Positions 1-64,000 of a stretch of DNA of 64,000 nt are shown piece by piece. The translations under genes and the position numbers were made by a program. The notes below the pieces were generated by a model that had not been told where the DNA came from, ran no database searches, and saw nothing but the letters and a program-made list of their open reading frames with translations. The stretch's first letter is position 1, and every line of letters starts with the position of its first letter. Origin of the DNA: Thiorhodovibrio frisius (GTDB taxonomy: Bacteria; Pseudomonadota; Gammaproteobacteria; Chromatiales; Chromatiaceae). The stretch is from positions 3,404,501-3,468,500 of the forward strand of contig NZ_CP121471.1 of assembly GCF_033954835.1 (NCBI RefSeq), given 5' to 3'.

Positions 1-32
1 GGGCGTTCTGCCCCGAGGGGGCATGGCGCCCC
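1..32 (+). promoter_or_regulatory. G/C-run structured leader A (partial)
   Basis: Truncated by the window edge. It shows the same alternation of G-runs and C-runs (GGGCG..CCCC..GGGGGC..GCGCCCC) as four other leaders upstream of genes in this element (near 1253, 3842, 6151 and 8081). It lies 24 nt before the start codon of the YqaJ exonuclease gene. Resemblance to the candidate STAXI RNA motif is inference from layout and gene context. Confidence 0.5.
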
Positions 33-56
33 GGTCTTTTTTTGACGGAGCTTTCC

Positions 57-1082
57 ATGAAGAGTATCGATCTGGCCCAACGCACCCCCGAATGGCACCA
101 GTGGCGTGCCCAGGGCATCACCGCCTCGGAATCAGCCATCATTCTCGGTCGCTCGCCCTACAAGACGCCCTGGCGCCTGTGGGCCGAACGCACCGGGTTG
201 GCCAAGACCGCGGACTTGAGCAAGAACCCGCTGGTGCAGCGGGGCAACCGACTGGAAGATGCCGCCCGGCAGTGGTTCGAGCAGCGTTACGACACCCTGG
301 TCTTGCCGGTCTGTGGGGAATCCGAGGAGGAGCCGCTGCTGCGTGCCTCTTTCGATGGACTGACCGATGCCGGCGAGCCGGTGGAGTTGAAGGTGCCCTC
401 GGAACGCACCTTGCGCGATGTGGCGGAACATGGCCGCGCGGCCAGCGCCTTTCGGCTCTATGAGCCCCAGGTCCAACACCAGCTTTATGTCGCCGGGGCG
501 GACAAGGGCTATCTGGTGTTCTATCAGGAAGACCAGGAACCCATCGTCTTCGAGATCGCCCGCGATGCGGCCTTGATCGAGGCCATAGTCTCCCAGGGCA
601 AAGCCTTCTGGCAGGCGTTGGTCGAGGAACGTGAACCGGAGAAAGACCCGCAGCGGGATCTGTTCATTCCCAAGGGGCCGCAGGCCGACGATTGGGCGGT
701 GCTGGCCGGGCGCTATAGCGCGCTCCAGCAGGAAGCCAAAACGGTCGAAGCTGAGTTAAAGCGCAAAAAAGCCGCGCTGGATGACATCCAGACCACCTTG
801 GTCGCCATGATGGGCCATTCGCTTATTGCCGAGTCCGCCGGACTGCGGGTGACGCGCTTCTGCGCTAAAGGGTCGGTGGATTATGCGGCGCTGTTGCAGG
901 TGCGCCTGCCAGAGTTGGGCGGTGACGCCATTGATGCCTTCCGCCGTCAATCCTCTGAACGGGTGCGGGTGACCGTGCAGGAGCATCCTCAGAAAGCGGT
1001 GATTCCGTTTAAGGCGAGAACCGCCCCAAACCCCATCGCCGATGACCACGGTCTCGCCGTGGCCACCAGTTTCTGGTTCTGA
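57..1082 (+). CDS. YqaJ-family viral recombinase/exonuclease
   Basis: This 341-residue protein begins with the YqaJ signature (TPEWHQWRAQGITASES, residues 10-26). It carries the lambda-exonuclease-like catalytic elements: FDG with Asp100 and ELK with Glu110 and Lys112. The family resects double-stranded DNA 5' to 3' and works with a single-strand annealing protein in recombination. The start ATG at 57 is preceded by GGAG. A coiled stretch (about 225-260) follows the nuclease fold. The tail ends SFWF, matching the tails of the proteins at 2277 and 2687. Position before a CobS-like ATPase matches the exo position in SXT-like elements; the annealing protein would be to the left, outside the window. 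Confidence 0.85.
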   Translation: MKSIDLAQRTPEWHQWRAQGITASESAIILGRSPYKTPWRLWAERTGLAKTADLSKNPLVQRGNRLEDAARQWFEQRYDTLVLPVCGESEEEPLLRASFDGLTDAGEPVELKVPSERTLRDVAEHGRAASAFRLYEPQVQHQLYVAGADKGYLVFYQEDQEPIVFEIARDAALIEAIVSQGKAFWQALVEEREPEKDPQRDLFIPKGPQADDWAVLAGRYSALQQEAKTVEAELKRKKAALDDIQTTLVAMMGHSLIAESAGLRVTRFCAKGSVDYAALLQVRLPELGGDAIDAFRRQSSERVRVTVQEHPQKAVIPFKARTAPNPIADDHGLAVATSFWF

Positions 1083-1111
1083 TGCCGGCGTTGTTTCTCT
1101 CTTGACCCCAA

Positions 1112-1173
1112 GACCGTCCTGCCCTTGGGCAGGCGGTCGTCCCCAGCCTCGCGTGCGCGGCTGCGGACGACCG
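1112..1173 (+). promoter_or_regulatory. Two mutually exclusive hairpins between exo and the AAA+ gene
   Basis: GACCG-T-CCTGCCC (1112-1124) pairs with GGGCAGG-CGGTC (1127-1138). CGGTCGTCC (1134-1142) also pairs perfectly with GGACGACCG (1165-1173), enclosing a smaller AGCC/GGCT stem. The two stems share the bases 1134-1138, so only one can form at a time, as in attenuators and riboswitches. No T-run follows, so a simple terminator is less likely. Confidence 0.45.
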
Positions 1174-1252
1174 CATCGGTTTTCCCGTGCGCCTGTCGGA
1201 GCGCCTTAGAAGACCCGACCTTTCGTTAATCCAGGCCAATTGGCCTTGTTCA

Positions 1253-1297
1253 TTCACCCTTGGGGGAGATCCTCCCCTGCAGGGGGCGGTCTCTCCC
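1253..1297 (+). promoter_or_regulatory. G/C-run structured leader B
   Basis: Begins TTCACCCTTGGGGGAG and continues with C-run, G-run, C-run. GGGAGA can pair with the near C-run or with the distal TCTCCC, giving alternative pseudoknot or hairpin folds. It ends 20 nt before the ATG of the AAA+ gene. A perfect 14-bp palindrome (AGGCCAATTGGCCT, 1233-1246) lies just upstream. Same layout as the leaders at 3842, 6151 and 8081. Confidence 0.6.
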
Positions 1298-1317
1298 ATG
1301 TCACACAGGAGAGACCC

Positions 1318-2280
1318 ATGCCCACACCCCAACGCTTCGATGTCGCGACCACCTTTGGCGTCAAGGCTCCGAAGGGCTTGGAGATCGAAGGCTTCGCGGA
1401 AGAGGACCATCCCAAGGTTCCGTTGAAGCAGCCCTATGTCTTTCGCCAGGGGCTCAATGCCGTACTGGCCTTTTTGCGCGATGCCGGTGGCGATGCCTTG
1501 TTGCTGACCGGCCCGACCGGCGCGGGCAAGACCTCGCTGATCCGTCAGGTCGCCGCCCGGCTGTATTGGCCGGTGCAGGAGTTGACCTGCCATGGGCGCA
1601 TGGAATTCGCTGATCTGCTCGGCGGTTTTCAATTGCTCCAGGGCGAGACCCGCTTCGTTCATGGCCCGCTGGCCCTCGCCGCGCGCGAGGGGCATCTGCT
1701 GATCCTGAACGAAATCGATCTGATGGACCCAGCCGAGTTGGCCGGGCTGAACGATATCGTCGAGGGCGCGCCCTTGGTTGTCGCCCAGAACGGCGGCGAG
1801 GTAATTCGCCCGCATCCGAAGTTCCGGGTGATCGCCACCGGCAACAGTGCCGGCGGCGGCGATCAGACCGGACTCTACCAGGGTGTGTTGCGCCAGAACC
1901 TGGCGTTCCTGGATCGCTTCCGGGTGCTGCAGGTGAGCTACCCCGACCCGGAGACCGAACATGCCGTGCTGGATGGGATCGTACCCGACCTTCCCACTGA
2001 GATCGCCCACAAGCTGGTCGTGGTGGCCAATGAGGTGCGGCGGCTGTTTCTCGGCGAGAGCGACGGTGCCAACCCCCAGGGCGGTGAGCTGACCCTGACG
2101 CTGTCCACTCGCACTCTAGTGCGTTGGGCACGGCTAACGGTGACCTTCAAGGGGGCGCCGAATCCGCTGGCCTATGCCTTGGATCAGGCGCTGACCGCGA
2201 GAGCGGCGGCGGAAGAACGCACGGCGATTCATCGCATCGCCGCCGATGTGCTGGGACCGCTGTGGAGCGGGCAGGTATGA
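1318..2280 (+). CDS. MoxR/CobS-like AAA+ ATPase
   Basis: A 320-residue single-domain AAA+ ATPase with Walker A GPTGAGKT (65-72), Walker B LLILNEID (127-134) and a sensor-1-like IATGNS. It is related to the CobS/MoxR group, which usually acts with a VWA-domain partner, here the gene at 3905. I start it at ATG 1318 because AGGAGAG lies just upstream; a longer in-frame extension to 1240 would read through the leader. Its stop overlaps the next gene's start (ATGA), implying translational coupling. The exact substrate is unknown; the cluster context suggests a role in element DNA processing. Confidence 0.85.
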   Translation: MPTPQRFDVATTFGVKAPKGLEIEGFAEEDHPKVPLKQPYVFRQGLNAVLAFLRDAGGDALLLTGPTGAGKTSLIRQVAARLYWPVQELTCHGRMEFADLLGGFQLLQGETRFVHGPLALAAREGHLLILNEIDLMDPAELAGLNDIVEGAPLVVAQNGGEVIRPHPKFRVIATGNSAGGGDQTGLYQGVLRQNLAFLDRFRVLQVSYPDPETEHAVLDGIVPDLPTEIAHKLVVVANEVRRLFLGESDGANPQGGELTLTLSTRTLVRWARLTVTFKGAPNPLAYALDQALTARAAAEERTAIHRIAADVLGPLWSGQV

Positions 2281-2639
2281 CGATGACGGATTCACCTTGG
2301 CAGCTGTTTCGCTATCACCAGGGCGATGGTTCGCGCAAAGACTGGGCCTATCGGCGCCTGGCCGATGGCGCGATGGAGATTGCCTGGGGGCGTTCGGGCC
2401 ACATTGGCCAACAGCAGCACTATCGCGCGGACCAACGCGGTTTGATTGAGCAACGTGCCCGCGAGAAGGAGCGCAAAGGCTATGTCCCTTTGGGTCAGGC
2501 CGTCCTGCGTGGGCGCGTCTTTGAGATCGTCTCGACCCAGCGCGCCGCGTTGCAACACCAACCCGTTCCCGAGCCAAGACCGCAGCCTCGCGTCGATCTC
2601 TCATGGATCGCGCCGGGGCAGGAGAACCTCTGGTTCTGA
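2277..2639 (+). CDS. WGR-domain protein
   Basis: A 120-residue protein coupled by a 4-nt ATGA overlap to the AAA+ gene. Residues about 8-70 form a WGR-like domain (WQLFRY..., then EIAWGRSGHIGQ), a small fold found in PARPs and MolR-type proteins and implicated in nucleic-acid contacts. A basic helical part (EQRAREKERKGY) follows, then a short proline-rich segment. The C-terminus is GQENLWF, resembling the FWF ends of the YqaJ and DUF3150 proteins in the same run. Function within the element is not known. Confidence 0.7.
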   Translation: MTMTDSPWQLFRYHQGDGSRKDWAYRRLADGAMEIAWGRSGHIGQQQHYRADQRGLIEQRAREKERKGYVPLGQAVLRGRVFEIVSTQRAALQHQPVPEPRPQPRVDLSWIAPGQENLWF

Positions 2640-2686
2640 ACCATCCACGACGCGGATCGGCCTGGCCGGTCCGCGGGGAGACTTTG

Positions 2687-3772
2687 ATGACAACTGACAT
2701 GACCGAGACCCGAAACGACAACCGGTCCCTGGAGAATACCCTTCATCTGACCGATCAGACCACGCTCTTTCTGGTCGATTTTCACATCTGGTCGGGGCGC
2801 AAGAAACTGCGGGCTGAGGATCTGCGGCTTGGCACGGACTTGCCGCCTGACGAGCTGATTTCGCTTGGAAGCAAGAAGATTTGCAACCCGGATGCCTTGC
2901 GGGTGTTTCACCGCAACAAGAAGCGCATTGAGCGCAACCTGTTGGCGGTCGGCACGCGCTTTCTGGGCGGCTTTCTGGTGCCCAATGCGATGGCGTTGGA
3001 CGCGCAGGCCATGGCCGAGGCTGTCACCCTGGAGACGCGCGCCGAAGCCGAGACCTTTCTCGCCGACTACGACCAGCACATCGATGCCTGGTGCGCGGCT
3101 TATCCCAGTTGGGAGCCAGCCATCCGCCAGGCGGTCGATCCGGTGGAGGTGGTACGCGGGCAATTCCGCTTTCGGGTGCAGGCGCTGCGGATTGAAACAG
3201 CGCCGCTGATCGCCACCGATACCTTGCACGAGGATGTCGCCGAGATCGGTGACACCATTTTCGCTGAGGTCGAGCAAATGGCCCGCGGGCTGGAACAGTC
3301 CTTTCTGGGCAAGCCGGAGTTGTCGCAACGGGCGCTCGGCACCTTCCGGCGCATTCACGACAAGCTCAATGCCTTGAGCTTTGTCGATGGACGGATTGAT
3401 CCGGTGGTGCGCTCTATCGGGCAGTGGCTGAAGCGACTGCCCGGCTCGGGGCCGATCCAGGGCGGATTGTTCCTGGAGGGCTGGGCGCTGATGCGTCTGG
3501 TTGGCGAAGCCGAAGCCATGGCCCGCCATGGCGAAGGGCTGTTGGCGTTGGATGCGTTGATGCCTGAAGTGCCAGAGCCCCGGTCGGACGCGGACGTTGG
3601 CGATGCCGTCCAGCAAGAAGATGACGCGAACTCAGCGTCAACGGACGCGGAAGCTTTGCCCGAAGACCCAATGGACTTCGATGACCTGTTCGAGGAGAGG
3701 GAAGTGCCGGGTCCGATCGAGACATCACAGCCGCCGGTTCCGGCTGTGCCAGCGCAAGATTTCTGGTTTTGA
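2687..3772 (+). CDS. DUF3150 family protein
   Basis: 361 residues, matching the DUF3150 family by its opening (about 15-100): a conserved LVDFHIWSGRKKL followed by a basic helical region. It is found next to CobS-like and CobT-like genes in conjugative elements; no biochemical role is established. The ATG at 2687 has GGGGAG 8 nt upstream. The last about 60 residues are acidic and proline-rich, apparently disordered, and end PAQDFWF. This resembles the acidic-linker-plus-tip design of SSB tails, an analogy rather than homology. Confidence 0.75.
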   Translation: MTTDMTETRNDNRSLENTLHLTDQTTLFLVDFHIWSGRKKLRAEDLRLGTDLPPDELISLGSKKICNPDALRVFHRNKKRIERNLLAVGTRFLGGFLVPNAMALDAQAMAEAVTLETRAEAETFLADYDQHIDAWCAAYPSWEPAIRQAVDPVEVVRGQFRFRVQALRIETAPLIATDTLHEDVAEIGDTIFAEVEQMARGLEQSFLGKPELSQRALGTFRRIHDKLNALSFVDGRIDPVVRSIGQWLKRLPGSGPIQGGLFLEGWALMRLVGEAEAMARHGEGLLALDALMPEVPEPRSDADVGDAVQQEDDANSASTDAEALPEDPMDFDDLFEEREVPGPIETSQPPVPAVPAQDFWF

Positions 3773-3841
3773 TCTGTTTCTGAGCTCGACTCAGCGCCGC
3801 GTCCATCTGGATCGACGACGCTGATTGGCGGATTTCTTTTT

Positions 3842-3883
3842 TTCACCCCTTGGGGCATTGCGCCCCCATGGGCGTGATGCCCC
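3842..3883 (+). promoter_or_regulatory. G/C-run structured leader C
   Basis: The clearest copy: TTCACCCCTTGGGGCAT, then CGCCC-ccat-GGGCG, then ATGCCCC. GGGGCAT can pair with ATGCCCC as an outer stem around the inner CGCCC/GGGCG hairpin, or GGGGC can pair with the nearer GCCCC. It lies 21 nt before the start of the CobT-like gene. Confidence 0.6.
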
Positions 3884-3904
3884 ATCACCTATTGGAGCAT
3901 CACC

Positions 3905-5803
3905 ATGAGCCATGCCTTTCGCACCTTGCATCAGGCCATGCCGATTGTCGCCGCCGCCCTAGGGCGCAAGTTTGGCGTCCCGGTCGCGGTCGGCGGAGAT
4001 GAGGCCTGCACTGATGGCAACAGCATTCAGGTGCCGGCCTTGCCGCCGCAATCTGAGCTGATTCCCGTTGCCTGGGGCTATCTGGCCCACGAGGCGGCGC
4101 ATCTGCGCTTTACCGATTTTGACGCCTATCGCCAGGGGGCGTCCGGTTCGGATCCTTTGATCCGGAGCCTGCTGAACATTCTCGAGGATATCCGCATCGA
4201 GCGGGCCATCGCCGCGCCTTATCCCGGCACGCGCGAGAACTTGCAGGCAGTTTGCGACCATCTGAGCGGACGCGGCGCCTTGTCGCCGCCGATGCCAGAT
4301 GCGCATCCAGCCCATGTCTTGACCAGCTATCTGCTGTTACATCTGCGGCATCGGATGCTGGCCACCGAGTCGCTGGCTGCTCCGGCACGTGAGGCGGAGC
4401 GGGTGCTGCGTCAGGTATTTCCTGCGCGCACCGTGCATCGGTTGCAGGGCTTGTTGGCCGAGGTCGGTCAGCTGGCCAGCACGGCAGATGCGGTCGATTT
4501 GGCGCAACGCATTCGCGCCTTGCTGGAGGAGGAGAAGCTGTCGGCGCGGGCGCCGTCATCCGGGTTCGGGGCCGATCAGCCTGATCAGCCGGGCCATGCT
4601 GGCCAAAACGCGCCTGGCACTGCGGGGACGAATATCCCGACATCGGATGGTGGTTCAACCGGAACACATCCGGACGCCAACGCACCAGATGCTCAGGGTT
4701 CAACAAACCCGACAGCTGGCCAATCAAGCCCAGGAAACGCGGCTGGGGATCATCCCTCTGGACAGGGACAGGGACAGGGACAAGGACAGAAACAGGGGAC
4801 TGACGGGACGACATCGGTTGGTCCTGGCGGTGCGGCTTCTTCAACCAAGCCGGACTCGACGCATCTTCCAATGCTCAACTCGGACGCACCGGCTGACGTC
4901 GGAAAGACCCAAGCCGTCTCCCAGGCGCTGAACGCCAACGATGACGATCTGCCAGGCGATTTGTTCCAGCAGGTGCGTGAACTCCTGGACGCTGCCGGCC
5001 AGGGCGACAGCCCTTGTCTGCTGCCCCGTGCGGAGCCCTTTGATGGCGATCCGGCGCGTGGTTTGCGGTTGCTGGGTGTCGTGCAGGAAGAGTCGCGCCG
5101 GTTGCGGGCACGTTTGCAGGGACTGGTGCAGGCCTCACGGCTGGATCGACCACAGGCGTATCGCCATGGGCCGCGCTTGCTGCCCAAGCGCCTCTATCGC
5201 GCGGCGGTGGGCGATCCTCGGCTGTTCGCGCGGAAACGTGAACGGGTGGCGGTCGATACCGCGATTCACCTGCTGATCGACCTGTCTGGGTCGATGAACT
5301 CGCCAGTGCGTCGTCGCGACGGGTTGGTTGAACGGCGTGGGCAGATCGCGCAGTCCGCCGCTTTGGCCTTGGCCCTGGCACTGGACGGCATCCATGGGGT
5401 GTCGGTCGCGGTCAGCGCCTTTCCGGGCCTGTCCGGCGTGGAGGATCGCATCAGCGTGCTGGTTCGACATGGGCAGCGTCCGCGTGCCTGTGCCGGGGCC
5501 TTTTTGCAAGGGACTCGGGGCAGCACGCCGATGGCGGGTGCGTTGTGGTTCGCGGCGGCGGATTTGCTCGGCCGACCTGAGACGCGGCGCATTGTGCTGT
5601 TGCTGACCGACGGCAAGCCGAATCGCATGGATGAGACGCGGGAGATTCTGCGGCTTTGTTCCGCCGCTGGTTTGGAGACCGTCGGGCTTGGCATCGGCGT
5701 GGATGTCTCGGGGCTGTTCCCGGTGGCGTTGCGCGTCGATGAGGTGACGGCGCTGAGAACGGCGCTCTTTGGTGCGGCCGAGCGGTTGTTGCTGGCGGCC
5801 TGA
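3905..5803 (+). CDS. CobT-like VWA-domain protein with HExxH motif
   Basis: 632 residues in three parts. The N-terminal part carries HEAAH at 62-66 in a metallopeptidase-like setting (YLAHEAAHLRFTDFDAY). A Gly/Gln/Ser-rich linker (about 215-335, including a GQ repeat) follows. The C-terminal von Willebrand A domain has the MIDAS sequence DLSGSM (459-464) and a later TDGKP. VWA proteins of this type partner with CobS/MoxR ATPases such as the gene at 1318. Start ATG 3905 follows GGAGCATC and leader C. Whether the HExxH motif is catalytic is unknown; the target of this ATPase-VWA pair in the element is not known either. Confidence 0.8.
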   Translation: MSHAFRTLHQAMPIVAAALGRKFGVPVAVGGDEACTDGNSIQVPALPPQSELIPVAWGYLAHEAAHLRFTDFDAYRQGASGSDPLIRSLLNILEDIRIERAIAAPYPGTRENLQAVCDHLSGRGALSPPMPDAHPAHVLTSYLLLHLRHRMLATESLAAPAREAERVLRQVFPARTVHRLQGLLAEVGQLASTADAVDLAQRIRALLEEEKLSARAPSSGFGADQPDQPGHAGQNAPGTAGTNIPTSDGGSTGTHPDANAPDAQGSTNPTAGQSSPGNAAGDHPSGQGQGQGQGQKQGTDGTTSVGPGGAASSTKPDSTHLPMLNSDAPADVGKTQAVSQALNANDDDLPGDLFQQVRELLDAAGQGDSPCLLPRAEPFDGDPARGLRLLGVVQEESRRLRARLQGLVQASRLDRPQAYRHGPRLLPKRLYRAAVGDPRLFARKRERVAVDTAIHLLIDLSGSMNSPVRRRDGLVERRGQIAQSAALALALALDGIHGVSVAVSAFPGLSGVEDRISVLVRHGQRPRACAGAFLQGTRGSTPMAGALWFAAADLLGRPETRRIVLLLTDGKPNRMDETREILRLCSAAGLETVGLGIGVDVSGLFPVALRVDEVTALRTALFGAAERLLLAA

Positions 5804-5828
5804 TTGCGCTGCCCTGCCCTTGTTCGCG

Positions 5829-6108
5829 ACGGCGTCTGAAAAGGCGCCGTTGCGGGCGAGCTTTCGTGGTGTCTTCAAGGCACCCGTTCGTTCAGGCTAG
5901 TCGGATGCGCTGCGGTGCATCCGAGTGGCTTGGTTCAATCCTATCCACTTCAACCGATCCGGCCGCCTCGCGGCGGCCGGGCCTTTTCCGGTGTCGTTGG
6001 CCATGGTCACCAACGGCAGTGGAAAAGGCGGTTTTGCGGTGAGTCCTGATGCCAGGACTTGCTGTGACGGCGACCGAAGACGCGATGCGTCGCCAGCCCG
6101 ATTGGGCT
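5829..6108 (+). other. Hairpin-dense intergenic region (eight stems), possible structured RNA
   Basis: Within the 417-bp gene-free gap there are eight inverted repeats: 5829-5836/5843-5850, 5868-5873/5879-5884, 5901-5908/5917-5924, 5959-5967/5972-5980 (9 bp perfect), a nested pair 5981-5989/6021-6029 around 5995-6000/6010-6015, 6042-6048/6053-6059, 6069-6073/6090-6094 and 6095-6099/6104-6108. The last is followed by TTTT and looks like a weak intrinsic terminator. No open reading frame here looks protein-coding. It may be a structured RNA or several processing or termination hairpins; transcription direction is inferred from neighbours. Confidence 0.5.
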
Positions 6109-6150
6109 TTTCAACCGCGTCCGATGACACCGCCTTGGTGCGGACCTTTG

Positions 6151-6199
6151 TTCAACCCCTTGGGGAGATGCTCTCCCCACAGGGGCGATGTGTCTCCCC
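6151..6199 (+). promoter_or_regulatory. G/C-run structured leader D
   Basis: Starts TTCAACCCCTTGGGGAGA. GGGGAGA can pair with the immediate TCTCCCC (loop TGC) or with a second identical TCTCCCC at 6193-6199; a separate GGGG run lies between them. The duplicated TCTCCCC gives two alternative 7-bp stems. It ends 21 nt before the ATG of the small protein at 6221. Confidence 0.6.
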
Positions 6200-6220
6200 G
6201 TCACCTTGGGAGATACCGCC

Positions 6221-6454
6221 ATGAGTATGAACCGTGACTTTTGGAATGACGTTGAGAAGTTTCTCGATACCGCGAGCGAGCGCCAACTGACGGCTGCCCA
6301 GCAGTCGGTGTTTGCATTGCTCGCTGAACCCGCCGATCGCGCGACCCACCGCGATATCAGGGCCGTCTATCGGCTGGTGCTCGATGAGATGCGCACCCGC
6401 GCGGCGCTGACTCGGCGCGCTGAGCCGATGACGCGCCAGGCTGTCTTGGCCTGA
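6221..6454 (+). CDS. Small hypothetical protein (77 aa)
   Basis: I do not recognise this protein. It is predicted all-helical, with a charged middle (about 20-60) and no signal peptide, membrane segment or cysteines. ATG 6221 is chosen because TTGGGAG sits 10 nt upstream and leader D just before it; the in-frame extension to 6188 would be inside the leader. The structured leader argues that it is a real, expressed gene of the element. Confidence 0.6.
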   Translation: MSMNRDFWNDVEKFLDTASERQLTAAQQSVFALLAEPADRATHRDIRAVYRLVLDEMRTRAALTRRAEPMTRQAVLA

Positions 6455-6472
6455 GTGCCTTTGTTGCCAACG

Positions 6473-6498
6473 CTGGCCCGGGCTTCTTGCCCGGCCAG
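6473..6498 (+). promoter_or_regulatory. Strong hairpin upstream of the 6538 gene
   Basis: CTGGCCCGGGC (6473-6483) pairs with GCCCGGCCAG (6489-6498) around a TTCTT loop, with one bulged C. The following sequence is only moderately T-rich (GTTTCTGTTTC), so it may be a terminator for the upstream small gene or a leader hairpin for the next one. Confidence 0.45.
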
Positions 6499-6537
6499 CT
6501 GCCGTTTCTGTTTCTTTCCTATTCTGAGGAGCCCTGC

Positions 6538-6849
6538 ATGAAGCTTCGCTTCAATACCTTCGACTGCCGGTTGCTGTGGTCGCGCTATGCCCAATCCCGC
6601 CGGCCGGCGCTGTTGCTGGTCAATGCCCGCTCGCCGGGTGATTTGATCGCTGTGGCGAGCGTGGAGCTGCCCGGCGTTGATCTGGATGCCAATGAGATCG
6701 CCATCAAGGACTTCGGTCCCAGTGCCGGGGCGCTCGATGCGCTGCGCGCGGCCTGGGTGATTTCCAAGCCGCTGCGCTTTGTCGAGGTCGGCGAACGCGC
6801 GATCCCGATCTGCAAGCTGTTGGTGGATGCCGAGACGGTTGTGCATTGA
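6538..6849 (+). CDS. Hypothetical protein (103 aa)
   Basis: Not recognised. The sequence alternates short strands and helices with a conserved-looking centre (VASVELPGVDLDANEIAIKD, about 39-58), typical of a small alpha/beta protein. There is no signal peptide or membrane segment. The ATG at 6538 has GAGGAG 8-13 nt upstream. It lies between two hairpin-rich spacers in the element's conserved gene run. Confidence 0.6.
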   Translation: MKLRFNTFDCRLLWSRYAQSRRPALLLVNARSPGDLIAVASVELPGVDLDANEIAIKDFGPSAGALDALRAAWVISKPLRFVEVGERAIPICKLLVDAETVVH

Positions 6850-6921
6850 GCGAGCCTGATGGCTCGCCGTGCGGTGTCCTTTGTGCCTCTTGCACCGGTG
6901 TCTGGAATCTTCCAGCACCGG
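6850..6921 (+). promoter_or_regulatory. Two hairpins upstream of the primase-like gene
   Basis: GCGAGCC (6850-6856) pairs with GGCTCGC (6861-6867) around TGAT, starting at the stop codon of the upstream gene. A second, longer hairpin pairs CCGGTG-CTGG (6895-6905) with CCAG-CACCGG (6912-6921). Neither has a convincing T-run; they may control readthrough or translation of the gene at 6944. Confidence 0.4.
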
Positions 6922-6943
6922 CGTGTGTTACTGGAGAACTTCG

Positions 6944-8038
6944 ATGCGTTCAATTGAATCGGCGACTGTTCGCCAGGCGGTGCAAGGCGCCGGGTGGCTG
7001 ACGATTCTGAACGAATTGGCTGGACCTGTGCTGGATGCGGCCTTGCAGCGACCGGGGCGACATGTGCCCTGCCCTGTTCATGGCGGACACCAGGGGGATG
7101 GCTTCCGGCTGTTCCCGGATGTGGATCGCTCCGGTGGTGGTATCTGCGCGACCTGCGGTCCTTATCCGGATGGCTTTGCCCTGCTTTGCTGGCTGTTTGG
7201 GTGGTCCTTTCCCGAGGCACTGAGCCGGGTGGCTGGGGTCTTGGGGCTGACGGGCGGAACATTGTCGCCATGGAGGCCGACCCTGATCGCTCGGCCACGG
7301 GTGCGCGTGAGCGCTTGCGAGCAGCATCCCAACCAGGCAAGGGCGCAGCTGCGTCGTTTGTGGAATGAAAGCCTCCCGCCTGGCCATCCTGGATCGGATG
7401 TCTTGCGGCGTTATCTGGTCCTGCGCGGACTTGGCGATGCTGACTTTGATCCACGGGTGATCCGGTTCCATCCGGAACTGCCTTATTGGAGCACCGCTGA
7501 GAAGGGCCGCCCTGTCTGTTTGGGCCGATTCCCGGCCATGCTGGCCTTGGTGTCCGCTGCGGATGGATCGGCCATGACGCTGCATCGGACCTACCTGCAA
7601 TCTGACGGTTTGGCCAAAGCACCGGTGCCAGCGCCCAAGAAGCTGATGGCGTCCGGCCAGAACCGTTCGCTCGCTGGTTCGGCTGTGCGGTTGTGCCCTG
7701 TCGAATTGGGAACCAACCCGACACTTGGCCTGACCGAGGGCATCGAGACCGCACTGGCGGTGCGCGCCATGACCGGCATGCCGGTCTGGGCGGCGCTGTC
7801 AGCAACCCTGCTGGAACGCTTTGCGCCACCGCTTGGTCTGCGCCGGCTGGTGGTCTGGGCGGACAAGGATCGTTCGGGTGTCGGCGAACAGGTAGCACGG
7901 GCGCTTCAGCGACGGTTGAGTGCGTCGGTCGAGGTGCGCATTCGCTTGCCGCTCGTGCCAATTCCACCGCATGCCCGCGGCGTTGATTGGGCGGATGTCT
8001 GGCAACAGTCACTGCCGCAATCGCGCCTGGCGGCTTAG
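6944..8038 (+). CDS. Zinc-finger/Toprim primase-like protein
   Basis: 364 residues. The N-terminal zinc site is CPVH (43-46) plus CATC (68-71), as in CHC2-type primase fingers. A C-terminal Toprim domain follows, with the TEG motif (Glu265) and DKD (307-309), which together bind Mg2+ in primases. A DUF7146-like central region lies between. These proteins are common in conjugative elements and are thought to prime or process DNA during transfer; no helicase domain is fused here. The ATG at 6944 is preceded by CTGGAGAA. Confidence 0.75.
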   Translation: MRSIESATVRQAVQGAGWLTILNELAGPVLDAALQRPGRHVPCPVHGGHQGDGFRLFPDVDRSGGGICATCGPYPDGFALLCWLFGWSFPEALSRVAGVLGLTGGTLSPWRPTLIARPRVRVSACEQHPNQARAQLRRLWNESLPPGHPGSDVLRRYLVLRGLGDADFDPRVIRFHPELPYWSTAEKGRPVCLGRFPAMLALVSAADGSAMTLHRTYLQSDGLAKAPVPAPKKLMASGQNRSLAGSAVRLCPVELGTNPTLGLTEGIETALAVRAMTGMPVWAALSATLLERFAPPLGLRRLVVWADKDRSGVGEQVARALQRRLSASVEVRIRLPLVPIPPHARGVDWADVWQQSLPQSRLAA

Positions 8039-8057
8039 CGCCACTCCATTTTTCACC

Positions 8058-8077
8058 GGACTGTCAGCCGACAGTCC
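8058..8077 (+). terminator. Perfect 8-bp hairpin after the primase-like gene
   Basis: GGACTGTC (8058-8065), loop AGCC, GACAGTCC (8070-8077), followed by ATTTTC. It sits 20 nt after the primase-like stop codon and directly before leader E. It could terminate the upstream transcript or be part of the leader of radC. Confidence 0.45.
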
Positions 8078-8080
8078 ATT

Positions 8081-8128
8081 TTCACATCCCTTGGGGGGAC
8101 AACGTCCCCTGGGGGGCGCTGTTTCCCC
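8081..8128 (+). promoter_or_regulatory. G/C-run structured leader E
   Basis: Starts TTCACATCCCTTGGGGGG. GGGGAC pairs with GTCCCC across AAC, and a second G-run (GGGGGG) can pair with the distal CCCC at 8125-8128. It ends 22 nt before the radC ATG. Same order of runs as the leaders upstream of genes at 1318, 3905 and 6221. Confidence 0.6.
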
Positions 8129-8150
8129 GTGTTTCGCTGGAGGAACAGCC

Positions 8151-8684
8151 ATGTCTCAATCCCATCACACACTATCCCGATCGCGGTTGACGCAACAACG
8201 CCGACAAGCTAATCGCTTCGCTGCCATGCTGGCGGCCGATCTGACGCCCGATGAGCAGAGCAGTCTGGTCGCCTTGGCGTTGAAGGTGCTGGAGCCAAAG
8301 GTGACCTATGACACCTTCACCGATGTCGCCACCACGATGGACTTCATGCGACTGCGCTTCGCCGGGAAACCGAACGAAGTCTTCGCCGTGGCCTTTCTTG
8401 ACAACAAGCATCGCTTGATCGCGCTGGAGGAGGTCTTTCAGGGCACCATTGATGGCTGTAATGTTCATCCTCGGGTGATTGCCCAGCGGGGACTGGCGTT
8501 GAATTGCGCCGCGTGCCTACTGATTCACAATCACCCGAGCGGTGACCCAACGCCGAGCGCCGCAGATCTGCGCGTGACCCAGCGTATTCGTCAGGCCCTC
8601 GATTTGTTCGAGATCACTCTGCTCGATCACATCATCGTCGGCGGTGAAGGGGCCTTGTCGCTGGCCCAGGAGGGACAGCTGTAA
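8151..8684 (+). CDS. radC: RadC-family JAB/JAMM domain protein
   Basis: 177 residues, consisting of the RadC JAMM domain with a short N-terminal extension and no helix-hairpin-helix part, as in element-borne RadC copies. The metal motif is complete: His126, His128, Ser136 and Asp139 in HNHPSGDPTPSAAD. RadC homologues are ubiquitous on conjugative and phage elements, but their enzymatic role is unresolved. GGAGGAA precedes the ATG at 8151. The stop overlaps the next start (TAATG). Confidence 0.85.
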   Translation: MSQSHHTLSRSRLTQQRRQANRFAAMLAADLTPDEQSSLVALALKVLEPKVTYDTFTDVATTMDFMRLRFAGKPNEVFAVAFLDNKHRLIALEEVFQGTIDGCNVHPRVIAQRGLALNCAACLLIHNHPSGDPTPSAADLRVTQRIRQALDLFEITLLDHIIVGGEGALSLAQEGQL

Positions 8685-8887
8685 TGGCTATGATCGAAGT
8701 CACTGCCGACTGTCCGGCGCGACTGGCCGGTTTTCTCGAAGGGGTCAGCTGGGTCAATGACAGCGCGGTCTCTGTGCTGTCAGTTGATGACGCTGGCTGC
8801 CGGGCTGTTTTGATCGATCAGGAGTTGGAGGACGATCACCATTGGCAGCTTGGTCCCGGGGCGCTGATGCTCAAGACTGAGGGGTAA
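8684..8887 (+). CDS. Small hypothetical protein downstream of radC (67 aa)
   Basis: Not recognised. The start codon shares its A with the radC stop (TAATG), so it is probably translationally coupled. The protein is acidic in its second half (DQELEDDHH) with no membrane segment. A short stem (CTGGCG/CGCCAG) follows its stop at about 8910-8930. Confidence 0.5.
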   Translation: MAMIEVTADCPARLAGFLEGVSWVNDSAVSVLSVDDAGCRAVLIDQELEDDHHWQLGPGALMLKTEG

Positions 8888-9011
8888 ACCCGATCGATTC
8901 ACTCGACTGGCGCAGGGAGGCGCCAGCGAGGGCCGTTGTCCCTGACGCAGCGGTTGGACGCGTCCCGTGAGAGGGTTTAGCATTCCGAGACAACGTCAGC
9001 GGGAGTTCTCC

Positions 9012-9233
9012 ATGTCACAACTTGAGCGCATCACGCTTGACCCGGATATCTGCCACGGCAAACCCTGCGTCCGTCACATGCGTTGGCCGGTAGAGGTGGT
9101 ATTGGACTTGGTATCCTCGGGGATGAGCATGAACGAGATCCTCGCTGATCATCCTGAACTGGAGCGCGAGGACGTCCGTGCTTGCCTCGCTTATACTGGC
9201 TTGCTGACCTCGGCGTCGATGCAATCGATGTGA
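9012..9233 (+). CDS. DUF433 family protein
   Basis: 73 residues matching DUF433, a small winged-helix-like antitoxin family: the opening RITLDPDICHGKPCVRHMRW and the closing ILADHPELEREDVRACLAYT are characteristic. DUF433 proteins usually sit beside a PIN-like (DUF5615) toxin; none follows here, so it is an orphan. A plausible promoter (TTGGAC at about 8953, TTAGCAT 17 nt downstream) lies in the 124-bp gap before it. Confidence 0.75.
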   Translation: MSQLERITLDPDICHGKPCVRHMRWPVEVVLDLVSSGMSMNEILADHPELEREDVRACLAYTGLLTSASMQSM

Positions 9234-9326
9234 ACCGAACCCTGGATGGCTCAGGGATGCAGAATGCCGCAATGGCATGATTTTCGGACACCCCAACCAG
9301 GTTGCTGACCAGGAGCAAAGAAGACG

Positions 9327-9557
9327 ATGGAACAGATTGCCAATTTACATATCGAGAAATTGCCCGAGGGCCTGTACCTGGCTACCAGCGATGATATCCC
9401 CGGCCTCATCGCCCAGGGGCGCACCATCGCCGAAACCTTGGAGATCGCCCGCGACGTAGCGAAGAAACTGCTGGAGGCGCAAGCAGAACGACATCACCAG
9501 GCCAAGCTGGCAGCCGTGCAAGACGCGTTCGATTATCCGCTGATTCTCGGCACCTGA
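9327..9557 (+). CDS. HicB-like antitoxin (DUF1902)
   Basis: 76 residues with the partial RNase-H-like HicB fold: strands LHIEKLPEGLYLATSDDIPGL and helix EIARDVAKKLLEAQAER. It lacks a long DNA-binding tail. It precedes hicA with a TGATG overlap, so the order is antitoxin-toxin. The pair would form a toxin-antitoxin module stabilising the element, an inference from family behaviour. Confidence 0.75.
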   Translation: MEQIANLHIEKLPEGLYLATSDDIPGLIAQGRTIAETLEIARDVAKKLLEAQAERHHQAKLAAVQDAFDYPLILGT

Positions 9558-9781
9558 TGGGCAAGCTGGCCGGGTTCAGGTACCGGCAGATTATCAAGAA
9601 ACTGAAGAAGCTTGGCTTTGTGTTTGACCGCCAGGCCGCCGGCTCTCATGAGATTTGGTTTAACCCCGCGACGGATCGCTACACCACCATTCCCAACCAT
9701 CCCGGGGAGATGCCAGAAGGCACCTTGAAGGCCATTCTCCGGCAAGCCGATGTCACAACAGATCGGTTCTTGAAGGCTTAG
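9557..9781 (+). CDS. hicA: HicA-like mRNA interferase toxin
   Basis: 74 residues with the dsRBD-like HicA fold. The key histidine lies in GSHEIWFNP (about residue 31), and the PNHPGEMPEGTLKAILRQA ending is typical. HicA toxins bind and cleave mRNA. ATG overlaps the stop of the HicB-like gene, and the next gene begins one base after its stop, so all three may be co-transcribed. Confidence 0.8.
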   Translation: MGKLAGFRYRQIIKKLKKLGFVFDRQAAGSHEIWFNPATDRYTTIPNHPGEMPEGTLKAILRQADVTTDRFLKA

Positions 9782-9782
9782 C

Positions 9783-10400
9783 ATGATCGTCATCGACTTT
9801 GAAACGACCGGACTATCCCCCGCCTACGGGGATCGCGCCACCGAGATCGCCGCCGTGCGGGTCGAGGATGGCCGCATCGTCGATCGCTATCAGAGCCTGA
9901 TGAACCCGCAACGTTCGATTCCGTCCTTTATCACCCAGTTGACGGGGATTACCAACGCCATGGTGCGCAAAGCACCGCCAGCCGCACAGGTCATGGCGGA
10001 GGTGGCGGATTTTGTCGGCGATCAGCCTTTGGTGGCGCACAACGCCAGTTTTGATAGCAAGTTCTGGGATTCGGAGCTCAACCGGATTGGTCGGTGCCGC
10101 CAACAGCCCTTCGTCTGCTCCATGCTCATCGCACGCCGGGTGTTACCCCAGGCGCCCAGCTACAAGCTCGGGGTCTTGGTGGATTTCGCCGGCTTGCCGC
10201 GCGCCGCGCGCGCTCACCGCGCCTTGGCGGATGCTGAAATGGCCGCCGAGTTGATCTGTCATCTGCAGCGGGAATTGATGCAGCGATTCCAACTCGCTCA
10301 GGTGTCTCATGATCTGCTTCAAGCGATTCAGCGGCGCCCGAAAAGTCAGCTCGACGCCTGCGTCCGGCGGTTGATCGCTGCGCAGTGCGCGGCGGCTTGA
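9783..10400 (+). CDS. DnaQ-like 3'-5' exonuclease (DEDDh)
   Basis: 205 residues with the DEDDh exonuclease motifs: DFETTG near residue 4 (Exo I), HNASFDSKFW about 88-97 (Exo II) and HRALADAEMAAEL about 141-153 (Exo III). The same fold serves as the proofreading subunit of DNA polymerase III, but here it is a stand-alone enzyme on the element. It starts one base after the hicA stop. It ends 21 bp from the convergent dnaC-like gene. Confidence 0.85.
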   Translation: MIVIDFETTGLSPAYGDRATEIAAVRVEDGRIVDRYQSLMNPQRSIPSFITQLTGITNAMVRKAPPAAQVMAEVADFVGDQPLVAHNASFDSKFWDSELNRIGRCRQQPFVCSMLIARRVLPQAPSYKLGVLVDFAGLPRAARAHRALADAEMAAELICHLQRELMQRFQLAQVSHDLLQAIQRRPKSQLDACVRRLIAAQCAAA

Positions 10401-10421
10401 GCGGCCGGCGCGGGTTCCCGT

Positions 10422-11108
10422 TCAAACGGACGGGGGCTGAGTACCGAGCGCACGCCGATGGCTTGGCCAGCGAAAGGACAGCACGGCGGAATGGTCTTCA
10501 TGGAAGCGATCCATGACGCGCTCGCCCAGATAGGCTTGCATCTCCTCGGCTGTCAGATTGCCGATCAGGATGGTTGATCGCATGGCAGCGTAGCGGCTGT
10601 CGAGGATGTCGAACAGCATGGCCTGGCGTTTTTCGTCCTTGCCGATCCCGGTGCCGGCTTCATCGAGTACCAGCACATCCGGTTGAATCAGCAGTGCCAG
10701 GGCTTCGCTCTCGGTTCGCTGTGAATGTGGGCCGAAAGACTCCCGCACTAGCCGCAAGGCGGCCGCGACCGAAATGAACAGTCCCGTGCGACCGGCGCGG
10801 ATGGCGTGCGCCAGGATCGCACAGGACAGGTGTGTCTTGCCTGTTCCGGGACCACCCAGCAGCAGCAAGTTGGCACCCTGGCTTCTGTCAGCGGCGACGC
10901 GCTCAGCATAGGTGCGACAGGCGCGGAGAATCCGCTGCTGTTTGGGCGTGACGGCTTGGAACTGCTCAAAGGATTTCCCGCGGAACCGCTCCGGAATCCC
11001 GCAGCGTCCCACGGCTCGCTCCAGTCGCTCCTGGGCGGCGGCCTCGCGCTCCGCCATGAGCTGTCGCACCGATTCGCGTCGGTGGGCGGCCAAGGCTTCA
11101 GGGGACAT
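10422..11108 (-). CDS. DnaC-like helicase loader ATPase
   Basis: 228 residues: an N-terminal basic helical region, then a AAA+ domain with Walker A LLGGPGTGKTH (about 100-110) and Walker B VLVLDEAG. This is the DnaC/IstB group that loads replicative helicase. I start it at 11108 because the ATG overlaps the 3' end of the DnaT-like gene by 11 nt (GATGTCCCCTGA), giving a translationally coupled pair. An in-frame extension to 11315 lies within the neighbouring gene and is unlikely. There is no transposase beside it, so it is not IS21 istB. Confidence 0.8.
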   Translation of the reverse strand: MSPEALAAHRRESVRQLMAEREAAAQERLERAVGRCGIPERFRGKSFEQFQAVTPKQQRILRACRTYAERVAADRSQGANLLLLGGPGTGKTHLSCAILAHAIRAGRTGLFISVAAALRLVRESFGPHSQRTESEALALLIQPDVLVLDEAGTGIGKDEKRQAMLFDILDSRYAAMRSTILIGNLTAEEMQAYLGERVMDRFHEDHSAVLSFRWPSHRRALGTQPPSV

Positions 11109-12768
11109 CGGCGTCGTTGAGCCAAGGAATCTGATCGAACGGGGTTGCGCCTTTGTCGTAGTCTTTGTCCGCGAGTCCGGTGTGCGAGATGACATGGGTC
11201 TTTTCCTGTTTCTGTGGCTTCTGATGGGTTTGCAGATATTGCATGCGATGAATGAAGGTCGCGTCCCAACTCCGGCGTTTGATGCCAGCATCGGTCCAAA
11301 AGGTGATGAATTCATCGACCTGATCCTCCACCCAATCGCGCGTCAGCCCCTGCTTGGTCGCCCAGGCATAGACACGCTCTCCGGGTTGCCAATCGGGCGG
11401 AATGAAACGCGGAGCGGGCGCGGGAGGCGTGGCAGGTTTGGGTTTGGATTTGGCCGGGGACGGGGGTCTCCTGGAACCGCCGGGCCTGGCGTTTGGAGGC
11501 GACTGGCTCGGGGGCGAGAGCGGTACCGTCGCCGATGCCGAGGCGTTCATCGGTTGCGCGCGATTGGCGGCTGCGATCGACGATGACAAGGCCGACCTAG
11601 GCGGCGGATGTGGCTGGCTCGGTGGCCTCACCGCTGGCTGCCCACTTGGGAGAGGCGGCGACATGGAGGCGGGCGGGCGACTGGCTAAAGAGGACAAAGG
11701 GACGCCTGCTCCCGGGTTGATCGTTGCCGAGGCACCTTGCCCGGCAGGCATGGGCTCCGGTTGCCGTTGGCTCGCGAGGCGTGCGGTTGGTTCTGACGCT
11801 GGGGCAGACGTGTTGATCGTGGTCGCGGTGCTAGCCGGCGCTGGTGGCGATGCGGGAAGCACGCTTGCGCTGGCCGGGCGCGTGGCCTGCTTGGCCGGCT
11901 GCCGGCTTGAAACGGATTCCGCCTGCTGGCCTGGCTGCGATGCGACGGCCGGCTCCGATGCCGAAGCGAACCGTCCGCTTGCGCTGACCGGACTCACGGG
12001 CTGACTGGTCGACAGCGCGCTTGAAACAGATTCCGCCTGACGCTGAATCGGCGGCGATTCGGAGAGCGGCTCCGTCATCGTCGGTGCCGGGTTGATCGGT
12101 GTTTTGGGGCTACCCCCAACCATGCTCGGCTGGATGGCCAAAATGGTCTCGGCCAGATGCTTGATTTGCTGCCACACGACCGGCTGAGCCAGCAACTCCG
12201 ATAAGCTCGCCGGGGTGATTTGATGTGCAACCGATTGAGCAAATGGCACCGCCTCGGGTGGGCGCTCGGTTGGTTGCACAGAAACTGGCTCCGCAGCAGA
12301 AGGAGACATAGCAGCAGGACGGCCATCGCCCAATGCCTGACTCACCGACGGGTTAACGGAAAACGCTTCGGGTTGGCGCTGAATCGTTTGGGATGCGACC
12401 GGCGCTTGCGCCCTAGGAGGCTGGCTTGTCGGCCTGGGAGGAAGGCTTGTCTGGTTGGACGCTTGACTCGCTTGGCCATTGATCGCGACCGGCTTCATCT
12501 CAAACGCCGCGCCGTCACCCAGGATCCGATAGCTGTTTGGGCTGCGCGGACCACCCGGGATGCGCGAGAGATAGCGACCATCCAACTCCGACAGCGCCTT
12601 GGTGATCCCGCGCCGGCTGAGATCGGTCATCTCCTGCAATGCCGACAACGAGACCTCAGAGAGCCCGGTCTCGGTATCGCAACGCGCCTGGATGGCAAGC
12701 AGCAACAAACGTTGGGCTGGGGTCACCCCCTTGGTCTTCCCAGCACCGTCAAGTTCTTGAGTGGCCAT
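11098..12768 (-). CDS. DnaT-like primosomal protein with winged helix and long disordered linker
   Basis: 556 residues. The N-terminal winged-helix domain (about 10-90) contains LSALQEMTDLSRRGITKALS. A long Ser/Pro/Ala/Gln-rich linker (about 95-445) has recurring Q-[AP]-E-S/P-like units. A DnaT-like ssDNA-binding domain (about 455-516) runs from FIPPDWQPGERVYAWATK to SWDATFIHRMQYLQTH. DnaT and DnaC together load the replicative helicase, and the next gene is DnaC-like, so the pair probably starts element replication. The linker is much longer than in chromosomal DnaT (about 180 residues in total). Confidence 0.7.
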   Translation of the reverse strand: MATQELDGAGKTKGVTPAQRLLLLAIQARCDTETGLSEVSLSALQEMTDLSRRGITKALSELDGRYLSRIPGGPRSPNSYRILGDGAAFEMKPVAINGQASQASNQTSLPPRPTSQPPRAQAPVASQTIQRQPEAFSVNPSVSQALGDGRPAAMSPSAAEPVSVQPTERPPEAVPFAQSVAHQITPASLSELLAQPVVWQQIKHLAETILAIQPSMVGGSPKTPINPAPTMTEPLSESPPIQRQAESVSSALSTSQPVSPVSASGRFASASEPAVASQPGQQAESVSSRQPAKQATRPASASVLPASPPAPASTATTINTSAPASEPTARLASQRQPEPMPAGQGASATINPGAGVPLSSLASRPPASMSPPLPSGQPAVRPPSQPHPPPRSALSSSIAAANRAQPMNASASATVPLSPPSQSPPNARPGGSRRPPSPAKSKPKPATPPAPAPRFIPPDWQPGERVYAWATKQGLTRDWVEDQVDEFITFWTDAGIKRRSWDATFIHRMQYLQTHQKPQKQEKTHVISHTGLADKDYDKGATPFDQIPWLNDADVP

Positions 12769-13257
12769 AGCGATCCCCTATGCAGTTCTCCGAAAAGCCG
12801 CAGCGGGGCAAGACGCCATCACTGCCTGCGACGATGGAAAAATGATAGAGGTTCAGGTCGCTGAAAGCGCCTGTGAAAGCTCGGTGGATTGCTTACCTTT
12901 TGAGACTGCGGAATCGGGGTTTCTCAGCGGTTGATGCCTTCTCACACGACGGCGCAACGATATTTCTTCACCTTACAACCTGAAACCCCTAAACCATTGG
13001 GCACAGGGGCCTTTCAATGAAGAAACGGCGCCATAATGTAAACTAATTTATTCAAATCGTTTCTTTTCGTAGGTCCGCGCAGTGGCGAATTTGGCTGCCG
13101 AGGCAAATGCTGGGCTTTTTTGGCCCCCTTTTGTTGTCGCTCGACCGTTGACGGATACCCAAACTACTCACGTCTTCCCCAAGGACGATCAGCGCACCGA
13201 TGGGACTGGTCGCGGCGGAAGACCCAAGAGAATCCAATCAACATTTTGGGGTGTCCC
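12769..13257 (+). promoter_or_regulatory. 489-bp divergent intergenic region (dnaT-like / alpA)
   Basis: The gap between the divergent DnaT-like and AlpA genes must hold both promoters. It is AT-richer than its surroundings at about 12950-13070, with a TATAAT-like CATAAT at 13032, but I see no -35 that fits with confidence. A CCCCT...AGGGG inverted repeat lies at about 12986-13008. No convincing gene is seen. Confidence 0.4.
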
Positions 13258-13545
13258 ATGGGCTATCGTCTTCTTCGCCTTCCTGCTGTTACTGATCGAA
13301 CCGGCCAGAGCCGCTCGCGGTTGTATGCCCTTATCGCCAAAGGACTCTTTGTCCGTCCGATTGCATTAAGCCCTCGCACTGTTGCCTGGCCTGAACACGA
13401 AATTGACCAGCTGATTGCCGCAAGAATCCGTGGCGTCAGTCAAGAGGAATTAAGTCTTCTTGTCGACCAGCTTCACACCCTGCGTTCAAGCGTTGGACTT
13501 AACGCCAAGGATCATCAGGAAGTTTCTGTCATCACAAGCACCTGA
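13258..13545 (+). CDS. alpA: AlpA-type helix-turn-helix regulator
   Basis: 95 residues with the AlpA/MerR-like winged helix: LRLPAVTDRTGQSRSRLYAL, then an IALSPRTVAWPEHEID wing. AlpA proteins activate integrase or excision genes of genomic islands, fitting its place upstream of the integrase. ATG 13258 is used; the reading frame is open further upstream, but homology begins here. A paralogue lies at 49574-49912 on the other island. The C-terminal extension is predicted helical. Confidence 0.8.
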   Translation: MGYRLLRLPAVTDRTGQSRSRLYALIAKGLFVRPIALSPRTVAWPEHEIDQLIAARIRGVSQEELSLLVDQLHTLRSSVGLNAKDHQEVSVITST

Positions 13546-13731
13546 TGCTTGGGAATGAATCTGCTTCACCGAGCCCAGGAAGGCCGTGGCTTCTTGTCCC
13601 GGGCGGGGAAATGAACAATCTGAGAAAGCGCTCAAGTGAACCTTCGCGAGTTAAGGGGCAGGAGCCCACCAAAGCAGTGGGACCATCGCGCGCTCAGCAC
13701 ATCCACAGGATCACCAGAAGGCGACCAACGA

Positions 13732-14046
13732 ATGGAGAAGCAAAACTTACCCTTGCTTTGGGATCTTGAAGAAACAGCCAACCAGCTTGGTGGCGTGAGC
13801 GCTCGATTAGTCAAGCGCCTGCTCGACCGAGGAGACCTTCGCGCTCAGCGCGTTGGTCGCCGCTTGCTGGTAAACGTCCAGTCCGTCCTCGAGTACATCG
13901 ACCAAGCGCCCTCCTTGGCGCATAATTCGCCCTGCGCAGGCGCGGTGTGCGGCACGCGACCCGAGGAGAGAAAATATGCCGTACCGACGCAAAGACTCGC
14001 AAATCTGGTGGGCCAGCTATACCGACCCAAGCGGCAAGCGAGTTAG
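13732..14046 (+). CDS. Helix-turn-helix (excisionase-like) protein upstream of the integrase
   Basis: 104 residues. The first about 60 (LWDLEETANQLGGVSARLVKRLLDRGDLRAQRVGRR) form a MerR/excisionase-like helix-turn-helix. The C-terminal part overlaps the integrase start by 71 nt in another frame and looks less conserved. Position directly before the integrase suggests an excisionase or directionality factor, which is inference. The start at 13732 follows AGAAGG; the in-frame extension to 13636 lacks similarity to known domains. Confidence 0.6.
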   Translation: MEKQNLPLLWDLEETANQLGGVSARLVKRLLDRGDLRAQRVGRRLLVNVQSVLEYIDQAPSLAHNSPCAGAVCGTRPEERKYAVPTQRLANLVGQLYRPKRQAS

Positions 14047-15067
14047 ACGCTCTACTGAAACGACCAATCGAAGAGAAGCCGAAGCACTCGAGGCAAAATG
14101 GAAACTCGAAAGCTATCGGGCAAAACAGTGGGATGAAGAACCGGAGTTAACCTTCGAGGAAGTGATGGTTGCTTACCTGAGAGCCTCGCATCAAAAACGC
14201 AGCGCCGCGACGGATCGCTACCATGCGGCTCAACTTCGCGAGAGCTTTGCAGGCAAGATCATGAATCGCCTGTCAGGTGCCGATATCAGCTTACACATTC
14301 GCCGACGCCAAGCGGATGGCGTATCCAATACAACCATCAACCGGGAACTCGCGCTCCTTTCAAGCGCTATTGGTCAATGGAACCTTGACTGGGATGCGGC
14401 GCTTCCAAACCCTGTTCGCGGTCGCAAGCTGAAAGAACCGGAGGGTCGGCTGCGATGGCTGACACGAGACGAAGCAGAAAAACTGATTGCCAAGGCCCGG
14501 CAATCCAAACAGGCGTGGCATCTTGCGCCGCTGCTTATCTTGGCACTCAATACCGGCATGCGGCGCGAAGAAATGTTCGGGTTGGAATGGTCAAGAGTCG
14601 ACTTGGAGAGAGGCTTGCTCTATTTGGCTGACAAGCATACTAAGCAGGGAAAACGCCGCACAGTTCCGCTCAATCAGACGGCAGCGGCTGCATTGAGAAG
14701 CTGCGCTGAGTATCGCGACGCTCATTGCCCAAACAGCCAATGGGTTTTCTGTCGCAAGGATGGGTCACGGATGCGCTCTTCAAGCACAGGCTTTGCTAGG
14801 GCGTGCAAGGATGTCGGCATCAGCGATTTTCGCTTTCATGATCTCCGCCATACCTGTGCCGCGTGGCTCGTTCAGGCTGGGGTTCCGCTGACCGAAGTCC
14901 GAGATGTTCTTGGCCATAGCACGATCAAGATGACCGAGCGTTACGCTCATCTTGCCCCGGAAAATATCCGTAACGCGGTGGCGGTCCTCGACCTTGAGTC
15001 ACGATTTAGTCACGGTGCCAAATCGACCAAGAATGAGGACGCTCACAAAGATACTGTAAGTTATTGA
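13976..15067 (+). CDS. int: Tyrosine recombinase / site-specific integrase
   Basis: 363 residues. It has an N-terminal Arm DNA-binding-like segment (PYRRKDSQIWWASYTDPSGK), a SAM-like core-binding domain (about 60-150) and a catalytic domain. The active site is complete: Arg196 (NTGMRREEM), a Lys near 224-226, His288-Arg291 (FHDLRHTCA), His314 and Tyr323 (ERYAHLAP). Its stop lies 2 nt from the 3' end of the convergent tRNA-Ser, the usual arrangement when the integrase targets the tRNA 3' end. Confidence 0.9.
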   Translation: MPYRRKDSQIWWASYTDPSGKRVRRSTETTNRREAEALEAKWKLESYRAKQWDEEPELTFEEVMVAYLRASHQKRSAATDRYHAAQLRESFAGKIMNRLSGADISLHIRRRQADGVSNTTINRELALLSSAIGQWNLDWDAALPNPVRGRKLKEPEGRLRWLTRDEAEKLIAKARQSKQAWHLAPLLILALNTGMRREEMFGLEWSRVDLERGLLYLADKHTKQGKRRTVPLNQTAAAALRSCAEYRDAHCPNSQWVFCRKDGSRMRSSSTGFARACKDVGISDFRFHDLRHTCAAWLVQAGVPLTEVRDVLGHSTIKMTERYAHLAPENIRNAVAVLDLESRFSHGAKSTKNEDAHKDTVSY

Positions 15068-15069
15068 TT

Positions 15070-15100
15070 TGGCGGAGAGGGTGGGATTCGAACCCACGGA
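15070..15100. other. Probable element attachment site in tRNA-Ser 3' end
   Basis: The integrase ends 2 nt from the tRNA 3' end, so the attachment core should be the 3' part of the tRNA (T-arm and acceptor region). The second copy would be at the other end of the element, left of the window. The core length cannot be set without that copy. Confidence 0.5.
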
Positions 15101-15159
15101 CCCCGTAAGGAGTCACTTGATTTCGAGTCAAGCCCGTTCGACCACTCCGGCACCTCTCC
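15070..15159 (-). tRNA. tRNA-Ser (CGA)
   Basis: 90 nt on the minus strand with encoded CCA (complement of 15070-15072), discriminator G, a 7-bp acceptor stem (GGAGAGG/CCTCTCC), T-arm GGGTTCGAATCCC and a long variable arm typical of tRNA-Ser. The anticodon loop CTCGAAA gives anticodon CGA. Its 3' end faces the integrase and is the probable integration site; an intact tRNA sequence is restored on this side. Confidence 0.95.
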
Positions 15160-15338
15160 TGGGATGGAGGCTATGGTTTTGCAGCCCGGGTGTTTTGCCC
15201 GGTTTTGGGGGCTCGCCGGTTGGGCGGGCGGTTGCTGCTGGTCTTGCGCTTCGTTGCGTTGCGCGCGCGGGTATTATACTTGGGAAGCTCGTGAGTTTCA
15301 TTCACAGTGTTCCATTCTCGGAATGCAGGAGTTGCGTG

Positions 15339-16238
15339 ATGTTTTCTTGGCAGTCGATAGGGCCGCTGCGGATGTGGTCGGGATGTCCTGCCCGATGCTT
15401 GGATCGGGCGTTGATGCTGGCAGTGTTGGGCCGCGCTTTGCTGAGCGGTATCGCCCTGGCGGCGCCGACGCCCTGGTCGCAAGTGACTGTTCCGGCGGCG
15501 GGAGCACCTAAAGCAATCGGCGGGCCGTCGAATGGCTGTCTGCTGGGAGCCTCATTGCTGGAGGCCTCTGGTCCGGGTTTTGTCAGTATTCGCCGCCACC
15601 GGGAGCGCTATTTTTCCCACCCCGAGACCCTGGATTTTGTTCGCTGGCTGGGCCGTTCGGTGGCGGAGCGTTCCAATCAGATGGTGATGGTGGGCGATTT
15701 GTCCCAGCCGCGAGGCGGGCGCATGGATTCTATGCACCGCAGTCATCAGAACGGGATGGATGTGGATGTCTGGTTCACGCTCACACGCTCGCCGGAGCAA
15801 GCCTGGCAGCAAACGCCAGAAGCGACCGACCCGCCAAGCATGGTGGCAAGCGATGGCCGCTCCCTGAGCGCGGCCTGGGGCACGGAGCAGCGTGATTTGC
15901 TGCATGCGGCTGCCACCCACCCGGATGTGGATCGGATCTTCGTCAATCCAGCCATCAAGCAGGCCTTGTGCGAGCAGGAGTCGGATCGGAGCTGGCTGCG
16001 CAAGCTCAGGCCTTGGTGGGGGCATGACGCGCATTTTCATGTGCGACTTCGGTGCCCTGCGGGTAGCGATCAATGCAAGCCGCAGAGCCCGGTGCCTGCC
16101 GGCAGTGGCTGCGATTCCAGCCTAGCCTGGTGGTTCAGTGCCGAAGCGCGATCACCGAAAAAGTCTTCATCGGTCAAGCGTGCGCCGCCGGTGCCACCGC
16201 CCGCCTGTCAGCAAGTGCTGAACGCCCCGGCACAGTAA
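15339..16238 (+). CDS. mepA: Penicillin-insensitive murein endopeptidase MepA
   Basis: 299 residues. The MepA/LAS peptidase motifs are present: HRSHQNGMDVDVWF (zinc His and Asp) and WWGHDAHFHVRLRCP (second His group); the N-terminal HPETLDFVRWLG and SNQMVMVGDLSQPRGG segments are typical. It cleaves DD and LD crosslinks of peptidoglycan in the periplasm. A signal-like hydrophobic stretch (about 25-45) lies behind an unusually long N-region. The start at 15339 follows GCAGGAG. The C-terminal tail is Pro/Ser-rich. It is convergent with ampG, which imports muropeptides. Confidence 0.85.
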   Translation: MFSWQSIGPLRMWSGCPARCLDRALMLAVLGRALLSGIALAAPTPWSQVTVPAAGAPKAIGGPSNGCLLGASLLEASGPGFVSIRRHRERYFSHPETLDFVRWLGRSVAERSNQMVMVGDLSQPRGGRMDSMHRSHQNGMDVDVWFTLTRSPEQAWQQTPEATDPPSMVASDGRSLSAAWGTEQRDLLHAAATHPDVDRIFVNPAIKQALCEQESDRSWLRKLRPWWGHDAHFHVRLRCPAGSDQCKPQSPVPAGSGCDSSLAWWFSAEARSPKKSSSVKRAPPVPPPACQQVLNAPAQ

Positions 16239-16308
16239 TGGCGCAATCTGCCGCCATGCTGCAAGATTTGGCGGCGATCCTCGCTCACCCCCCCCTGCGC
16301 CGCCCTGT

Positions 16309-17880
16309 TCAGTCCGGCGGCCGGGGGCTTTCTGCGACATCGAGACTGCGCTGCGCAAGCCACACCAGGACCAGCACGGGCACTCCGATCAGGGTGGTGA
16401 ACAGAAAGAAGTTCGGATAGCCGATTCCATCAACCATGGAACCAGAATAGCCACCGAGCACTTTTGGCAGCAGCGTCATCAGGGAGCTGAACAAGGCGTA
16501 CTGCACGGCCGTGAAAGATACATTGGTCAGGCTGGACAGAAAGGCCACGAAGGCTGCGCTGGCCAGACCGCCGGCGAGATTATCCGCCGAGACCGTGACA
16601 TAGAGCATCGGCAGGCTATGGCCGATATGAGCCAGACCGATAAACAGCAGATTGGTCACCGCTGAGAGCACGGCACCCAGCATGAGTATGCGCATGACGC
16701 CGAAGCGCGTGGCCATCAGACCGCCGATAAACCCCCCGGCGATGCTCACCACCACGCCGAAGGTCTTCACGGCAGTGGCAATCTCGGGTTTGGTAAAGCC
16801 AATGTCTTGGTAAAAAACATTCGCGATGACTCCGAGCACGATATCGGAGATGCGATAGAGCCCCACCAGCGCCAGCAGCAGGAGCGCGGTGCGCAGGCCA
16901 TAGCGGCTGAAAAAATCTAGCGCCGGTTCAACCCAGGTGGCCCGCGCGATGCTCCGATCAACAGCGCCAAAGCGCACCAATAGCCAACCGACAGCCAGGG
17001 CCGAGGCGACCGCAAGCCCAAAATGCAGGGTCTCAAGCAAGAAGTTCAGCAGGGCATCGTCGCCAAGCATTTGTTTGACGGCTGTAAAGCTGGCCGCTGC
17101 CACAAAAAACGCGGCAACGAAGGCTGCTGCGGAGACTAGGAACACCAACACCAGGCGCAGGTAGTCGAAGGCACCACATCCGTTGTCAGCGCGCGCCTGA
17201 CCGACCGGCTCTGATACAACCAGTGTGGTGGCCACGCCAATCAGCATCACGCCCGCCATGACCAAGTAAGTGAGTTGCCAGGCGATGTAGGAATAGCCCT
17301 CGGCGGTTGAGCCAAAACGGGCGGCCAGGTAGAGCGCGCCGGCACCGGCGACCACCATGCCAACCCGATACCCGGCAATATAGGCCGCCGAGAGCACCCC
17401 CTGCATGCGCGTCTCGGCAATCTCGATGCGATAGGCGTCGATCACAATATCCTGGGTGGCGGAGGAAAACCCGAGCATCACCGCCGCCAGCGCCATGGTG
17501 ACCAGGGCGTCGCGCCCCTGGGATGGGTCGCTCAGCGCCATGAGCACAATGGCACAGATCACGGCAAGCTGGGCAACCAGCATCCAGCCGCGCCGGCGTC
17601 CGAGCAGGCGCGTGAGCACAGGCACCGGAATGCGGTCGATCAGTGGTGCCCAGATAAACTTGAAGGAGTAGCCGAGCGCCGCCCAACTAAAGAAGGTCAC
17701 CGCACCGCGTTCGACCCCCGCCTCGCGCAACCAGAGCGACAGCGAGGAGAAAATCAGCAGAATCGGCATGCCGGCTGAGAAGCCAAGAAACAGCATTGCC
17801 AGAACGCGCTTGTCGCGTAATGCAGAGAAAGTCGCCGCAAGCCGCCCGGCTTGCGGCGCACCTTTCTGATGTGGGCTCAT
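16309..17880 (-). CDS. ampG: AmpG-family muropeptide permease (MFS)
   Basis: 523 residues with about 14 hydrophobic segments. AmpG signatures include GFSAGMPILLIFSSLSLWLREAG near the N-terminus and SATQDIVIDAYRIE in the middle. AmpG imports anhydro-muropeptides from the periplasm for murein recycling, consistent with the convergent mepA. ATG 17880 has AGGA 7-8 nt upstream; a longer in-frame extension to 17949 carries no family similarity. Confidence 0.85.
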   Translation of the reverse strand: MSPHQKGAPQAGRLAATFSALRDKRVLAMLFLGFSAGMPILLIFSSLSLWLREAGVERGAVTFFSWAALGYSFKFIWAPLIDRIPVPVLTRLLGRRRGWMLVAQLAVICAIVLMALSDPSQGRDALVTMALAAVMLGFSSATQDIVIDAYRIEIAETRMQGVLSAAYIAGYRVGMVVAGAGALYLAARFGSTAEGYSYIAWQLTYLVMAGVMLIGVATTLVVSEPVGQARADNGCGAFDYLRLVLVFLVSAAAFVAAFFVAAASFTAVKQMLGDDALLNFLLETLHFGLAVASALAVGWLLVRFGAVDRSIARATWVEPALDFFSRYGLRTALLLLALVGLYRISDIVLGVIANVFYQDIGFTKPEIATAVKTFGVVVSIAGGFIGGLMATRFGVMRILMLGAVLSAVTNLLFIGLAHIGHSLPMLYVTVSADNLAGGLASAAFVAFLSSLTNVSFTAVQYALFSSLMTLLPKVLGGYSGSMVDGIGYPNFFLFTTLIGVPVLVLVWLAQRSLDVAESPRPPD

Positions 17881-17964
17881 AAGGTATTCCTGCCTTGAGG
17901 CTATCGGCATGCCCAAGTCATGCGCGCAGCCCGAAAAAATTTGTCTCAAGACAGTGATTCTGCC

Positions 17965-18086
17965 TTGACAAGAAGATCGGTATTTTAGAAACTATTGATG
18001 TACTGATGATCTGCTTGGTCGTCGGTACACTCCTCCATCCTCCTTTGGTGGTATTTTCAAGCGCGGCACAAGCCGCGCTTTTTTTA
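17965..18086 (+). ncRNA. Candidate small RNA with anti-Shine-Dalgarno motif
   Basis: TTGACA (17965-17970) is a consensus -35, though no strong -10 follows at the right distance. A C/U-rich stretch TCCTCCATCCTCC (18031-18043), complementary to ribosome-binding sites, lies next to a small GGTGG-containing hairpin. A strong intrinsic terminator follows (18060-18086). No open reading frame fits. CUCCUCC loops are typical of trans-acting small RNAs; here that is inferred from sequence alone. Confidence 0.45.
18060..18086 (+). terminator. Intrinsic terminator
   Basis: AGCGCGGC (18060-18067), loop ACAA, GCCGCGCT (18072-18079), followed by a run of T. The T-run makes it a plus-strand terminator, although both flanking genes are on the minus strand, so it must end another transcript. 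On the minus strand the hairpin lacks a good T-run. Confidence 0.8.
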
Positions 18087-18148
18087 TGCCTGCCCTACCC
18101 GATGGCTAGCTTTTCTAAGCGCACACCGGCTAGACACAACAGGAGGAT

Positions 18149-18505
18149 TCAGTACCCGTAGCCGGCCGATTCGATACGAGTAATCAGCCCTTCGCGCACT
18201 GTGATGCGCATCATGAAGCGCTGCGGCCCAAAATTGTAGGTCCAGATCTCGTAAGGGATGGACTCGAAGGTGGTGACATAACCGCCAACCTGCCGGTCAA
18301 AGGCCTGCACCGCTCGGCGATCCTCCAGCCTTTCGACGCTCGCGGGCTGCCCGCAGTACCGCACCAGTTTTTGGCTAGGGTCCTTCTCCGCGACCAAATG
18401 ATTCCCGCAGCGCAGTGCCCAAGCGCCAGAGGTAAAACCCAGCCACAGGGCCACAAGCAGCAGCAATCGGGTCCCGGCCCCCATGAAGCGCCGGTGTCTA
18501 TTCAT
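18149..18505 (-). CDS. DUF2845 periplasmic protein
   Basis: 118 residues: a signal peptide (hydrophobic run about 10-28, cleavage near AWA) and then the DUF2845 domain with [24 protein letters not shown], whose two cysteines could form a disulfide, and [15 protein letters not shown]. Function unknown. ATG 18505 overlaps the greA stop by 8 nt, so it is probably the last gene of the carA-carB-greA operon; an alternative start is 18484. Confidence 0.75.
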
Positions 18506-18974
18506 AAAGCACTTCCAAAATTTCGAACTCGCGCGCGCCGCCGGGCGCATCCACCACGGCCTGGTCGCCTTCGCTCTTGCCGATGAGGGAACGGGCGATG
18601 GGCGAACTAATAGAAATCATGCCGCGTTTGATGTCCGCCTCGTCCTCGCCCACGATGATGAAGCGATGTTCCTCGTCCTTGTCGATCTCCAGCACCAAGA
18701 CCGTGGTGCCAAACATCACCTTGCCGGTGGCGGGCAGTTTGGTCACGTCGATAATCTCGGCGTTCGACAACTTGCCTTCGAGATCAGCAATGCGCCCTTC
18801 AATGAAGCCCTGCTGTTCGCGGGCGGCATGGTACTCGGCGTTTTCTTTGAGATCGCCATGGGCGCGCGCCTCGGAAATGGCCTCAATCACGCGCGGACGC
18901 TCGACTCGCTTGAGCCGCTCCAATTCCTCGCGCAACTGCTCCGCGCCCCTGACAGTCAGAGGGACTTTATTCAT
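18498..18974 (-). CDS. greA: Transcription elongation factor GreA
   Basis: 158 residues: a full-length GreA with the N-terminal coiled coil ([18 protein letters not shown]..., acidic tip around [19 protein letters not shown]) and the C-terminal FKBP-like domain ([20 protein letters not shown]). GreA stimulates transcript cleavage by backtracked RNA polymerase. The start at 18974 is chosen from the conserved MNKVPLT opening. It lies downstream of carB in the conserved order carA-carB-greA. Confidence 0.95.
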
Positions 18975-19118
18975 GCTCTGGTATCCTCGGTCGGTGATGA
19001 TCAAACCATGCCGGCCAGACAGTGGCGGCCACTGTCGGCGAGCACGGCGGGGGTGTTTTTTGACCCGGAAGAAGTGAAAGCCTAACCCTAGCCTGAGGTG
19101 GCCGTAAAGAGCCGGTAA

Positions 19119-22325
<3,207 letters not shown>

Positions 22326-22407
22326 GAACTGGCCCTTGCTGGCACGGCGATGGCGGGTGTGTGAATGGCGCGGGTAGCGGTGACGGAAACAGGCAGAAGG
22401 AACGGGA

Positions 22408-23664
22408 TCAAGCGGCGCAGCCTTCGCGCATCAGCTCGATAAAGTGCGCGAACAAGGGCTCAACATCATGCGGGCCAGGACTTGCCTCCGGATGGCCCTG
22501 AAAGCTAAAGGCCGGGCGCTCGCGATGGTGAATGCCCTGCAGCGAGCCATCGAACAGCGAGCGGTGGGTGGCCATGACCGTCTCCGGCAGACTTTGTTCA
22601 TCGACCGCAAAGCCATGGTTCTGGCTGCTGATCATCACCCGGTGGCTGGCGAGATCCTCGACCGGATGATTGGCGCCGTGATGGCCAAATTTCATTTTCA
22701 CCGTGCGCGCGCCGCAAGCCAGACCCAGTAGCTGATGCCCCAGACAGATGCCAAAGAGCGGCACGTCGGCCTCAAGCAGTTCGCGAATCGCCGTGATGGC
22801 GTAGTCGCAGGGTTCGGGGTCACCGGGGCCGTTGCTGAGGAATACGCCATCGGGGTGGAGGGCCATGACTTCCGCCGCGGGCGTTTGTGCCGGCACCACG
22901 GTGACCTGACAGCCGTGCGCAACCAGAATGCGCAGGATGTTGCGCTTGATGCCGAAGTCGTAAGCCACCACCCGAAAGCTGCTGGCTGGGCCAGTGCCGT
23001 TCGCAGCAGCACCGCTTGCAAGACAGCCGCTTGTGCTATTGCCGTTCGCACCAGGGTCGACGCGCCCGGCATCGGTTGAATCTCGACCGCCCGAACTCCC
23101 CTCCGCAGTGTCGCGCGGTCCATACCCTTCCTCGCGCGTCCACACGCCCTGATGCCAATCATAGGCCTCGGCGGTACTGACCTCGCGCGCCAGGTCCATG
23201 CCTTTCAGCCCGGGGAAGGCGCGCGCTTGCTCCAGCGCCGCCTGCTCGTCGATGCCCGCACCAGCCTGCAGGCAGCCATTTTGGGCGCCCTTCTCGCGCA
23301 GCAACCGAGTCAGGCGCCGGGTGTCGACATCGCTGATTGCGACCACAGCCTGCTCGCGCAGGTAGTCGCCCAGGTCCTGCTGCCGCCGCCAGTTGCTGGC
23401 CAGTGTGGGAAGATCGCGCACAATCAAACCAGCCGCCTGAACCTCGGGGGATTCTTCATCCTCGGCGTTGGTGCCGGTATTGCCGATGTGCGGATAGGTC
23501 AGGGTCACCAGCTGACGGCGATAGGACGGATCGGTCAGGATCTCCTGATAGCCGGTCATGGCCGTGTTGAAGACGACCTCGCCGACACTTTCGCCAGACG
23601 CGCCAATGGCGGTCCCGCGGAAGACCGAACCATCTTCCAGAACCAGGACAGCAGCTGATTGCAC
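22408..23664 (-). CDS. carA: Carbamoyl-phosphate synthase small subunit (glutaminase)
   Basis: 418 residues from the GTG at 23664, which follows GGAG at good spacing; a TTG 27 nt upstream is also in frame. The glutaminase domain has the catalytic Cys in [11 protein letters not shown] and the [10 protein letters not shown] histidine-glutamate pair. About 40 residues of Gly/Ser/Ala-rich sequence (about 188-229) are inserted between the N-terminal domain and the glutaminase domain, making it longer than the typical about 380 residues. It heads the carA-carB-greA run. Confidence 0.95.
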
Positions 23665-23938
23665 AGGGGACTCCGAAAACAGAAGATTCAAAACACGAAG
23701 ATGGACGGGGCAAGCGGGCTGCCCTGTCAGGTGACGCCCGCAAAGGCATCAGGACCGAAGCGCAGCTTAAAGCATCCGACCCGGAATATTACCCGCAAGC
23801 CGAGAAGGCTGTCTAATGCACCGTCCGCAATTGGGACAGGACGCCAAATGGCCACTGCCCTCGTCCCCGGCTCGCGGACACCGGCTTGCTTGCTTGAAAA
23901 TCGGCCAGGGGCTGAGCGGCAGCGGATCAGTGAATGCG

Positions 23939-24178
23939 TCATACGGCGAGCCGCTGAAGCTCAATTAAGCGATGCTCGTCGGTCACCAGAACGCGAAAAT
24001 ACCCCCTGAGGCCGAAATGATCGATGTAACGGCGAAACGCCTCGGCCGGCAGCTCCAGGCGCAGGCCATTGTTGGCCACCACGCTGATGCTGCGCGAGCG
24101 GCCTTCATAAAAGGCGAGGAGATCCTCGCGCGGAATCCGCAGAGAAAATTCGTAAGTCTTCAACGCTTTCGCGGTCAC
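23939..24178 (-). CDS. DUF2835 family protein
   Basis: 79 residues from a GTG start. The domain begins KTYEFSLRIPREDLLAFYEG and ends DHFGLRGYFRVLVTDEHRLIELQRL, matching DUF2835, a small beta-rich family with no known function. The frame stays open to an ATG at 24241, but the extra 21 residues are not conserved in the family, so I prefer 24178 (GAGG nearby). Medium certainty on the start. Confidence 0.7.
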   Translation of the reverse strand: MTAKALKTYEFSLRIPREDLLAFYEGRSRSISVVANNGLRLELPAEAFRRYIDHFGLRGYFRVLVTDEHRLIELQRLAV

Positions 24179-24349
24179 CCAGTGCCGCCTCAATGTTCCC
24201 CTGGTCTCGCCCCGGTTTGCTGGCGGCATTTGTGACCGCATCCGCCACCACAGCTAACCTGGTGCCCATCAATCAACATGGCAGCCGACGCCGCGCAAGG
24301 CCGCCGACTGCCGATCAGGGATCTAGAGCCCGACTCAGCCAGTCGACCG

Positions 24350-25198
24350 TCACCGACCGCTGGCGCCAAATGGCGGCTCCGGCAAGGGCGGCAGCGGCGG
24401 TAGCTCTGGCAGCTGGGGCGGTGGCGGCGGCTCTGGCGGCTGCAGAGGCAGCGGCATCGGCGGGGGCACGCCCAACATGGCATCGCGCACATAGCCGGGG
24501 AAGTCTGGATTCACCCAGCCATCCCGGCCAAGCTTCTCAGCAGGCGGGCGCAGGCGGGCAACATAGTCCAGCACCGCGCTTTCTTCTCGTGGCGTGAATC
24601 CCTCAATCTGCTTGACCATCTCGGAATCTGCGTTCTTGCGCGCGCCGCTGCGGATCGCATCGAACTGCCGGATCAGATACATGAAATGCTGACCTGCAAT
24701 GGCCGGGATATGGTCCTGCGCATCGCCCTGCCCGCGCTCTCCGTGGCAATCGACGCAGTTATCCTGAAAAAGCTGCTCGCCCAAAGCCAGATCGACGCCC
24801 GGACCGACGCCATTATGCGGCGTCATCGGCAATTGCGACACATAGGCGGCGACATCGGCCATTTGCTGCGGTCCACCAAGAATGCGCGGCACCGAGAAGG
24901 GATACATCAGCGGATTGCTGCGATTGCCGGCACGAAAATCCGCCAGCTGCTTGATGATAACGCTTGGCAGCTGACCGGCGATCTGCGGATAGACACCATC
25001 GACCGTGCCCCAGCCCTCGGGCCGGTGACAAACCGCGCAGGTGAGATAGACCTTGCGCCCGTTCTCCGGGTCGGCCTGTTTCGCCAGCGCCTGCTCGTAC
25101 TCCGCGAGCGCGGCATCCAGTTCCGCCTGTCCGGCCAGCACCGGGGTCATCACGCAAGCAAGTGCCAAGCCAAGGCCTAACCGCCCCCAAGTAACCAT
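24350..25198 (-). CDS. Diheme c-type cytochrome (c4-like) with proline-rich tail
   Basis: 282 residues: a signal peptide (about 1-22), two c-type heme sites, CAVCH (54-58) and CVDCH (148-152), and methionines such as those in NPLMYPF and NADSEMVKQIEGF that could be axial ligands. This two-domain pattern matches cytochrome c4-type electron carriers in the periplasm. The last about 45 residues are strongly proline-rich (PPPMPLPLQPPEPPPPP), unusual for c4. Four 15-bp tandem repeats lie upstream. Confidence 0.85.
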   Translation of the reverse strand: MVTWGRLGLGLALACVMTPVLAGQAELDAALAEYEQALAKQADPENGRKVYLTCAVCHRPEGWGTVDGVYPQIAGQLPSVIIKQLADFRAGNRSNPLMYPFSVPRILGGPQQMADVAAYVSQLPMTPHNGVGPGVDLALGEQLFQDNCVDCHGERGQGDAQDHIPAIAGQHFMYLIRQFDAIRSGARKNADSEMVKQIEGFTPREESAVLDYVARLRPPAEKLGRDGWVNPDFPGYVRDAMLGVPPPMPLPLQPPEPPPPPQLPELPPLPPLPEPPFGASGR

Positions 25199-25271
25199 CG
25201 CCTGCGAGCCCTTGTGCCGAGCAGTTGGCGTCTGTCGCGCCCGTTCCACCCGGCTGTCTCGCATCCATCTT

Positions 25272-25331
25272 GTTCTGATCACACGTGTTCTGATCCCACG
25301 TGTTCTGATCAAGCTCGTTCTGATCACAGGC
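25272..25331. repeat. Four 15-bp tandem repeats upstream of the cytochrome gene
   Basis: Units start at 25272, 25287, 25302 and 25317 and share GTTCTGATC followed by six more variable bases; two carry a TGATCA palindrome. They lie 74-133 bp before the cytochrome start codon, on the promoter side. They may be regulator-binding iterons. A second reading frame translates them as a repeated five-residue unit, but this region does not look coding. Confidence 0.7.
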
Positions 25332-25491
25332 AAACTCCTCCATTCCGATCGATCCAGAAATCGGCCCATCAACCGATCCGGAAAAAGTATCGCACCCAAG
25401 ACCCTCTTTGTCTCGCACAAAGCCGGTGGGGTTATGCCAAGGCCCGTCACAAGCGCCAGCGCGGGCCTCGCCTGAGCCTGCAATGCACAGG

Positions 25492-25500
25492 TTATCCACA
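25492..25500 (+). promoter_or_regulatory. DnaA box upstream of nrdA
   Basis: TTATCCACA is a perfect DnaA box, 30 bp upstream of the first NrdR box. DnaA is a known regulator of the nrdAB promoter in E. coli, so the site is plausibly functional here, but this is inferred from sequence and position only. Confidence 0.6.
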
Positions 25501-25529
25501 GGCTTCACCGGCACCATCCACCGGCTTAT

Positions 25530-25577
25530 TCACAATATATTGTGATTTGACAGCCGCCTTGACACTAGATATTGTTT
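25530..25577 (+). promoter_or_regulatory. Two NrdR boxes over the nrdA promoter
   Basis: TCACAATATATTGTGA (25530-25545) and ACACTAGATATTGTTT (25562-25577) match the NrdR consensus. Their centres are 32 bp apart, three helical turns, as expected for NrdR pairs. They overlap a promoter: -35 TTGACA (25547-25552), 17-bp spacer, -10 TATTGT (25570-25575). NrdR with dATP should repress nrdAB here. Confidence 0.85.
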
Positions 25578-25695
25578 CCACCCACTGGATTTCGCGGCAA
25601 CCCGCGCCCCTGTCTGCAAACCCCAGTGAATAAGTCACCCATGGCCCGCCCGGCATTCATTTCACCGCTGACAACCACATCGGAGGACTTCCACC

Positions 25696-28600
25696 ATGGC
25701 TAGCACGTCGCCCGCCGCCTCGGCTGAACAACACCCATCACAGCCTCCGGTCATCGGTAACCAGCCGACCGCCTCCTCCCAGCCGCCGATCGGGCCAAGG
25801 TCCAGCTCCCAGCCCGGCAACCATTCAGGTTCCGAGCCCGGCACCCAATCCAGCTCCCAACAACGCCCCCAGCACAGCCCCAGACCCGGCGAGCTGCAGG
25901 TTATTCGCCGCAACGGCAAGGTCACGCACTTCGATCCCAACAAGATCAAAGTCGCCATGACCAAGGCCTTTCTTGCGGTTGAAGGCGGGCATGCCGCGGC
26001 CTCGAGCCGTATTCATGATCAGGTCGAGCAGCTCGCCGAGCAGGTCACGGCGGCCCTGACCCGCCGGCTGCCCGGTGGCGGCACCGTGCATATCGAGGAC
26101 ATTCAGGATCAGGTCGAACTGGCACTGATGCGGGCCGGCGAGCACAAGGTCGCGCGCGACTACGTGCTCTACCGCGATGCCCGGGCGCGCGAGCGCGCGG
26201 CCAACGTCCAAGGCTCCGAAGCCGTGCAAGCCACCCAGGGGCTGAGGGTTACCCTGAGCGACGGGCGCTCGGTTCCGCTCGATCAGGAAAAACTCGCGAC
26301 CCTGGTCACCGACGTCTGCGCCGGGCTCGAGGCAGTCGAGCCCCAGCTGGTGCTGGACGACGCCTGCCGCAACCTGTTCGACGGTGTGAAGGAGCAGGAT
26401 GTCGATCAGTCCCTGATCATGTCCGCGCGCGCGCTGATTGAGCGCGAACCGGCCTATAGCCAGGTCGCAGCGCGTCTGCTGCTCGAGAGCCTGCGCAAAG
26501 AGGCACTGGGTTTTCTTGGCCTGCCAACGCCGACCACTGGCAGAACGACTGGCCAAATGGCTGATGAAACAGCCGCCGGCGCTGCGTGCGTGACCGACTG
26601 GGCACAGTCTTATGCTAAGTACTTCAGCGCCTATGTCAAGCAGGGTGCCGAGCTGGAGCTGCTCGACACCGAGCTAACCCGCTACGACCTCGTCCGGCTC
26701 GGCGCCGCATTGCAGCCAGAGCGCGACCGTCAGTTCACCTACCTTGGCTTGCAGACCCTTTACGACCGCTACTTTATCCATAAAAACGGCGTGCGCTTTG
26801 AGATGCCGCAGGCCTTTTTCATGCGCGTGGCCATGGGATTGGCAATTAATGAGATCGACCGCGAAGCCCGCGCAATCGAATTCTACGAGCTACTCTCGAG
26901 CTTCGACTTCATGAGCTCGACGCCGACCCTGTTCAACTCCGGCACCCTGCGCCCACAGCTGAGCTCCTGCTACCTGACCACGGTGCCGGATGACCTTGAC
27001 GGCATCTATGGCGCCATCAAGGACAACGCACTGCTGAGCAAATTCGCCGGCGGCCTGGGCAACGACTGGACCCAGGTGCGCGGCATGGGCGCGCACATCA
27101 AGGGCACCAACGGCAAGAGCCAGGGCGTGGTGCCGTTCCTTAAGGTGGCCAATGACACGGCCGTCGCGGTTAACCAGGGCGGCAAGCGCAAGGGGGCAGT
27201 TTGTGCCTATCTCGAGACCTGGCACATCGATGTCGAGGAATTTCTTGAGCTGCGCAAGAACACCGGCGATGACCGCCGCCGCTGCCACGATATGAACAGC
27301 GCCAACTGGGTGCCGGATTTATTCATGAAACGCGTCGCCGAGGAAGACGACTGGACGCTGTTCTCCCCGAATGAAACGCCGGATTTGCATGATCTGACCG
27401 GCCAGGCCTTCGAGCAGGCTTATTTGGCCTATGAGGCGCGCGCGGCGGCTGGCGAAATGAGCGTCAGCAAGACGGTCAAAGCCGTTGACCTGTGGCGCAA
27501 AATGCTGGCGATGCTGTTCGAGACCGGCCATCCCTGGATTGCGTTCAAAGACCCCTGCAATCTGCGTTACACCAACCAGCACGCCGGCGTGGTGCACAGC
27601 TCCAATCTTTGCACCGAAATCACCCTGCACACCAATGATCAGGAAATCGCTGTGTGCAATCTCGGCAGCATTAACTTGGCGGCGCATGTTACCGAGCGCG
27701 GCCTGGACACCGAGAAGTTGCAAAAGACCGCGCGCACCGCCATGCGCATGCTCGACAACGTCATCGACTACAACTTCTACAACGTGCCTCAGGCACGCAG
27801 CTCCAATCTGCGTCATCGCCCGGTCGGGCTCGGGCTCATGGGCTTTCAGGATGCGCTGTACAAACTGCGCATGCCCTACACCAGCCAGGAGGCGGTCAGC
27901 TTTGCCGACCGCAGCATGGAACTGATCTCCTATTACGCCATCGAGGCCAGCGCCGACCTGGCGGCCGAGCGCGGCAGCTATACCAGCTTCCCCGGCTCGC
28001 TCTGGAGCCAGGGTGTGCTGCCGATCGACTCCATCGCACTGCTCGAACAGGGTCGCGGCGGTTATCTGCAAACCAACCGCGACAGCACGCTGGATTGGGA
28101 CAGCCTGCGCGAGAAAGTCCGCGGCCAGGGCATGCGCAACTCCAACTGCATGGCTATCGCGCCGACCGCGACCATCAGCAACATCGTCGGTGTGAGCCAG
28201 TCCATCGAGCCGACCTACCAGAACCTGTTCGTCAAATCCAATCTGTCCGGCGAGTTCACCGTGGTCAATCCCTACCTGGTCGCCGATCTCAAGGCGCTTG
28301 GCCTATGGGACAGCGTCATGGTCAATGACCTCAAGTACTACGACGGCTCGGTGCAGCCCATCGATCGCGTCCCTGATGACCTCAAGGCGCTCTATGCCAC
28401 CGCCTTCGAGATCGACCCGCGCTGGCTGATCGAGGCTGCCAGCCGTCGGCAGAAATGGCTCGACCAAGCACAAAGCCTGAATCTCTACATGCGCGAACCC
28501 AATGGCAAGAAGCTCGATAACCTCTACAAGCTCGCCTGGGTGCGAGGGCTGAAAACCACCTACTACCTGCGTTCCATGGGCGCGACCCATGTCGAGAAAT

Positions 28601-28755
28601 CCACCATGAGCGACAGCAGCCGCGCTAATCAGCTGAGCGCCGTCGGCGGCAGTTATCTGGCGGCCCATGGCGGAAAGCCCCATAGCGATGGCAAGGGCGC
28701 TAGCGCACTAAGCGCCTGCTCGATTGATGATCCAGAGTGCGAGAGCTGCCAGTAA
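25696..28755 (+). CDS. nrdA: Class Ia ribonucleotide reductase large (alpha) subunit
   Basis: 1019 residues. A Ser/Gln/Pro-rich N-terminal extension (1-65) is followed by an ATP-cone (about 68-165) and a second ATP-cone-like segment (about 175-265), as in some Pseudomonas NrdA proteins. The catalytic barrel carries QLSSCYLT and SNLCTEI, the redox and thiyl cysteines, and the C-terminus holds the shuttle cysteine pair in PECESCQ. It reduces ribonucleoside diphosphates with NrdB. GGAGGA precedes the ATG. NrdR boxes and a DnaA box lie upstream. Confidence 0.95.
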   Translation: MASTSPAASAEQHPSQPPVIGNQPTASSQPPIGPRSSSQPGNHSGSEPGTQSSSQQRPQHSPRPGELQVIRRNGKVTHFDPNKIKVAMTKAFLAVEGGHAAASSRIHDQVEQLAEQVTAALTRRLPGGGTVHIEDIQDQVELALMRAGEHKVARDYVLYRDARARERAANVQGSEAVQATQGLRVTLSDGRSVPLDQEKLATLVTDVCAGLEAVEPQLVLDDACRNLFDGVKEQDVDQSLIMSARALIEREPAYSQVAARLLLESLRKEALGFLGLPTPTTGRTTGQMADETAAGAACVTDWAQSYAKYFSAYVKQGAELELLDTELTRYDLVRLGAALQPERDRQFTYLGLQTLYDRYFIHKNGVRFEMPQAFFMRVAMGLAINEIDREARAIEFYELLSSFDFMSSTPTLFNSGTLRPQLSSCYLTTVPDDLDGIYGAIKDNALLSKFAGGLGNDWTQVRGMGAHIKGTNGKSQGVVPFLKVANDTAVAVNQGGKRKGAVCAYLETWHIDVEEFLELRKNTGDDRRRCHDMNSANWVPDLFMKRVAEEDDWTLFSPNETPDLHDLTGQAFEQAYLAYEARAAAGEMSVSKTVKAVDLWRKMLAMLFETGHPWIAFKDPCNLRYTNQHAGVVHSSNLCTEITLHTNDQEIAVCNLGSINLAAHVTERGLDTEKLQKTARTAMRMLDNVIDYNFYNVPQARSSNLRHRPVGLGLMGFQDALYKLRMPYTSQEAVSFADRSMELISYYAIEASADLAAERGSYTSFPGSLWSQGVLPIDSIALLEQGRGGYLQTNRDSTLDWDSLREKVRGQGMRNSNCMAIAPTATISNIVGVSQSIEPTYQNLFVKSNLSGEFTVVNPYLVADLKALGLWDSVMVNDLKYYDGSVQPIDRVPDDLKALYATAFEIDPRWLIEAASRRQKWLDQAQSLNLYMREPNGKKLDNLYKLAWVRGLKTTYYLRSMGATHVEKSTMSDSSRANQLSAVGGSYLAAHGGKPHSDGKGASALSACSIDDPECESCQ

Positions 28756-28907
28756 CAGGCTATGTGCGATCAGCCTGAAAGCAACAGCCATCAGCAAAGC
28801 CCGCAGCAACAATGCCCCGCTGCGGGCTGATCGCAAAAAAACATCGCATCAACATCGAATCTATTCGCCTGGCCCCAACTGTCATCCACTACCCAGGAGA
28901 CCCGACC

Positions 28908-30338
28908 ATGCTGAACTGGGAAGACCCCCTTGCCGACCTGAAACCTCAGACACATCAGAACCCACAGCCCTTCGACGCCAATTCTTATCCGGATGCGGAG
29001 ATGCCGGCGCACAGCAAAGATAGAACCAGAGACTGGAACAACGAAGAGGGCGCCAGCAATGATCAGCGAGAGGTCCCTTCAGCGGCTGCAACACCCCGAC
29101 CCGGCCTGGGCCTGGTTGAAAACAGCGCCCTAATGGCCACCGCCGGCGCCGCACCCGTGGTCAATCCCAATCCGCTTGCTCCGCAGCCATCCTTGCTGCC
29201 GGATGAGGATGACAGCGCCTGGCGGCCCCTGGATACCAAATCGACCCCGGACCGAACACCCGCAACACCTCATGAACCCGCCGGCGGCGCCACCGGGCTC
29301 GAAGACCTGGAAATGGGTGCCGGGCGCATCCGCGTCGATGACAAGCGCATCATCAACTGCCATGCCGACTTGAACCAGCTGGTGCCCTTCAAGTACGACT
29401 GGGCCTGGCAAAAGTACCTGGATGCCTGCGCCAATCACTGGATGCCGCAGGAAATCAACATGAACGCAGACATTGCGCTCTGGAAAGACCCCAATGGGCT
29501 GACTGACGATGAGCGCACTATCATCAAGCGTAATCTGGGGTTCTTTTCAACCGCCGACTCTCTGGTGGCCAACAATCTGGTGCTGGCCGTCTATCGCCAC
29601 ATCACCAATCCCGAGTGCCGACAGTATCTGCTGCGCCAGGCATTCGAAGAAGCGCTGCATACCCACGCATATCAATACGTGGTCGAAAGCCTGGGGCTTG
29701 ATGAGGGCGAAATCTTCAATATGTACCGTGAAGTACCCTCGGTCGCGCGCAAGGCGGAATGGGCGTTACCCTTCACCCAATATCTGGCCGACCCGCATTT
29801 CAAAACCGGCACCCCGGCCAATGACCGCCGCCTGCTGCGCGAGATGGTGGCCTTTTATGTGATCTTTGAGGGAATCTTCTTCTACGTCGGCTTCGTGCAA
29901 GTGCTCAGCATGGGGCGGCGGAACAAGATGACTGGCACCGCCGAGCAGTTCCAGTACATCCTGCGCGATGAGTCCATGCACATGAACTTCGGCATCGATG
30001 TGATTAACCAGATCAAGGTCGAAAACCCCCACCTGTGGAGCGATGCTTTCAAACAGGAATTAAGCGACATGATCACTGAGGCGGTCGAGCTGGAAGCCCA
30101 ATACGCGCACGACACCATGCCGCGCGGCGTACTGGGACTGAATGCACCCATGTTCGCCGAGTATCTGCACTTCATCGCCAATCGTCGCTGCGCCCAGATC
30201 GGCCTGGCCGAGCCCTATCCAGGAGCGACCAACCCCTTCCCCTGGATGTCAGAAGTGCTTGACCTGAAGAAAGAAAAAAATTTCTTCGAGACCCGCGTGA
30301 CCGAATACCAGACCGGTGGTGCGCTGTCCTGGGATTGA
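28908..30338 (+). CDS. nrdB: Class Ia ribonucleotide reductase small (beta) subunit
   Basis: 476 residues, of which about the first 130 form a low-complexity, polar N-terminal extension absent from typical NrdB (about 375 residues). The ferritin-like core carries diiron ligands in [10 protein letters not shown] and DESMHMNFG, and the radical tyrosine is expected near the first ligand helix. It makes the tyrosyl radical used by NrdA. Start ATG 28908 has AGGAGA upstream. It is 152 bp after nrdA, with no other promoter evident. Confidence 0.93.
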
Positions 30339-30378
30339 TTTATCCGGCCGCGCGCCGGGAAGGCGCCTTCCCTCGCGA

Positions 30379-30843
30379 TCAGGCCAAAAGCGCGCGCATG
30401 GTCTGAAGCAGGTCGCGCCAAGTCAGGATGCCGACCAGATTCTGGTCGGCATCCACCACCGGCAGGCAGGAAACATGGTGTTCCTCAAACAATCGCAGCG
30501 CATCACGCACATCCTGGTCCTGCTCAATGACCACCGGCTGACGCGACATGATCTGATGCGCGCGGCGAGTCAGTGCCGCCCGGTCCAGGTTGCTTTCCGC
30601 CAGCGTGCCGACTCCGGGGCTGATTGCCTTGAACAAATCCCGATCCGAGAGCACGCCATAAAGGCTGCCTTCTTCAAGCACGGCAAGATGATGAAAATGG
30701 GTGTTGTCAAAGATTTCTTTCACCAACGCCAAAGTGTCGTCCATCTCGACCGTGACCACGGGGCTGGTCATCATGTTTTCAATTTTCAGGCTTGATGAGT
30801 TCATATCCGAACGCCCAACTGGGTTGCTCACAGGTAATGACAT
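30379..30843 (-). CDS. CBS-domain pair protein
   Basis: 154 residues made of two CBS motifs (about 24-75 and 95-150): MMTSPVVTVEMDDTL...GVLSDRDLFK and IMSRQPVVIEQDQDV...GILTWRDLLQ. Stand-alone CBS pairs bind adenosyl ligands and regulate partners; the partner is unknown. The start is uncertain: ATG 30843 or ATG 30804 (MNSSSLK), with no clear ribosome-binding site at either. It converges with nrdB across a 16-bp palindrome (30357-30372) that may act as a terminator. Confidence 0.8.
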   Translation of the reverse strand: MSLPVSNPVGRSDMNSSSLKIENMMTSPVVTVEMDDTLALVKEIFDNTHFHHLAVLEEGSLYGVLSDRDLFKAISPGVGTLAESNLDRAALTRRAHQIMSRQPVVIEQDQDVRDALRLFEEHHVSCLPVVDADQNLVGILTWRDLLQTMRALLA

Positions 30844-30900
30844 GACATGTTGCTGTGACTACATTCACTTGTGATCTGGGCCAGGGTGGTGGTGGAGACA

Positions 30901-32148
30901 CTATCCCGAACTGCAAGTTTTCAGCTGAAATCCAGCCTGCTCGACGGCCTGCCGCAAGCTTGCGACCTCAACGCCAGGGGCTCGCAACCATACCCGCCCT
31001 GAACTGAGTTCAGGCGTGGCTTCCTCGACCTGATCGACGGCTTCAAGCGCCTTCTTCACGCTCGCGACGCAATGCCCGCAGGTCATGCCAGCGACTTCTA
31101 GCACCAGTGCGTCATCATCACCTTGCGCGGCCTGATTCGCCGCCTGCCGTGCGTGCTGACGCTGCTCACGGCGACGATATTCGAGCAAGGCTAGCAGTGC
31201 CAGCAGCAAAGCGGTCGACAGATAGCTCAGCCAACTCGCGTGCTGACCGTGGGCGTGCGCGGCACCCAACTCCACATTCAGGATTTGATTAAACAGCAAC
31301 CCAAAGCCGAGGCTAGCCAGGATCACTGTGCCCAGATAGATGGCAATCACCCGGATGCCAAGAGTGCGATAAACCGCCCCGATGGTGGCAATATTGGTCG
31401 CCGGGCCGGCCATCAGAAATACCAGGGCAGAACCAGCCGGCAAGCCGGCGGCGATCAAAGAGGCCGCAATGGGCACCGAGGCCGTGGTGCAAACATACAA
31501 TGGCAGGGAGATGGCCAGCATCACCAGCATGCCCAGCAGGCCGCTCGACCAACTTTGGCTGGCGAAAAAGTCCTCGGGCGTCAGCGTGGTGACCAAGGCT
31601 GCGACCAGAATGCCGAAAATCAGCCAGCGATCAATGGCGCCGAGAAGATCGAACACAGCATAGCGAAGGGCACCCAGCAGGCCGCGCTTTTTGTCTCCAC
31701 TTTCAGAAGCCTTGGCCGTCCCCGACTCACCTGCTCCCGCCGAAGCCGGTGCGAAACGATTGGTCAGCAGTCCGCCGACAATGCCGGTAACGAAAGCAGC
31801 GATCAGCTTGAAGATTGCGAAGGGCCAACCAAGAAAGGCAGCACTGACCAGGATGGCATCCACCCCGGTCTGGGGCGTACTGATCAAAAAGGAGGTGGTC
31901 GCTCCTGGGGATGCGCCCTCCTTGCGCAGCCCCAGAGCGGTTGGAATCACGCCGCAGGAGCACAGCGGCAGTGGCACCCCGATGAGAGAGGCGCGGGCGA
32001 CACTGCCCCAGTCATTGCCGCTCAGGCCACGATGGACAAAGCCATCGGGCAGATAGGCATGCATGAGACCTGCGATGAGCAACCCCAGCAACAGCGAGGG
32101 CGACAACTCAAGCAGAATCTGCCACAGCGATGCAATAAAACTGACCAT
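30901..32148 (-). CDS. SO_0444-type Cu/Zn efflux permease with C-terminal HMA domain
   Basis: 415 residues: 8-10 hydrophobic segments of the permease/ArsP type (LIGVPLPLCSCGVIPTALGLRKEGAS with two cysteines is the family hallmark, and STPQTGVDAILVS), then a heavy-metal-associated domain with GMTCGHC (about 350). It likely exports copper or zinc, or binds them for transfer. An inner-membrane protein. Confidence 0.8.
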   Translation of the reverse strand: MVSFIASLWQILLELSPSLLLGLLIAGLMHAYLPDGFVHRGLSGNDWGSVARASLIGVPLPLCSCGVIPTALGLRKEGASPGATTSFLISTPQTGVDAILVSAAFLGWPFAIFKLIAAFVTGIVGGLLTNRFAPASAGAGESGTAKASESGDKKRGLLGALRYAVFDLLGAIDRWLIFGILVAALVTTLTPEDFFASQSWSSGLLGMLVMLAISLPLYVCTTASVPIAASLIAAGLPAGSALVFLMAGPATNIATIGAVYRTLGIRVIAIYLGTVILASLGFGLLFNQILNVELGAAHAHGQHASWLSYLSTALLLALLALLEYRRREQRQHARQAANQAAQGDDDALVLEVAGMTCGHCVASVKKALEAVDQVEEATPELSSGRVWLRAPGVEVASLRQAVEQAGFQLKTCSSG

Positions 32149-32200
32149 CCAGCGTCAAGTCACTTGACGTCTTCCATCACGGACAGCACTGCACGCACAT

Positions 32201-32518
32201 TCAACCATTCGGCACGCCGTAGGGCTGATTGCGGGCGGGGTAGCGCTGCGCCGGGTACTGGCGCGGAGGCGGTCTGCTGCTCTCTTGGTCCGCGTCATAC
32301 AGCGCACCGCCAAGCGCGCCGATTCCGGCCCCGATCGCGGCTCCCTTGCCCGCATTAGCACTTTGCGATCCAACTGCCGCACCGGCTATCCCGCCAAGGG
32401 CGGCTCCGCCCAATACGCGTTCACCAGTGCGTCCTTGAGTACCCGCGCACCCTGTCAGCACCAGAGTCACAACGGCGGCGATTCCCAGCAAAGTTCCAGT
32501 ATTTCGAATTTTCACCAT
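32201..32518 (-). CDS. Glycine-zipper lipoprotein
   Basis: 105 residues: a lipoprotein signal with lipobox LTGC (about 21-24), then a Gly/Ala zipper (LGGAALGGIAGAAVGSQSAN... IGAGIGALGGALYD) and a Pro/Arg/Tyr-rich tail. Glycine-zipper lipoproteins insert in or attach to the outer membrane; function unknown. Shares its zipper pattern with the next gene upstream at 32645. Start at 32518. Confidence 0.75.
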   Translation of the reverse strand: MVKIRNTGTLLGIAAVVTLVLTGCAGTQGRTGERVLGGAALGGIAGAAVGSQSANAGKGAAIGAGIGALGGALYDADQESSRPPPRQYPAQRYPARNQPYGVPNG

Positions 32519-32644
32519 AATCTCCCAAAAATTGCGTGAGTCATTCAGCGTCCAAAAAGCCCCATATCGATACTCACAGATTGACCTCGATGCAGAAACT
32601 TGGCTAGTCTGCCATCCCATCGACTTCAGCATCAACAGGAGTCA

Positions 32645-32881
32645 CTAGTCGATATAGCCTTTCTCGTGCTGATCATAGAGATAACCACCCAGCGCACCGA
32701 CGCCGGCACCAATGAGCGCGCCAGCACCCGCGTCGGCAGACAGCGAGCCGATCAGCGCCCCTCCGGCCGCCCCCATGAGCGCGCCACTTCCGGCTCTGGA
32801 ACCCGTGGTGGTTCCGCAGCCCGCCACGGTGAGGGCAATAGCCAGAGCGCCAGTTGTGGCGATCAAAGAAGAATGTTTCAT
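32645..32881 (-). CDS. Glycine-zipper lipoprotein
   Basis: 78 residues: lipobox VAGC (about 19-22) and a glycine zipper (GALMGAAGGALIGSLSADAG, then ALIGAGVGALGGYLYDQHEKG). AGGT lies 10-13 nt before the ATG. It resembles the neighbour at 32201 in the zipper and in the LYD ending; the two may be a tandem duplication. Outer-membrane location is inferred from the lipobox. Confidence 0.75.
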   Translation of the reverse strand: MKHSSLIATTGALAIALTVAGCGTTTGSRAGSGALMGAAGGALIGSLSADAGAGALIGAGVGALGGYLYDQHEKGYID

Positions 32882-33086
32882 GATTTTGTTACCTCGCGTA
32901 AATCGCGTCTCCTAACGAGCCGCAATGAGTTCATTAAATGCCAGACAACAGTCGCGCGAAACGCGGCTTTCATAGCGGCCAATACATCGTGATTTCCTTT
33001 TGACCCTGTTATCGCGCTTAAGTGCGACCGCAGTCAAGATGCCGGGCCAGAATCCCAAGCACTGACGTCTCAAACAGACGAAAGCC

Positions 33087-33488
33087 TTAGCGGCAGGGAT
33101 AAGCCTCCGACAGGGAGCGCATTAGTCCCACTACCGGCTGCTCGCCTTTGAGCTTTTTCTTACGCAGGTTCTTCTTACCCCAGTCGACAAAGACCTGTCG
33201 CGCCTCCTCAATCGTTGTCGTCTCGTCATAGCACACCAGCCGCTTGACGCCTTCGCGTCCGACGATCTCGTCGTGGTACTGCACGGTCGCCTCGATAAAT
33301 GCGCGACAAGCCAAAGCAGCAGGCACGTGCTCAGGAACGTTCGCCGGCGTCGAGCAGACCATGTAAAGATCTTCGGTGGTGTCGAAGCCGAAGTCTTCGG
33401 GATCGGCTGCCAGGGCGACGCCGGAAGCCAAGGTTAGTGCAGCAGCGGCTGCTACGACGAGATGCGGGAAGCGAGAGAATCTATTCAT
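33087..33488 (-). CDS. Rap1a/Tai-like periplasmic protein
   Basis: 133 residues with a signal peptide (1-28), then DLYMVCSTPANVPEHVPAALACRAFIEATVQYH and a C-terminal VGLMRSLSEAYPCR, a pattern like the Rap1a/Tai (type VI amidase immunity) family with its conserved C...P and final PC. No amidase effector or type VI gene is nearby, so an immunity role is only a possibility. ATG 33488 follows AGGAATTAGGT. Confidence 0.6.
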   Translation of the reverse strand: MNRFSRFPHLVVAAAAALTLASGVALAADPEDFGFDTTEDLYMVCSTPANVPEHVPAALACRAFIEATVQYHDEIVGREGVKRLVCYDETTTIEEARQVFVDWGKKNLRKKKLKGEQPVVGLMRSLSEAYPCR

Positions 33489-33688
33489 ACCTAATTCCTG
33501 AATGAAGGGTTCAACATCAAAACGGACAAGAGGTACCAGCAAGCGCCGGCACCGACATGCAAAAAAACCTCGAACTCGCCAGAAAGCCCTAACGAAGACA
33601 GCGAGTTTCTCAGGCATTGAGTCTAGCAATCCCGTTGCCTGTGCGGTAGCCCTGCACCCGAGTCAGGCGCCAAAACGGGAAGCGGCTC

Positions 33689-34582
33689 TCATCGTTGCTC
33701 CGCGCCCGCTGTATTGGCCCGCACCGCAGCCAGCCCGGCGGATAAATCAGGATAGCGCCAGACAATGCCCAGTTCCTCGCGCAGGCGGGCGTTATCGAGT
33801 CGCCGCGACTCGCGCATGTAAGAGAGCATGCCCGGGGATAGATGTTCGGGCGCCTCTTGGAGATCAATCTGCGGCGGTGGTGGCAAGCCGGCCGCCTCGG
33901 CCACTTGCAGAAAATAATCCGTCATGGTGCTCGGGTGGCCGTCGCAAACATTGTAGATCGCACCCGCCGGTGCCCGCTGCGCAGCGGCCAGGCAAACCTC
34001 GACCAGATCCTCGGCATGGATGCGATTCGACCAGGGCGCCTGGTCGGCTTTCACCACGGGCGCGCCCTGACGGATACGCTCCAGCGGCAGGCGGTCGGCG
34101 GCGTAGATGCCTGCCACGCGCAAAATGATGAGGTCCGAGCCACAGCCGGCCGCCCAGTCGCGCAGTTGCTGTTCGGCATGGACGCGACGTTCGGAGCGCT
34201 GCGCTGCTGGGTGCAATGGCCAGCTTTCATCAACCCAGGCGCCCGCGCAGTCGCCATAGACGCCTGTGGTGCTGATGTAAATGAGCCTCCCTGGATGGCC
34301 ATGGCGCCCAAAATGCTCGATGAGTCGCGCCGTGCGGCTGTCCTGCGCGCCTTCCGACGGCGGGGGCGCGAAGTGAAAGACCAAGGCGCGGTCGCTCGGC
34401 AAGGCGTCGAGTGGATCGCGATCCAAATCGAGCTGCATTGGTTCGCCGCCAGCCGAGGCAATGGCTGTCAGCGTGGCGTCCTGGCGCGCAACGCCAATGG
34501 GCGGTTGCGCGCACTGCTCGCCAAGACGCCGCAGCAGCAACTGCCCGACATAGCCGCAACCAATGATGATCTGACGTTTCAA
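33689..34582 (-). CDS. NAD(P)-dependent epimerase/SDR protein (YeeZ-like)
   Basis: 297 residues. N-terminal Rossmann motif GCGYVGQLLLRRLGE, then HFAPPPSEG, YISTTGVYGD (replacing the usual YxxxK site) and a C-terminal NVCDGHPSTMTDYFLQVAEAAGLP. These are features of the YeeZ-like atypical SDR group. The substrate is unknown. It starts 87 bp after the end of the kinase gene at 34670, same strand. Confidence 0.75.
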   Translation of the reverse strand: MKRQIIIGCGYVGQLLLRRLGEQCAQPPIGVARQDATLTAIASAGGEPMQLDLDRDPLDALPSDRALVFHFAPPPSEGAQDSRTARLIEHFGRHGHPGRLIYISTTGVYGDCAGAWVDESWPLHPAAQRSERRVHAEQQLRDWAAGCGSDLIILRVAGIYAADRLPLERIRQGAPVVKADQAPWSNRIHAEDLVEVCLAAAQRAPAGAIYNVCDGHPSTMTDYFLQVAEAAGLPPPPQIDLQEAPEHLSPGMLSYMRESRRLDNARLREELGIVWRYPDLSAGLAAVRANTAGAEQR

Positions 34583-34669
34583 TCTCCACCTCCGGATTCT
34601 CTTTACTAAAATATCCGGACCAATACCGCGATACTCAAGGCACCCGTCTCGCCACAGCTGGCGTCCAGC

Positions 34670-35797
34670 TCAGCCCAGGCTGCGAGCGAGCTGGCGCAGA
34701 TGGCGTTCCTGGCGTTCGATATCGGCGACCAAGGCCAACTGCGCCTTGGCCTTGCGCAGATTCTCGCCGCGATAGCGCACGCGAAAGTAGCGATCACCGC
34801 GCAGGTGATCGATCAGGAACCTCATGCCTAATTCCAGCGGGATCAGGCGCATCGCGTCGAACAGCAGTTCAAGCTCGGCGGCTCCCAGCAAGCCCGGTGC
34901 GGCTTGAGCATAGCCGCCAAGCAGCGCCTCGGCGAGTCCGGCATCAAAGTGCACCTGCTCCGGCGCACCGCGTTCCCCCGCGCGATTACAGCAGGAACGC
35001 AGGCAATCGCCGATGTCGTGTAAAATCAGGCCCGGTTGCACGGTATCGAGGTCAATCAGGCAGAGCGCCTCGCGTCCCTGGCGGTCGAAGAGCACATTGT
35101 CGCGCTTGGGGTCACCGTGAATCAGGGTCTTGCGGATCGAACCGCCCGCAAGCGCGTCGCGCAGGCAGCCCAGGACGTGATCGCGCGCGCGCACCTGCTT
35201 GATGAGCGCGGACACCTCGGCATCGCCGCTGGCTGATGCGTCATGTCCATCGGATGTCTGCCGAGCCACTTCACTCAAGGCGGCATCCAGAGCTGCGCGA
35301 AACCTCGGAGTGTCATGTGAGCCCGGCAGGGTGACATGAAAATCCGCCATGGGCAGGCTGGCGCCAAAACCGTGAAACTGCCCCAGCAAGCGGCCAATCG
35401 CGGCGGCCTGCGTACTATCTGTCACCGCAGGCAGGGTGATGGCATCCTCCACCCGCTCGAGCAGCCGCCAGTAGCCGCCATCTTGATCGCGGGTGTAAAG
35501 CGCAGCCGACTCGGCCTGAAAGAGTCTCGGCAAACGTGGAGCCGTCGGCCCGGCTCCAGCCGCCGCAGACTGCAAACGCGCGATGTTGTCCATGATCAGC
35601 GGCGGATCGGCAAAAACCGCCGAGTTGATCCGCTGCAACACAAAGTGCCCACTATGGGCAGCGACAGCGAAGGTGGAGTTGATCAGCCCGGCGCCAAGCG
35701 GTTGCACCTCAAGCACTTGCTCGCACACCGGGAAATGGCAAGCCATGTCCCGAGCCAGCGCCAGATAGCCGGGCGGCAAGGGCAGCTGATCCGTCAT
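34670..35797 (-). CDS. APH-family phosphotransferase (kinase-like)
   Basis: 375 residues with the protein-kinase-like APH fold: the glycine-rich start PLGAGLINSTFAV, catalytic loop HGDPKRDNVLF and metal site LIDLDTVQPG. The sequence resembles mucopolysaccharide or N-acetylhexosamine-type kinases, but the substrate is not certain. It lies between a GT4 glycosyltransferase and a YeeZ-like epimerase on the same strand, which suggests a carbohydrate pathway. Confidence 0.75.
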   Translation of the reverse strand: MTDQLPLPPGYLALARDMACHFPVCEQVLEVQPLGAGLINSTFAVAAHSGHFVLQRINSAVFADPPLIMDNIARLQSAAAGAGPTAPRLPRLFQAESAALYTRDQDGGYWRLLERVEDAITLPAVTDSTQAAAIGRLLGQFHGFGASLPMADFHVTLPGSHDTPRFRAALDAALSEVARQTSDGHDASASGDAEVSALIKQVRARDHVLGCLRDALAGGSIRKTLIHGDPKRDNVLFDRQGREALCLIDLDTVQPGLILHDIGDCLRSCCNRAGERGAPEQVHFDAGLAEALLGGYAQAAPGLLGAAELELLFDAMRLIPLELGMRFLIDHLRGDRYFRVRYRGENLRKAKAQLALVADIERQERHLRQLARSLG

Positions 35798-35839
35798 CTC
35801 TTGTCCATCCTCATGGTCATGGGCTGCACGAACACGTCC

Positions 35840-37039
35840 TCAGTCGCCAGATACAGAGGAGGCGAGCGGTTCCGACCCAGCCGCAGGATGCTGGTCAATC
35901 ACCCGCCGGTAAAAGGCCAGCATGCGCTCGGCCAGCGCTGGCGCAGACCAACCCTGGGCATAGGCCCTCCCCGTTTCGCCAAGGCGCGCCCGCAGCGCCG
36001 GATCTGTGAGCACCCGCAGCACCTTCTCGGCAAACAGATCCTCGTCTTCCTCGGCGATCAGGCAGCCTTCTCCATCGTTTAGCACCTCGGTACTGCCCAT
36101 CACGGCGGTGGAGACAACCGGAGTACCGAGCGCCATGGCCTCGAGCAGGACCAGGCCCTGGGTCTCGGTCCGGGAGGCAAAAATGAAGGCATCGCCTGCG
36201 CTGTAGCAGTCTTCCAGCGAGCCATCACGCAGCAAATACCCCAGGAAACGCACCTGCTCAGACAGCCCCAACTTGCGCGCCATGCCTTCGAGCATCGCCC
36301 GCGCCGGGCCTTCTCCGGCGATGGCCAGCAGGGCCTGCGGACAGCCTTGTTTGACCTTCACCATCACGCGCAGCAGGAACTCGACATTCTTCTCGAACGC
36401 CAGTCGCCCAACATGCACCAACAGCGGCCGCTCTGGCGCAATGCCGTGGCGCTGGCGAAATCGGGTCCCGTCGCCCTGGCTGAATTGGTCTGTATCAATG
36501 CCGGTTGGCACCACCTCGGCCGGCGTGCTGATGCCGTAGCCACGCAGCACCTTCAGCATAGCTTGCGAGGGCACGGCCAGGGCATCGACTTCCTCGCACT
36601 GACTGGTGGAGAAGCGCCGCGCGGCATAGCGCATCCAGGCGCCGGGTACCAGCGGGACATACTTGTCCAGATACTGCTCGAAAAAAGTGTGATAGCTCTC
36701 AACCACCGGCACACCAAGGCGACGCGCCAGCGCCAGACCGGCATAATGCGCAACAAAGGGCGTGTGGACATGCACCAAATCAAAGCCCGCGCCAGACAAA
36801 GCCGCGTGATGCGCCCGCAGCCGCCCCCAGCGCAGAATGCGGTCTTCCGGATCAAACGGCAGATAGCGCGACGGAATGCGAATCACCTCGAAAGGCTCCG
36901 GGCTCTGCTTGCCGTAATCCGGAGCGATCAGGGTGACATGGTGACCAGCGGCGGCAAACTCCCGCGCAAAGGTCTGAATGGATGTTGAAACCCCGTTCAC
37001 TCTGGGGAAGTAGACATCCGAAATCATCAAGACACGCAT
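35840..37039 (-). CDS. GT4-family glycosyltransferase
   Basis: 399 residues, GT-B fold: RVLMISDVYFPRVNGVSTSIQ at the start, HVHTPFVAHYAG, then VHVGRLAFEKNVEFLL and the donor-binding FASRTETQGLVLLEAMALG with the EX7E pair. GT4 enzymes transfer sugars from nucleotide donors; acceptor unknown, possibly a membrane glycolipid. It is 43 bp upstream of the APH-like kinase, likely co-transcribed. Divergent from pstS over a 376-bp gap. Confidence 0.85.
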   Translation of the reverse strand: MRVLMISDVYFPRVNGVSTSIQTFAREFAAAGHHVTLIAPDYGKQSPEPFEVIRIPSRYLPFDPEDRILRWGRLRAHHAALSGAGFDLVHVHTPFVAHYAGLALARRLGVPVVESYHTFFEQYLDKYVPLVPGAWMRYAARRFSTSQCEEVDALAVPSQAMLKVLRGYGISTPAEVVPTGIDTDQFSQGDGTRFRQRHGIAPERPLLVHVGRLAFEKNVEFLLRVMVKVKQGCPQALLAIAGEGPARAMLEGMARKLGLSEQVRFLGYLLRDGSLEDCYSAGDAFIFASRTETQGLVLLEAMALGTPVVSTAVMGSTEVLNDGEGCLIAEEDEDLFAEKVLRVLTDPALRARLGETGRAYAQGWSAPALAERMLAFYRRVIDQHPAAGSEPLASSVSGD

Positions 37040-37323
37040 GGCCGTGCTCAGACTCCGTCCAAAGCGGATTGAAATTCTGCGCTCACTGATCCAAGCCCAA
37101 GCCTGTCACAACGCCTGCGCTGATCACTCAACACCCGTCCATCAGTCAAATGCGTTTCCAAACCAGATGACGATCAAACCGGCCAGTTTAGCGGAGGTGG
37201 CGGTGTTCTGCACGCGGTATTTAATGACAACAGTATGAATGCTTCCTTGCCAAGACGCTGCGGCCAGCGCCTTGCCCCACAGCATCACCAACCCGCTGGA
37301 CAGGGGAACCAGCGCTCACCTCT

Positions 37324-37360
37324 CCGTCATCAAACCGCAACATTTTTGTCATTCAATGTC
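37324..37360 (+). promoter_or_regulatory. Candidate Pho boxes upstream of pstS
   Basis: CCGTCATCAAACCGCAAC (37324-37341) matches 13 of 18 positions of the PhoB consensus. Further GTC half-sites lie at 37348 (TTTGTCATT) and 37358, near the expected 11-bp phasing. The array lies about 56-92 bp before the pstS ATG. The rest of the 376-bp GT4/pstS gap shows no gene. Confidence 0.45.
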
Positions 37361-37415
37361 CATCTCAGAACGCCAGAATAGCGGTTGCTTTCCAACCGAT
37401 TCACGGAGTTTGTAA

Positions 37416-38462
37416 ATGAAGAAGACCCTGATTGCAGCAAGCGTTGCCGCCACCATGGCAATTTCCACCCAGGCCATGGCGGCACGCGACTACATCTATA
37501 TCGTCGGTTCCTCGACGGTTTTCCCCTTCGCGACCGTGGTCGCCGAGACCTTCGGCAAGAAGACCAACTTCAACACCCCCAAGATCGAGTCCACCGGCTC
37601 CGGCGGCGGCATGAAGCTGTTCTGCGAGGGCGTGGGAGTCGAGCATCCGGATATCACCAATGCCTCGCGCCGCATGAAGGTCTCTGAGTTCGAGAAGTGC
37701 CAGGAAAATGGCGTCGCGGACATCACCGAGGTAGTCATTGGCTATGACGGCATCGCCATTGCCAACGCCAAGAGCGCCCCTGAGTTTGATCTGACCCTGC
37801 GCGATATCTACCTGGCGCTGGCAAAGGACGTTCCGAACCCCGAGAACGAAGAAGAGCTGATCGCCAACCCTTACAAGACCTGGAAGGACGTCAACCCTGA
37901 TCTGCCCGATATCGAGATCGAAGTGCTGGGTCCGCCGCCAACGTCTGGCACCCGCGATGCCTTCGCCGAACTGGCAATGGAAGGTGGCTGCAAGACCTTC
38001 GACAGCATCAAGACGATGAAAGGGGAGGACAAGAAAAAGTACAAGGCGGTCTGCCATGGCGTGCGTGAAGACGGCGCCTATGTCGAGGCCGGCGAGAATG
38101 ACAATCTGATCGTGCAGAAGCTCGAAAAGAATCCAGACGCACTGGGCGTCTTCGGCTTCAGCTTCCTGGATCAGAACGCCGACAAGGTCAAAGGTGCCAA
38201 GATTGACGGCATCGAGCCGACCTTCGACACCATCTCCGATGGCAGCTACCCGGTCTCACGCTCGCTCTACTTCTATGTCAAGAAGGCCCATGTTGGCACC
38301 ATTCCTGGCATCGAGGAGTACGTGACCGAGTTCACCAGCGATGCCGCTTGGGGCGAGGACGGCTATCTGGCTGACAAGGGCCTGATTCCGCTGCCTGATG
38401 ACATGCGCGCCGAGATGGCCAAGAACGCCCAGAGCCTGACGCCCATGTCGAGCCCGAAATAA
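37416..38462 (+). CDS. pstS: Phosphate-binding protein PstS
   Basis: 348 residues: a signal peptide (1-22, cleavage near AMAAR), then the PstS pattern VGSSTVFPFATVVAETFG, STGSGGGMKLFCEG and PPPTSGTRDAFAELA, which bind phosphate. Periplasmic substrate-binding protein of the Pst ABC transporter encoded by the next three genes. A strong hairpin after the stop may attenuate readthrough into pstC. Confidence 0.92.
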   Translation: MKKTLIAASVAATMAISTQAMAARDYIYIVGSSTVFPFATVVAETFGKKTNFNTPKIESTGSGGGMKLFCEGVGVEHPDITNASRRMKVSEFEKCQENGVADITEVVIGYDGIAIANAKSAPEFDLTLRDIYLALAKDVPNPENEEELIANPYKTWKDVNPDLPDIEIEVLGPPPTSGTRDAFAELAMEGGCKTFDSIKTMKGEDKKKYKAVCHGVREDGAYVEAGENDNLIVQKLEKNPDALGVFGFSFLDQNADKVKGAKIDGIEPTFDTISDGSYPVSRSLYFYVKKAHVGTIPGIEEYVTEFTSDAAWGEDGYLADKGLIPLPDDMRAEMAKNAQSLTPMSSPK

Positions 38463-38490
38463 CGCCTGTTCTTGCGGACAGTGTCCCCGG

Positions 38491-38522
38491 CGCGGCCGGC
38501 GACTCCAAGGTCGCCGGCCGCG
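38491..38522 (+). terminator. 13-bp perfect hairpin between pstS and pstC
   Basis: CGCGGCCGGCGAC (38491-38503), loop TCCAAG, GTCGCCGGCCGCG (38510-38522), then TCCTCATTTTTA. It could be a partial terminator or an mRNA stabiliser giving more PstS than permease, a common arrangement in ABC operons. Confidence 0.7.
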
Positions 38523-38550
38523 TCCTCATTTTTAGCCCCACCCAACAGCC

Positions 38551-39942
38551 ATGACCCTGCCTCTGCTCCTGTTGCTGATTCTCGCCGCCATGGCACTGGC
38601 CTACCAGTTGGTGCGCAAACAGGCCATTAAGAAGGTCGGGGGCATCACCGGTATTAAACAACTCCATTCTCTGCCAGCCTACTATGGATACTATGCAGCA
38701 CTCTGGGTCGGTATACCGGCGCTGCTGATTTTGCTGCTCTGGTTTGGTTTGCAGGAGCGCATCATCACCGCACTGATGGTGGACCAGCTTCCGGCCGCAC
38801 TCACCGCCGGGCAGTCGAGTGGTCAGATCAGCCTGATCATCAACGACATCAAGAACCTGGCCACCGGGAATATTACCTCCGGCACCATCACCGAAGACAT
38901 CCAGGCTGCCGCCGATCACTACGCGCGTTTGCAGGGCATCGCCACCATGGCGCTCTGGACGCTCATCCTGGCCGCCGGGCTGGCTGGCATGTCGCTGGCC
39001 TGGCGTCGCGCCAAGCCGGATTTCCGCGCCCGCAATCGGGTCGAGAATACCGTGCTGGTGGTCATGATTGTGTTCTCGTCCATTGCCATCGTCACTACCC
39101 TTGGCATCGTGCTCTCGGTAATGTTCGAGTCGATCCTGTTTTTCCAGAAAATCCCCTGGACAGAATTCTTCTTTGGCACCGAATGGAGCCCGCAGATCGC
39201 GCTGCGCGCTGATCAGGTCGCCTCATCCGGGGCCTTTGGTGCCATTCCACTCTTTACCGGCACCCTGCTGATTTCCGCCATCGCCATGCTGGTCGCCGTG
39301 CCAATCGGCCTTTTCTCGGCCATTTACCTGTCGGAATACGCCGCCCCCGCCGTGCGCGGCCTCGCCAAGCCGCTGCTCGAAATCCTGGCTGGCATCCCGA
39401 CCGTGGTCTATGGCTTTTTCGCCGCGCTCACGGTGGCGCCCTACATTCGCGAACTGGGCGAAGGCATGGGCCTGAACGTCGCATCCGAAAGCGCCCTGGC
39501 CGCTGGATTGGTTATGGGCATCATGATCATTCCCTTTGTGTCATCGCTTTCCGATGACGTGATCAACGCCGTGCCCCAGTCGATGCGCGACGGCTCCCAC
39601 GCGCTTGGAGCGACCCAGTCCGAGACCATCCGCCGGGTGATTTTCCCTGCCGCTCTGCCGGGCATTGTCGGCGGCGTTCTGCTCGCCGTTTCCCGCGCCA
39701 TCGGTGAGACCATGATTGTGGTCATGGCCGCCGGCCTAGCCGCTAACCTGACGGCCAATCCGCTCGACAGCGTCACCACGGTCACGGTGCAGATTGTCAC
39801 CCTGCTGACCGGTGATCAGGAATTCGACAGCGCCAAAACCCTGGCCGCCTTTGCTCTAGGACTGACGCTCTTCGTGGTCACCCTGGCGCTGAATATCATT
39901 GCCCTCCATATCGTGCGCAAGTATCGCGAGCAGTATGAATAA
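38551..39942 (+). CDS. pstC: Phosphate ABC transporter permease PstC
   Basis: 463 residues, longer than E. coli PstC (319). An N-terminal pair of membrane segments and a soluble stretch (about 1-160) precede the permease domain (about 165-463), whose EAA-like loop is MRDGSHALGATQSETIRRVIFPAALPG. Its stop overlaps the pstA start by 8 nt (ATGAATAA), indicating coupled translation. The start ATG at 38551 lacks a strong ribosome-binding site. Confidence 0.9.
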   Translation: MTLPLLLLLILAAMALAYQLVRKQAIKKVGGITGIKQLHSLPAYYGYYAALWVGIPALLILLLWFGLQERIITALMVDQLPAALTAGQSSGQISLIINDIKNLATGNITSGTITEDIQAAADHYARLQGIATMALWTLILAAGLAGMSLAWRRAKPDFRARNRVENTVLVVMIVFSSIAIVTTLGIVLSVMFESILFFQKIPWTEFFFGTEWSPQIALRADQVASSGAFGAIPLFTGTLLISAIAMLVAVPIGLFSAIYLSEYAAPAVRGLAKPLLEILAGIPTVVYGFFAALTVAPYIRELGEGMGLNVASESALAAGLVMGIMIIPFVSSLSDDVINAVPQSMRDGSHALGATQSETIRRVIFPAALPGIVGGVLLAVSRAIGETMIVVMAAGLAANLTANPLDSVTTVTVQIVTLLTGDQEFDSAKTLAAFALGLTLFVVTLALNIIALHIVRKYREQYE

Positions 39943-41782
39943 GCTATCATCAAACCCTGAGTCCGAGCCAAACGCAGTAAAGGACGGCGCCCGCCGGACA
40001 ATCGACATCGTCAACGCCAGCCTCAAGCGGCGCCATGCCGCCGAGCAACGCTTTCGTCTCCTGGGCGCCACAGCCGTAGCTCTCGGCTTGCTGTTCGTCG
40101 CCATCCTGTTCATCAGCATCATCGGCAATGGCTACACGGCCTTCCAGCAGACCTACGTGGAACTGCCGGTATATTTCGACCCCGAGTTGATCGACCCCGA
40201 GGGACGCATTCGCGCCGGTGATTTGTCCCAGGAAGACATTCACAAGGCGATGATCCGGGTCAATTTCCTCAAAATCGCTCGGACTGCGCTGACAGACACC
40301 TTCCCCGAGGTGAAGGGCCGCTCGGACAAGCGCAAACTCTATAGCCTGCTCAGCCCCGGCGCGCCACTGCAGTTGCGGGAGATGGTCGCTCGCCACCCAG
40401 AGTGGATTGGCGAGCGTCGCGAGGTCTGGCTTGTTGCCAACGATGATATAGACATGTTCATGAAAGGCCGCTCAACCCCGATTAAGCGGTTTAACAGCGC
40501 CGGTCGCGCGACCATCGCCACCGACGCACAGGCTGATGCGCTGCAAATCACTTCCAGCGGACCCGACTTCAGCATCGTGCTGGACTCACTGCACCGCCAA
40601 CTACTCGACAAAGGCGCCAAAACCGAACGACTCATCGCTCGCCTGGAACAATCCCTGGCCGACACCGAGAAAAGGCGCTCCACGCTTGAGGCCCGCCAGG
40701 CCGATAGCGAAAAGGCTGACCAGCGCATCGCCAAACTCAGCCGCGATCTAAGCGACGCGCGCGCGCAGCTCGAACGGCTTCAGGCACGCACCGCCACCCC
40801 TGCCGATGGCGAGACGCTCGACGCCGAGATGCCCAGCTATCTGGTCGCCATTAATGGCGGGCTGGTGAAGGTCGAATCCATTAGCGACCGCGAAGTGACC
40901 GGCAAGATTCTGCGCCCCTTGACCAGCGAAGCGCCTGCCCCGCCCGGCACCTGGGAGCTGCTCGAACTCACCAACCCGCAAGGTGCGCGCCGGTTGAAAG
41001 ATCAGGAAATCGCCTGGGCGCTGTCGCTGAAAGATGCCGGCGCGCTGAAAAAGCGCTTCAACAGCCTGTTCTTCACCCAGGGCTCCTCGCGCGAACCCGA
41101 ACTGGCCGGCATTGGCGGCGCCTTTATGGGCTCGCTCTTCACCCTGACGCTGACCCTGCTGTTCTCCTTCCCCATCGCCGTCGGCACCGCGATTTATCTG
41201 GAAGAATTCGCGCCCAAGAACCGCTGGACCGATCTAATCGAAATCAACATCAACAATCTGGCAGCGGTACCGTCCATTGTTTTTGGTCTGCTTGGGCTGG
41301 CGGTGTTCATCAATTTCTTCGGCGTGCCGCGCTCCACCCCGCTGGTCGCCGCCATGGTGCTGACGCTCATGACCCTGCCGACCATTATCATCGCCAGCCG
41401 CGCGGCGCTGAAATCCGTGCCGCCGTCCATCCGCGAAGCCGCCCTGGGCGTGGGTGCCTCGCCGCTACAAACACAGTTCCATCATGTGCTGCCACTGGCC
41501 ATGCCTGGCATGCTGACCGGCACCATCATCGGTATGGCTCAGGCATTGGGCGAGACCGCCCCGCTGCTGATGATTGGCATGATCGCCTTCATCGTCGACA
41601 TTCCTGGCGGCTTCACCGACCCCTCCACGGTGCTGCCGGTGCAGATTTTTCTCTGGGCCGACAGCCCCGAGCGCGGCTTTGTCGAGCGCACCTCGGCGGC
41701 TATCATGGTGCTCTTGGCCTTTTTGATTATGATGAATCTGCTCGCTGTACTGCTACGCCGTCGCTTCGAGCGGCGTTGGTAA
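39935..41782 (+). CDS. pstA: Phosphate ABC transporter permease PstA (long form)
   Basis: 615 residues, about twice E. coli PstA. One membrane segment (about 40-62) is followed by a large periplasmic region (about 65-400) with a heptad coiled coil (about 230-290), then the permease domain with its EAA loop [20 protein letters not shown] (about 500-520). It overlaps pstC by 8 nt. Start ATG 39935 chosen over a longer frame because of the coupling. Confidence 0.9.
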
Positions 41783-41952
41783 TAGCCTCGAGAATCAAAA
41801 ACATGACTGATGGCAATACCGCGACTAAGGGCAAACATCAACAAACTGAGCCCACTTGGCAATCCGCAAAGCAAACAACCGCAATAATGAGCGACACTGA
41901 TGCAACTCTACCGCCAGGCGGCGCCCCACCAAAGACACCGAGAGACGAGGCG

Positions 41953-42831
41953 ATGAACACAATCTCTACCGCGATCCTGCCAAGCCAAATATCCGCTGCA
42001 AACGACGCGCGAACAAAGGTCATGGATTCGAGCGAGCGAGATTTCGCTGGCACCCTCGGCGATATCAGCTGCCCCAGCCCACGCATGCAATGCCGCGGTG
42101 TCGATGTCTGGTATGCCGACAAACAGGCCATTAACAATGTCAGCCTCGACATCGGCCGCAACGAAGTCGTCGCCATGATTGGCCCCTCGGGCTGCGGCAA
42201 GTCCACCTTCCTGCGCTGTCTCAATCGCATGAATGACAGCATCCCCATTGCCCGGGTGACGGGTTCGATCACAATCGACGGGCAGGAAATCCTCGCCAAG
42301 CACATCGATGTGGTCCCGCTGCGCGCGAGAGTGGGCATGGTGTTTCAAAAGCCCAACCCCTTCCCCAAGTCGATCTACGAGAATATTGCCTATGGGCCGC
42401 GCATTCACGGCCTCACCAGCTCTCGCGCCGAACTCGACGAACTTGTTGAGACCAGCCTACGCAAGGCCGGTCTGTGGGAGGAAGTCAAGGATCGCCTCGA
42501 CCAACCCGGCACGGGGCTCTCAGGTGGTCAGCAACAGCGCCTGTGCATCGCTCGCACCATCGCCGTCTCGCCCGAAGTCATACTGATGGACGAACCCTGC
42601 TCGGCACTCGATCCCATTGCCACCGCGAAGGTCGAGGAACTGATCGACGAACTGCGCGCCAATTACAGCATCGCCATCGTCACCCACTCCATGCAGCAGG
42701 CCGCGCGCGTCTCCCAGCGCACGGCGTACTTTCATCTCGGCGATCTAATCGAAGTCGGCACCACCGAGCAGATATTCAACCAGCCCCAGCACCGACTGAC
42801 AGAGGACTACATCACCGGCCGCTTTGGTTAG
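41953..42831 (+). CDS. pstB: Phosphate ABC transporter ATPase PstB
   Basis: 292 residues from ATG 41953, preceded by GAGG; in-frame starts at 41776 and 41803 would add up to 59 residues of low-complexity sequence, and ATG 42022 would shorten it. Walker [10 protein letters not shown], signature LSGGQQQRL and Walker [13 protein letters not shown] are intact. It powers phosphate import with PstC and PstA. No phoU follows. Confidence 0.9.
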
Positions 42832-42916
42832 AGGCTTTCCCGACCCGCTTATGGGCAAGGGCGTCTGGGAATAAGGGCGACTGGACAAGTGACAGCGTTG
42901 CACGGATCATTCCCCC

Positions 42917-43351
42917 ATGACTGTGCCGCCCAAACCCCAAGTTGCTAGCTCCCTGTTGTCACGACGAATAGGCATTGCTGGTGCCCTGCTTGCCGGACTT
43001 GCCGTTGGGCTTGGCGCCTTTGGTGCCCATGGACTCAAGGGTCAGGTATCGCCCGAACATCTGGCCGTGTGGAACACCGCAAGCGACTACCTTGCCTGGC
43101 ATGGCGTCGCGCTGCTTGCGCTCGCCGCCCTCTTCCGCAGCCACGCTGGCCTGGCTCTGGCGCCTTTTGCCCGCATCGCAGCCTATCTGCTGCTCGCCGG
43201 CATCCTTGTTTTCAGCGGCAGTCTCTTCCTCCTGGTGCTGACCGGTGTGGGTCTTTGGGGTGCCGTCACGCCCCTTGGGGGTAGCGCGCTGGTCCTCGGT
43301 TGGCTGGGCCTCGCTGTTGCAATTTGGCGCTGTGGAGTCCACCAGAACTGA
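42917..43351 (+). CDS. DUF423 membrane protein
   Basis: 144 residues with four hydrophobic segments. The opening GALLAGLAVGLGAFGAHGLKG and the closing GGSALVLGWLGLAVAI match the DUF423/YgdD family of small inner-membrane proteins, function unknown. It lies 10 bp before rsmE on the same strand. Confidence 0.8.
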   Translation: MTVPPKPQVASSLLSRRIGIAGALLAGLAVGLGAFGAHGLKGQVSPEHLAVWNTASDYLAWHGVALLALAALFRSHAGLALAPFARIAAYLLLAGILVFSGSLFLLVLTGVGLWGAVTPLGGSALVLGWLGLAVAIWRCGVHQN

Positions 43352-43361
43352 GCCTAGGCCA

Positions 43362-44132
43362 ATGTCAGAAGAGCGTCTCCCCCGGGTTTACACAAACCAG
43401 CCCTTGGCAGCCAACACCGAGATCGAACTCCAGCCAAGCGCGACCAAGCACCTGCAACAGGTCTTGCGCCTGCGCCGCGGCGATCATTTCATCGTGTTTG
43501 ACGGACATGGCCACGACTTTGCGGCGGAGATCAAAGACCTGCGCGGCACCAACCTAATCGCCTGCGTCGGCGCCGCCGGACCGCCCGAGCCGGCACCGGC
43601 GCTGCGGATTCATCTCGGCATCGGCGTCTCCAAGGGGGAGCGGATGGAGTTTGCCATTCAAAAAGCGGTCGAGGTTGGCGTGACCGAGCTCACCCCACTC
43701 TGGACTGGCCGCAGCGTTGTCAAGCTGGATGGCGAGCGGCTGGCGCGCAAAATCACGCGCTGGCAAGGCATCATCATCTCCGCCTGCGAGCAGAGCGGGC
43801 GCCGCGTCCTGCCGCGACTGCATCAGCCAGTTAAGCTCGCCGACTGGCTCGCGCACGACCACCCCTGCGGTGTGTTGCTGGATCACCGGGCCGAGGCGAC
43901 ACTGCATCAACTACCGCCCCCCGTGCCCAACCAGACCGGCAATCAGATCACACTGGCCATCGGCCCCGAGGGCGGGCTGTCACCAGAGGAACGAGCAACA
44001 GCCATGGCAAAGCGTTTTACTCCCGTGCGACTCGGCCCGCGCATCCTGCGCACAGAAACCGCACCGCTTGCCGCCATTGCCGCTATACAAACTCTCTGGG
44101 GTGATTTTCGCGACATCCCAGACACCGAATGA
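43362..44132 (+). CDS. rsmE: 16S rRNA (uracil-1498-N3)-methyltransferase RsmE
   Basis: 256 residues: an N-terminal PUA-like part (ATKHLQQVLRLRRGDHFIVFDG) and a SPOUT methyltransferase domain with the knot segments IGPEGGLSPEE and LGPRILRTETAPLAAI. It methylates U1498 of 16S rRNA. ATG 43362 chosen since the family begins at the residues after it; the frame upstream overlaps DUF423. Confidence 0.92.
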   Translation: MSEERLPRVYTNQPLAANTEIELQPSATKHLQQVLRLRRGDHFIVFDGHGHDFAAEIKDLRGTNLIACVGAAGPPEPAPALRIHLGIGVSKGERMEFAIQKAVEVGVTELTPLWTGRSVVKLDGERLARKITRWQGIIISACEQSGRRVLPRLHQPVKLADWLAHDHPCGVLLDHRAEATLHQLPPPVPNQTGNQITLAIGPEGGLSPEERATAMAKRFTPVRLGPRILRTETAPLAAIAAIQTLWGDFRDIPDTE

Positions 44133-44187
44133 TGCGGTCACAGCCAACCCGGTGGCTGAACACCCAAGCAATGACCGCTAGCGCGCG

Positions 44188-44991
44188 TCATTGCATCTTT
44201 GGTCCAAATGCCTGGATCTTATGTCGGCTACCTGGGGTTCTTGCCCATGACAAGCTGATAGACACATGCGCCCCTTCAGCAGAATCTTTTCTGACCTTGA
44301 CCGGCTCAGGCTTGCCTAGAAACTTCGGCTCGCGCCCGCTGAGCACATCCCAGATCGCCATTGCCCGCGCGCCAATCTCACGCAGTCGCACCCTGCCCCC
44401 CGCCGCGCCGCCAGGGTCTTCAGCCGCGTAACCATAAGCTTGGATGCCACGCGCGCGCGCAATAAAAATCCCCCGCTCGACGTGATAGCCCTGGCTGACA
44501 ATCAGAAATTGCTCCAGCCCGAAAACCCGGTTTGCCCGCACCACCGAGTCCAACGTGCGGAAACCGGCATAATCCAGAGTAATGAACGCATCCGGCACAC
44601 CGAGCTTAATGAGATCCCGGCGCATGGCTTCGGGCTCGTTGTAATAGCGCGAGCCATTGTCGCCACTGACCAAAATCCCCTGCACCCGGCCCTGATGAAA
44701 AAGCGCAGCAGCGGCCTCGAGCCGCGCGCGGTAGAATTGATTCGGATGCCCGCCAAGGGTGCGACGCGCCGTGCCAAGAACCACCGCCACCGGCATCGGC
44801 TCAACCTTCGCCAGATCGCGCTCAATCCAGGGCGCTGCGCGCCAGGAAATCCACAGATCACCAAGCAGCACCACGGCGATCAGCCCCGCAGAAAGCCCGA
44901 CAACACCCAGACCAAGCCAACGCCAAAGGCGACGGCGGCGGGATGGAATCGGACAATCAGCCGATGCTGTTGCAGAAGTTTGCTGATCCAT
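44188..44991 (-). CDS. SanA/YdcF-like DUF218 membrane protein
   Basis: 267 residues: a membrane segment (about 24-46) and a DUF218 domain with VAVVLGTARRTLGGHPNQFYRARLEAA, SGDNGSRYYNEPEAM and VSQGYHVERGIFIARARGI, matching SanA. SanA affects envelope permeability in enterobacteria; the biochemical role is unknown. Convergent with rsmE, leaving a 55-bp gap. Confidence 0.8.
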   Translation of the reverse strand: MDQQTSATASADCPIPSRRRRLWRWLGLGVVGLSAGLIAVVLLGDLWISWRAAPWIERDLAKVEPMPVAVVLGTARRTLGGHPNQFYRARLEAAAALFHQGRVQGILVSGDNGSRYYNEPEAMRRDLIKLGVPDAFITLDYAGFRTLDSVVRANRVFGLEQFLIVSQGYHVERGIFIARARGIQAYGYAAEDPGGAAGGRVRLREIGARAMAIWDVLSGREPKFLGKPEPVKVRKDSAEGAHVSISLSWARTPGSRHKIQAFGPKMQ

Positions 44992-45160
44992 TCAGACTCC
45001 AGAGCAGCTGCCGTCAATCTTCATCTTTGCGGACACTCACCAACCCCATCAAGCACCTAGCCCAGCGTTTCCCCAGCGACACCTTGACCTGACCGTGAAA
45101 ACAGCAGCCTTCTCCTTCGGGATGGTACCGCACGATAAACCTTCGCCTCATTGCCTTGCC

Positions 45161-47017
45161 ATGACCACAACAGGCACTCTCCGCTACCGTGTCGCCAGCC
45201 AGAATCCGCGCGCTCATCTGTTCGACTTGAGGCTGTCCATTCCGGAAGAACCATCCTCTTTGACACCCGCAGACGAAAACAACGCACCGGCACGCGCACT
45301 GACACTCAGCCTGCCAGCCTGGATTCCCGGCAGCTATATGATCCGCGATTTTGCGCGGCATCTCATCAAAGTGCACGCGCAAGATGCAACCGGGCCCATC
45401 CGGGTTGAGAAACGCGACAAACAAACCTGGCACCTGCCAGCGACTCGCGGCACAGTCACCCTAAGCTATCAGGTTCATGCCGGCGAGTTGAGCGTGCGCG
45501 CAGCTCATCTTGACCACACCCATGGCTATTTCAATGGGGTCTGCTTGTTTCTGCAAGTAGAGGGCTGCGAAGACTGGCCCTGTGAACTCGACATCGAACG
45601 ACCAAAGGACCCCTGCGCCGCCGACTGGCGCCTGGCCACCAGCCTGACCAGCGCCGGGGCATCTGCCTGGGGCTTCGGCCACTACCGCGCCGACAACTAT
45701 GCCGAACTCATCGACCATCCGGTCGAAATGGGCCGCTTCGCACTGGTGGAATTCAGCGTGCGCGGCATCCCGCACGCCATGGCTATCAGCGGTCATCAGC
45801 GCGCCGATCTCGAGCGCCTGAGCCGGGATCTGAGCAAAACCTGCGAGCAGCAAGCCGCGCTTTTTTCCGAATTGCCCATCGAACGCTATCTGTTCCTGAC
45901 GCAAGTCGTAGGCAATGGCTATGGTGGGCTCGAGCATCGCGCCTCATCGAGCCTGATCTGCAACCGTGACGACTTGCCCAGACAGGGCGACAGCGACACC
46001 TCCGAAGGCTATCGCCGTTTTCTTGGCCTGTGCAGCCATGAGTATTTTCACCTATGGAACGTCAAGCGCATCCGCCCACAGGTTTTTGCCGAACAGGGCC
46101 TTATGCGCGAAGTCCACACCCGCCTGCTGTGGTTCTTTGAAGGCGTCACCTCCTATTACGACGACCTGGCCCTGGTGCGCGCCGGACTGATCAGCCCCAA
46201 GGATTATCTCGGCCTGCTCGCCAATAGCATCAGCCGCGTGCGCCGCGACCCCGGACGCCTGCGCCAGACGCTGGCCGAGTCGAGCTTTGACGCCTGGACC
46301 AAGTTCTATCAACAGGACGCCAACGCCCCCAATGCCATCGTCAGCTACTACACCAAGGGCGCGCTCATTGCCCTGGCGCTGGATCTGACCATTCGCCACC
46401 GCAGCCATGGGCATCATAGTCTTGACGATGTCATGCAGGCCCTGTGGCAGCGTTATGGTCGCAACGACATCGGCGTGCCCGAACAGGCACCTGAGCAACT
46501 GGCTGCGGAAGTCACAGGCATCGACCTCACCACCTTCTTCGCCCAGGCGCTTGATGACACCGCGGACATCGACCTGACACCCCTGTTTGCGTCCCTTGGC
46601 ATCACCATGCACCTGCGCCCCGCCAAGGATGACAAAGACCTCGGCGGTGCCCCCGATCAGCCCACAGCAATTGAGCCACAACCCTCCATTGGCGCGCGCA
46701 CCCAGGCGCAGGGCGCGGAACTCAAGCTTGCCGCTGTCATCAACGACCGCCCGGCCGAGCGGGCCGGCCTGGCACCCGGCGATATTCTGGTTGCCATCGA
46801 CGGGCTGCGCGTCGATGGCAACAATTTCAACACCCTGCTAGCCCGCTGCCCGATTGGTAAACTGGTGGCGTTCCACGCCTTCCGCCGCGATGAACTCCAT
46901 CGCTTTGAACTCATCCCCGAGCCCGCCCCGGCGGACATCTGCGAGCTGATCCTGATGGAGCAACCCCCAGCAGCAGCTCTGAAGGCTCGCGCTGCCTGGC
47001 TGCACACTCAGCCGTAA
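45161..47017 (+). CDS. M61-family peptidase with PDZ domain
   Basis: 618 residues. Zinc motif HEYFH (293-297) with the extended HLWNVKRIRP, preceded by a beta-rich N-terminal domain and followed by a C-terminal PDZ domain (about 520-590; AERAGLAPGDILVAIDGLRV). M61 glycyl aminopeptidase-like enzymes are typically cytosolic or periplasmic; no clear signal peptide here. Start at ATG 45161; an in-frame extension upstream lacks family similarity. Confidence 0.85.
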   Translation: MTTTGTLRYRVASQNPRAHLFDLRLSIPEEPSSLTPADENNAPARALTLSLPAWIPGSYMIRDFARHLIKVHAQDATGPIRVEKRDKQTWHLPATRGTVTLSYQVHAGELSVRAAHLDHTHGYFNGVCLFLQVEGCEDWPCELDIERPKDPCAADWRLATSLTSAGASAWGFGHYRADNYAELIDHPVEMGRFALVEFSVRGIPHAMAISGHQRADLERLSRDLSKTCEQQAALFSELPIERYLFLTQVVGNGYGGLEHRASSSLICNRDDLPRQGDSDTSEGYRRFLGLCSHEYFHLWNVKRIRPQVFAEQGLMREVHTRLLWFFEGVTSYYDDLALVRAGLISPKDYLGLLANSISRVRRDPGRLRQTLAESSFDAWTKFYQQDANAPNAIVSYYTKGALIALALDLTIRHRSHGHHSLDDVMQALWQRYGRNDIGVPEQAPEQLAAEVTGIDLTTFFAQALDDTADIDLTPLFASLGITMHLRPAKDDKDLGGAPDQPTAIEPQPSIGARTQAQGAELKLAAVINDRPAERAGLAPGDILVAIDGLRVDGNNFNTLLARCPIGKLVAFHAFRRDELHRFELIPEPAPADICELILMEQPPAAALKARAAWLHTQP

Positions 47018-47047
47018 AGCGATTCCCGCCACTAACACCGCCACATC

Positions 47048-48067
47048 ATGGAAACCGAAGCGCAGCTGATCCGCCTGCTCGCCGATGGCAAACGCCACTC
47101 CGGCGCCGCCCTGGCCGCGCAACTCGGCATCAGCCGGGCCGCAGTCTGGAAAGCCGTTCAGCGGGCCCGCGAGCGACTCGACATTGAGATTCTGGCTGAA
47201 CAAGGCCAGGGCTACCAACTGAAGGCACCGCTCGAACTGCTGGACGCCCAAGAGATTGAAAGCCGACTCCCCCCAGCCGCCAAAGAACGCATTGGGCCAA
47301 TCCAGTGTTTCGCGCAGATTGACTCCACCAACACCTGGCTGCTCGAACAAAGCACCCAAGGCGCCACCAGCGGAACCTGCGTGCTGGCAGAGCGCCAAAC
47401 CGCCGGACGCGGCCGCCGAGGACGCGCCTGGTGCTCACCCTTTGGCGCCAATCTCTACCTGTCCATTCTGTGGTACTTCGACGCGGGACCAGCCACCCTG
47501 GGCGCTCTGAGTCTCGCCGCTGGTGCCGCCGTCGCCCAAGCACTCGAGTCCCTTGGCATTACCGGAATCCAGCTCAAATGGCCCAACGACATCCACTGGC
47601 AGCAACGCAAACTCGGCGGACTGCTCATTGAAATCGCCGGAGAAACCCAAGGCCCCAGCCGCGCAGTCATCGGTCTGGGTCTCAACCTGCAAATGCCCGA
47701 GACCGCAGCCAAGACAATCGATCAGCCCTGGGTGGACCTGCGCGAGATTTGCCAGAACCCTATCCCCCAAGATCAAATCCCCCAGCAGCATTCCGCAACC
47801 CGCAACACCATAGCCGCCTGCTGCATCGATCAGCTCAGCGCCATGCTCGCCTCCTTTCCAGAGCAGGGCCCCGCGCCCTTCCTTAGTGCCTGGCGCCGTT
47901 TCGACGCCTATCGCGACCAACGGGCGAGCTTGCACTGGAGTCAACACTGCCTCCAAGGCACCTATCGCGGCATCGACGATCAGGGCGCCCTGCTACTGCA
48001 AATCGGCCAGGAAACGCGCCACTTCGCCGCTGGCGAACTAAGCCTGCGCCCAGGCCAGCCCAGCTAA
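47048..48067 (+). CDS. birA: Biotin-[acetyl-CoA-carboxylase] ligase / biotin operon repressor BirA
   Basis: 339 residues: an N-terminal winged helix (GAALAAQLGISRAAVWKAVQR) and the ligase domain with ERQTAGRGRRGRAW, the biotin-AMP loop, and KWPNDIHW. It attaches biotin to its carrier protein and probably represses biotin genes. It lies 95 bp upstream of coaX, a conserved order in many Gammaproteobacteria. Confidence 0.93.
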   Translation: METEAQLIRLLADGKRHSGAALAAQLGISRAAVWKAVQRARERLDIEILAEQGQGYQLKAPLELLDAQEIESRLPPAAKERIGPIQCFAQIDSTNTWLLEQSTQGATSGTCVLAERQTAGRGRRGRAWCSPFGANLYLSILWYFDAGPATLGALSLAAGAAVAQALESLGITGIQLKWPNDIHWQQRKLGGLLIEIAGETQGPSRAVIGLGLNLQMPETAAKTIDQPWVDLREICQNPIPQDQIPQQHSATRNTIAACCIDQLSAMLASFPEQGPAPFLSAWRRFDAYRDQRASLHWSQHCLQGTYRGIDDQGALLLQIGQETRHFAAGELSLRPGQPS

Positions 48068-48162
48068 GCTCATGGCACAGCGCCACCGCGATGGGTGAAT
48101 CTGCTGTTGCACAAAAACCAGTTTCAAACCGCCTCAAAATCCGCCACCGGCTCAATCCAAAC

Positions 48163-48894
48163 ATGCAACTCATCATCGACATCGGCAACACCAGCATCAA
48201 ATGGGCACTCTGGGACGGACACACCCTGTCCGACATGCACCGCGCCCGCCATCACAGCGCCCTGCCCATCGACCTGCTGGCAGCCTGGGAGTCCCTTGAA
48301 GATATCGGCAAAGTCCGCGCCTGCAACGTCGGTCCAGACACCGTCAAAGAAGCCATCACCCACATCAGCGAAACCCTGTGGCAACAATCACCACACTTCA
48401 TCAACCTGGACCCGACCCATTCACCAGTCCATATCGCCTACCCCGACCCCAGCCGCCTCGGCGTCGACCGCTGGCTGTCACTGTGCGCCGCCCACCGCCT
48501 CTACCCTGGCCCGAAACTCATCATGCACATCGGTACAGCCATCACCTACGACGCCCTGCTCGGCGATGGTCAACACCTCGGCGGCCACATCCTGCCCGGC
48601 ATCGAGGCCCTGCGCGCAGCACTGTTTAGCACTACCCAAATCCCCCCCGAGGACAGAACCGACCCCGGCAACACCCTCTGGGGCACCAACACCGGCCAAT
48701 GCATCGCCGCCGCCTGTCTCCACGCCCCCGCCGCCCTAGCCGACCGCCTCTGGCACCAACTGCGCAAACAATCCGCCAGCACCCCTCGCCTACTCATCAC
48801 CGGCGGCGACGCCGAACGCCTCTCCCCCCTGCTCACCCACCCAAGCTTCCACCACCCCGACCTCGTCCTCCAAGGCATCGTCCAGCAGCAGTAA
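48163..48894 (+). CDS. coaX: Type III pantothenate kinase CoaX
   Basis: 243 residues with the ASKHA motifs: DIGNTSIKWALWD (phosphate 1), GVDRWLSLCAA and HIGTAITYDAL (phosphate 2). It catalyses the first step of CoA synthesis. ATG 48163 fits the family start; the frame stays open upstream to 48091. It sits just before tRNA-Thr, where many relatives have tRNA-Thr, -Tyr, -Gly and tuf. Confidence 0.93.
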   Translation: MQLIIDIGNTSIKWALWDGHTLSDMHRARHHSALPIDLLAAWESLEDIGKVRACNVGPDTVKEAITHISETLWQQSPHFINLDPTHSPVHIAYPDPSRLGVDRWLSLCAAHRLYPGPKLIMHIGTAITYDALLGDGQHLGGHILPGIEALRAALFSTTQIPPEDRTDPGNTLWGTNTGQCIAAACLHAPAALADRLWHQLRKQSASTPRLLITGGDAERLSPLLTHPSFHHPDLVLQGIVQQQ

Positions 48895-49043
48895 CACCGC
48901 ACCAAAAATCACACCCACCACAACAAGCCCCTTCCAGAAACACCCCAATTTCGACTAGAATCCGTCCCGACGACAACCAAATCCAAAAATTCCAAGTCAC
49001 CACCCAGCCGGCACCCCAAACCCGGCACCCAAGCACCCACAAC

Positions 49044-49119
49044 GCTGGCGTAGCTCAGTTGGTAGAGCAGCTGATTTGTAATCAGCAGGTCGTCGGTTCG
49101 AATCCGTCCGCCAGCTCCA
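49044..49119 (+). tRNA. tRNA-Thr (TGT)
   Basis: 76 nt with acceptor stem GCTGGCG/CGCCAGC, encoded CCA, D-arm GTAGCTCAGTTGGTAGAGC and T-arm GTCGGTTCGAATCCGTC. The anticodon loop TTTGTAA gives anticodon TGT. The accessory segment starts directly after it. A possible promoter (TTCCAG, then TAGAAT) lies about 75 nt upstream. Confidence 0.95.
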
Positions 49120-49573
49120 ATAAAAACATAAGCTTAAGTAAAGAGGCTAGCGATTGCTTGTTGCTATACCTCGTCCCGGTAGCCGTTTGGTAGCCGTTCG
49201 TCGTTGGCTAGGAGTAGCGAATTTCCTCGGTAGCCTTTGGACGACCAGGGACTCGAACCCGCCCCCGGACGCTGCCGAGCGTTGGTCATCCCGGTTGGAC
49301 GGACCGCCCCCAGCGAGATCTCGCCAGCGATCCTCAGCCTCAGCGGCTGGTCAGCCGCGAGGATCGTGCATTTTTTGTCGTCGCGAAATTTTCGCTTCCG
49401 ATCAAATGCCGGGCTTTTAATCCGCGCCAGCAATGTTCCCTGATCACCACACCATCGGTAGGTGCATTGGGAACCTGACTGAATCCACACCCTCCCTGGC
49501 GTCATCTCCTCGCATACCTTGCAAAGCGGATTCGGCTGCCGCTGACGATCAAAACCAGCATCTGCCCAATTCG
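49120..49573. other. Gene-free segment at the island boundary with arm-type-like repeats
   Basis: 454 bp without a convincing gene. It holds an 11-bp direct repeat GGTAGCCGTT (49178 and 49189) and a related GGTAGCCTTT (49229), spaced like integrase arm-type sites. At 49239-49262, on the minus strand, GGTTCGAGTCC resembles a tRNA T-loop B-box but only a 3-bp T-stem can form, so it is a remnant at most. No integrase gene is seen. Confidence 0.45.
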
Positions 49574-49912
49574 CTAAGCTGTCAGCTTTGCCAACCCATG
49601 TGACTCGGACAATACCTGCTCTGGTCGCGGGGCTTCACTCAATCCGATCATGACCTCATCCTGACGCTCCAAGCCGAAGGTTGCTCGCATCGAATGCAAG
49701 CGCTCAATCAACTGCGCCATGTCGGATTCCGAGGTTTCACGAATATGCGCCGCAATCACGGCTTCAACCTCGTGCTCGGGCCAGGCCGCAATTCGGCGGC
49801 CCAGTGCGATTGGGCGCGGAAAGAGCCCCTCGCTGATACGGGCATAAAGTCGGGAACGGCTATATCCTGTTCGCTCGAGAACGACAGGAAGACGAAGGAC
49901 GCGCGTTGACAT
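49574..49912 (-). CDS. AlpA-type helix-turn-helix regulator (second copy)
   Basis: 112 residues, homologous to the AlpA at 13258: both share LRLP.V..RTG.SRSRLYA, then a GLF.RPIAL strand and WPEHE. ATG 49912 has GGAG 7 nt upstream. It reads away from the S24 protease gene. As an AlpA it should act on an integrase or excision gene, but none is present within the window's right segment. Confidence 0.8.
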   Translation of the reverse strand: MSTRVLRLPVVLERTGYSRSRLYARISEGLFPRPIALGRRIAAWPEHEVEAVIAAHIRETSESDMAQLIERLHSMRATFGLERQDEVMIGLSEAPRPEQVLSESHGLAKLTA

Positions 49913-50210
49913 GAGACATCTCCATCGGTTGTTGTGACATCGCACCCGCGAGAACCGACCAAGTTGGCCGAGTGACCCTGATGAAAAAGATCACAGCGTC
50001 CCACGGGAACCATGGAGACAGTGTTGGAGAAATCGCGATTGAACGCGACACCGAAAGCGACCGAAAATCGGGCACCTTTCTGTCTGACAGAGACCATTCA
50101 CCTGCGGCCATAAGAACGTCTCGGAGCAGAAATCTTTTCAGCCAAGCCATGTTTTCTCGGCTAAGCTGCAATCAGGCATCTCTGCAACTCATTGAGAGAC
50201 ACTGAAGCGC

Positions 50211-50678
50211 ATGTCCCAACTCGCCTACTTGATCCCCCATCGCCGCACCGCGCCACCTTGGAGCGCGGAGCTCGAACCCATCGATCTCGAACTCGAGGCC
50301 GGCGTCACCCTCCCTCTACTCGGCACCATCGCCGCCGGTCTGCCGATTGAAGCTATTGAGGATCACGAGACCGTCAAGGTTCCCTCACAGATGGCACGCA
50401 AGGCCAGCTATGCCTTGCGGGTGCGCGGGCATTCGATGACCGACGATCACATCCAAGACGGCGATATCATCATCGTCGAGCAGCGCCAGAGCGCGGAAAA
50501 CGGGGAAACCGTGGTCGCCAAGATCAACGGCGACCAGGTCACCTTGAAACGCTTCTACATCGAGGCCGATGGCATTCGGCTGCAGCCGGCCCATCCCGAC
50601 ATGGCGCCGATCATCTTGCGCCATGAAGAGCTCGAGATTCTTGGCATTGTGACGGGGGTGATGCGGCTGGCGGCTTGA
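50211..50678 (+). CDS. S24 (LexA/UmuD-like) serine protease without DNA-binding domain
   Basis: 155 residues. The LexA-type autoproteolysis site (Ala42-Gly43 in GTIAAGLPIE) and the Ser75 (RGHSMTDD) / Lys113 (TLKRF) dyad are intact. The N-terminal 40 residues are too short and unlike a helix-turn-helix, so it resembles UmuD more than LexA; no umuC follows. It precedes recD2 by 116 bp on the same strand. It may be self-cleaved on RecA filaments and act in repair, which is an inference. Confidence 0.8.
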   Translation: MSQLAYLIPHRRTAPPWSAELEPIDLELEAGVTLPLLGTIAAGLPIEAIEDHETVKVPSQMARKASYALRVRGHSMTDDHIQDGDIIIVEQRQSAENGETVVAKINGDQVTLKRFYIEADGIRLQPAHPDMAPIILRHEELEILGIVTGVMRLAA

Positions 50679-50794
50679 TGGACGTGCGCCAGGGCTTCCC
50701 ACTCTGACAAGCGGTACGAAGGCCTGGTGAAGCCTCGCCGAGCGCCAGCACTTTTGGCGCACAGCCGATGTGCGGCTTCTGAGACAATCCCCCC

Positions 50795-53002
50795 ATGTCC
50801 GACTCGGCCGCCCCGACCTATCACACGGATTCCCCGCTCGACACCCTCGCCGGTCCGGTCGAGCGCGTCACCTTCCATAGTCCCGAGAGCGGCTTTTGCG
50901 TCCTGCGGGTCAAGGTCCGCGGCGAGCGCGAGCTGATCACCGTCGTCGGCACCGCCGCCCAGGTCGCGCCGGGTGAGCACATCGACGCGCGCGGGCAATG
51001 GACCATCGATGCCCGCCATGGGCGGCAGTTCAAGGCCAGTGCGTTGCGCGTGGTCCCCCCCGGCACCCGTGAAGGCATCGAGCGCTATCTTGGTTCCGGG
51101 CTGGTCAAGGGCATCGGCCCGCATTTCGCCAAGCGCCTGGTCGATGCCTTTGGCGAAAGTGTCTTCGACATCATCGAACAATCCCCTGAGCGCCTGCGCG
51201 AACTGCCCGGCATTGGCAAGACGCGTCAGGAGCGGGTCATCCGCGCATGGAGTGAGCAGAAGGTCATCCGCGAGATTATGGTCTTCCTCCAGTCCCATGG
51301 CGTCGGCACCGCGCGCGCGGTGCGCATCTTCAAGACCTATGGTGAAGCGGCCATCGAGCGCGTGCGCAACAATCCCTATCGCCTGGCACTGGATATCCGC
51401 GGCATTGGCTTTAAGACCGCCGATCAGTTGGCAGAACGCTTAGGCATCCCGCGCGACTCGCCGCTGCGCGCCCGCGCCGGGGTCCGCCATGTCTTGCAGG
51501 AAATCGCCAGCGATGGCCATTGCGCCGCTTGGCGCGAGGTCCTGTCCGCACAGTCCGCCAAACTGTTGGAGATCGCCCCCGAGGGCATCGACGCGGCCAT
51601 CGATCTGGAACTGGCCGCCGAGCATTTGGTCGCTGAAACACTCGAGGACCGCACCCTGGTCTTTCTCCCCGCATTGCACCGCAGCGAATGCGGGGTGGCG
51701 GAGTCCCTATGGCGCCTACGCGATGGGATGCCGCCCTGGGGTCTGATCGACACCGAACGCGCCCTGCCCTGGGTGGAAAGTCAGACCGGACTCAGTCTGG
51801 CCGCGTCCCAGCGCCAGGCGGTGATCCAGGCGGTCACCGGCAAATGCACCCTGCTGACCGGTGGCCCCGGGGTGGGCAAGACCACGGTGGTCAACTCCAT
51901 ACTGCGCATTCTGCGCGCCAAGGGTGTCAAGGCCACCCTGTGCGCGCCGACCGGACGCGCGGCCAAGCGGTTGTCGGAATCCACCGGGCAGGTGGCCAAA
52001 ACGATTCACCGCGTGCTGGAGTTCGATCCCAAGACGCTGGACTTCAAGCACAACGCCGACAATCCCCTGGGCACCGATCTGCTGGTCTGCGATGAGACCT
52101 CCATGGTCGATATCAGTCTGATGCACAAGTTGCTCAGTGCCCTGCCCTCCTCGGCCGCGGTGCTCTTGGTCGGAGATGTTGACCAGTTGCCCTCGGTCGG
52201 CCCGGGGGCGGTGCTGGCTGATGCCATTGGCTCAGAGGTGGTGCCGACGGTGCGCTTGACGGAGATTTTCCGCCAGGCACAGACCTCGCGGATTATCGTC
52301 AATGCCCACCGCATCAATGCGGGGCTGCTCCCCCAGGTTCCCAACCCACCGCCGAGTGACAGCGACTGGTATGTGATCCGCAGCGAAACACCGGAGCAGA
52401 TCCAGGAGCGGCTGGTGAAAACCCTCTGCGAGCGCATTCCCGCGCGCTTTGGACTGGACCCGATTCGCGATGTCCAGGTGCTCACCCCCATGAACCGTGG
52501 CGGACTGGGCGCGCGGGCGTTGAATGTGTTGCTGCAACAACAGCTCAATCCCCATGCCCAGCCGCGCATTGAGCGCTTCGGCTGGACCTTCGCCCCGGGC
52601 GATAAGGTGATCCAAAACGTCAATAATTATGACAAGGAGGTTTTCAACGGCGACATAGGTCGGATACTAACCATCGACACCGAGGAAAGCGAGGTGCGCA
52701 TCGGCTTCGATGAGCGCCAGGTGGTCTATGAGTTCGGGGAACTTGATGAGCTGGCGTTAGCCTATGCCACCAGTGTGCATAAGGCGCAGGGTTCGGAGTA
52801 CCCGGCGGTGGTGATTCCGCTGGCGACTCAGCATTACATGCTGTTGCAGCGCAACCTGCTCTATACCGGGGTGACCCGCGGCAAGCAGTTGGTGGTGCTG
52901 ATCGCCCAGCCGAAGGCGCTGGGCATGGCGGTCAGACAGACCGGCGGGCAGCGGCTGACGCGGCTGCGGCAGCGGTTGGTTGAAGCAAGCGAGGCGCGTT
53001 GA
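50795..53002 (+). CDS. recD2: RecD2-type DNA helicase
   Basis: 735 residues: an N-terminal OB-fold and helix-hairpin-helix region (about 1-220), then superfamily 1 helicase motifs: Walker A GGPGVGKTT (about 356-364), DETSMVD (motif II), GDVDQLPSVGPG and the C-terminal ATSVHKAQGSEYP. RecD2 is a 5'-3' helicase found in bacteria without RecBC or in addition to it. It carries no fused nuclease. It ends 10 bp before the SRAP gene. Confidence 0.9.
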   Translation: MSDSAAPTYHTDSPLDTLAGPVERVTFHSPESGFCVLRVKVRGERELITVVGTAAQVAPGEHIDARGQWTIDARHGRQFKASALRVVPPGTREGIERYLGSGLVKGIGPHFAKRLVDAFGESVFDIIEQSPERLRELPGIGKTRQERVIRAWSEQKVIREIMVFLQSHGVGTARAVRIFKTYGEAAIERVRNNPYRLALDIRGIGFKTADQLAERLGIPRDSPLRARAGVRHVLQEIASDGHCAAWREVLSAQSAKLLEIAPEGIDAAIDLELAAEHLVAETLEDRTLVFLPALHRSECGVAESLWRLRDGMPPWGLIDTERALPWVESQTGLSLAASQRQAVIQAVTGKCTLLTGGPGVGKTTVVNSILRILRAKGVKATLCAPTGRAAKRLSESTGQVAKTIHRVLEFDPKTLDFKHNADNPLGTDLLVCDETSMVDISLMHKLLSALPSSAAVLLVGDVDQLPSVGPGAVLADAIGSEVVPTVRLTEIFRQAQTSRIIVNAHRINAGLLPQVPNPPPSDSDWYVIRSETPEQIQERLVKTLCERIPARFGLDPIRDVQVLTPMNRGGLGARALNVLLQQQLNPHAQPRIERFGWTFAPGDKVIQNVNNYDKEVFNGDIGRILTIDTEESEVRIGFDERQVVYEFGELDELALAYATSVHKAQGSEYPAVVIPLATQHYMLLQRNLLYTGVTRGKQLVVLIAQPKALGMAVRQTGGQRLTRLRQRLVEASEAR

Positions 53003-53012
53003 GGACTGGCCG

Positions 53013-53729
53013 ATGTGCGGACGTTTTGCGCAATGTTTCGATGTGCAGGCCACGGCGGACTGGCTGGAGGCGCAACCGCCGGCTGAAACTCCGCCGGCGC
53101 GTTACAACATCGCGCCCGGCAGCCGGATTCTCGCCTGTCGCGTCCAAGCGGACGGTCAGCGCGAACTTGCCTCCTTGCATTGGGGTCTGCTGCCGAGCTG
53201 GGCCAAAGATCGCAAACTCGGCGTCAAGACCTTCAACGCTCGTGCGGAGACGGTGGCGGAGAAGCCGTCCTTTCGTGCGGCATTCAAACATCGGCGCTGT
53301 TTGATTCCGGCCGATGCTTTCTACGAATGGAAGACAGTACCTGGTGGCAAGCAGCCCGTTGCCTTTCGGCGCCGGGATGAGCAGCCGATGACCTTTGCCG
53401 GGCTGTGGGAGCAGTGGACTGATCCAGGCTCAGGCGAGTGCGTTGAGAGCGCGACCATCATTGTGACCCAGGCCAATACCACCATCGCCGCCGTCCATGA
53501 CCGCATGCCGGTCATCCTTGATCGCGCGCACTGGGCTGAATGGTTAAACCCTGACAATCAGAGCAAGACGCAACTGACGGGGTTGCTGCAACCCTGTCCA
53601 GGGGAGGAGATGATCGGCTATCCCGTCACCCGGCAGGTTGGCCAGCCGCGCTTCGATGCACCGGAATGTTTGGCGCCGACAGGTCCGCTGATCTCCACGA
53701 CGATTGGACAGACCGATTCCATCCGCTGA
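53013..53729 (+). CDS. SRAP (YedK/HMCES) abasic-site protein
   Basis: 238 residues with the invariant Cys2 (MCGRFAQ), Asn75, Glu105 (DAFYEWK) and His162 (VHDRMPVIL), matching the YedK active site. These proteins form a thiazolidine crosslink with abasic sites in single-stranded DNA. It starts 10 bp after recD2 and may be co-transcribed. Start chosen so that Cys2 follows the Met; the upstream frame overlaps recD2. Confidence 0.9.
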   Translation: MCGRFAQCFDVQATADWLEAQPPAETPPARYNIAPGSRILACRVQADGQRELASLHWGLLPSWAKDRKLGVKTFNARAETVAEKPSFRAAFKHRRCLIPADAFYEWKTVPGGKQPVAFRRRDEQPMTFAGLWEQWTDPGSGECVESATIIVTQANTTIAAVHDRMPVILDRAHWAEWLNPDNQSKTQLTGLLQPCPGEEMIGYPVTRQVGQPRFDAPECLAPTGPLISTTIGQTDSIR

Positions 53730-54158
53730 TGCCAGGGATTCGGTTCGTTTCGCGCCATGCCGCCCGCGCCGATATTCCCGGCCTCAGATCACAGCTTTGC
53801 AAACCGATCGCACCGGATCGCACATGAGGACTTGACAAACTAGCCGGAGTTTATGAACAGGCCAGAATGACACACGCTCTGCGCCCCATTTCGGGCTTCA
53901 ACCCCTTGCACCTTGTTGGAATGGGCAGCAAGAAAAAATAAAAACAGTGACTTACAGACTGAAACAATTCTGACCAATCGGAAACGACGCGCGCCGGGAC
54001 AAGGGTTTAGAAGCCATCTCACAGCCTTACCCACAGGGTTATCCACAGGCATGGTGGATAAGGAGAATTTTCAAAAGGCTCTTGGGTACTTGCCGACTGT
54101 TGCTGGGGAAAACCTGAGTTTCCGCGTCGAAGTGAGGCGAGCCATCTTGGTGCACCCA
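53730..54158. other. Gene-free segment with AT-rich tract and DnaA boxes
   Basis: About 430 bp without a gene. An AT-rich stretch (53930-53975) precedes the DnaA-box cluster at 54027-54061. No replication gene adjoins it. Confidence 0.5.
54027..54061 (+). promoter_or_regulatory. DnaA-box cluster
   Basis: A perfect DnaA box TTATCCACA (54039-54047) is flanked by TTACCCACA (54027-54035, one mismatch) and an inverted GGTGGATAA (54053-54061, one mismatch). Three sites in 35 bp next to an AT-rich tract resemble a small origin or a DnaA-titrating site, but no partner gene supports an origin. Confidence 0.45.
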
Positions 54159-54169
54159 CTATGAGCCGG

Positions 54170-54518
54170 GCCGCGAGGGTGCCTCTGGCCGGCTGGCCGA
54201 AGACCTCGCGAAAGGGCCCCAGGGTGGCGCGTTAGGGAGACCAGTCGGTGATGGCGAAGACAATGTCATCGAACGTGCGCGGAAAGCTCTACTCCAGATG
54301 GGAGCGGAAGGACTCAGTGGTGCGGCGAGGATCATTGCGCCGGATGGCTTGCTGCCAGGCGACGCGCTGTCCCCGGGCCTTGTGTCATCTCCGCGCAAAG
54401 TGGCATCGACCGCCGACTGACCAAGCGCGGCGGCCCGCTCGCGGGGGATTTGCAGCTCGCGTCGGCGCGCCTCGGCGTGGTCGGGTGAATCCAAGCAGGG
54501 TAGATAGTGCAGCTTCAT
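54170..54518 (-). pseudogene. Decayed macro-domain-like (TIGR02452-type) gene remnant
   Basis: Minus-strand pieces in two frames. An N-terminal part (LQIPRERAAALGQSAVD) resembles the start of the TIGR02452 family. In another frame a C-terminal part (ESFRSHLE*SFPRTFDDIVFAITDWSP*) with two in-frame stops continues as LGPFREVFGQ, matching the family's end. The roughly 200-residue middle is missing. TIGR02452 proteins are related to ADP-ribose-hydrolysing macro domains. Similarity was judged by eye. Confidence 0.5.
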
Positions 54519-54554
54519 GTCGGAGCATCTCCTGGGATCAGTCGCTTGGAGCCG

Positions 54555-54884
54555 TCAGCATCCGTCGCCTCGATCAGTCAACTGGTCTAGAGTATCCCTG
54601 ACCAGCTGCTCCCATTCCTCTTGCACGCTGAGGTGATCGGGAAAGTCACTGCCGGCCCGCCGATGCCAGTAACGGGAATTCCACAGATCCCCTTCCTTGC
54701 GGTGCAGGTAGGCGTGAATCCGCGCAGCACCAGTTTCTGGCGGGCCGTCCGGCAGGGATTGGATGATCTCGTGGGCGCGGTTCCAATCGCCCTTGGCATC
54801 AAACCAGAGCGCGGCCAGGCAGGGATGCTCGGTGATGGGACAGGTCGCCGCGTTCAGGCTGTTCAGAAATGCGGGATAATCCAT
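54555..54884 (-). CDS. Conserved hypothetical protein (109 aa)
   Basis: Not assigned. The composition (AALWFDAKGDWNRAHEIIQSLPD, AYLHRKEGDLWNSRYWHRRAG) looks like a conserved small cytosolic family with alpha-helical, TPR-like repeats. There is no signal peptide. ATG 54884; there is no strong ribosome-binding site. Confidence 0.6.
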   Translation of the reverse strand: MDYPAFLNSLNAATCPITEHPCLAALWFDAKGDWNRAHEIIQSLPDGPPETGAARIHAYLHRKEGDLWNSRYWHRRAGSDFPDHLSVQEEWEQLVRDTLDQLTDRGDGC

Positions 54885-54948
54885 TGAGGCTTAACGTTCG
54901 CTGGCGCTTGGCTTTGGCTCACTGTCACATCTTTCAGCCGATCCATCA

Positions 54949-56313
54949 ATGATGTTCACATCCATCAATCCCACCACCGAGGCTTGCATCGAGCAGGTCG
55001 CCGCCTTCGATTCACGGCGAATTGAGCAGTCTCTGGCCGCCGCGCCGGGAGCCAGCGTGCTTTGGGCCGAAACACCCCTCGCTGAGCGAACCCGACTGCT
55101 CGTCTCAGTGGGTGAGCGGCTGCGGGTTCAGAAAGAGACCCTGGCGACCCTGATCACCGCCGAGATGGGCAAGCTGCGCGCCGAGGCATTAGCGGAGATC
55201 GACAAATGCGCCTGGGTTTGCGACTACTATGCCGAGCACGCCGAGCGCATGCTGGCCGATGAACTGATCGACACCGATGCAGCCCGCAGCCTAGTGGCCT
55301 ATCAGCCCCTCGGGGTCTGGTTGGCGATCATGCCCTGGAATTTTCCGTTCTGGCAGGTGTTCCGCTGTGCCGCGCCGGCGCTCGCCGCCGGCAATCCGGT
55401 GCTGCTCAAGCATGCCTCCAATGTACCCGGTTGTGCCTTGGCGATCGAGCGGCTGTTTCGCGAGGCCGGAGCACCGGCGGGCCTGTTTCAAACCCTGCTC
55501 ATCGCGGGAGAGCAGGCCGAGGTGCTGGTTGGCGATGCCCGCATCCGGGGCGTCAGCCTCACCGGCAGCGAGGCCGCCGGCCGGCGCGTGGCAGCCGCCG
55601 CGGGTGCCAGCATCAAGCCGTCGATTCTGGAGCTTGGCGGGTCGGATGCCTTTGTGGTGCTGGCGGACGCCGATGTCGAGCAGGCCGCGACCGTGGCGGC
55701 CAAGGCGCGGTTTCTCAACGGCGGACAGAGCTGCATCGCCGCCAAGCGCTTCATCCTGGTGCCAGAGATTGCCGATGCCTTCCTGGCGGCGTTCAAGGCA
55801 GCGGCGGAGGCTCTGATACCGGGTGATCCGATGCAGCCCGAGACCACACTCCCGCCCCTCGCTCGCTCTGATCTGCGCGATCAGCTGCATGCCCAGGTTC
55901 TGGCGAGCCTTGCCAAGGGCGCGCGTTTGGTGAGCGGTGGCGGGCCATTGGAGCGCCCTGGCTGGTTCTATGCGGCAACGGTGCTGGATCAGTGCGCGCC
56001 GGGGATGCCGGCGTATCACGAGGAGCTCTTTGGCCCGGTGGCCGCCATCATCCGCGCGCGCGATGAAGCCGATGCCCTGCGCCTGGCCAACGACTCGGAC
56101 TTTGGCCTCGGCGGCAGTGTCTGGAGCCAAGACCGCGCGCGTGGTGAGGCCCTCGCGCGGCGCATGCAGTGCGGCTGTGCTTTCGTCAATGACATGGTCA
56201 AAAGTGACCCACGCCTTCCCTTCGGCGGCATCAAGCACTCAGGCTACGGACGCGAGCTGGGGCTCTTGGGGATCCGCGGCTTTTGCAATGCCAAGACCCT
56301 GTGCATCCAGTAG
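54949..56313 (+). CDS. Aldehyde dehydrogenase (succinate-semialdehyde dehydrogenase-like)
   Basis: 454 residues with catalytic Cys262 (GGQSCIAAKRF) and Glu228 (LELGGSDAFVV) 34 residues apart, as in the family; MPWNFPFWQVFR and FGGIKHSGYGRELG are typical of the GabD/Sad group. It probably oxidises succinate semialdehyde with NAD(P)+; the exact substrate is uncertain. It precedes the ybaK-like gene by 36 bp. Confidence 0.85.
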   Translation: MMFTSINPTTEACIEQVAAFDSRRIEQSLAAAPGASVLWAETPLAERTRLLVSVGERLRVQKETLATLITAEMGKLRAEALAEIDKCAWVCDYYAEHAERMLADELIDTDAARSLVAYQPLGVWLAIMPWNFPFWQVFRCAAPALAAGNPVLLKHASNVPGCALAIERLFREAGAPAGLFQTLLIAGEQAEVLVGDARIRGVSLTGSEAAGRRVAAAAGASIKPSILELGGSDAFVVLADADVEQAATVAAKARFLNGGQSCIAAKRFILVPEIADAFLAAFKAAAEALIPGDPMQPETTLPPLARSDLRDQLHAQVLASLAKGARLVSGGGPLERPGWFYAATVLDQCAPGMPAYHEELFGPVAAIIRARDEADALRLANDSDFGLGGSVWSQDRARGEALARRMQCGCAFVNDMVKSDPRLPFGGIKHSGYGRELGLLGIRGFCNAKTLCIQ

Positions 56314-56349
56314 CCCGGTTTGGACCTGCCTCCGATCGCGCATCGATTC

Positions 56350-56817
56350 ATGACACCCGCCATCGATACCCTCAAGCGCCTGGGCATCGCCCACCGGGTG
56401 CATGCCTACCACCACGACCCTGGCACCACCGCCTATGGTCAAGAGGCCGCCGATCAACTCGGGCTCGACCCTGCGCTGGTGTTCAAGACCTTGGTCGTCA
56501 GCCTCGATACCAAGACGCTGGTGGTGGCCATCGTGCCGGTCAGTCGGCAACTGAGTTTGAAGGCGCTTGCCAAGGCCGCCGGTGGCAAGAAGGCGGCCAT
56601 GGCGGAGAAGGCACAGGCTGAGCGCAGCACCGGTTATCTGCTCGGCGGGATCAGCCCGATTGGGCAAAAGCGTCGCCTGGATACCTTTGTTGATCGCAGT
56701 GCCGAGGCGTTGGATCGCCTGTTCGTTAGTGCTGGTCGGCGCGGTCTGGAGATCGAGCTAAGCCCGGCCGATCTGCAGCGGGTCACGAAAGCCCGTTTTT
56801 ATGACCTGGTATCCTGA
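56350..56817 (+). CDS. ybaK: Cys-tRNA(Pro) deacylase YbaK/EbsC
   Basis: 155 residues: the YbaK fold with FKTLVVSLDTKTLVVAIVPVSRQLSL, the AEKAQAERSTGYLLGGISPIGQKRRL signature, and a conserved lysine in VFKTL. The family hydrolyses Cys-tRNA(Pro) formed by ProRS. ATG 56350 from the family start. It overlaps the convergent gene by 19 nt at its end. Confidence 0.85.
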   Translation: MTPAIDTLKRLGIAHRVHAYHHDPGTTAYGQEAADQLGLDPALVFKTLVVSLDTKTLVVAIVPVSRQLSLKALAKAAGGKKAAMAEKAQAERSTGYLLGGISPIGQKRRLDTFVDRSAEALDRLFVSAGRRGLEIELSPADLQRVTKARFYDLVS

Positions 56818-57302
56818 GTCGCCTCGGGCTGCAGGAGTTCATCCAGCAACCGCACGGCTGTCGCCACGAAACTGGGGCAGCGCTCTTTGAATACCCCGGC
56901 GTCACGGGCGCCCTGATAACCGGCATCCTCGGCCAGGTCAAAACCGAGCAAGTCGCTGCATTGATTGCTGCCGTGGCGATCGATGAAGCGCTGCTGCAGT
57001 GTGCGGGCTTTGGCATAGACACGATCCTTGGCGACGGGATCAGGCGCGCTCGGGCCGTATTCCAGCCCCAGCACCAGCGCCGCTCCGGCCAGGGTGCCGC
57101 AAGTCCCGCCCATGCGCCCGATGCCACCCCCGAGTCCAGTGGCCAGGCGCATCGCCAGTGCCGGGTCGATTCCATAGCGCTCGGCATAGACCGACACCAC
57201 CGCCTGGGAGCAGTTACAACCGGTGCAGAAGCGCTCCACCGCCTCATGGTCGGCAGTGGCTCTCGCGTCTTGGTGATCGGAGGAGGTGCAATTCGACGTC
57301 AT
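56799..57302 (-). CDS. C_GCAxxG_C_C family redox-type protein
   Basis: 167 residues: the FCTGCNCSQAVVSVYAERYG start, GGGIGRMGGTCGTLAGAALVLGL, and a C-terminal NQCSDLLGFDL match the C_GCAxxG_C_C putative redox family, which has several conserved cysteines. Function unknown. ATG 57302 is chosen over a longer frame to 57338. Overlaps ybaK by 19 nt (convergent). Confidence 0.75.
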   Translation of the reverse strand: MTSNCTSSDHQDARATADHEAVERFCTGCNCSQAVVSVYAERYGIDPALAMRLATGLGGGIGRMGGTCGTLAGAALVLGLEYGPSAPDPVAKDRVYAKARTLQQRFIDRHGSNQCSDLLGFDLAEDAGYQGARDAGVFKERCPSFVATAVRLLDELLQPEATQDTRS

Positions 57303-57410
57303 GACGCCATCCTGCCAGTCCGGTGCCGCGGCTGGCAAGCCGCTCCGCGGACCGCTGTTAGCTGTGCCCGACGAGGCGCTGATGCCAAGGCACCAAGCCG
57401 ACAGATCGCC

Positions 57411-58058
57411 TCAGCCCGCCGTTGAGACGATCAGCGACCCACCCGCGCCAACCAGGAGCACGCCAGCGCCGCGTTGGACGATCCGTCGCATGCGCCTGTC
57501 CTGAACCATTGTGGCCAGCTTGCGCGCGCTCATGGCATAGAGCAGTTTCACACCACCGACGCTCGTTATGGTGACGACCATGACAGCCACCACATCCACC
57601 GCGGTGAGCTGATCGTTTTGCATCACCAAGGGAAAAATGCTGGCATAGAACAGAATCGCTTTGACATCGCCGAGCGTTAACACCAGTCCAGCGAGAAGGC
57701 TCCCAAGCAGTCCCGATTGCGTGACGAGGCTTGGGTTGACGCTGTCGCGTTTCGCGCGTGCTCGCAGCAGTGTGCCGCCAAACCATAGCAGGTACAGGCC
57801 GCCGAGCACCTTGATCAGCACGAACAGTCCGCCCAAGCGCTCGGCCAAGGCCGCCAACCCAAACAGCGCGGTGGCGACAAAGAGGAGGTCGCCCAGGACG
57901 ATCCCGCATGTGACGGCGATACCCTGGGAAAGACCGCCCATGGCCGCGCGCGTGACGACCAATGCGACACTGGTGCTTGGCATCGCGGCCAATGCCAGCA
58001 TGATGGCAAAGAGGATCGATAGATCGCCAATACTCATGGTCAAATTCAATCCGGTCAT
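57411..58058 (-). CDS. LysE-family translocator
   Basis: 215 residues with five to six membrane segments. AAMPSTSVALVVTRAAMGGLSQGIAVTCGIVLGD is the family hallmark, followed by VLGGLYLLWFGG. LysE/RhtB transporters export amino acids or related solutes. The start at 58058 (GCGAGG upstream) is preferred; ATG 58037 is an alternative. Confidence 0.8.
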   Translation of the reverse strand: MTGLNLTMSIGDLSILFAIMLALAAMPSTSVALVVTRAAMGGLSQGIAVTCGIVLGDLLFVATALFGLAALAERLGGLFVLIKVLGGLYLLWFGGTLLRARAKRDSVNPSLVTQSGLLGSLLAGLVLTLGDVKAILFYASIFPLVMQNDQLTAVDVVAVMVVTITSVGGVKLLYAMSARKLATMVQDRRMRRIVQRGAGVLLVGAGGSLIVSTAG

Positions 58059-58134
58059 TGACCTCGCAACAGCTGACCCGGCGCCGGGATTCTCGCATCC
58101 ACCACACACTCACGACCATCTTCAGGGGTTGACC

Positions 58135-58467
58135 ATGCCATTGTCACCAACGTCCTTGCCTGCCATCTTGTCCACAACCGCCCTCGACCTCTTGCTGATG
58201 ACCAGCAGCAACATCAGCCTTGCGTTGGAGCCACTGGTCAAACAAGGCAGCTGTCCCAGCGGCTACCGCACCCAGGGTGACTATTGTGTGCCCGGTTCCG
58301 CTGCGCGGGGTGCCTTGCCGAAATCCAGCAGCTGTCCGGCCGGGTATTACACCAATGGCAGTTACTGCGTGGCAGGCAAGAACGCCAAACCAGCGATTGA
58401 GAAGGTTGGCTCCAGCTGCCCGGCGGGCTGGTATACCAGAGGAAACTATTGCGTGCGTTCGCGCTAA
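58135..58467 (+). CDS. Small protein with three Cys-Pro-Gly-Tyr repeats
   Basis: 110 residues. Three tandem copies of SCP.G[YW].T.G.YCV (about 38, 66 and 93) are separated by about 12-residue linkers. The N-terminal 30 residues are hydrophobic and may be a signal peptide. Each repeat has two cysteines that could form a disulfide, so it may be an exported protein. Not recognised otherwise; similar short repeats occur in unannotated proteins of related bacteria. Confidence 0.6.
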   Translation: MPLSPTSLPAILSTTALDLLLMTSSNISLALEPLVKQGSCPSGYRTQGDYCVPGSAARGALPKSSSCPAGYYTNGSYCVAGKNAKPAIEKVGSSCPAGWYTRGNYCVRSR

Positions 58468-58585
58468 TGGCTCGGCAATGCGGTCGATCCTAGCTTTGCG
58501 CCCGCTGCCTCTAGCGCGTTGAAAGTGCGTTGATCGGATGCTTTGTTTTATACTGGCGGGCTTTTACCACACAGGATAGATCCGG

Positions 58586-58951
58586 ATGGAATATCAGGAA
58601 TTGCATGAGCAACTGAAGGTGCTCGAAGAGCAAAAAGCGGAAATTTCCCGCGCCTTACAAGCCAAACGCAACGACAGGAAAAAGGAACTGGTCGCGGAAT
58701 TCAAGGCGCGCATCAAAGAAGAAGGCTTTGACTTCGATGAAGTCTGCGGTTCGCCCGGCAAGGGGCGCTCACGGCAATCCGGCGCGCGCAACTACCCCGT
58801 TTATGTCGCCAAGGATGATGCCGATTGCGTTTATGTGCGCGGTCCCCTGCCCGGCTGGATGAAAGAGAAAATGTCAGCCCTTGGACTCAACCCTGGTGTC
58901 AAGGAAGACCGCGAGCGCTTCAAGAGCGACTACATGGTTGTGAAGGATTAA
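58586..58951 (+). CDS. H-NS-family-like DNA-binding protein
   Basis: 121 residues: an N-terminal coiled coil ([32 protein letters not shown]) and a C-terminal part with [27 protein letters not shown], similar in layout to H-NS (oligomerisation coil, then DNA-binding loop), though the loop (RGPLPGWM) deviates from the usual WSGRGK..P.W. H-NS-like proteins silence AT-rich foreign DNA. Confidence 0.6.
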
Positions 58952-59142
58952 CTGTCACGCCCCGAAACGATGCTGCCAGTGCCTCGCGGCGCACCGATCA
59001 GAGCGCTCAGGCAGATCGTTCAGGCCCGCATCGGTTCCCCGCTGAGAAGCCTAATAGCCCATCCAACACACCGGCGAATGCCGCACTGAACCACGCCCCT
59101 CCCTCACGACCAAGCTCGCTGCCAAGCAACGCGAGGCCAAAG

Positions 59143-59703
59143 ATGATCGAGCGCATGATCGAGAAGTCCCTGTTCGCATCCCGCTGGATCTTGGCCCCGG
59201 TTTATCTCGGACTCAGCTTGGTGCTTGTTGCCCTGGGGTTAAAGTTTTTTCAGGAGATTTTCCACCTTTTCCTCCATCTTTGGACGATGAAGGAGACGGA
59301 ATTGATTCTCACCGTGCTCACGCTCGTTGATCTGGTGCTGGTCGCCAGTCTGGTGGTGATGGTGATGTTCTCCGGCTACGAGAATTTCGTCTCCAAGATG
59401 GACATCGACGCGGACAGCGAAAAACTGGGTTGGCTGGGCAAGCTCGACCCCAGCACCCTGAAGTTGAAAGTGGCGATATCCATCGTTGCGATTTCGTCCA
59501 TCCATTTGCTCAAGGCGTTCATGAACACCGAGCAGATCGCCAACGACAAACTCCTCTGGTACGTCATCATCCATCTCACCTTCGTTGTCTCGGCGGTCTT
59601 GATGTCGGTGATGGACAAGATATCCTTTTCGGCCCACCGCGATCACTCGCTGATGACCGCTAAACCGACGCCAACTTCAGGCCAAGAATCCCGACCAGTA
59701 TAA
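59143..59703 (+). CDS. YqhA-family (TIGR00645) membrane protein
   Basis: 186 residues with four membrane segments (about 12-40, 55-80, 105-125, 135-155); the openings [22 protein letters not shown] and [11 protein letters not shown] are family signatures. Function unknown. Start ATG 59143; the frame upstream is open but does not resemble a protein. Overlaps the convergent SMR gene by 44 nt. Confidence 0.85.
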
Positions 59704-59983
59704 GCCCAACAAAGAAGAACCGCGCCACAGTGGCCGGCTCGCCAAATAGGATCAATCCCAGCGCGAAGGTTCCAACGGCGCCGATACCGGTCCAGACGGC
59801 ATAGGCGGTGCCCATCGGGATTGTCTTCTGCGCTAGCAACAGCAAGGCGCCGCTCGCCGTCATGCAGAGGATCGAGAAGGCGATCCAGCCCCAACGCAGA
59901 CCAGCATCCGAGAGCCCGAGCTTAAGCCCGACCGGCCAGCCCCATTCGAAGACTCCCGCAATGATCAAATAGACCCATGCCAT
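59660..59983 (-). CDS. sugE: SMR-family exporter (SugE/Gdx type)
   Basis: 107 residues with four membrane segments. Glu13 ([13 protein letters not shown]) and [19 protein letters not shown] match the Gdx/SugE subgroup, guanidinium exporters. No guanidine riboswitch was recognised in the short upstream region. Convergent overlap with YqhA. Confidence 0.85.
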
Positions 59984-60049
59984 CGCCTGATTCTATCCCT
60001 TAGTCGCGATTTTGAAGGAAAACAGTGCCCATGCGTGCCACAGCTCGCA

Positions 60050-62725
60050 CTATGTCGACTGAACAAAGGCTTCTGAACTAACGACCTTCGGCACCAGCCG
60101 CCCGCTTGGGCCAGGCTGCATCAATACGATCTGACGGCTGTGCCCGGGGCCATGGCTGACATGCAGCGGTTTGTCCTTGCCAAAGAAGTACAGCCGGTCG
60201 AAGGGCGTCTCGGTCACGATCCATTGCGCCACCTCACGCATGTCTTCATCCTCGATGATGAAATCAACCGCCGCGCCGAGGCGCGGGCAGATGAGGTTGC
60301 CGATGCGGTTGCGTTCATGCGCGGCATGCTGGTCGCGTTTTGGGTCAATGCGGCCGGGGATCTGTTTCGCCAGCTCGGGTGAACAGAAGCCATAGGTCAG
60401 GCGAATCATGCCGAACCAGTCGATGACCGGATCAAGCACTTGCTCGGTCAGCTCCAGCAGGGCATTCCAGCTCTGCGGCTCTTTGGGCAGATTGGCAAGA
60501 CCGGTGGCCGCTTGCGTCTCGCCGCATTCGATCAGATCGCGAAATCGCAGGAAGCGTCCGCAGGGATCATCCAGTGCTGGCGGATTTTGACTGCGTCGCA
60601 GGCTCAGGCCCTGGACCTCCCAGCGGTGCCGGGCCAGTGTTTCGTCGACCACCTCGGGCGCGGGGCCGTAACCAGTGATATCGAACAACCCGAGCGCGGC
60701 TAGTTGTTCATCAAAAGCGAGCTGTTGCGGATAGTCCGGATGTTCCTCGTTGATATAGCGCGACTTCCAGAACAAATACGGCGGCGTGAAGGGCTCGACG
60801 TAGTCGAAAGTGTCGATGTCCTGCTCGCGCAGCTTGATCTTGACCCGCTCGCGCAGGCGTGGCAGGGCCTGGCCGTCGAAGGCATCGAAGATCAGCAGGG
60901 TCAGCTTGCCGGAAGCGATGTGAATCTTGATCAGATCGGCCTGCTGCACCTCGCCGTAGAGCATGGCGCCGGCGCCGACATAGACCCGCAGCAATGCTGG
61001 GAGTTGATCGACCAGGCTGGCATGCAATTGCAGCGACTGGGCGGGCTCCAGCCAGCCGAGTCCATGCTCGGCGGCCTCCTGACAGGCGGCGGCGATGGCC
61101 TCGGGGTCGGCGATGGCGCGCAGGCGCTCCAGGCCGGCCTGCTGGGCGCTCGGGTAGTCGCCGAAAAAGGCTTTAATGTCGCGTTGCAGACCGGATTCGA
61201 GATGCTTGTAGGGCCGGCGCCGCTCGAACTGGCGCAGGGCAAAGTAGACCTCGAGATCGGCCCGGCGCGCTTCGGCAGCCTGTTCGAGCAGCGCATCGAT
61301 GTAGTCGTCGCCCTGCCATTCGCCTAACTGCTCGCTCTGCTGATCACCCTGCTGATCACCCAACAGGTCGCGCTGATGTTGTTCGATAAAGCGCAGCGCC
61401 TTGCCGAGGGTGCCGAAGGCTTCGGTCAGCGGCAGTAATTCTGCGACCTCCTCCTTGTGGGGTTGGCGCCCGAGAGTCAGCCACTGCGCCCACAGCCGCT
61501 CGAGCGCGTCGCTGTGCTCGGCATAGCGCTCGGCGCGCCGATCGCGGCGGGTGGCGGTGGCTTCGCGCGGTCGCGGTGCTGAAGGCGCACGCAGCCGGTT
61601 GCGCCGACCACGACTGCGCTCAAGCAGAAAGCGCTGCTCGGCATCTTTGTCGCGAAAGACATAGAGCACCCCGGGCGCGACTGTGATGGGCTCTTCATCC
61701 AGCGCACTGGTGAGGAACTGGCGGATTTCGGCTGGGGTGAAGTATTTCTGAAAGGTGCCGCGCTGGGTCAGCAGGCCATCGCGAAAGCGCTCGCCGCCGC
61801 CGGCGTGCTGGCGTTCGCCAATCATCACCGACACCACCAGCAACCGCTCGGCCAGGGACCAGGCGCGGGTCAAGGCTTCGATACGCTCGTCGAAGTCTTC
61901 GATCACATTGATGACGAAGCCGAGATTGACGATATCCGCCGCTTCAATGGGCTGATCGGGCGCGTAATAGGGATCCCAGCCTTGCGCGGGAATGCCGTTT
62001 TCCTGCAAGCCGCGCAGATCATCACCACGCCCGCAGCCATAATCGAACAGCCGCTGGCTGCCGTCGAGAAAGCCATGCCGGGCAAGGCTCTGAATCGGCG
62101 CCGAGAAGCCATAGCGGACCATGGCAGTGCGCTGGCGGGCGGCTGCCCAGTGGTCATGCAACTGGCCGCCGAACTGAATCTGATCGCCGCCCTGCCCCGC
62201 CTCATCGGGCGCATCGGCCTCGCCTTCGACATTGCCGAGCGGCACCAGCTGGTGACCCTCAATGCGATAGCCACGCTCGCGCACCAGGGCCAGCCACTGG
62301 CGCTGATAGCCGATGCGGGTGGTGTCGTCGAACAGCCCGATGGATTCAGCCGCAGCGGTGAGTGCGGCGTATTCCTCCCGACGCGGATGCTCGGGCGGCA
62401 GCAACAGCTCCTTGCGATGCAGGATCGGCGGGTTTAGCGAGCCAGCGTACGTTCGATAGCCAACCTCGCCAGTGCCAGGATCGAAGCGCCAAAGTTCGTG
62501 AAGCGATGGAAATGGGATATCGAAGAAATCGGCATAGTGAAGAAGTGCGATACGGCCGTCCGCTTGGCGCCGCACGACGTTGAACTGGCAGCAACGACTC
62601 GCATCGATTGCCCGCGCAATGGCTTGCTCCCAGTCATTCCTGCGCGTCTCGTCCAAGGCCGACAAGGCATCAATGTGCAGGTAGGTCTGCCCACCAATTT
62701 TTTTTCCTAAAGTGTTAATTGACAC
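60050..62725 (-). CDS. DNA phosphorothioation-associated methyltransferase fused to M15-like peptidase domain
   Basis: 891 residues. The first about 410 match the DNA phosphorothioation-associated putative methyltransferase family (NPPILHRKELLLPPEHP, then the SAM motif FDYGCGRGDD and VVNLGFVINVIEDF). The middle is helical. The last about 170 look like a zinc peptidase of the M15/hedgehog type: GRFLRFRDLIECGETQAATG, VLDPVIDWFG, LTYGFCSPEL, then His (DQHAAHE), Asp (GAAVDF) and His (LHVSH) as putative zinc ligands. Genes of this family lie beside dnd/dpt modules, fitting the FtsK-type neighbour. Confidence 0.8.
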   Translation of the reverse strand: MSINTLGKKIGGQTYLHIDALSALDETRRNDWEQAIARAIDASRCCQFNVVRRQADGRIALLHYADFFDIPFPSLHELWRFDPGTGEVGYRTYAGSLNPPILHRKELLLPPEHPRREEYAALTAAAESIGLFDDTTRIGYQRQWLALVRERGYRIEGHQLVPLGNVEGEADAPDEAGQGGDQIQFGGQLHDHWAAARQRTAMVRYGFSAPIQSLARHGFLDGSQRLFDYGCGRGDDLRGLQENGIPAQGWDPYYAPDQPIEAADIVNLGFVINVIEDFDERIEALTRAWSLAERLLVVSVMIGERQHAGGGERFRDGLLTQRGTFQKYFTPAEIRQFLTSALDEEPITVAPGVLYVFRDKDAEQRFLLERSRGRRNRLRAPSAPRPREATATRRDRRAERYAEHSDALERLWAQWLTLGRQPHKEEVAELLPLTEAFGTLGKALRFIEQHQRDLLGDQQGDQQSEQLGEWQGDDYIDALLEQAAEARRADLEVYFALRQFERRRPYKHLESGLQRDIKAFFGDYPSAQQAGLERLRAIADPEAIAAACQEAAEHGLGWLEPAQSLQLHASLVDQLPALLRVYVGAGAMLYGEVQQADLIKIHIASGKLTLLIFDAFDGQALPRLRERVKIKLREQDIDTFDYVEPFTPPYLFWKSRYINEEHPDYPQQLAFDEQLAALGLFDITGYGPAPEVVDETLARHRWEVQGLSLRRSQNPPALDDPCGRFLRFRDLIECGETQAATGLANLPKEPQSWNALLELTEQVLDPVIDWFGMIRLTYGFCSPELAKQIPGRIDPKRDQHAAHERNRIGNLICPRLGAAVDFIIEDEDMREVAQWIVTETPFDRLYFFGKDKPLHVSHGPGHSRQIVLMQPGPSGRLVPKVVSSEAFVQST

Positions 62726-62875
62726 GGATTACGCTCTTTGGTGCTTGTCAACCTCTTCACAGTCTCACGGTTTTCATGCTCGGAGGAAGCGGCTTGCTAG
62801 TCATCAACCAGCAACCGTTTGTTCCCCCCTCACGAAGCAGTCAGCCTGCCCCAGAATTCAGTGGTCGCTGGTCGC

Positions 62876-64000
62876 CTAGCGAGGCAGCCAGAAGCGTCGA
62901 ATCATCGTGGCCAACTCCTCTGATGCCTCCTCGCCGAGGAAAGGCACTTGGGCGAGTATGGGCTGTCCCTCCCCCGAGAGTTTTGCGGCCAGGTGCCCTT
63001 GTCCGAGTAGATCCTCCGCGCCTGCGTCATCCAGCACGATGCGAGAGTTCTTCTCGTCGGCCACTTTGAGCGCGAGCCGGTTACCGAGATTCGCCCGGAG
63101 CTGCATCGGCAATGCATCTTTGTCGGGGCGCTGGGCGATGAAGAACAGGTGAATCCCCGCCGCACGGGCCTTTGTCGCTAGTTGGCTGACCGCCTTCGTT
63201 ACCGCATCGCGATATTCTGGGATCAGCATCCAGTCCGTCATCTCGTCGTGGAACAGGCAAATGAAGGGTAGGCGAGCATCGGCAGCGACCTTCTGGTTGT
63301 AATGGGAGAGCTTCTTCGCCTTCACGTCCCGGAACAAGACATACCGACGGTTCATCTCTATCACCAGCGCATCCAGCGCTTCGATAGCCTGCTCCTGCTC
63401 AGTAAGCAGCCCGTCGCGTACGTGCGGCATCTCCTCAAGCCACGTGTAATCGACGCCTGCCTTGGGGTCAATCATCACGATGTTGAGATTCTCCGGCGCA
63501 TTGGTCGCGCACAGATCAAGCAGCAGGTTCTGCACGAGAACCCCCTTGCCGCTGCCCGATTCACCTGCGATCAGACAATGCGGCGCATGCTCGGGCTGGC
63601 CACCGAACGGCCCGCGAAGGTTGAGGAACAAGAGCTGCCCGTTGTCTTCTCGCTCCCCGAGCAGGAGATTCAGATTCTCCTGCGGCGCGGTCGCCGGCAG
63701 TGCTCGCCGCGCCCATAGTTGCTCCAAGGCCAGCACCACGCGGTCGGGGCGGCGCACGAGCACGATGACTTCGCCGAGGCCGGGGATGACGCGAATAACG
63801 TCGACGGCATGGGAAGTCTTCAGTTCGAGCTGCTTTCTCTTGATTTTCTCAACGGTGAGATTATCGGAACCTGCAAACCGTATCAGGCCCGCATTGGGGG
63901 TCAGCCGCGTTTCAACGATCTTGGGTTTGAGGCCGTAGTTGAGCAGCGCCTGTCGGAGCGTTGTCCCGGTGCGTTCCAACCATTCACGTGCAGCAGGATC
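62876..64000 (-). CDS. FtsK/SpoIIIE-type ATPase, DptH-like (partial)
   Basis: The reading frame runs open through the window edge, so the N-terminal part is missing; 374 residues are visible. Walker A GESGSGKG and the Walker-B-like CLFHDEMTDWM are followed by RAAGIHLFFIAQRPDKDALP, as in FtsK/HerA translocases. Position and layout suggest DptH, the ATPase of phosphorothioation-dependent restriction, but dndBCDE and dptFG are outside the window, so this remains an inference. Confidence 0.65.
   Translation of the reverse strand, partial: DPAAREWLERTGTTLRQALLNYGLKPKIVETRLTPNAGLIRFAGSDNLTVEKIKRKQLELKTSHAVDVIRVIPGLGEVIVLVRRPDRVVLALEQLWARRALPATAPQENLNLLLGEREDNGQLLFLNLRGPFGGQPEHAPHCLIAGESGSGKGVLVQNLLLDLCATNAPENLNIVMIDPKAGVDYTWLEEMPHVRDGLLTEQEQAIEALDALVIEMNRRYVLFRDVKAKKLSHYNQKVAADARLPFICLFHDEMTDWMLIPEYRDAVTKAVSQLATKARAAGIHLFFIAQRPDKDALPMQLRANLGNRLALKVADEKNSRIVLDDAGAEDLLGQGHLAAKLSGEGQPILAQVPFLGEEASEELATMIRRFWLPR

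Follow-up and report, generated by a model that had tools for sequence, protein, structure and literature searches.

Leaders with two alternative folds in integrative elements and conjugative plasmids: an apparently undescribed family of candidate translation switches

Introduction

Translational riboswitches and RNA thermometers are bistable leaders that sequester the Shine-Dalgarno (SD) sequence. For integrative elements and conjugative plasmids, most descriptions of regulation concern transcription. Three candidate RNAs are close to the leaders considered here. The STAXI motif (RF01728) is presented, in the available part of its description, as pseudoknots in tandem, repeated two or three times, in Enterobacteriales (PMC2864571). 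The radC RNA (RF01754) is a candidate cis-regulator carried by elements of the kinds that bear our leaders, and its matches, set against the annotation, lie upstream of mobile-element genes. The model consensus of the DUF3085 RNA (RF02959) ends in CAACCCacCGGG, resembling the start of the leaders.

The leaders were recognized in a 64,000-nucleotide stretch of the Thiorhodovibrio frisius genome (contig NZ_CP121471.1, positions 3,404,501 to 3,468,500), here called the window. A sequence-only reading had likened them to STAXI, with which they share a location near DNA-processing genes on mobile elements, but RF01728 matched none of the leaders at E ≤ 10 in positions 1-14000 of the window, the whole genome, three other genomes or four plasmids, and the leader is a single unit ahead of each gene, unlike the tandem pseudoknots given in that part of the STAXI description (PMC2864571). 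No match reached the RF01728 gathering threshold in the window or in eight genomes or records, the best score among the latter (E 0.026) being at 198117 of an E. ludwigii plasmid, outside the stretch read, and the best in the T. frisius genome (E 0.09) at 2863539, outside both of its leader-bearing elements. With stricter filters, none of 12 genomes or records had an RF02959 match over the gathering threshold, and the three weak matches at E ≤ 1 in the same set are all away from leaders; a DUF3085 gene is present on one leader-bearing plasmid. The radC RNA differs from the leader in its 149-position model and its fold. RF01754 has no match at the window leaders and none at threshold in the window or the loci of eight relatives, and its five sub-threshold matches in the T. 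frisius genome lie outside the two elements.

Results

All five leaders claimed by the sequence-only reading, together with their positions, were borne out by inspection of the sequence, and the genes that it named agree with Pfam. Each leader ends with an SD (GGAG) and an ATG, and all are on the plus strand, as are the genes. The leader of exo, which encodes a YqaJ-like recombinase/exonuclease (57-1082; Pfam YqaJ), occupies 1-59 with the ATG (1-56 by sequence; model match -9 to 59; E=7e-4 in the genome); its 5' end is lost at the window edge, and the complete copy is L005:18991-19059. The leader at 1254-1320 including the ATG (1253-1317 by sequence) precedes an AAA+ ATPase gene of the CbbQ/NorQ type (1318-2280; Pfam AAA_5/CbbQ_C), that at 3842-3907 including the ATG (3842-3904) a gene for a CobT-like VWA protein (3905-5803; Pfam CobT/VWA), and that at 8084-8153 including the ATG (8081-8150) radC (8151-8684; Pfam RadC); each of these three was identified by sequence, model match and fold. 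The top-scoring copy in the window under the covariance model, at 6153-6223 including the ATG (6151-6220; E=2.3e-10 in the genome), precedes a small open reading frame of 77 amino acids (6221-6454) that has no Pfam family. No such leader is seen in front of the DUF3150 gene of the same element (2687-3772; Pfam, plus strand), nor does the covariance model give one.

A sixth copy in this element and a second element (L006) with six copies had been overlooked; the sixth copy (L005:17905-17969) is just to the left of the window and precedes a gene that is recT by Pfam. The covariance model, which includes the ATG and was built partly from copies of these two elements, gives 13 matches at E ≤ 1 in the 5.4-Mb genome, 12 inside the two elements and one, with E=0.88, outside both. 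Fold z-scores of the window leaders range from -2.4 to -4.0, and the leaders are more than chance. Allowing 2 mismatches, a simple consensus pattern gives 5 matches, a number reached by 5 of 100 shuffles; it is unconvincing alone, and the signal sits in the pairing.

The leader consists of six alternating C and G runs in the order C0-A-B-G2-C-D, with the SD inside D, which also spans the spacer up to the ATG; in the AAA+ leader, A is at about 1262-1271, B at 1271-1277, G2 at 1282-1286, C at 1288-1297 and D/SD at 1308-1316. Of the run order proposed earlier, the runs stand but the fixed TTGGGG does not: the two bases that separate the first C-run from the first G-run vary, being AC instead of TT in the exo copy and TA or TC in the second element, so that CCCC-NN-GGGG is a better description. 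In 53 of 56 leaders, the C bases used by A and those used by D overlap by half or more. The predicted lowest-energy fold masks the SD in three of the four complete window copies and is an open, SD-free rod in the CobT-like leader. By predicted energies, the median cost of opening the SD is 4.3 with A versus 7.6 without it; A lowers the cost by at least 1 kcal/mol in 33 of 58 leaders and raises it in 2. A raises the predicted cost in the recT copy, and in the window radC copy the A:C alternative is weaker and the fold forced to leave the SD open lacks A:C. The predicted probability that the SD is unpaired is widely spread (quartiles 0.05, 0.25 and 0.40).

Pairing was examined without alignment in 62 non-redundant leaders chosen by gene and not by model, with energies capped at 0. 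Cognate pairing is strongest for C:D (z -9.2; within genes -7.2) and A:C (z -8.8; within genes -6.9), followed by A:B (z -5.2; within genes -3.5), each better than 500 of 500 shuffles; co-variation, which the sequence-only reading had named as its test, is thus present for all three, and its proposals that the leader pairs in two ways, A:B and A:C both co-varying, and that it recurs ahead of several genes stand. Neither C0:G2 (z -2.2) nor B:G2 (z -2.5; within genes -1.2) is stronger than the control C0:A (z -1.8; within genes -2.1). Co-variation is absent from A:D and B:C and barely present in B:D. The A:C pairing, which is absent from the covariance model, gives z -10.9 in 60 leaders of other families and z -5.8 when these are shuffled within the same element only (0 of 500 shuffles as good in either case). 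The co-variation of A:B and C:D likewise extends to other families and to the several copies that a single element carries.

Two alignments fitted to the covariance model were also scored. Alignment A3 has 178 double-change cells versus 111±7.8 in shuffles, but on two of its five measures it stays within the range of the shuffles; pairs with a double change number 13 versus 12.1 (177/500) and further pair types 42 versus 39.4 (84/500). Alignment A4, whose loci were selected as model matches, has 165 double-change cells versus 83.8±7.6, and a double change in 16 of 19 pairs versus 12.8±0.8. Counts of G-U versus A-C, a possible indicator of strand, are 175 versus 207 in A3 and 131 versus 111 in A4. 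RNAalifold applied to a MAFFT alignment of 47 leaders gave 6 pairs with zero double changes, as the arms slide out of register when aligned; the model structure was therefore set by hand and pairing tested alignment-free.

The leader is also found on IncC plasmids, pKLC102, and beta- and alphaproteobacterial plasmids, with up to eleven copies per element in the stretches read. The fallback suggestion of an element-specific leader was thus right about the kind of feature and too narrow in scope, since it occurs in many families and on these conjugative plasmids. Eight annotated plasmids have 39 plus-strand matches, of which 33 stop no more than 3 nt from an annotated start codon, a count to be read with the inclusion of the ATG in the model and the near identity of the IncC regions in two of the eight. 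Among 72,556 plasmid records, 784 match the IncC exo leader taken together with short flanking sequence. Of 22 leaders measured, 7 begin no more than 15 nt after the upstream stop codon, or overlap it, so that there is scant space for a promoter there. Some sister loci have a hairpin and T-run just ahead of the SD of the same genes.

The radC RNA precedes a leader (by at most 40 nt) or overlaps one in 11 of 17 cases. Its match ends before the leader starts in 10 of these 11, overlapping by 34 nt in the other (L124), and it is a separate domain from the leader. For the remaining 6 of 17, no leader match lies 40 nt away or closer, although two look by eye like degenerate leaders. Upstream of the leader of the 77-amino acid frame, at 6035-6152 on the plus strand, is a domain with hairpins and a possible pseudoknot (GACGC:GCGTC) whose order of parts resembles that of the radC RNA in a comparison of 5 distinct rows; since the pseudoknot strands are invariant, the pseudoknot is suggestive only.

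A Pfam scan of 34 window proteins, about half of them products of host genes to the right of the element, yielded no recognized translational-regulator family as a candidate trans factor; a HicA-type toxin is encoded at 9557-9781.

Discussion

The co-varying arms and the predicted energies indicate that the leader is probably a bistable cis-acting RNA that controls the start of translation across an element; the pairing is well supported, and the function is a prediction. In the putative OFF fold, A would pair with B, C0 with G2 around A:B, and C with D, thereby masking the SD. In the putative ON fold, A is predicted to pair with C and B with G2 inside, forming a single rod that would leave C0 and D free. 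A would thus mimic D, both being complementary to the same C bases, and is predicted to relieve the masking. The balance between the folds might be shifted by a signal at C0/A-B, which in some copies an upstream domain, the radC RNA for instance, could relay. Because an element carries many copies, such a switch would jointly set how strongly many genes for DNA processing and maintenance are translated.

Masking of the SD by itself could be explained by C:D, and the masked fold predominates among the lowest-energy predictions for the complete window copies, as expected of a static leader in which C:D fixes a low level of translation, A:B is a spacer or stabilizing hairpin and A:C does no switching. 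This is rather unlikely, however, since A:C co-varies as strongly as C:D, even in families outside the model and among copies within one element. An attenuator, in which a U-run behind the A:C rod would end transcription before the gene is reached, is improbable: the loop between C and D lacks a T-run in 123 of 143 leaders, and the co-variation of SD:C is unneeded for termination. Nevertheless, the other 20 have at least 6 T in 8 nt after C, so that termination may operate at some leaders, and the hairpin and T-run at sister loci also favor it. That the dyads act as DNA, either as an operator or, as suggested for STAXI, as single-stranded hairpins during transfer, is very improbable; the host elements are conjugative and single-stranded DNA would allow C/G dyads to form, but the leaders sit directly ahead of start codons, the SD region takes part in the co-variation, and about a third of the measured copies crowd the upstream stop codon. 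Membership in the STAXI or radC RNA family can practically be discounted, despite the similar gene company (ssb, radC and other DNA-processing genes) and the frequent adjacency of the radC RNA, because neither model matches the window leaders and adjoining radC matches nearly always end before the leader.

The bistable leader appears to represent an undescribed family of translation switches on integrative elements and conjugative plasmids; no description of it is among the literature matches listed, which cover few subscription papers, or in the accessible parts of PMC2864571, PMC12370729, PMC7779021 and PMC7657543. A more tentative proposal, somewhat doubtful at present, is that it constitutes an element-wide riboregulon, in which unrelated genes carry copies of the SD switch, each with arms specific to its gene, and a single factor of the element or host flips all of them during excision, transfer or establishment; orphan RNAs, the radC RNA among them, would be optional sensor domains on a common expression platform. 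A translational switch common to many genes of one element would add a second, coordinated regulatory layer, and the orphan radC RNA would gain a concrete partner, an adjoining candidate SD switch on which to act. The model also makes precise and cheap predictions for mutation and compensation. Among known systems, the leader is most readily compared with bistable leaders that sequester the SD: their conserved pairing of SD and anti-SD has its counterpart in the co-variation of C:D, and their rival strand on the same anti-SD bases in A:C. In contrast to riboswitches and thermometers, however, the leader precedes many unlike genes within one element, in copies whose arms are gene-specific.

Element and Leader Copies in the Home Genome

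The home genome is a single contig of 5.42 Mb, in which the left side of the window (G000:C1:3404501-3468500) is occupied by an element, with host-type genes lying beyond its integrase/tRNA end. The module of the element comprises ssb (identified by sequence and by its matches to annotated plasmids rather than by Pfam), recT, exo, AAA+, DUF3150, cobT, a 77-aa ORF, Toprim primase, and radC. A phage-type integrase gene (13976-15067) abuts a tRNA gene on the opposite, minus strand (15073-15159), and this junction (13976-15159) probably marks the element's right end and its attachment site. Locus L006 is a second such element, with proteins 78-96% identical, about 190 kb from the first.

All five leader copies that a sequence-only reading had located in the window are confirmed by the sequence; the recT copy is just outside, and six more are present in the second element. 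In each, CCCC-NN-GGGG (or a close variant) leads into C-, G-, and C-runs in turn and then into a G-rich stretch that contains the Shine-Dalgarno sequence (SD) and is followed by ATG; the six runs are designated C0, A, B, G2, C, and D. The window copies have fold z-scores of −2.4 to −4.0 in RNA folding. The AAA, small-ORF, and radC copies have a predicted lowest-energy fold of two hairpins in which the SD is paired, and that of the cobT copy is a single long rod with the SD free. Also within the element, at 9327-9781, a DUF1902 protein is followed by a HicA-type toxin, a probable toxin-antitoxin pair that has no leader of the kind described by R1, the covariance model below.

Distribution of the Leader

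Of 195 genomes of the order, 32 (counting the home genome) have DUF3150, and the sequence upstream of module-gene orthologues was inspected in 40 stretches taken around listed DUF3150 places. The pattern is kept in many of them, with quite different arms. R1, whose structure (A:B, C0:G2, and C:D) was set by hand, derives from 47 leaders and gave 228 matches at E ≤ 0.1 in the window and 43 loci. At E ≤ 1, the home genome yields 13 matches, of which 12 are the leaders of the two elements; in 14 chosen genomes, 130 of 131 matches at E ≤ 0.01 fall within element clusters, as judged by eye from coordinates, the sole exception being in genome G455 (E = 0.006). Matches at E ≤ 0.001 occur in 20 of 274 genomes of a class sample and 15 of 398 of a phylum sample, the home genome being counted in both. 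Three loci (L118, L122, and L123) carry nine, ten, and eleven copies, respectively, within 7-9 kb, a clustering that suggests that the copies may share a signal. The nine similar leaders of L118 (1-7400) precede successive ORFs in 7.4 kb, several with a near-identical upstream block.

Six loci (L057, L058, L059, L060, L064, and L067) have only 0-2 R1 matches each. In sister loci L058 and L060 (recT, exo, and cobT), L059, L067, and L045 (cobT), a G/C hairpin and T-run stand in place of the leader, directly before the SD of module genes, and resemble a conditional terminator.

On eight annotated plasmid regions, two of which are near-identical IncC regions, R1 gave 43 matches at E ≤ 0.05, 39 of them on the plus strand; by hand count, 33 of these 39 have their end no more than 3 nt from an annotated start codon (R1 includes the ATG). 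The best matches were good in the Rhizobium (E = 7e-8), Paraburkholderia (1e-6), and Comamonas (3e-6) plasmids and weak in that of Shewanella (0.03). Leader-bearing genes include ssb, bet, exo, AAA ATPase, and DUF3150 in IncC and an STY4534-type replication gene in pKLC102, and the IncC exo leader with short flanks has matches in 784 of 72,556 plasmid records. The annotated upstream stop codon is within 15 nt of the leader in 7 of 22 spacings (two overlap by 3 nt), a count that omits six on the second IncC plasmid and five with a distant or opposite-strand neighbor; at such a distance, the transcript carrying these seven copies must normally come from upstream.

Evidence for Alternative Helices

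In alignment A3 (142 distinct aligned matches from the best 150 of 228), double-change cells numbered 178 versus 111 ± 7.8 in shuffled alignments, and the covariation score was 0.186 versus 0.136 ± 0.005 when shuffled and 0.068-0.108 for slid structures, but the counts of pairs showing a double change and of pair types, two of the five measures, were not above shuffles. In A4 (92 distinct matches from loci of the class-wide search), all five measures exceeded shuffles, with 165 cells versus 83.8 ± 7.6 and double changes in 16 of 19 pairs versus 12.8 ± 0.8. Because both alignments were fitted to R1, pairing was also tested without alignment. A CC-GGG anchor was found at the right distance in 191 of 315 upstream regions, and restricting these to seven genes and to a similarity of at most 0.80 left 62 leaders. 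Among these, cognate arms paired better than exchanged arms in all 500 shuffles for C:D, A:C, and A:B, an advantage that persisted when arms were exchanged only within the same gene; cognate arms were no better for A:D, B:D, and B:C, and C0:G2 and B:G2 were weak, not above the control C0:A. For A:C, which is not contained in the R1 structure, 60 leaders of other families gave a z of −10.9, and −5.8 with exchange only within one element, versus −2.8 and −1.1 for B:D.

The sequence-only reading held that one G-run could pair with either of two C-runs and looked to related elements for covariation; A:B and A:C both co-vary. The pairing tests therefore argue that A:B, C:D, and A:C are helices under selection. 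A:C and C:D use the same C bases (overlapping by half or more in 53 of 56), which is the signature expected of a bistable RNA.

The median cost of opening the SD is 4.3 kcal/mol in the whole leader versus 7.6 kcal/mol after deletion of the segment through A; A reduces the cost by 1 kcal/mol or more in 33 of 58 leaders and increases it in 2, the recT copy being a counterexample. When forced open, the AAA and small-ORF copies are predicted to form a rod with A:C and B:G2, and the window radC copy is predicted not to use A:C. In order of transcription, A:B and then C:D would form first, masking the SD. If some factor or condition then opened the C0/A:B part, A could capture C and the SD would be freed; the opener could be an RNA-binding protein, an sRNA, or the upstream domain. 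A Pfam scan of 34 window proteins, about half of them from host genes right of the element, gave no candidate for such a factor.

Several leaders have conserved sequence upstream. The leader of the 77-aa ORF is preceded by a domain of its own (6035-6152), conserved in five distinct sequences, in which a GGCGAC-CGAAGACGC loop and a downstream CGCGTC form a possible pseudoknot; its strands are invariant, and covariation therefore gives no support for them. The order of parts resembles that of radC RNA. A second block, before the AAA leader (about 1165-1240; GTCGGAGCGCC ... CCCGACC), is kept in six of six relatives compared and contains a possible GTCGG:CCGAC pseudoknot. In L123, L126, and L118, a repeated block, CGGATCGGG ... 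CGATCC, surrounds a hairpin (with a UUCG loop in L118) no more than about 60 nt before several leaders; it resembles a pseudoknot domain, and two Rfam searches gave no match for it.

Comparison with Known RNA Families

No Rfam family reached threshold over the leaders in the window or in eight loci from relatives; on the opposite strand of the AAA leader in the window, Whalefall-1 matches below threshold (E = 1.1). The leader had been likened to STAXI (RF01728), an identity that is not supported: direct search with the model was negative at the leaders, and neither STAXI nor radC RNA (RF01754) gave a match at E ≤ 10 in window 1-14000. Direct search with the DUF3085 RNA model (RF02959) was likewise negative at the leaders. 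The leader family, its six-run architecture, and its repetition before unlike genes of one element are absent from the Rfam 15 matches obtained here, and no account of the family, architecture, or repeated use was found in the literature searched, whose coverage was incomplete and excluded a 2017 list, reportedly of 224 candidate RNAs.

The radC RNA has five sub-threshold matches in the home genome, none within the two elements. Other genomes and plasmids contain 17 above the cut-off, 11 of which have an R1 match (E ≤ 0.1) within 40 nt downstream or overlapping (one overlap, of 34 nt). The remaining six comprise one with the leader at a distance of 129 nt downstream (L139), two (L144 and one of those in L148) that by eye seem to have degenerate leaders, and three (L140, L143, and another in L148) with nothing leader-like downstream. 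We read radC RNA as a separate, optional domain upstream of the leader. The model consensus of DUF3085 RNA ends in CAACCCacCGGG, like the first runs of the leader, and the end of this family may fall within a related leader. A bistable leader that masks the SD is itself of a known kind.
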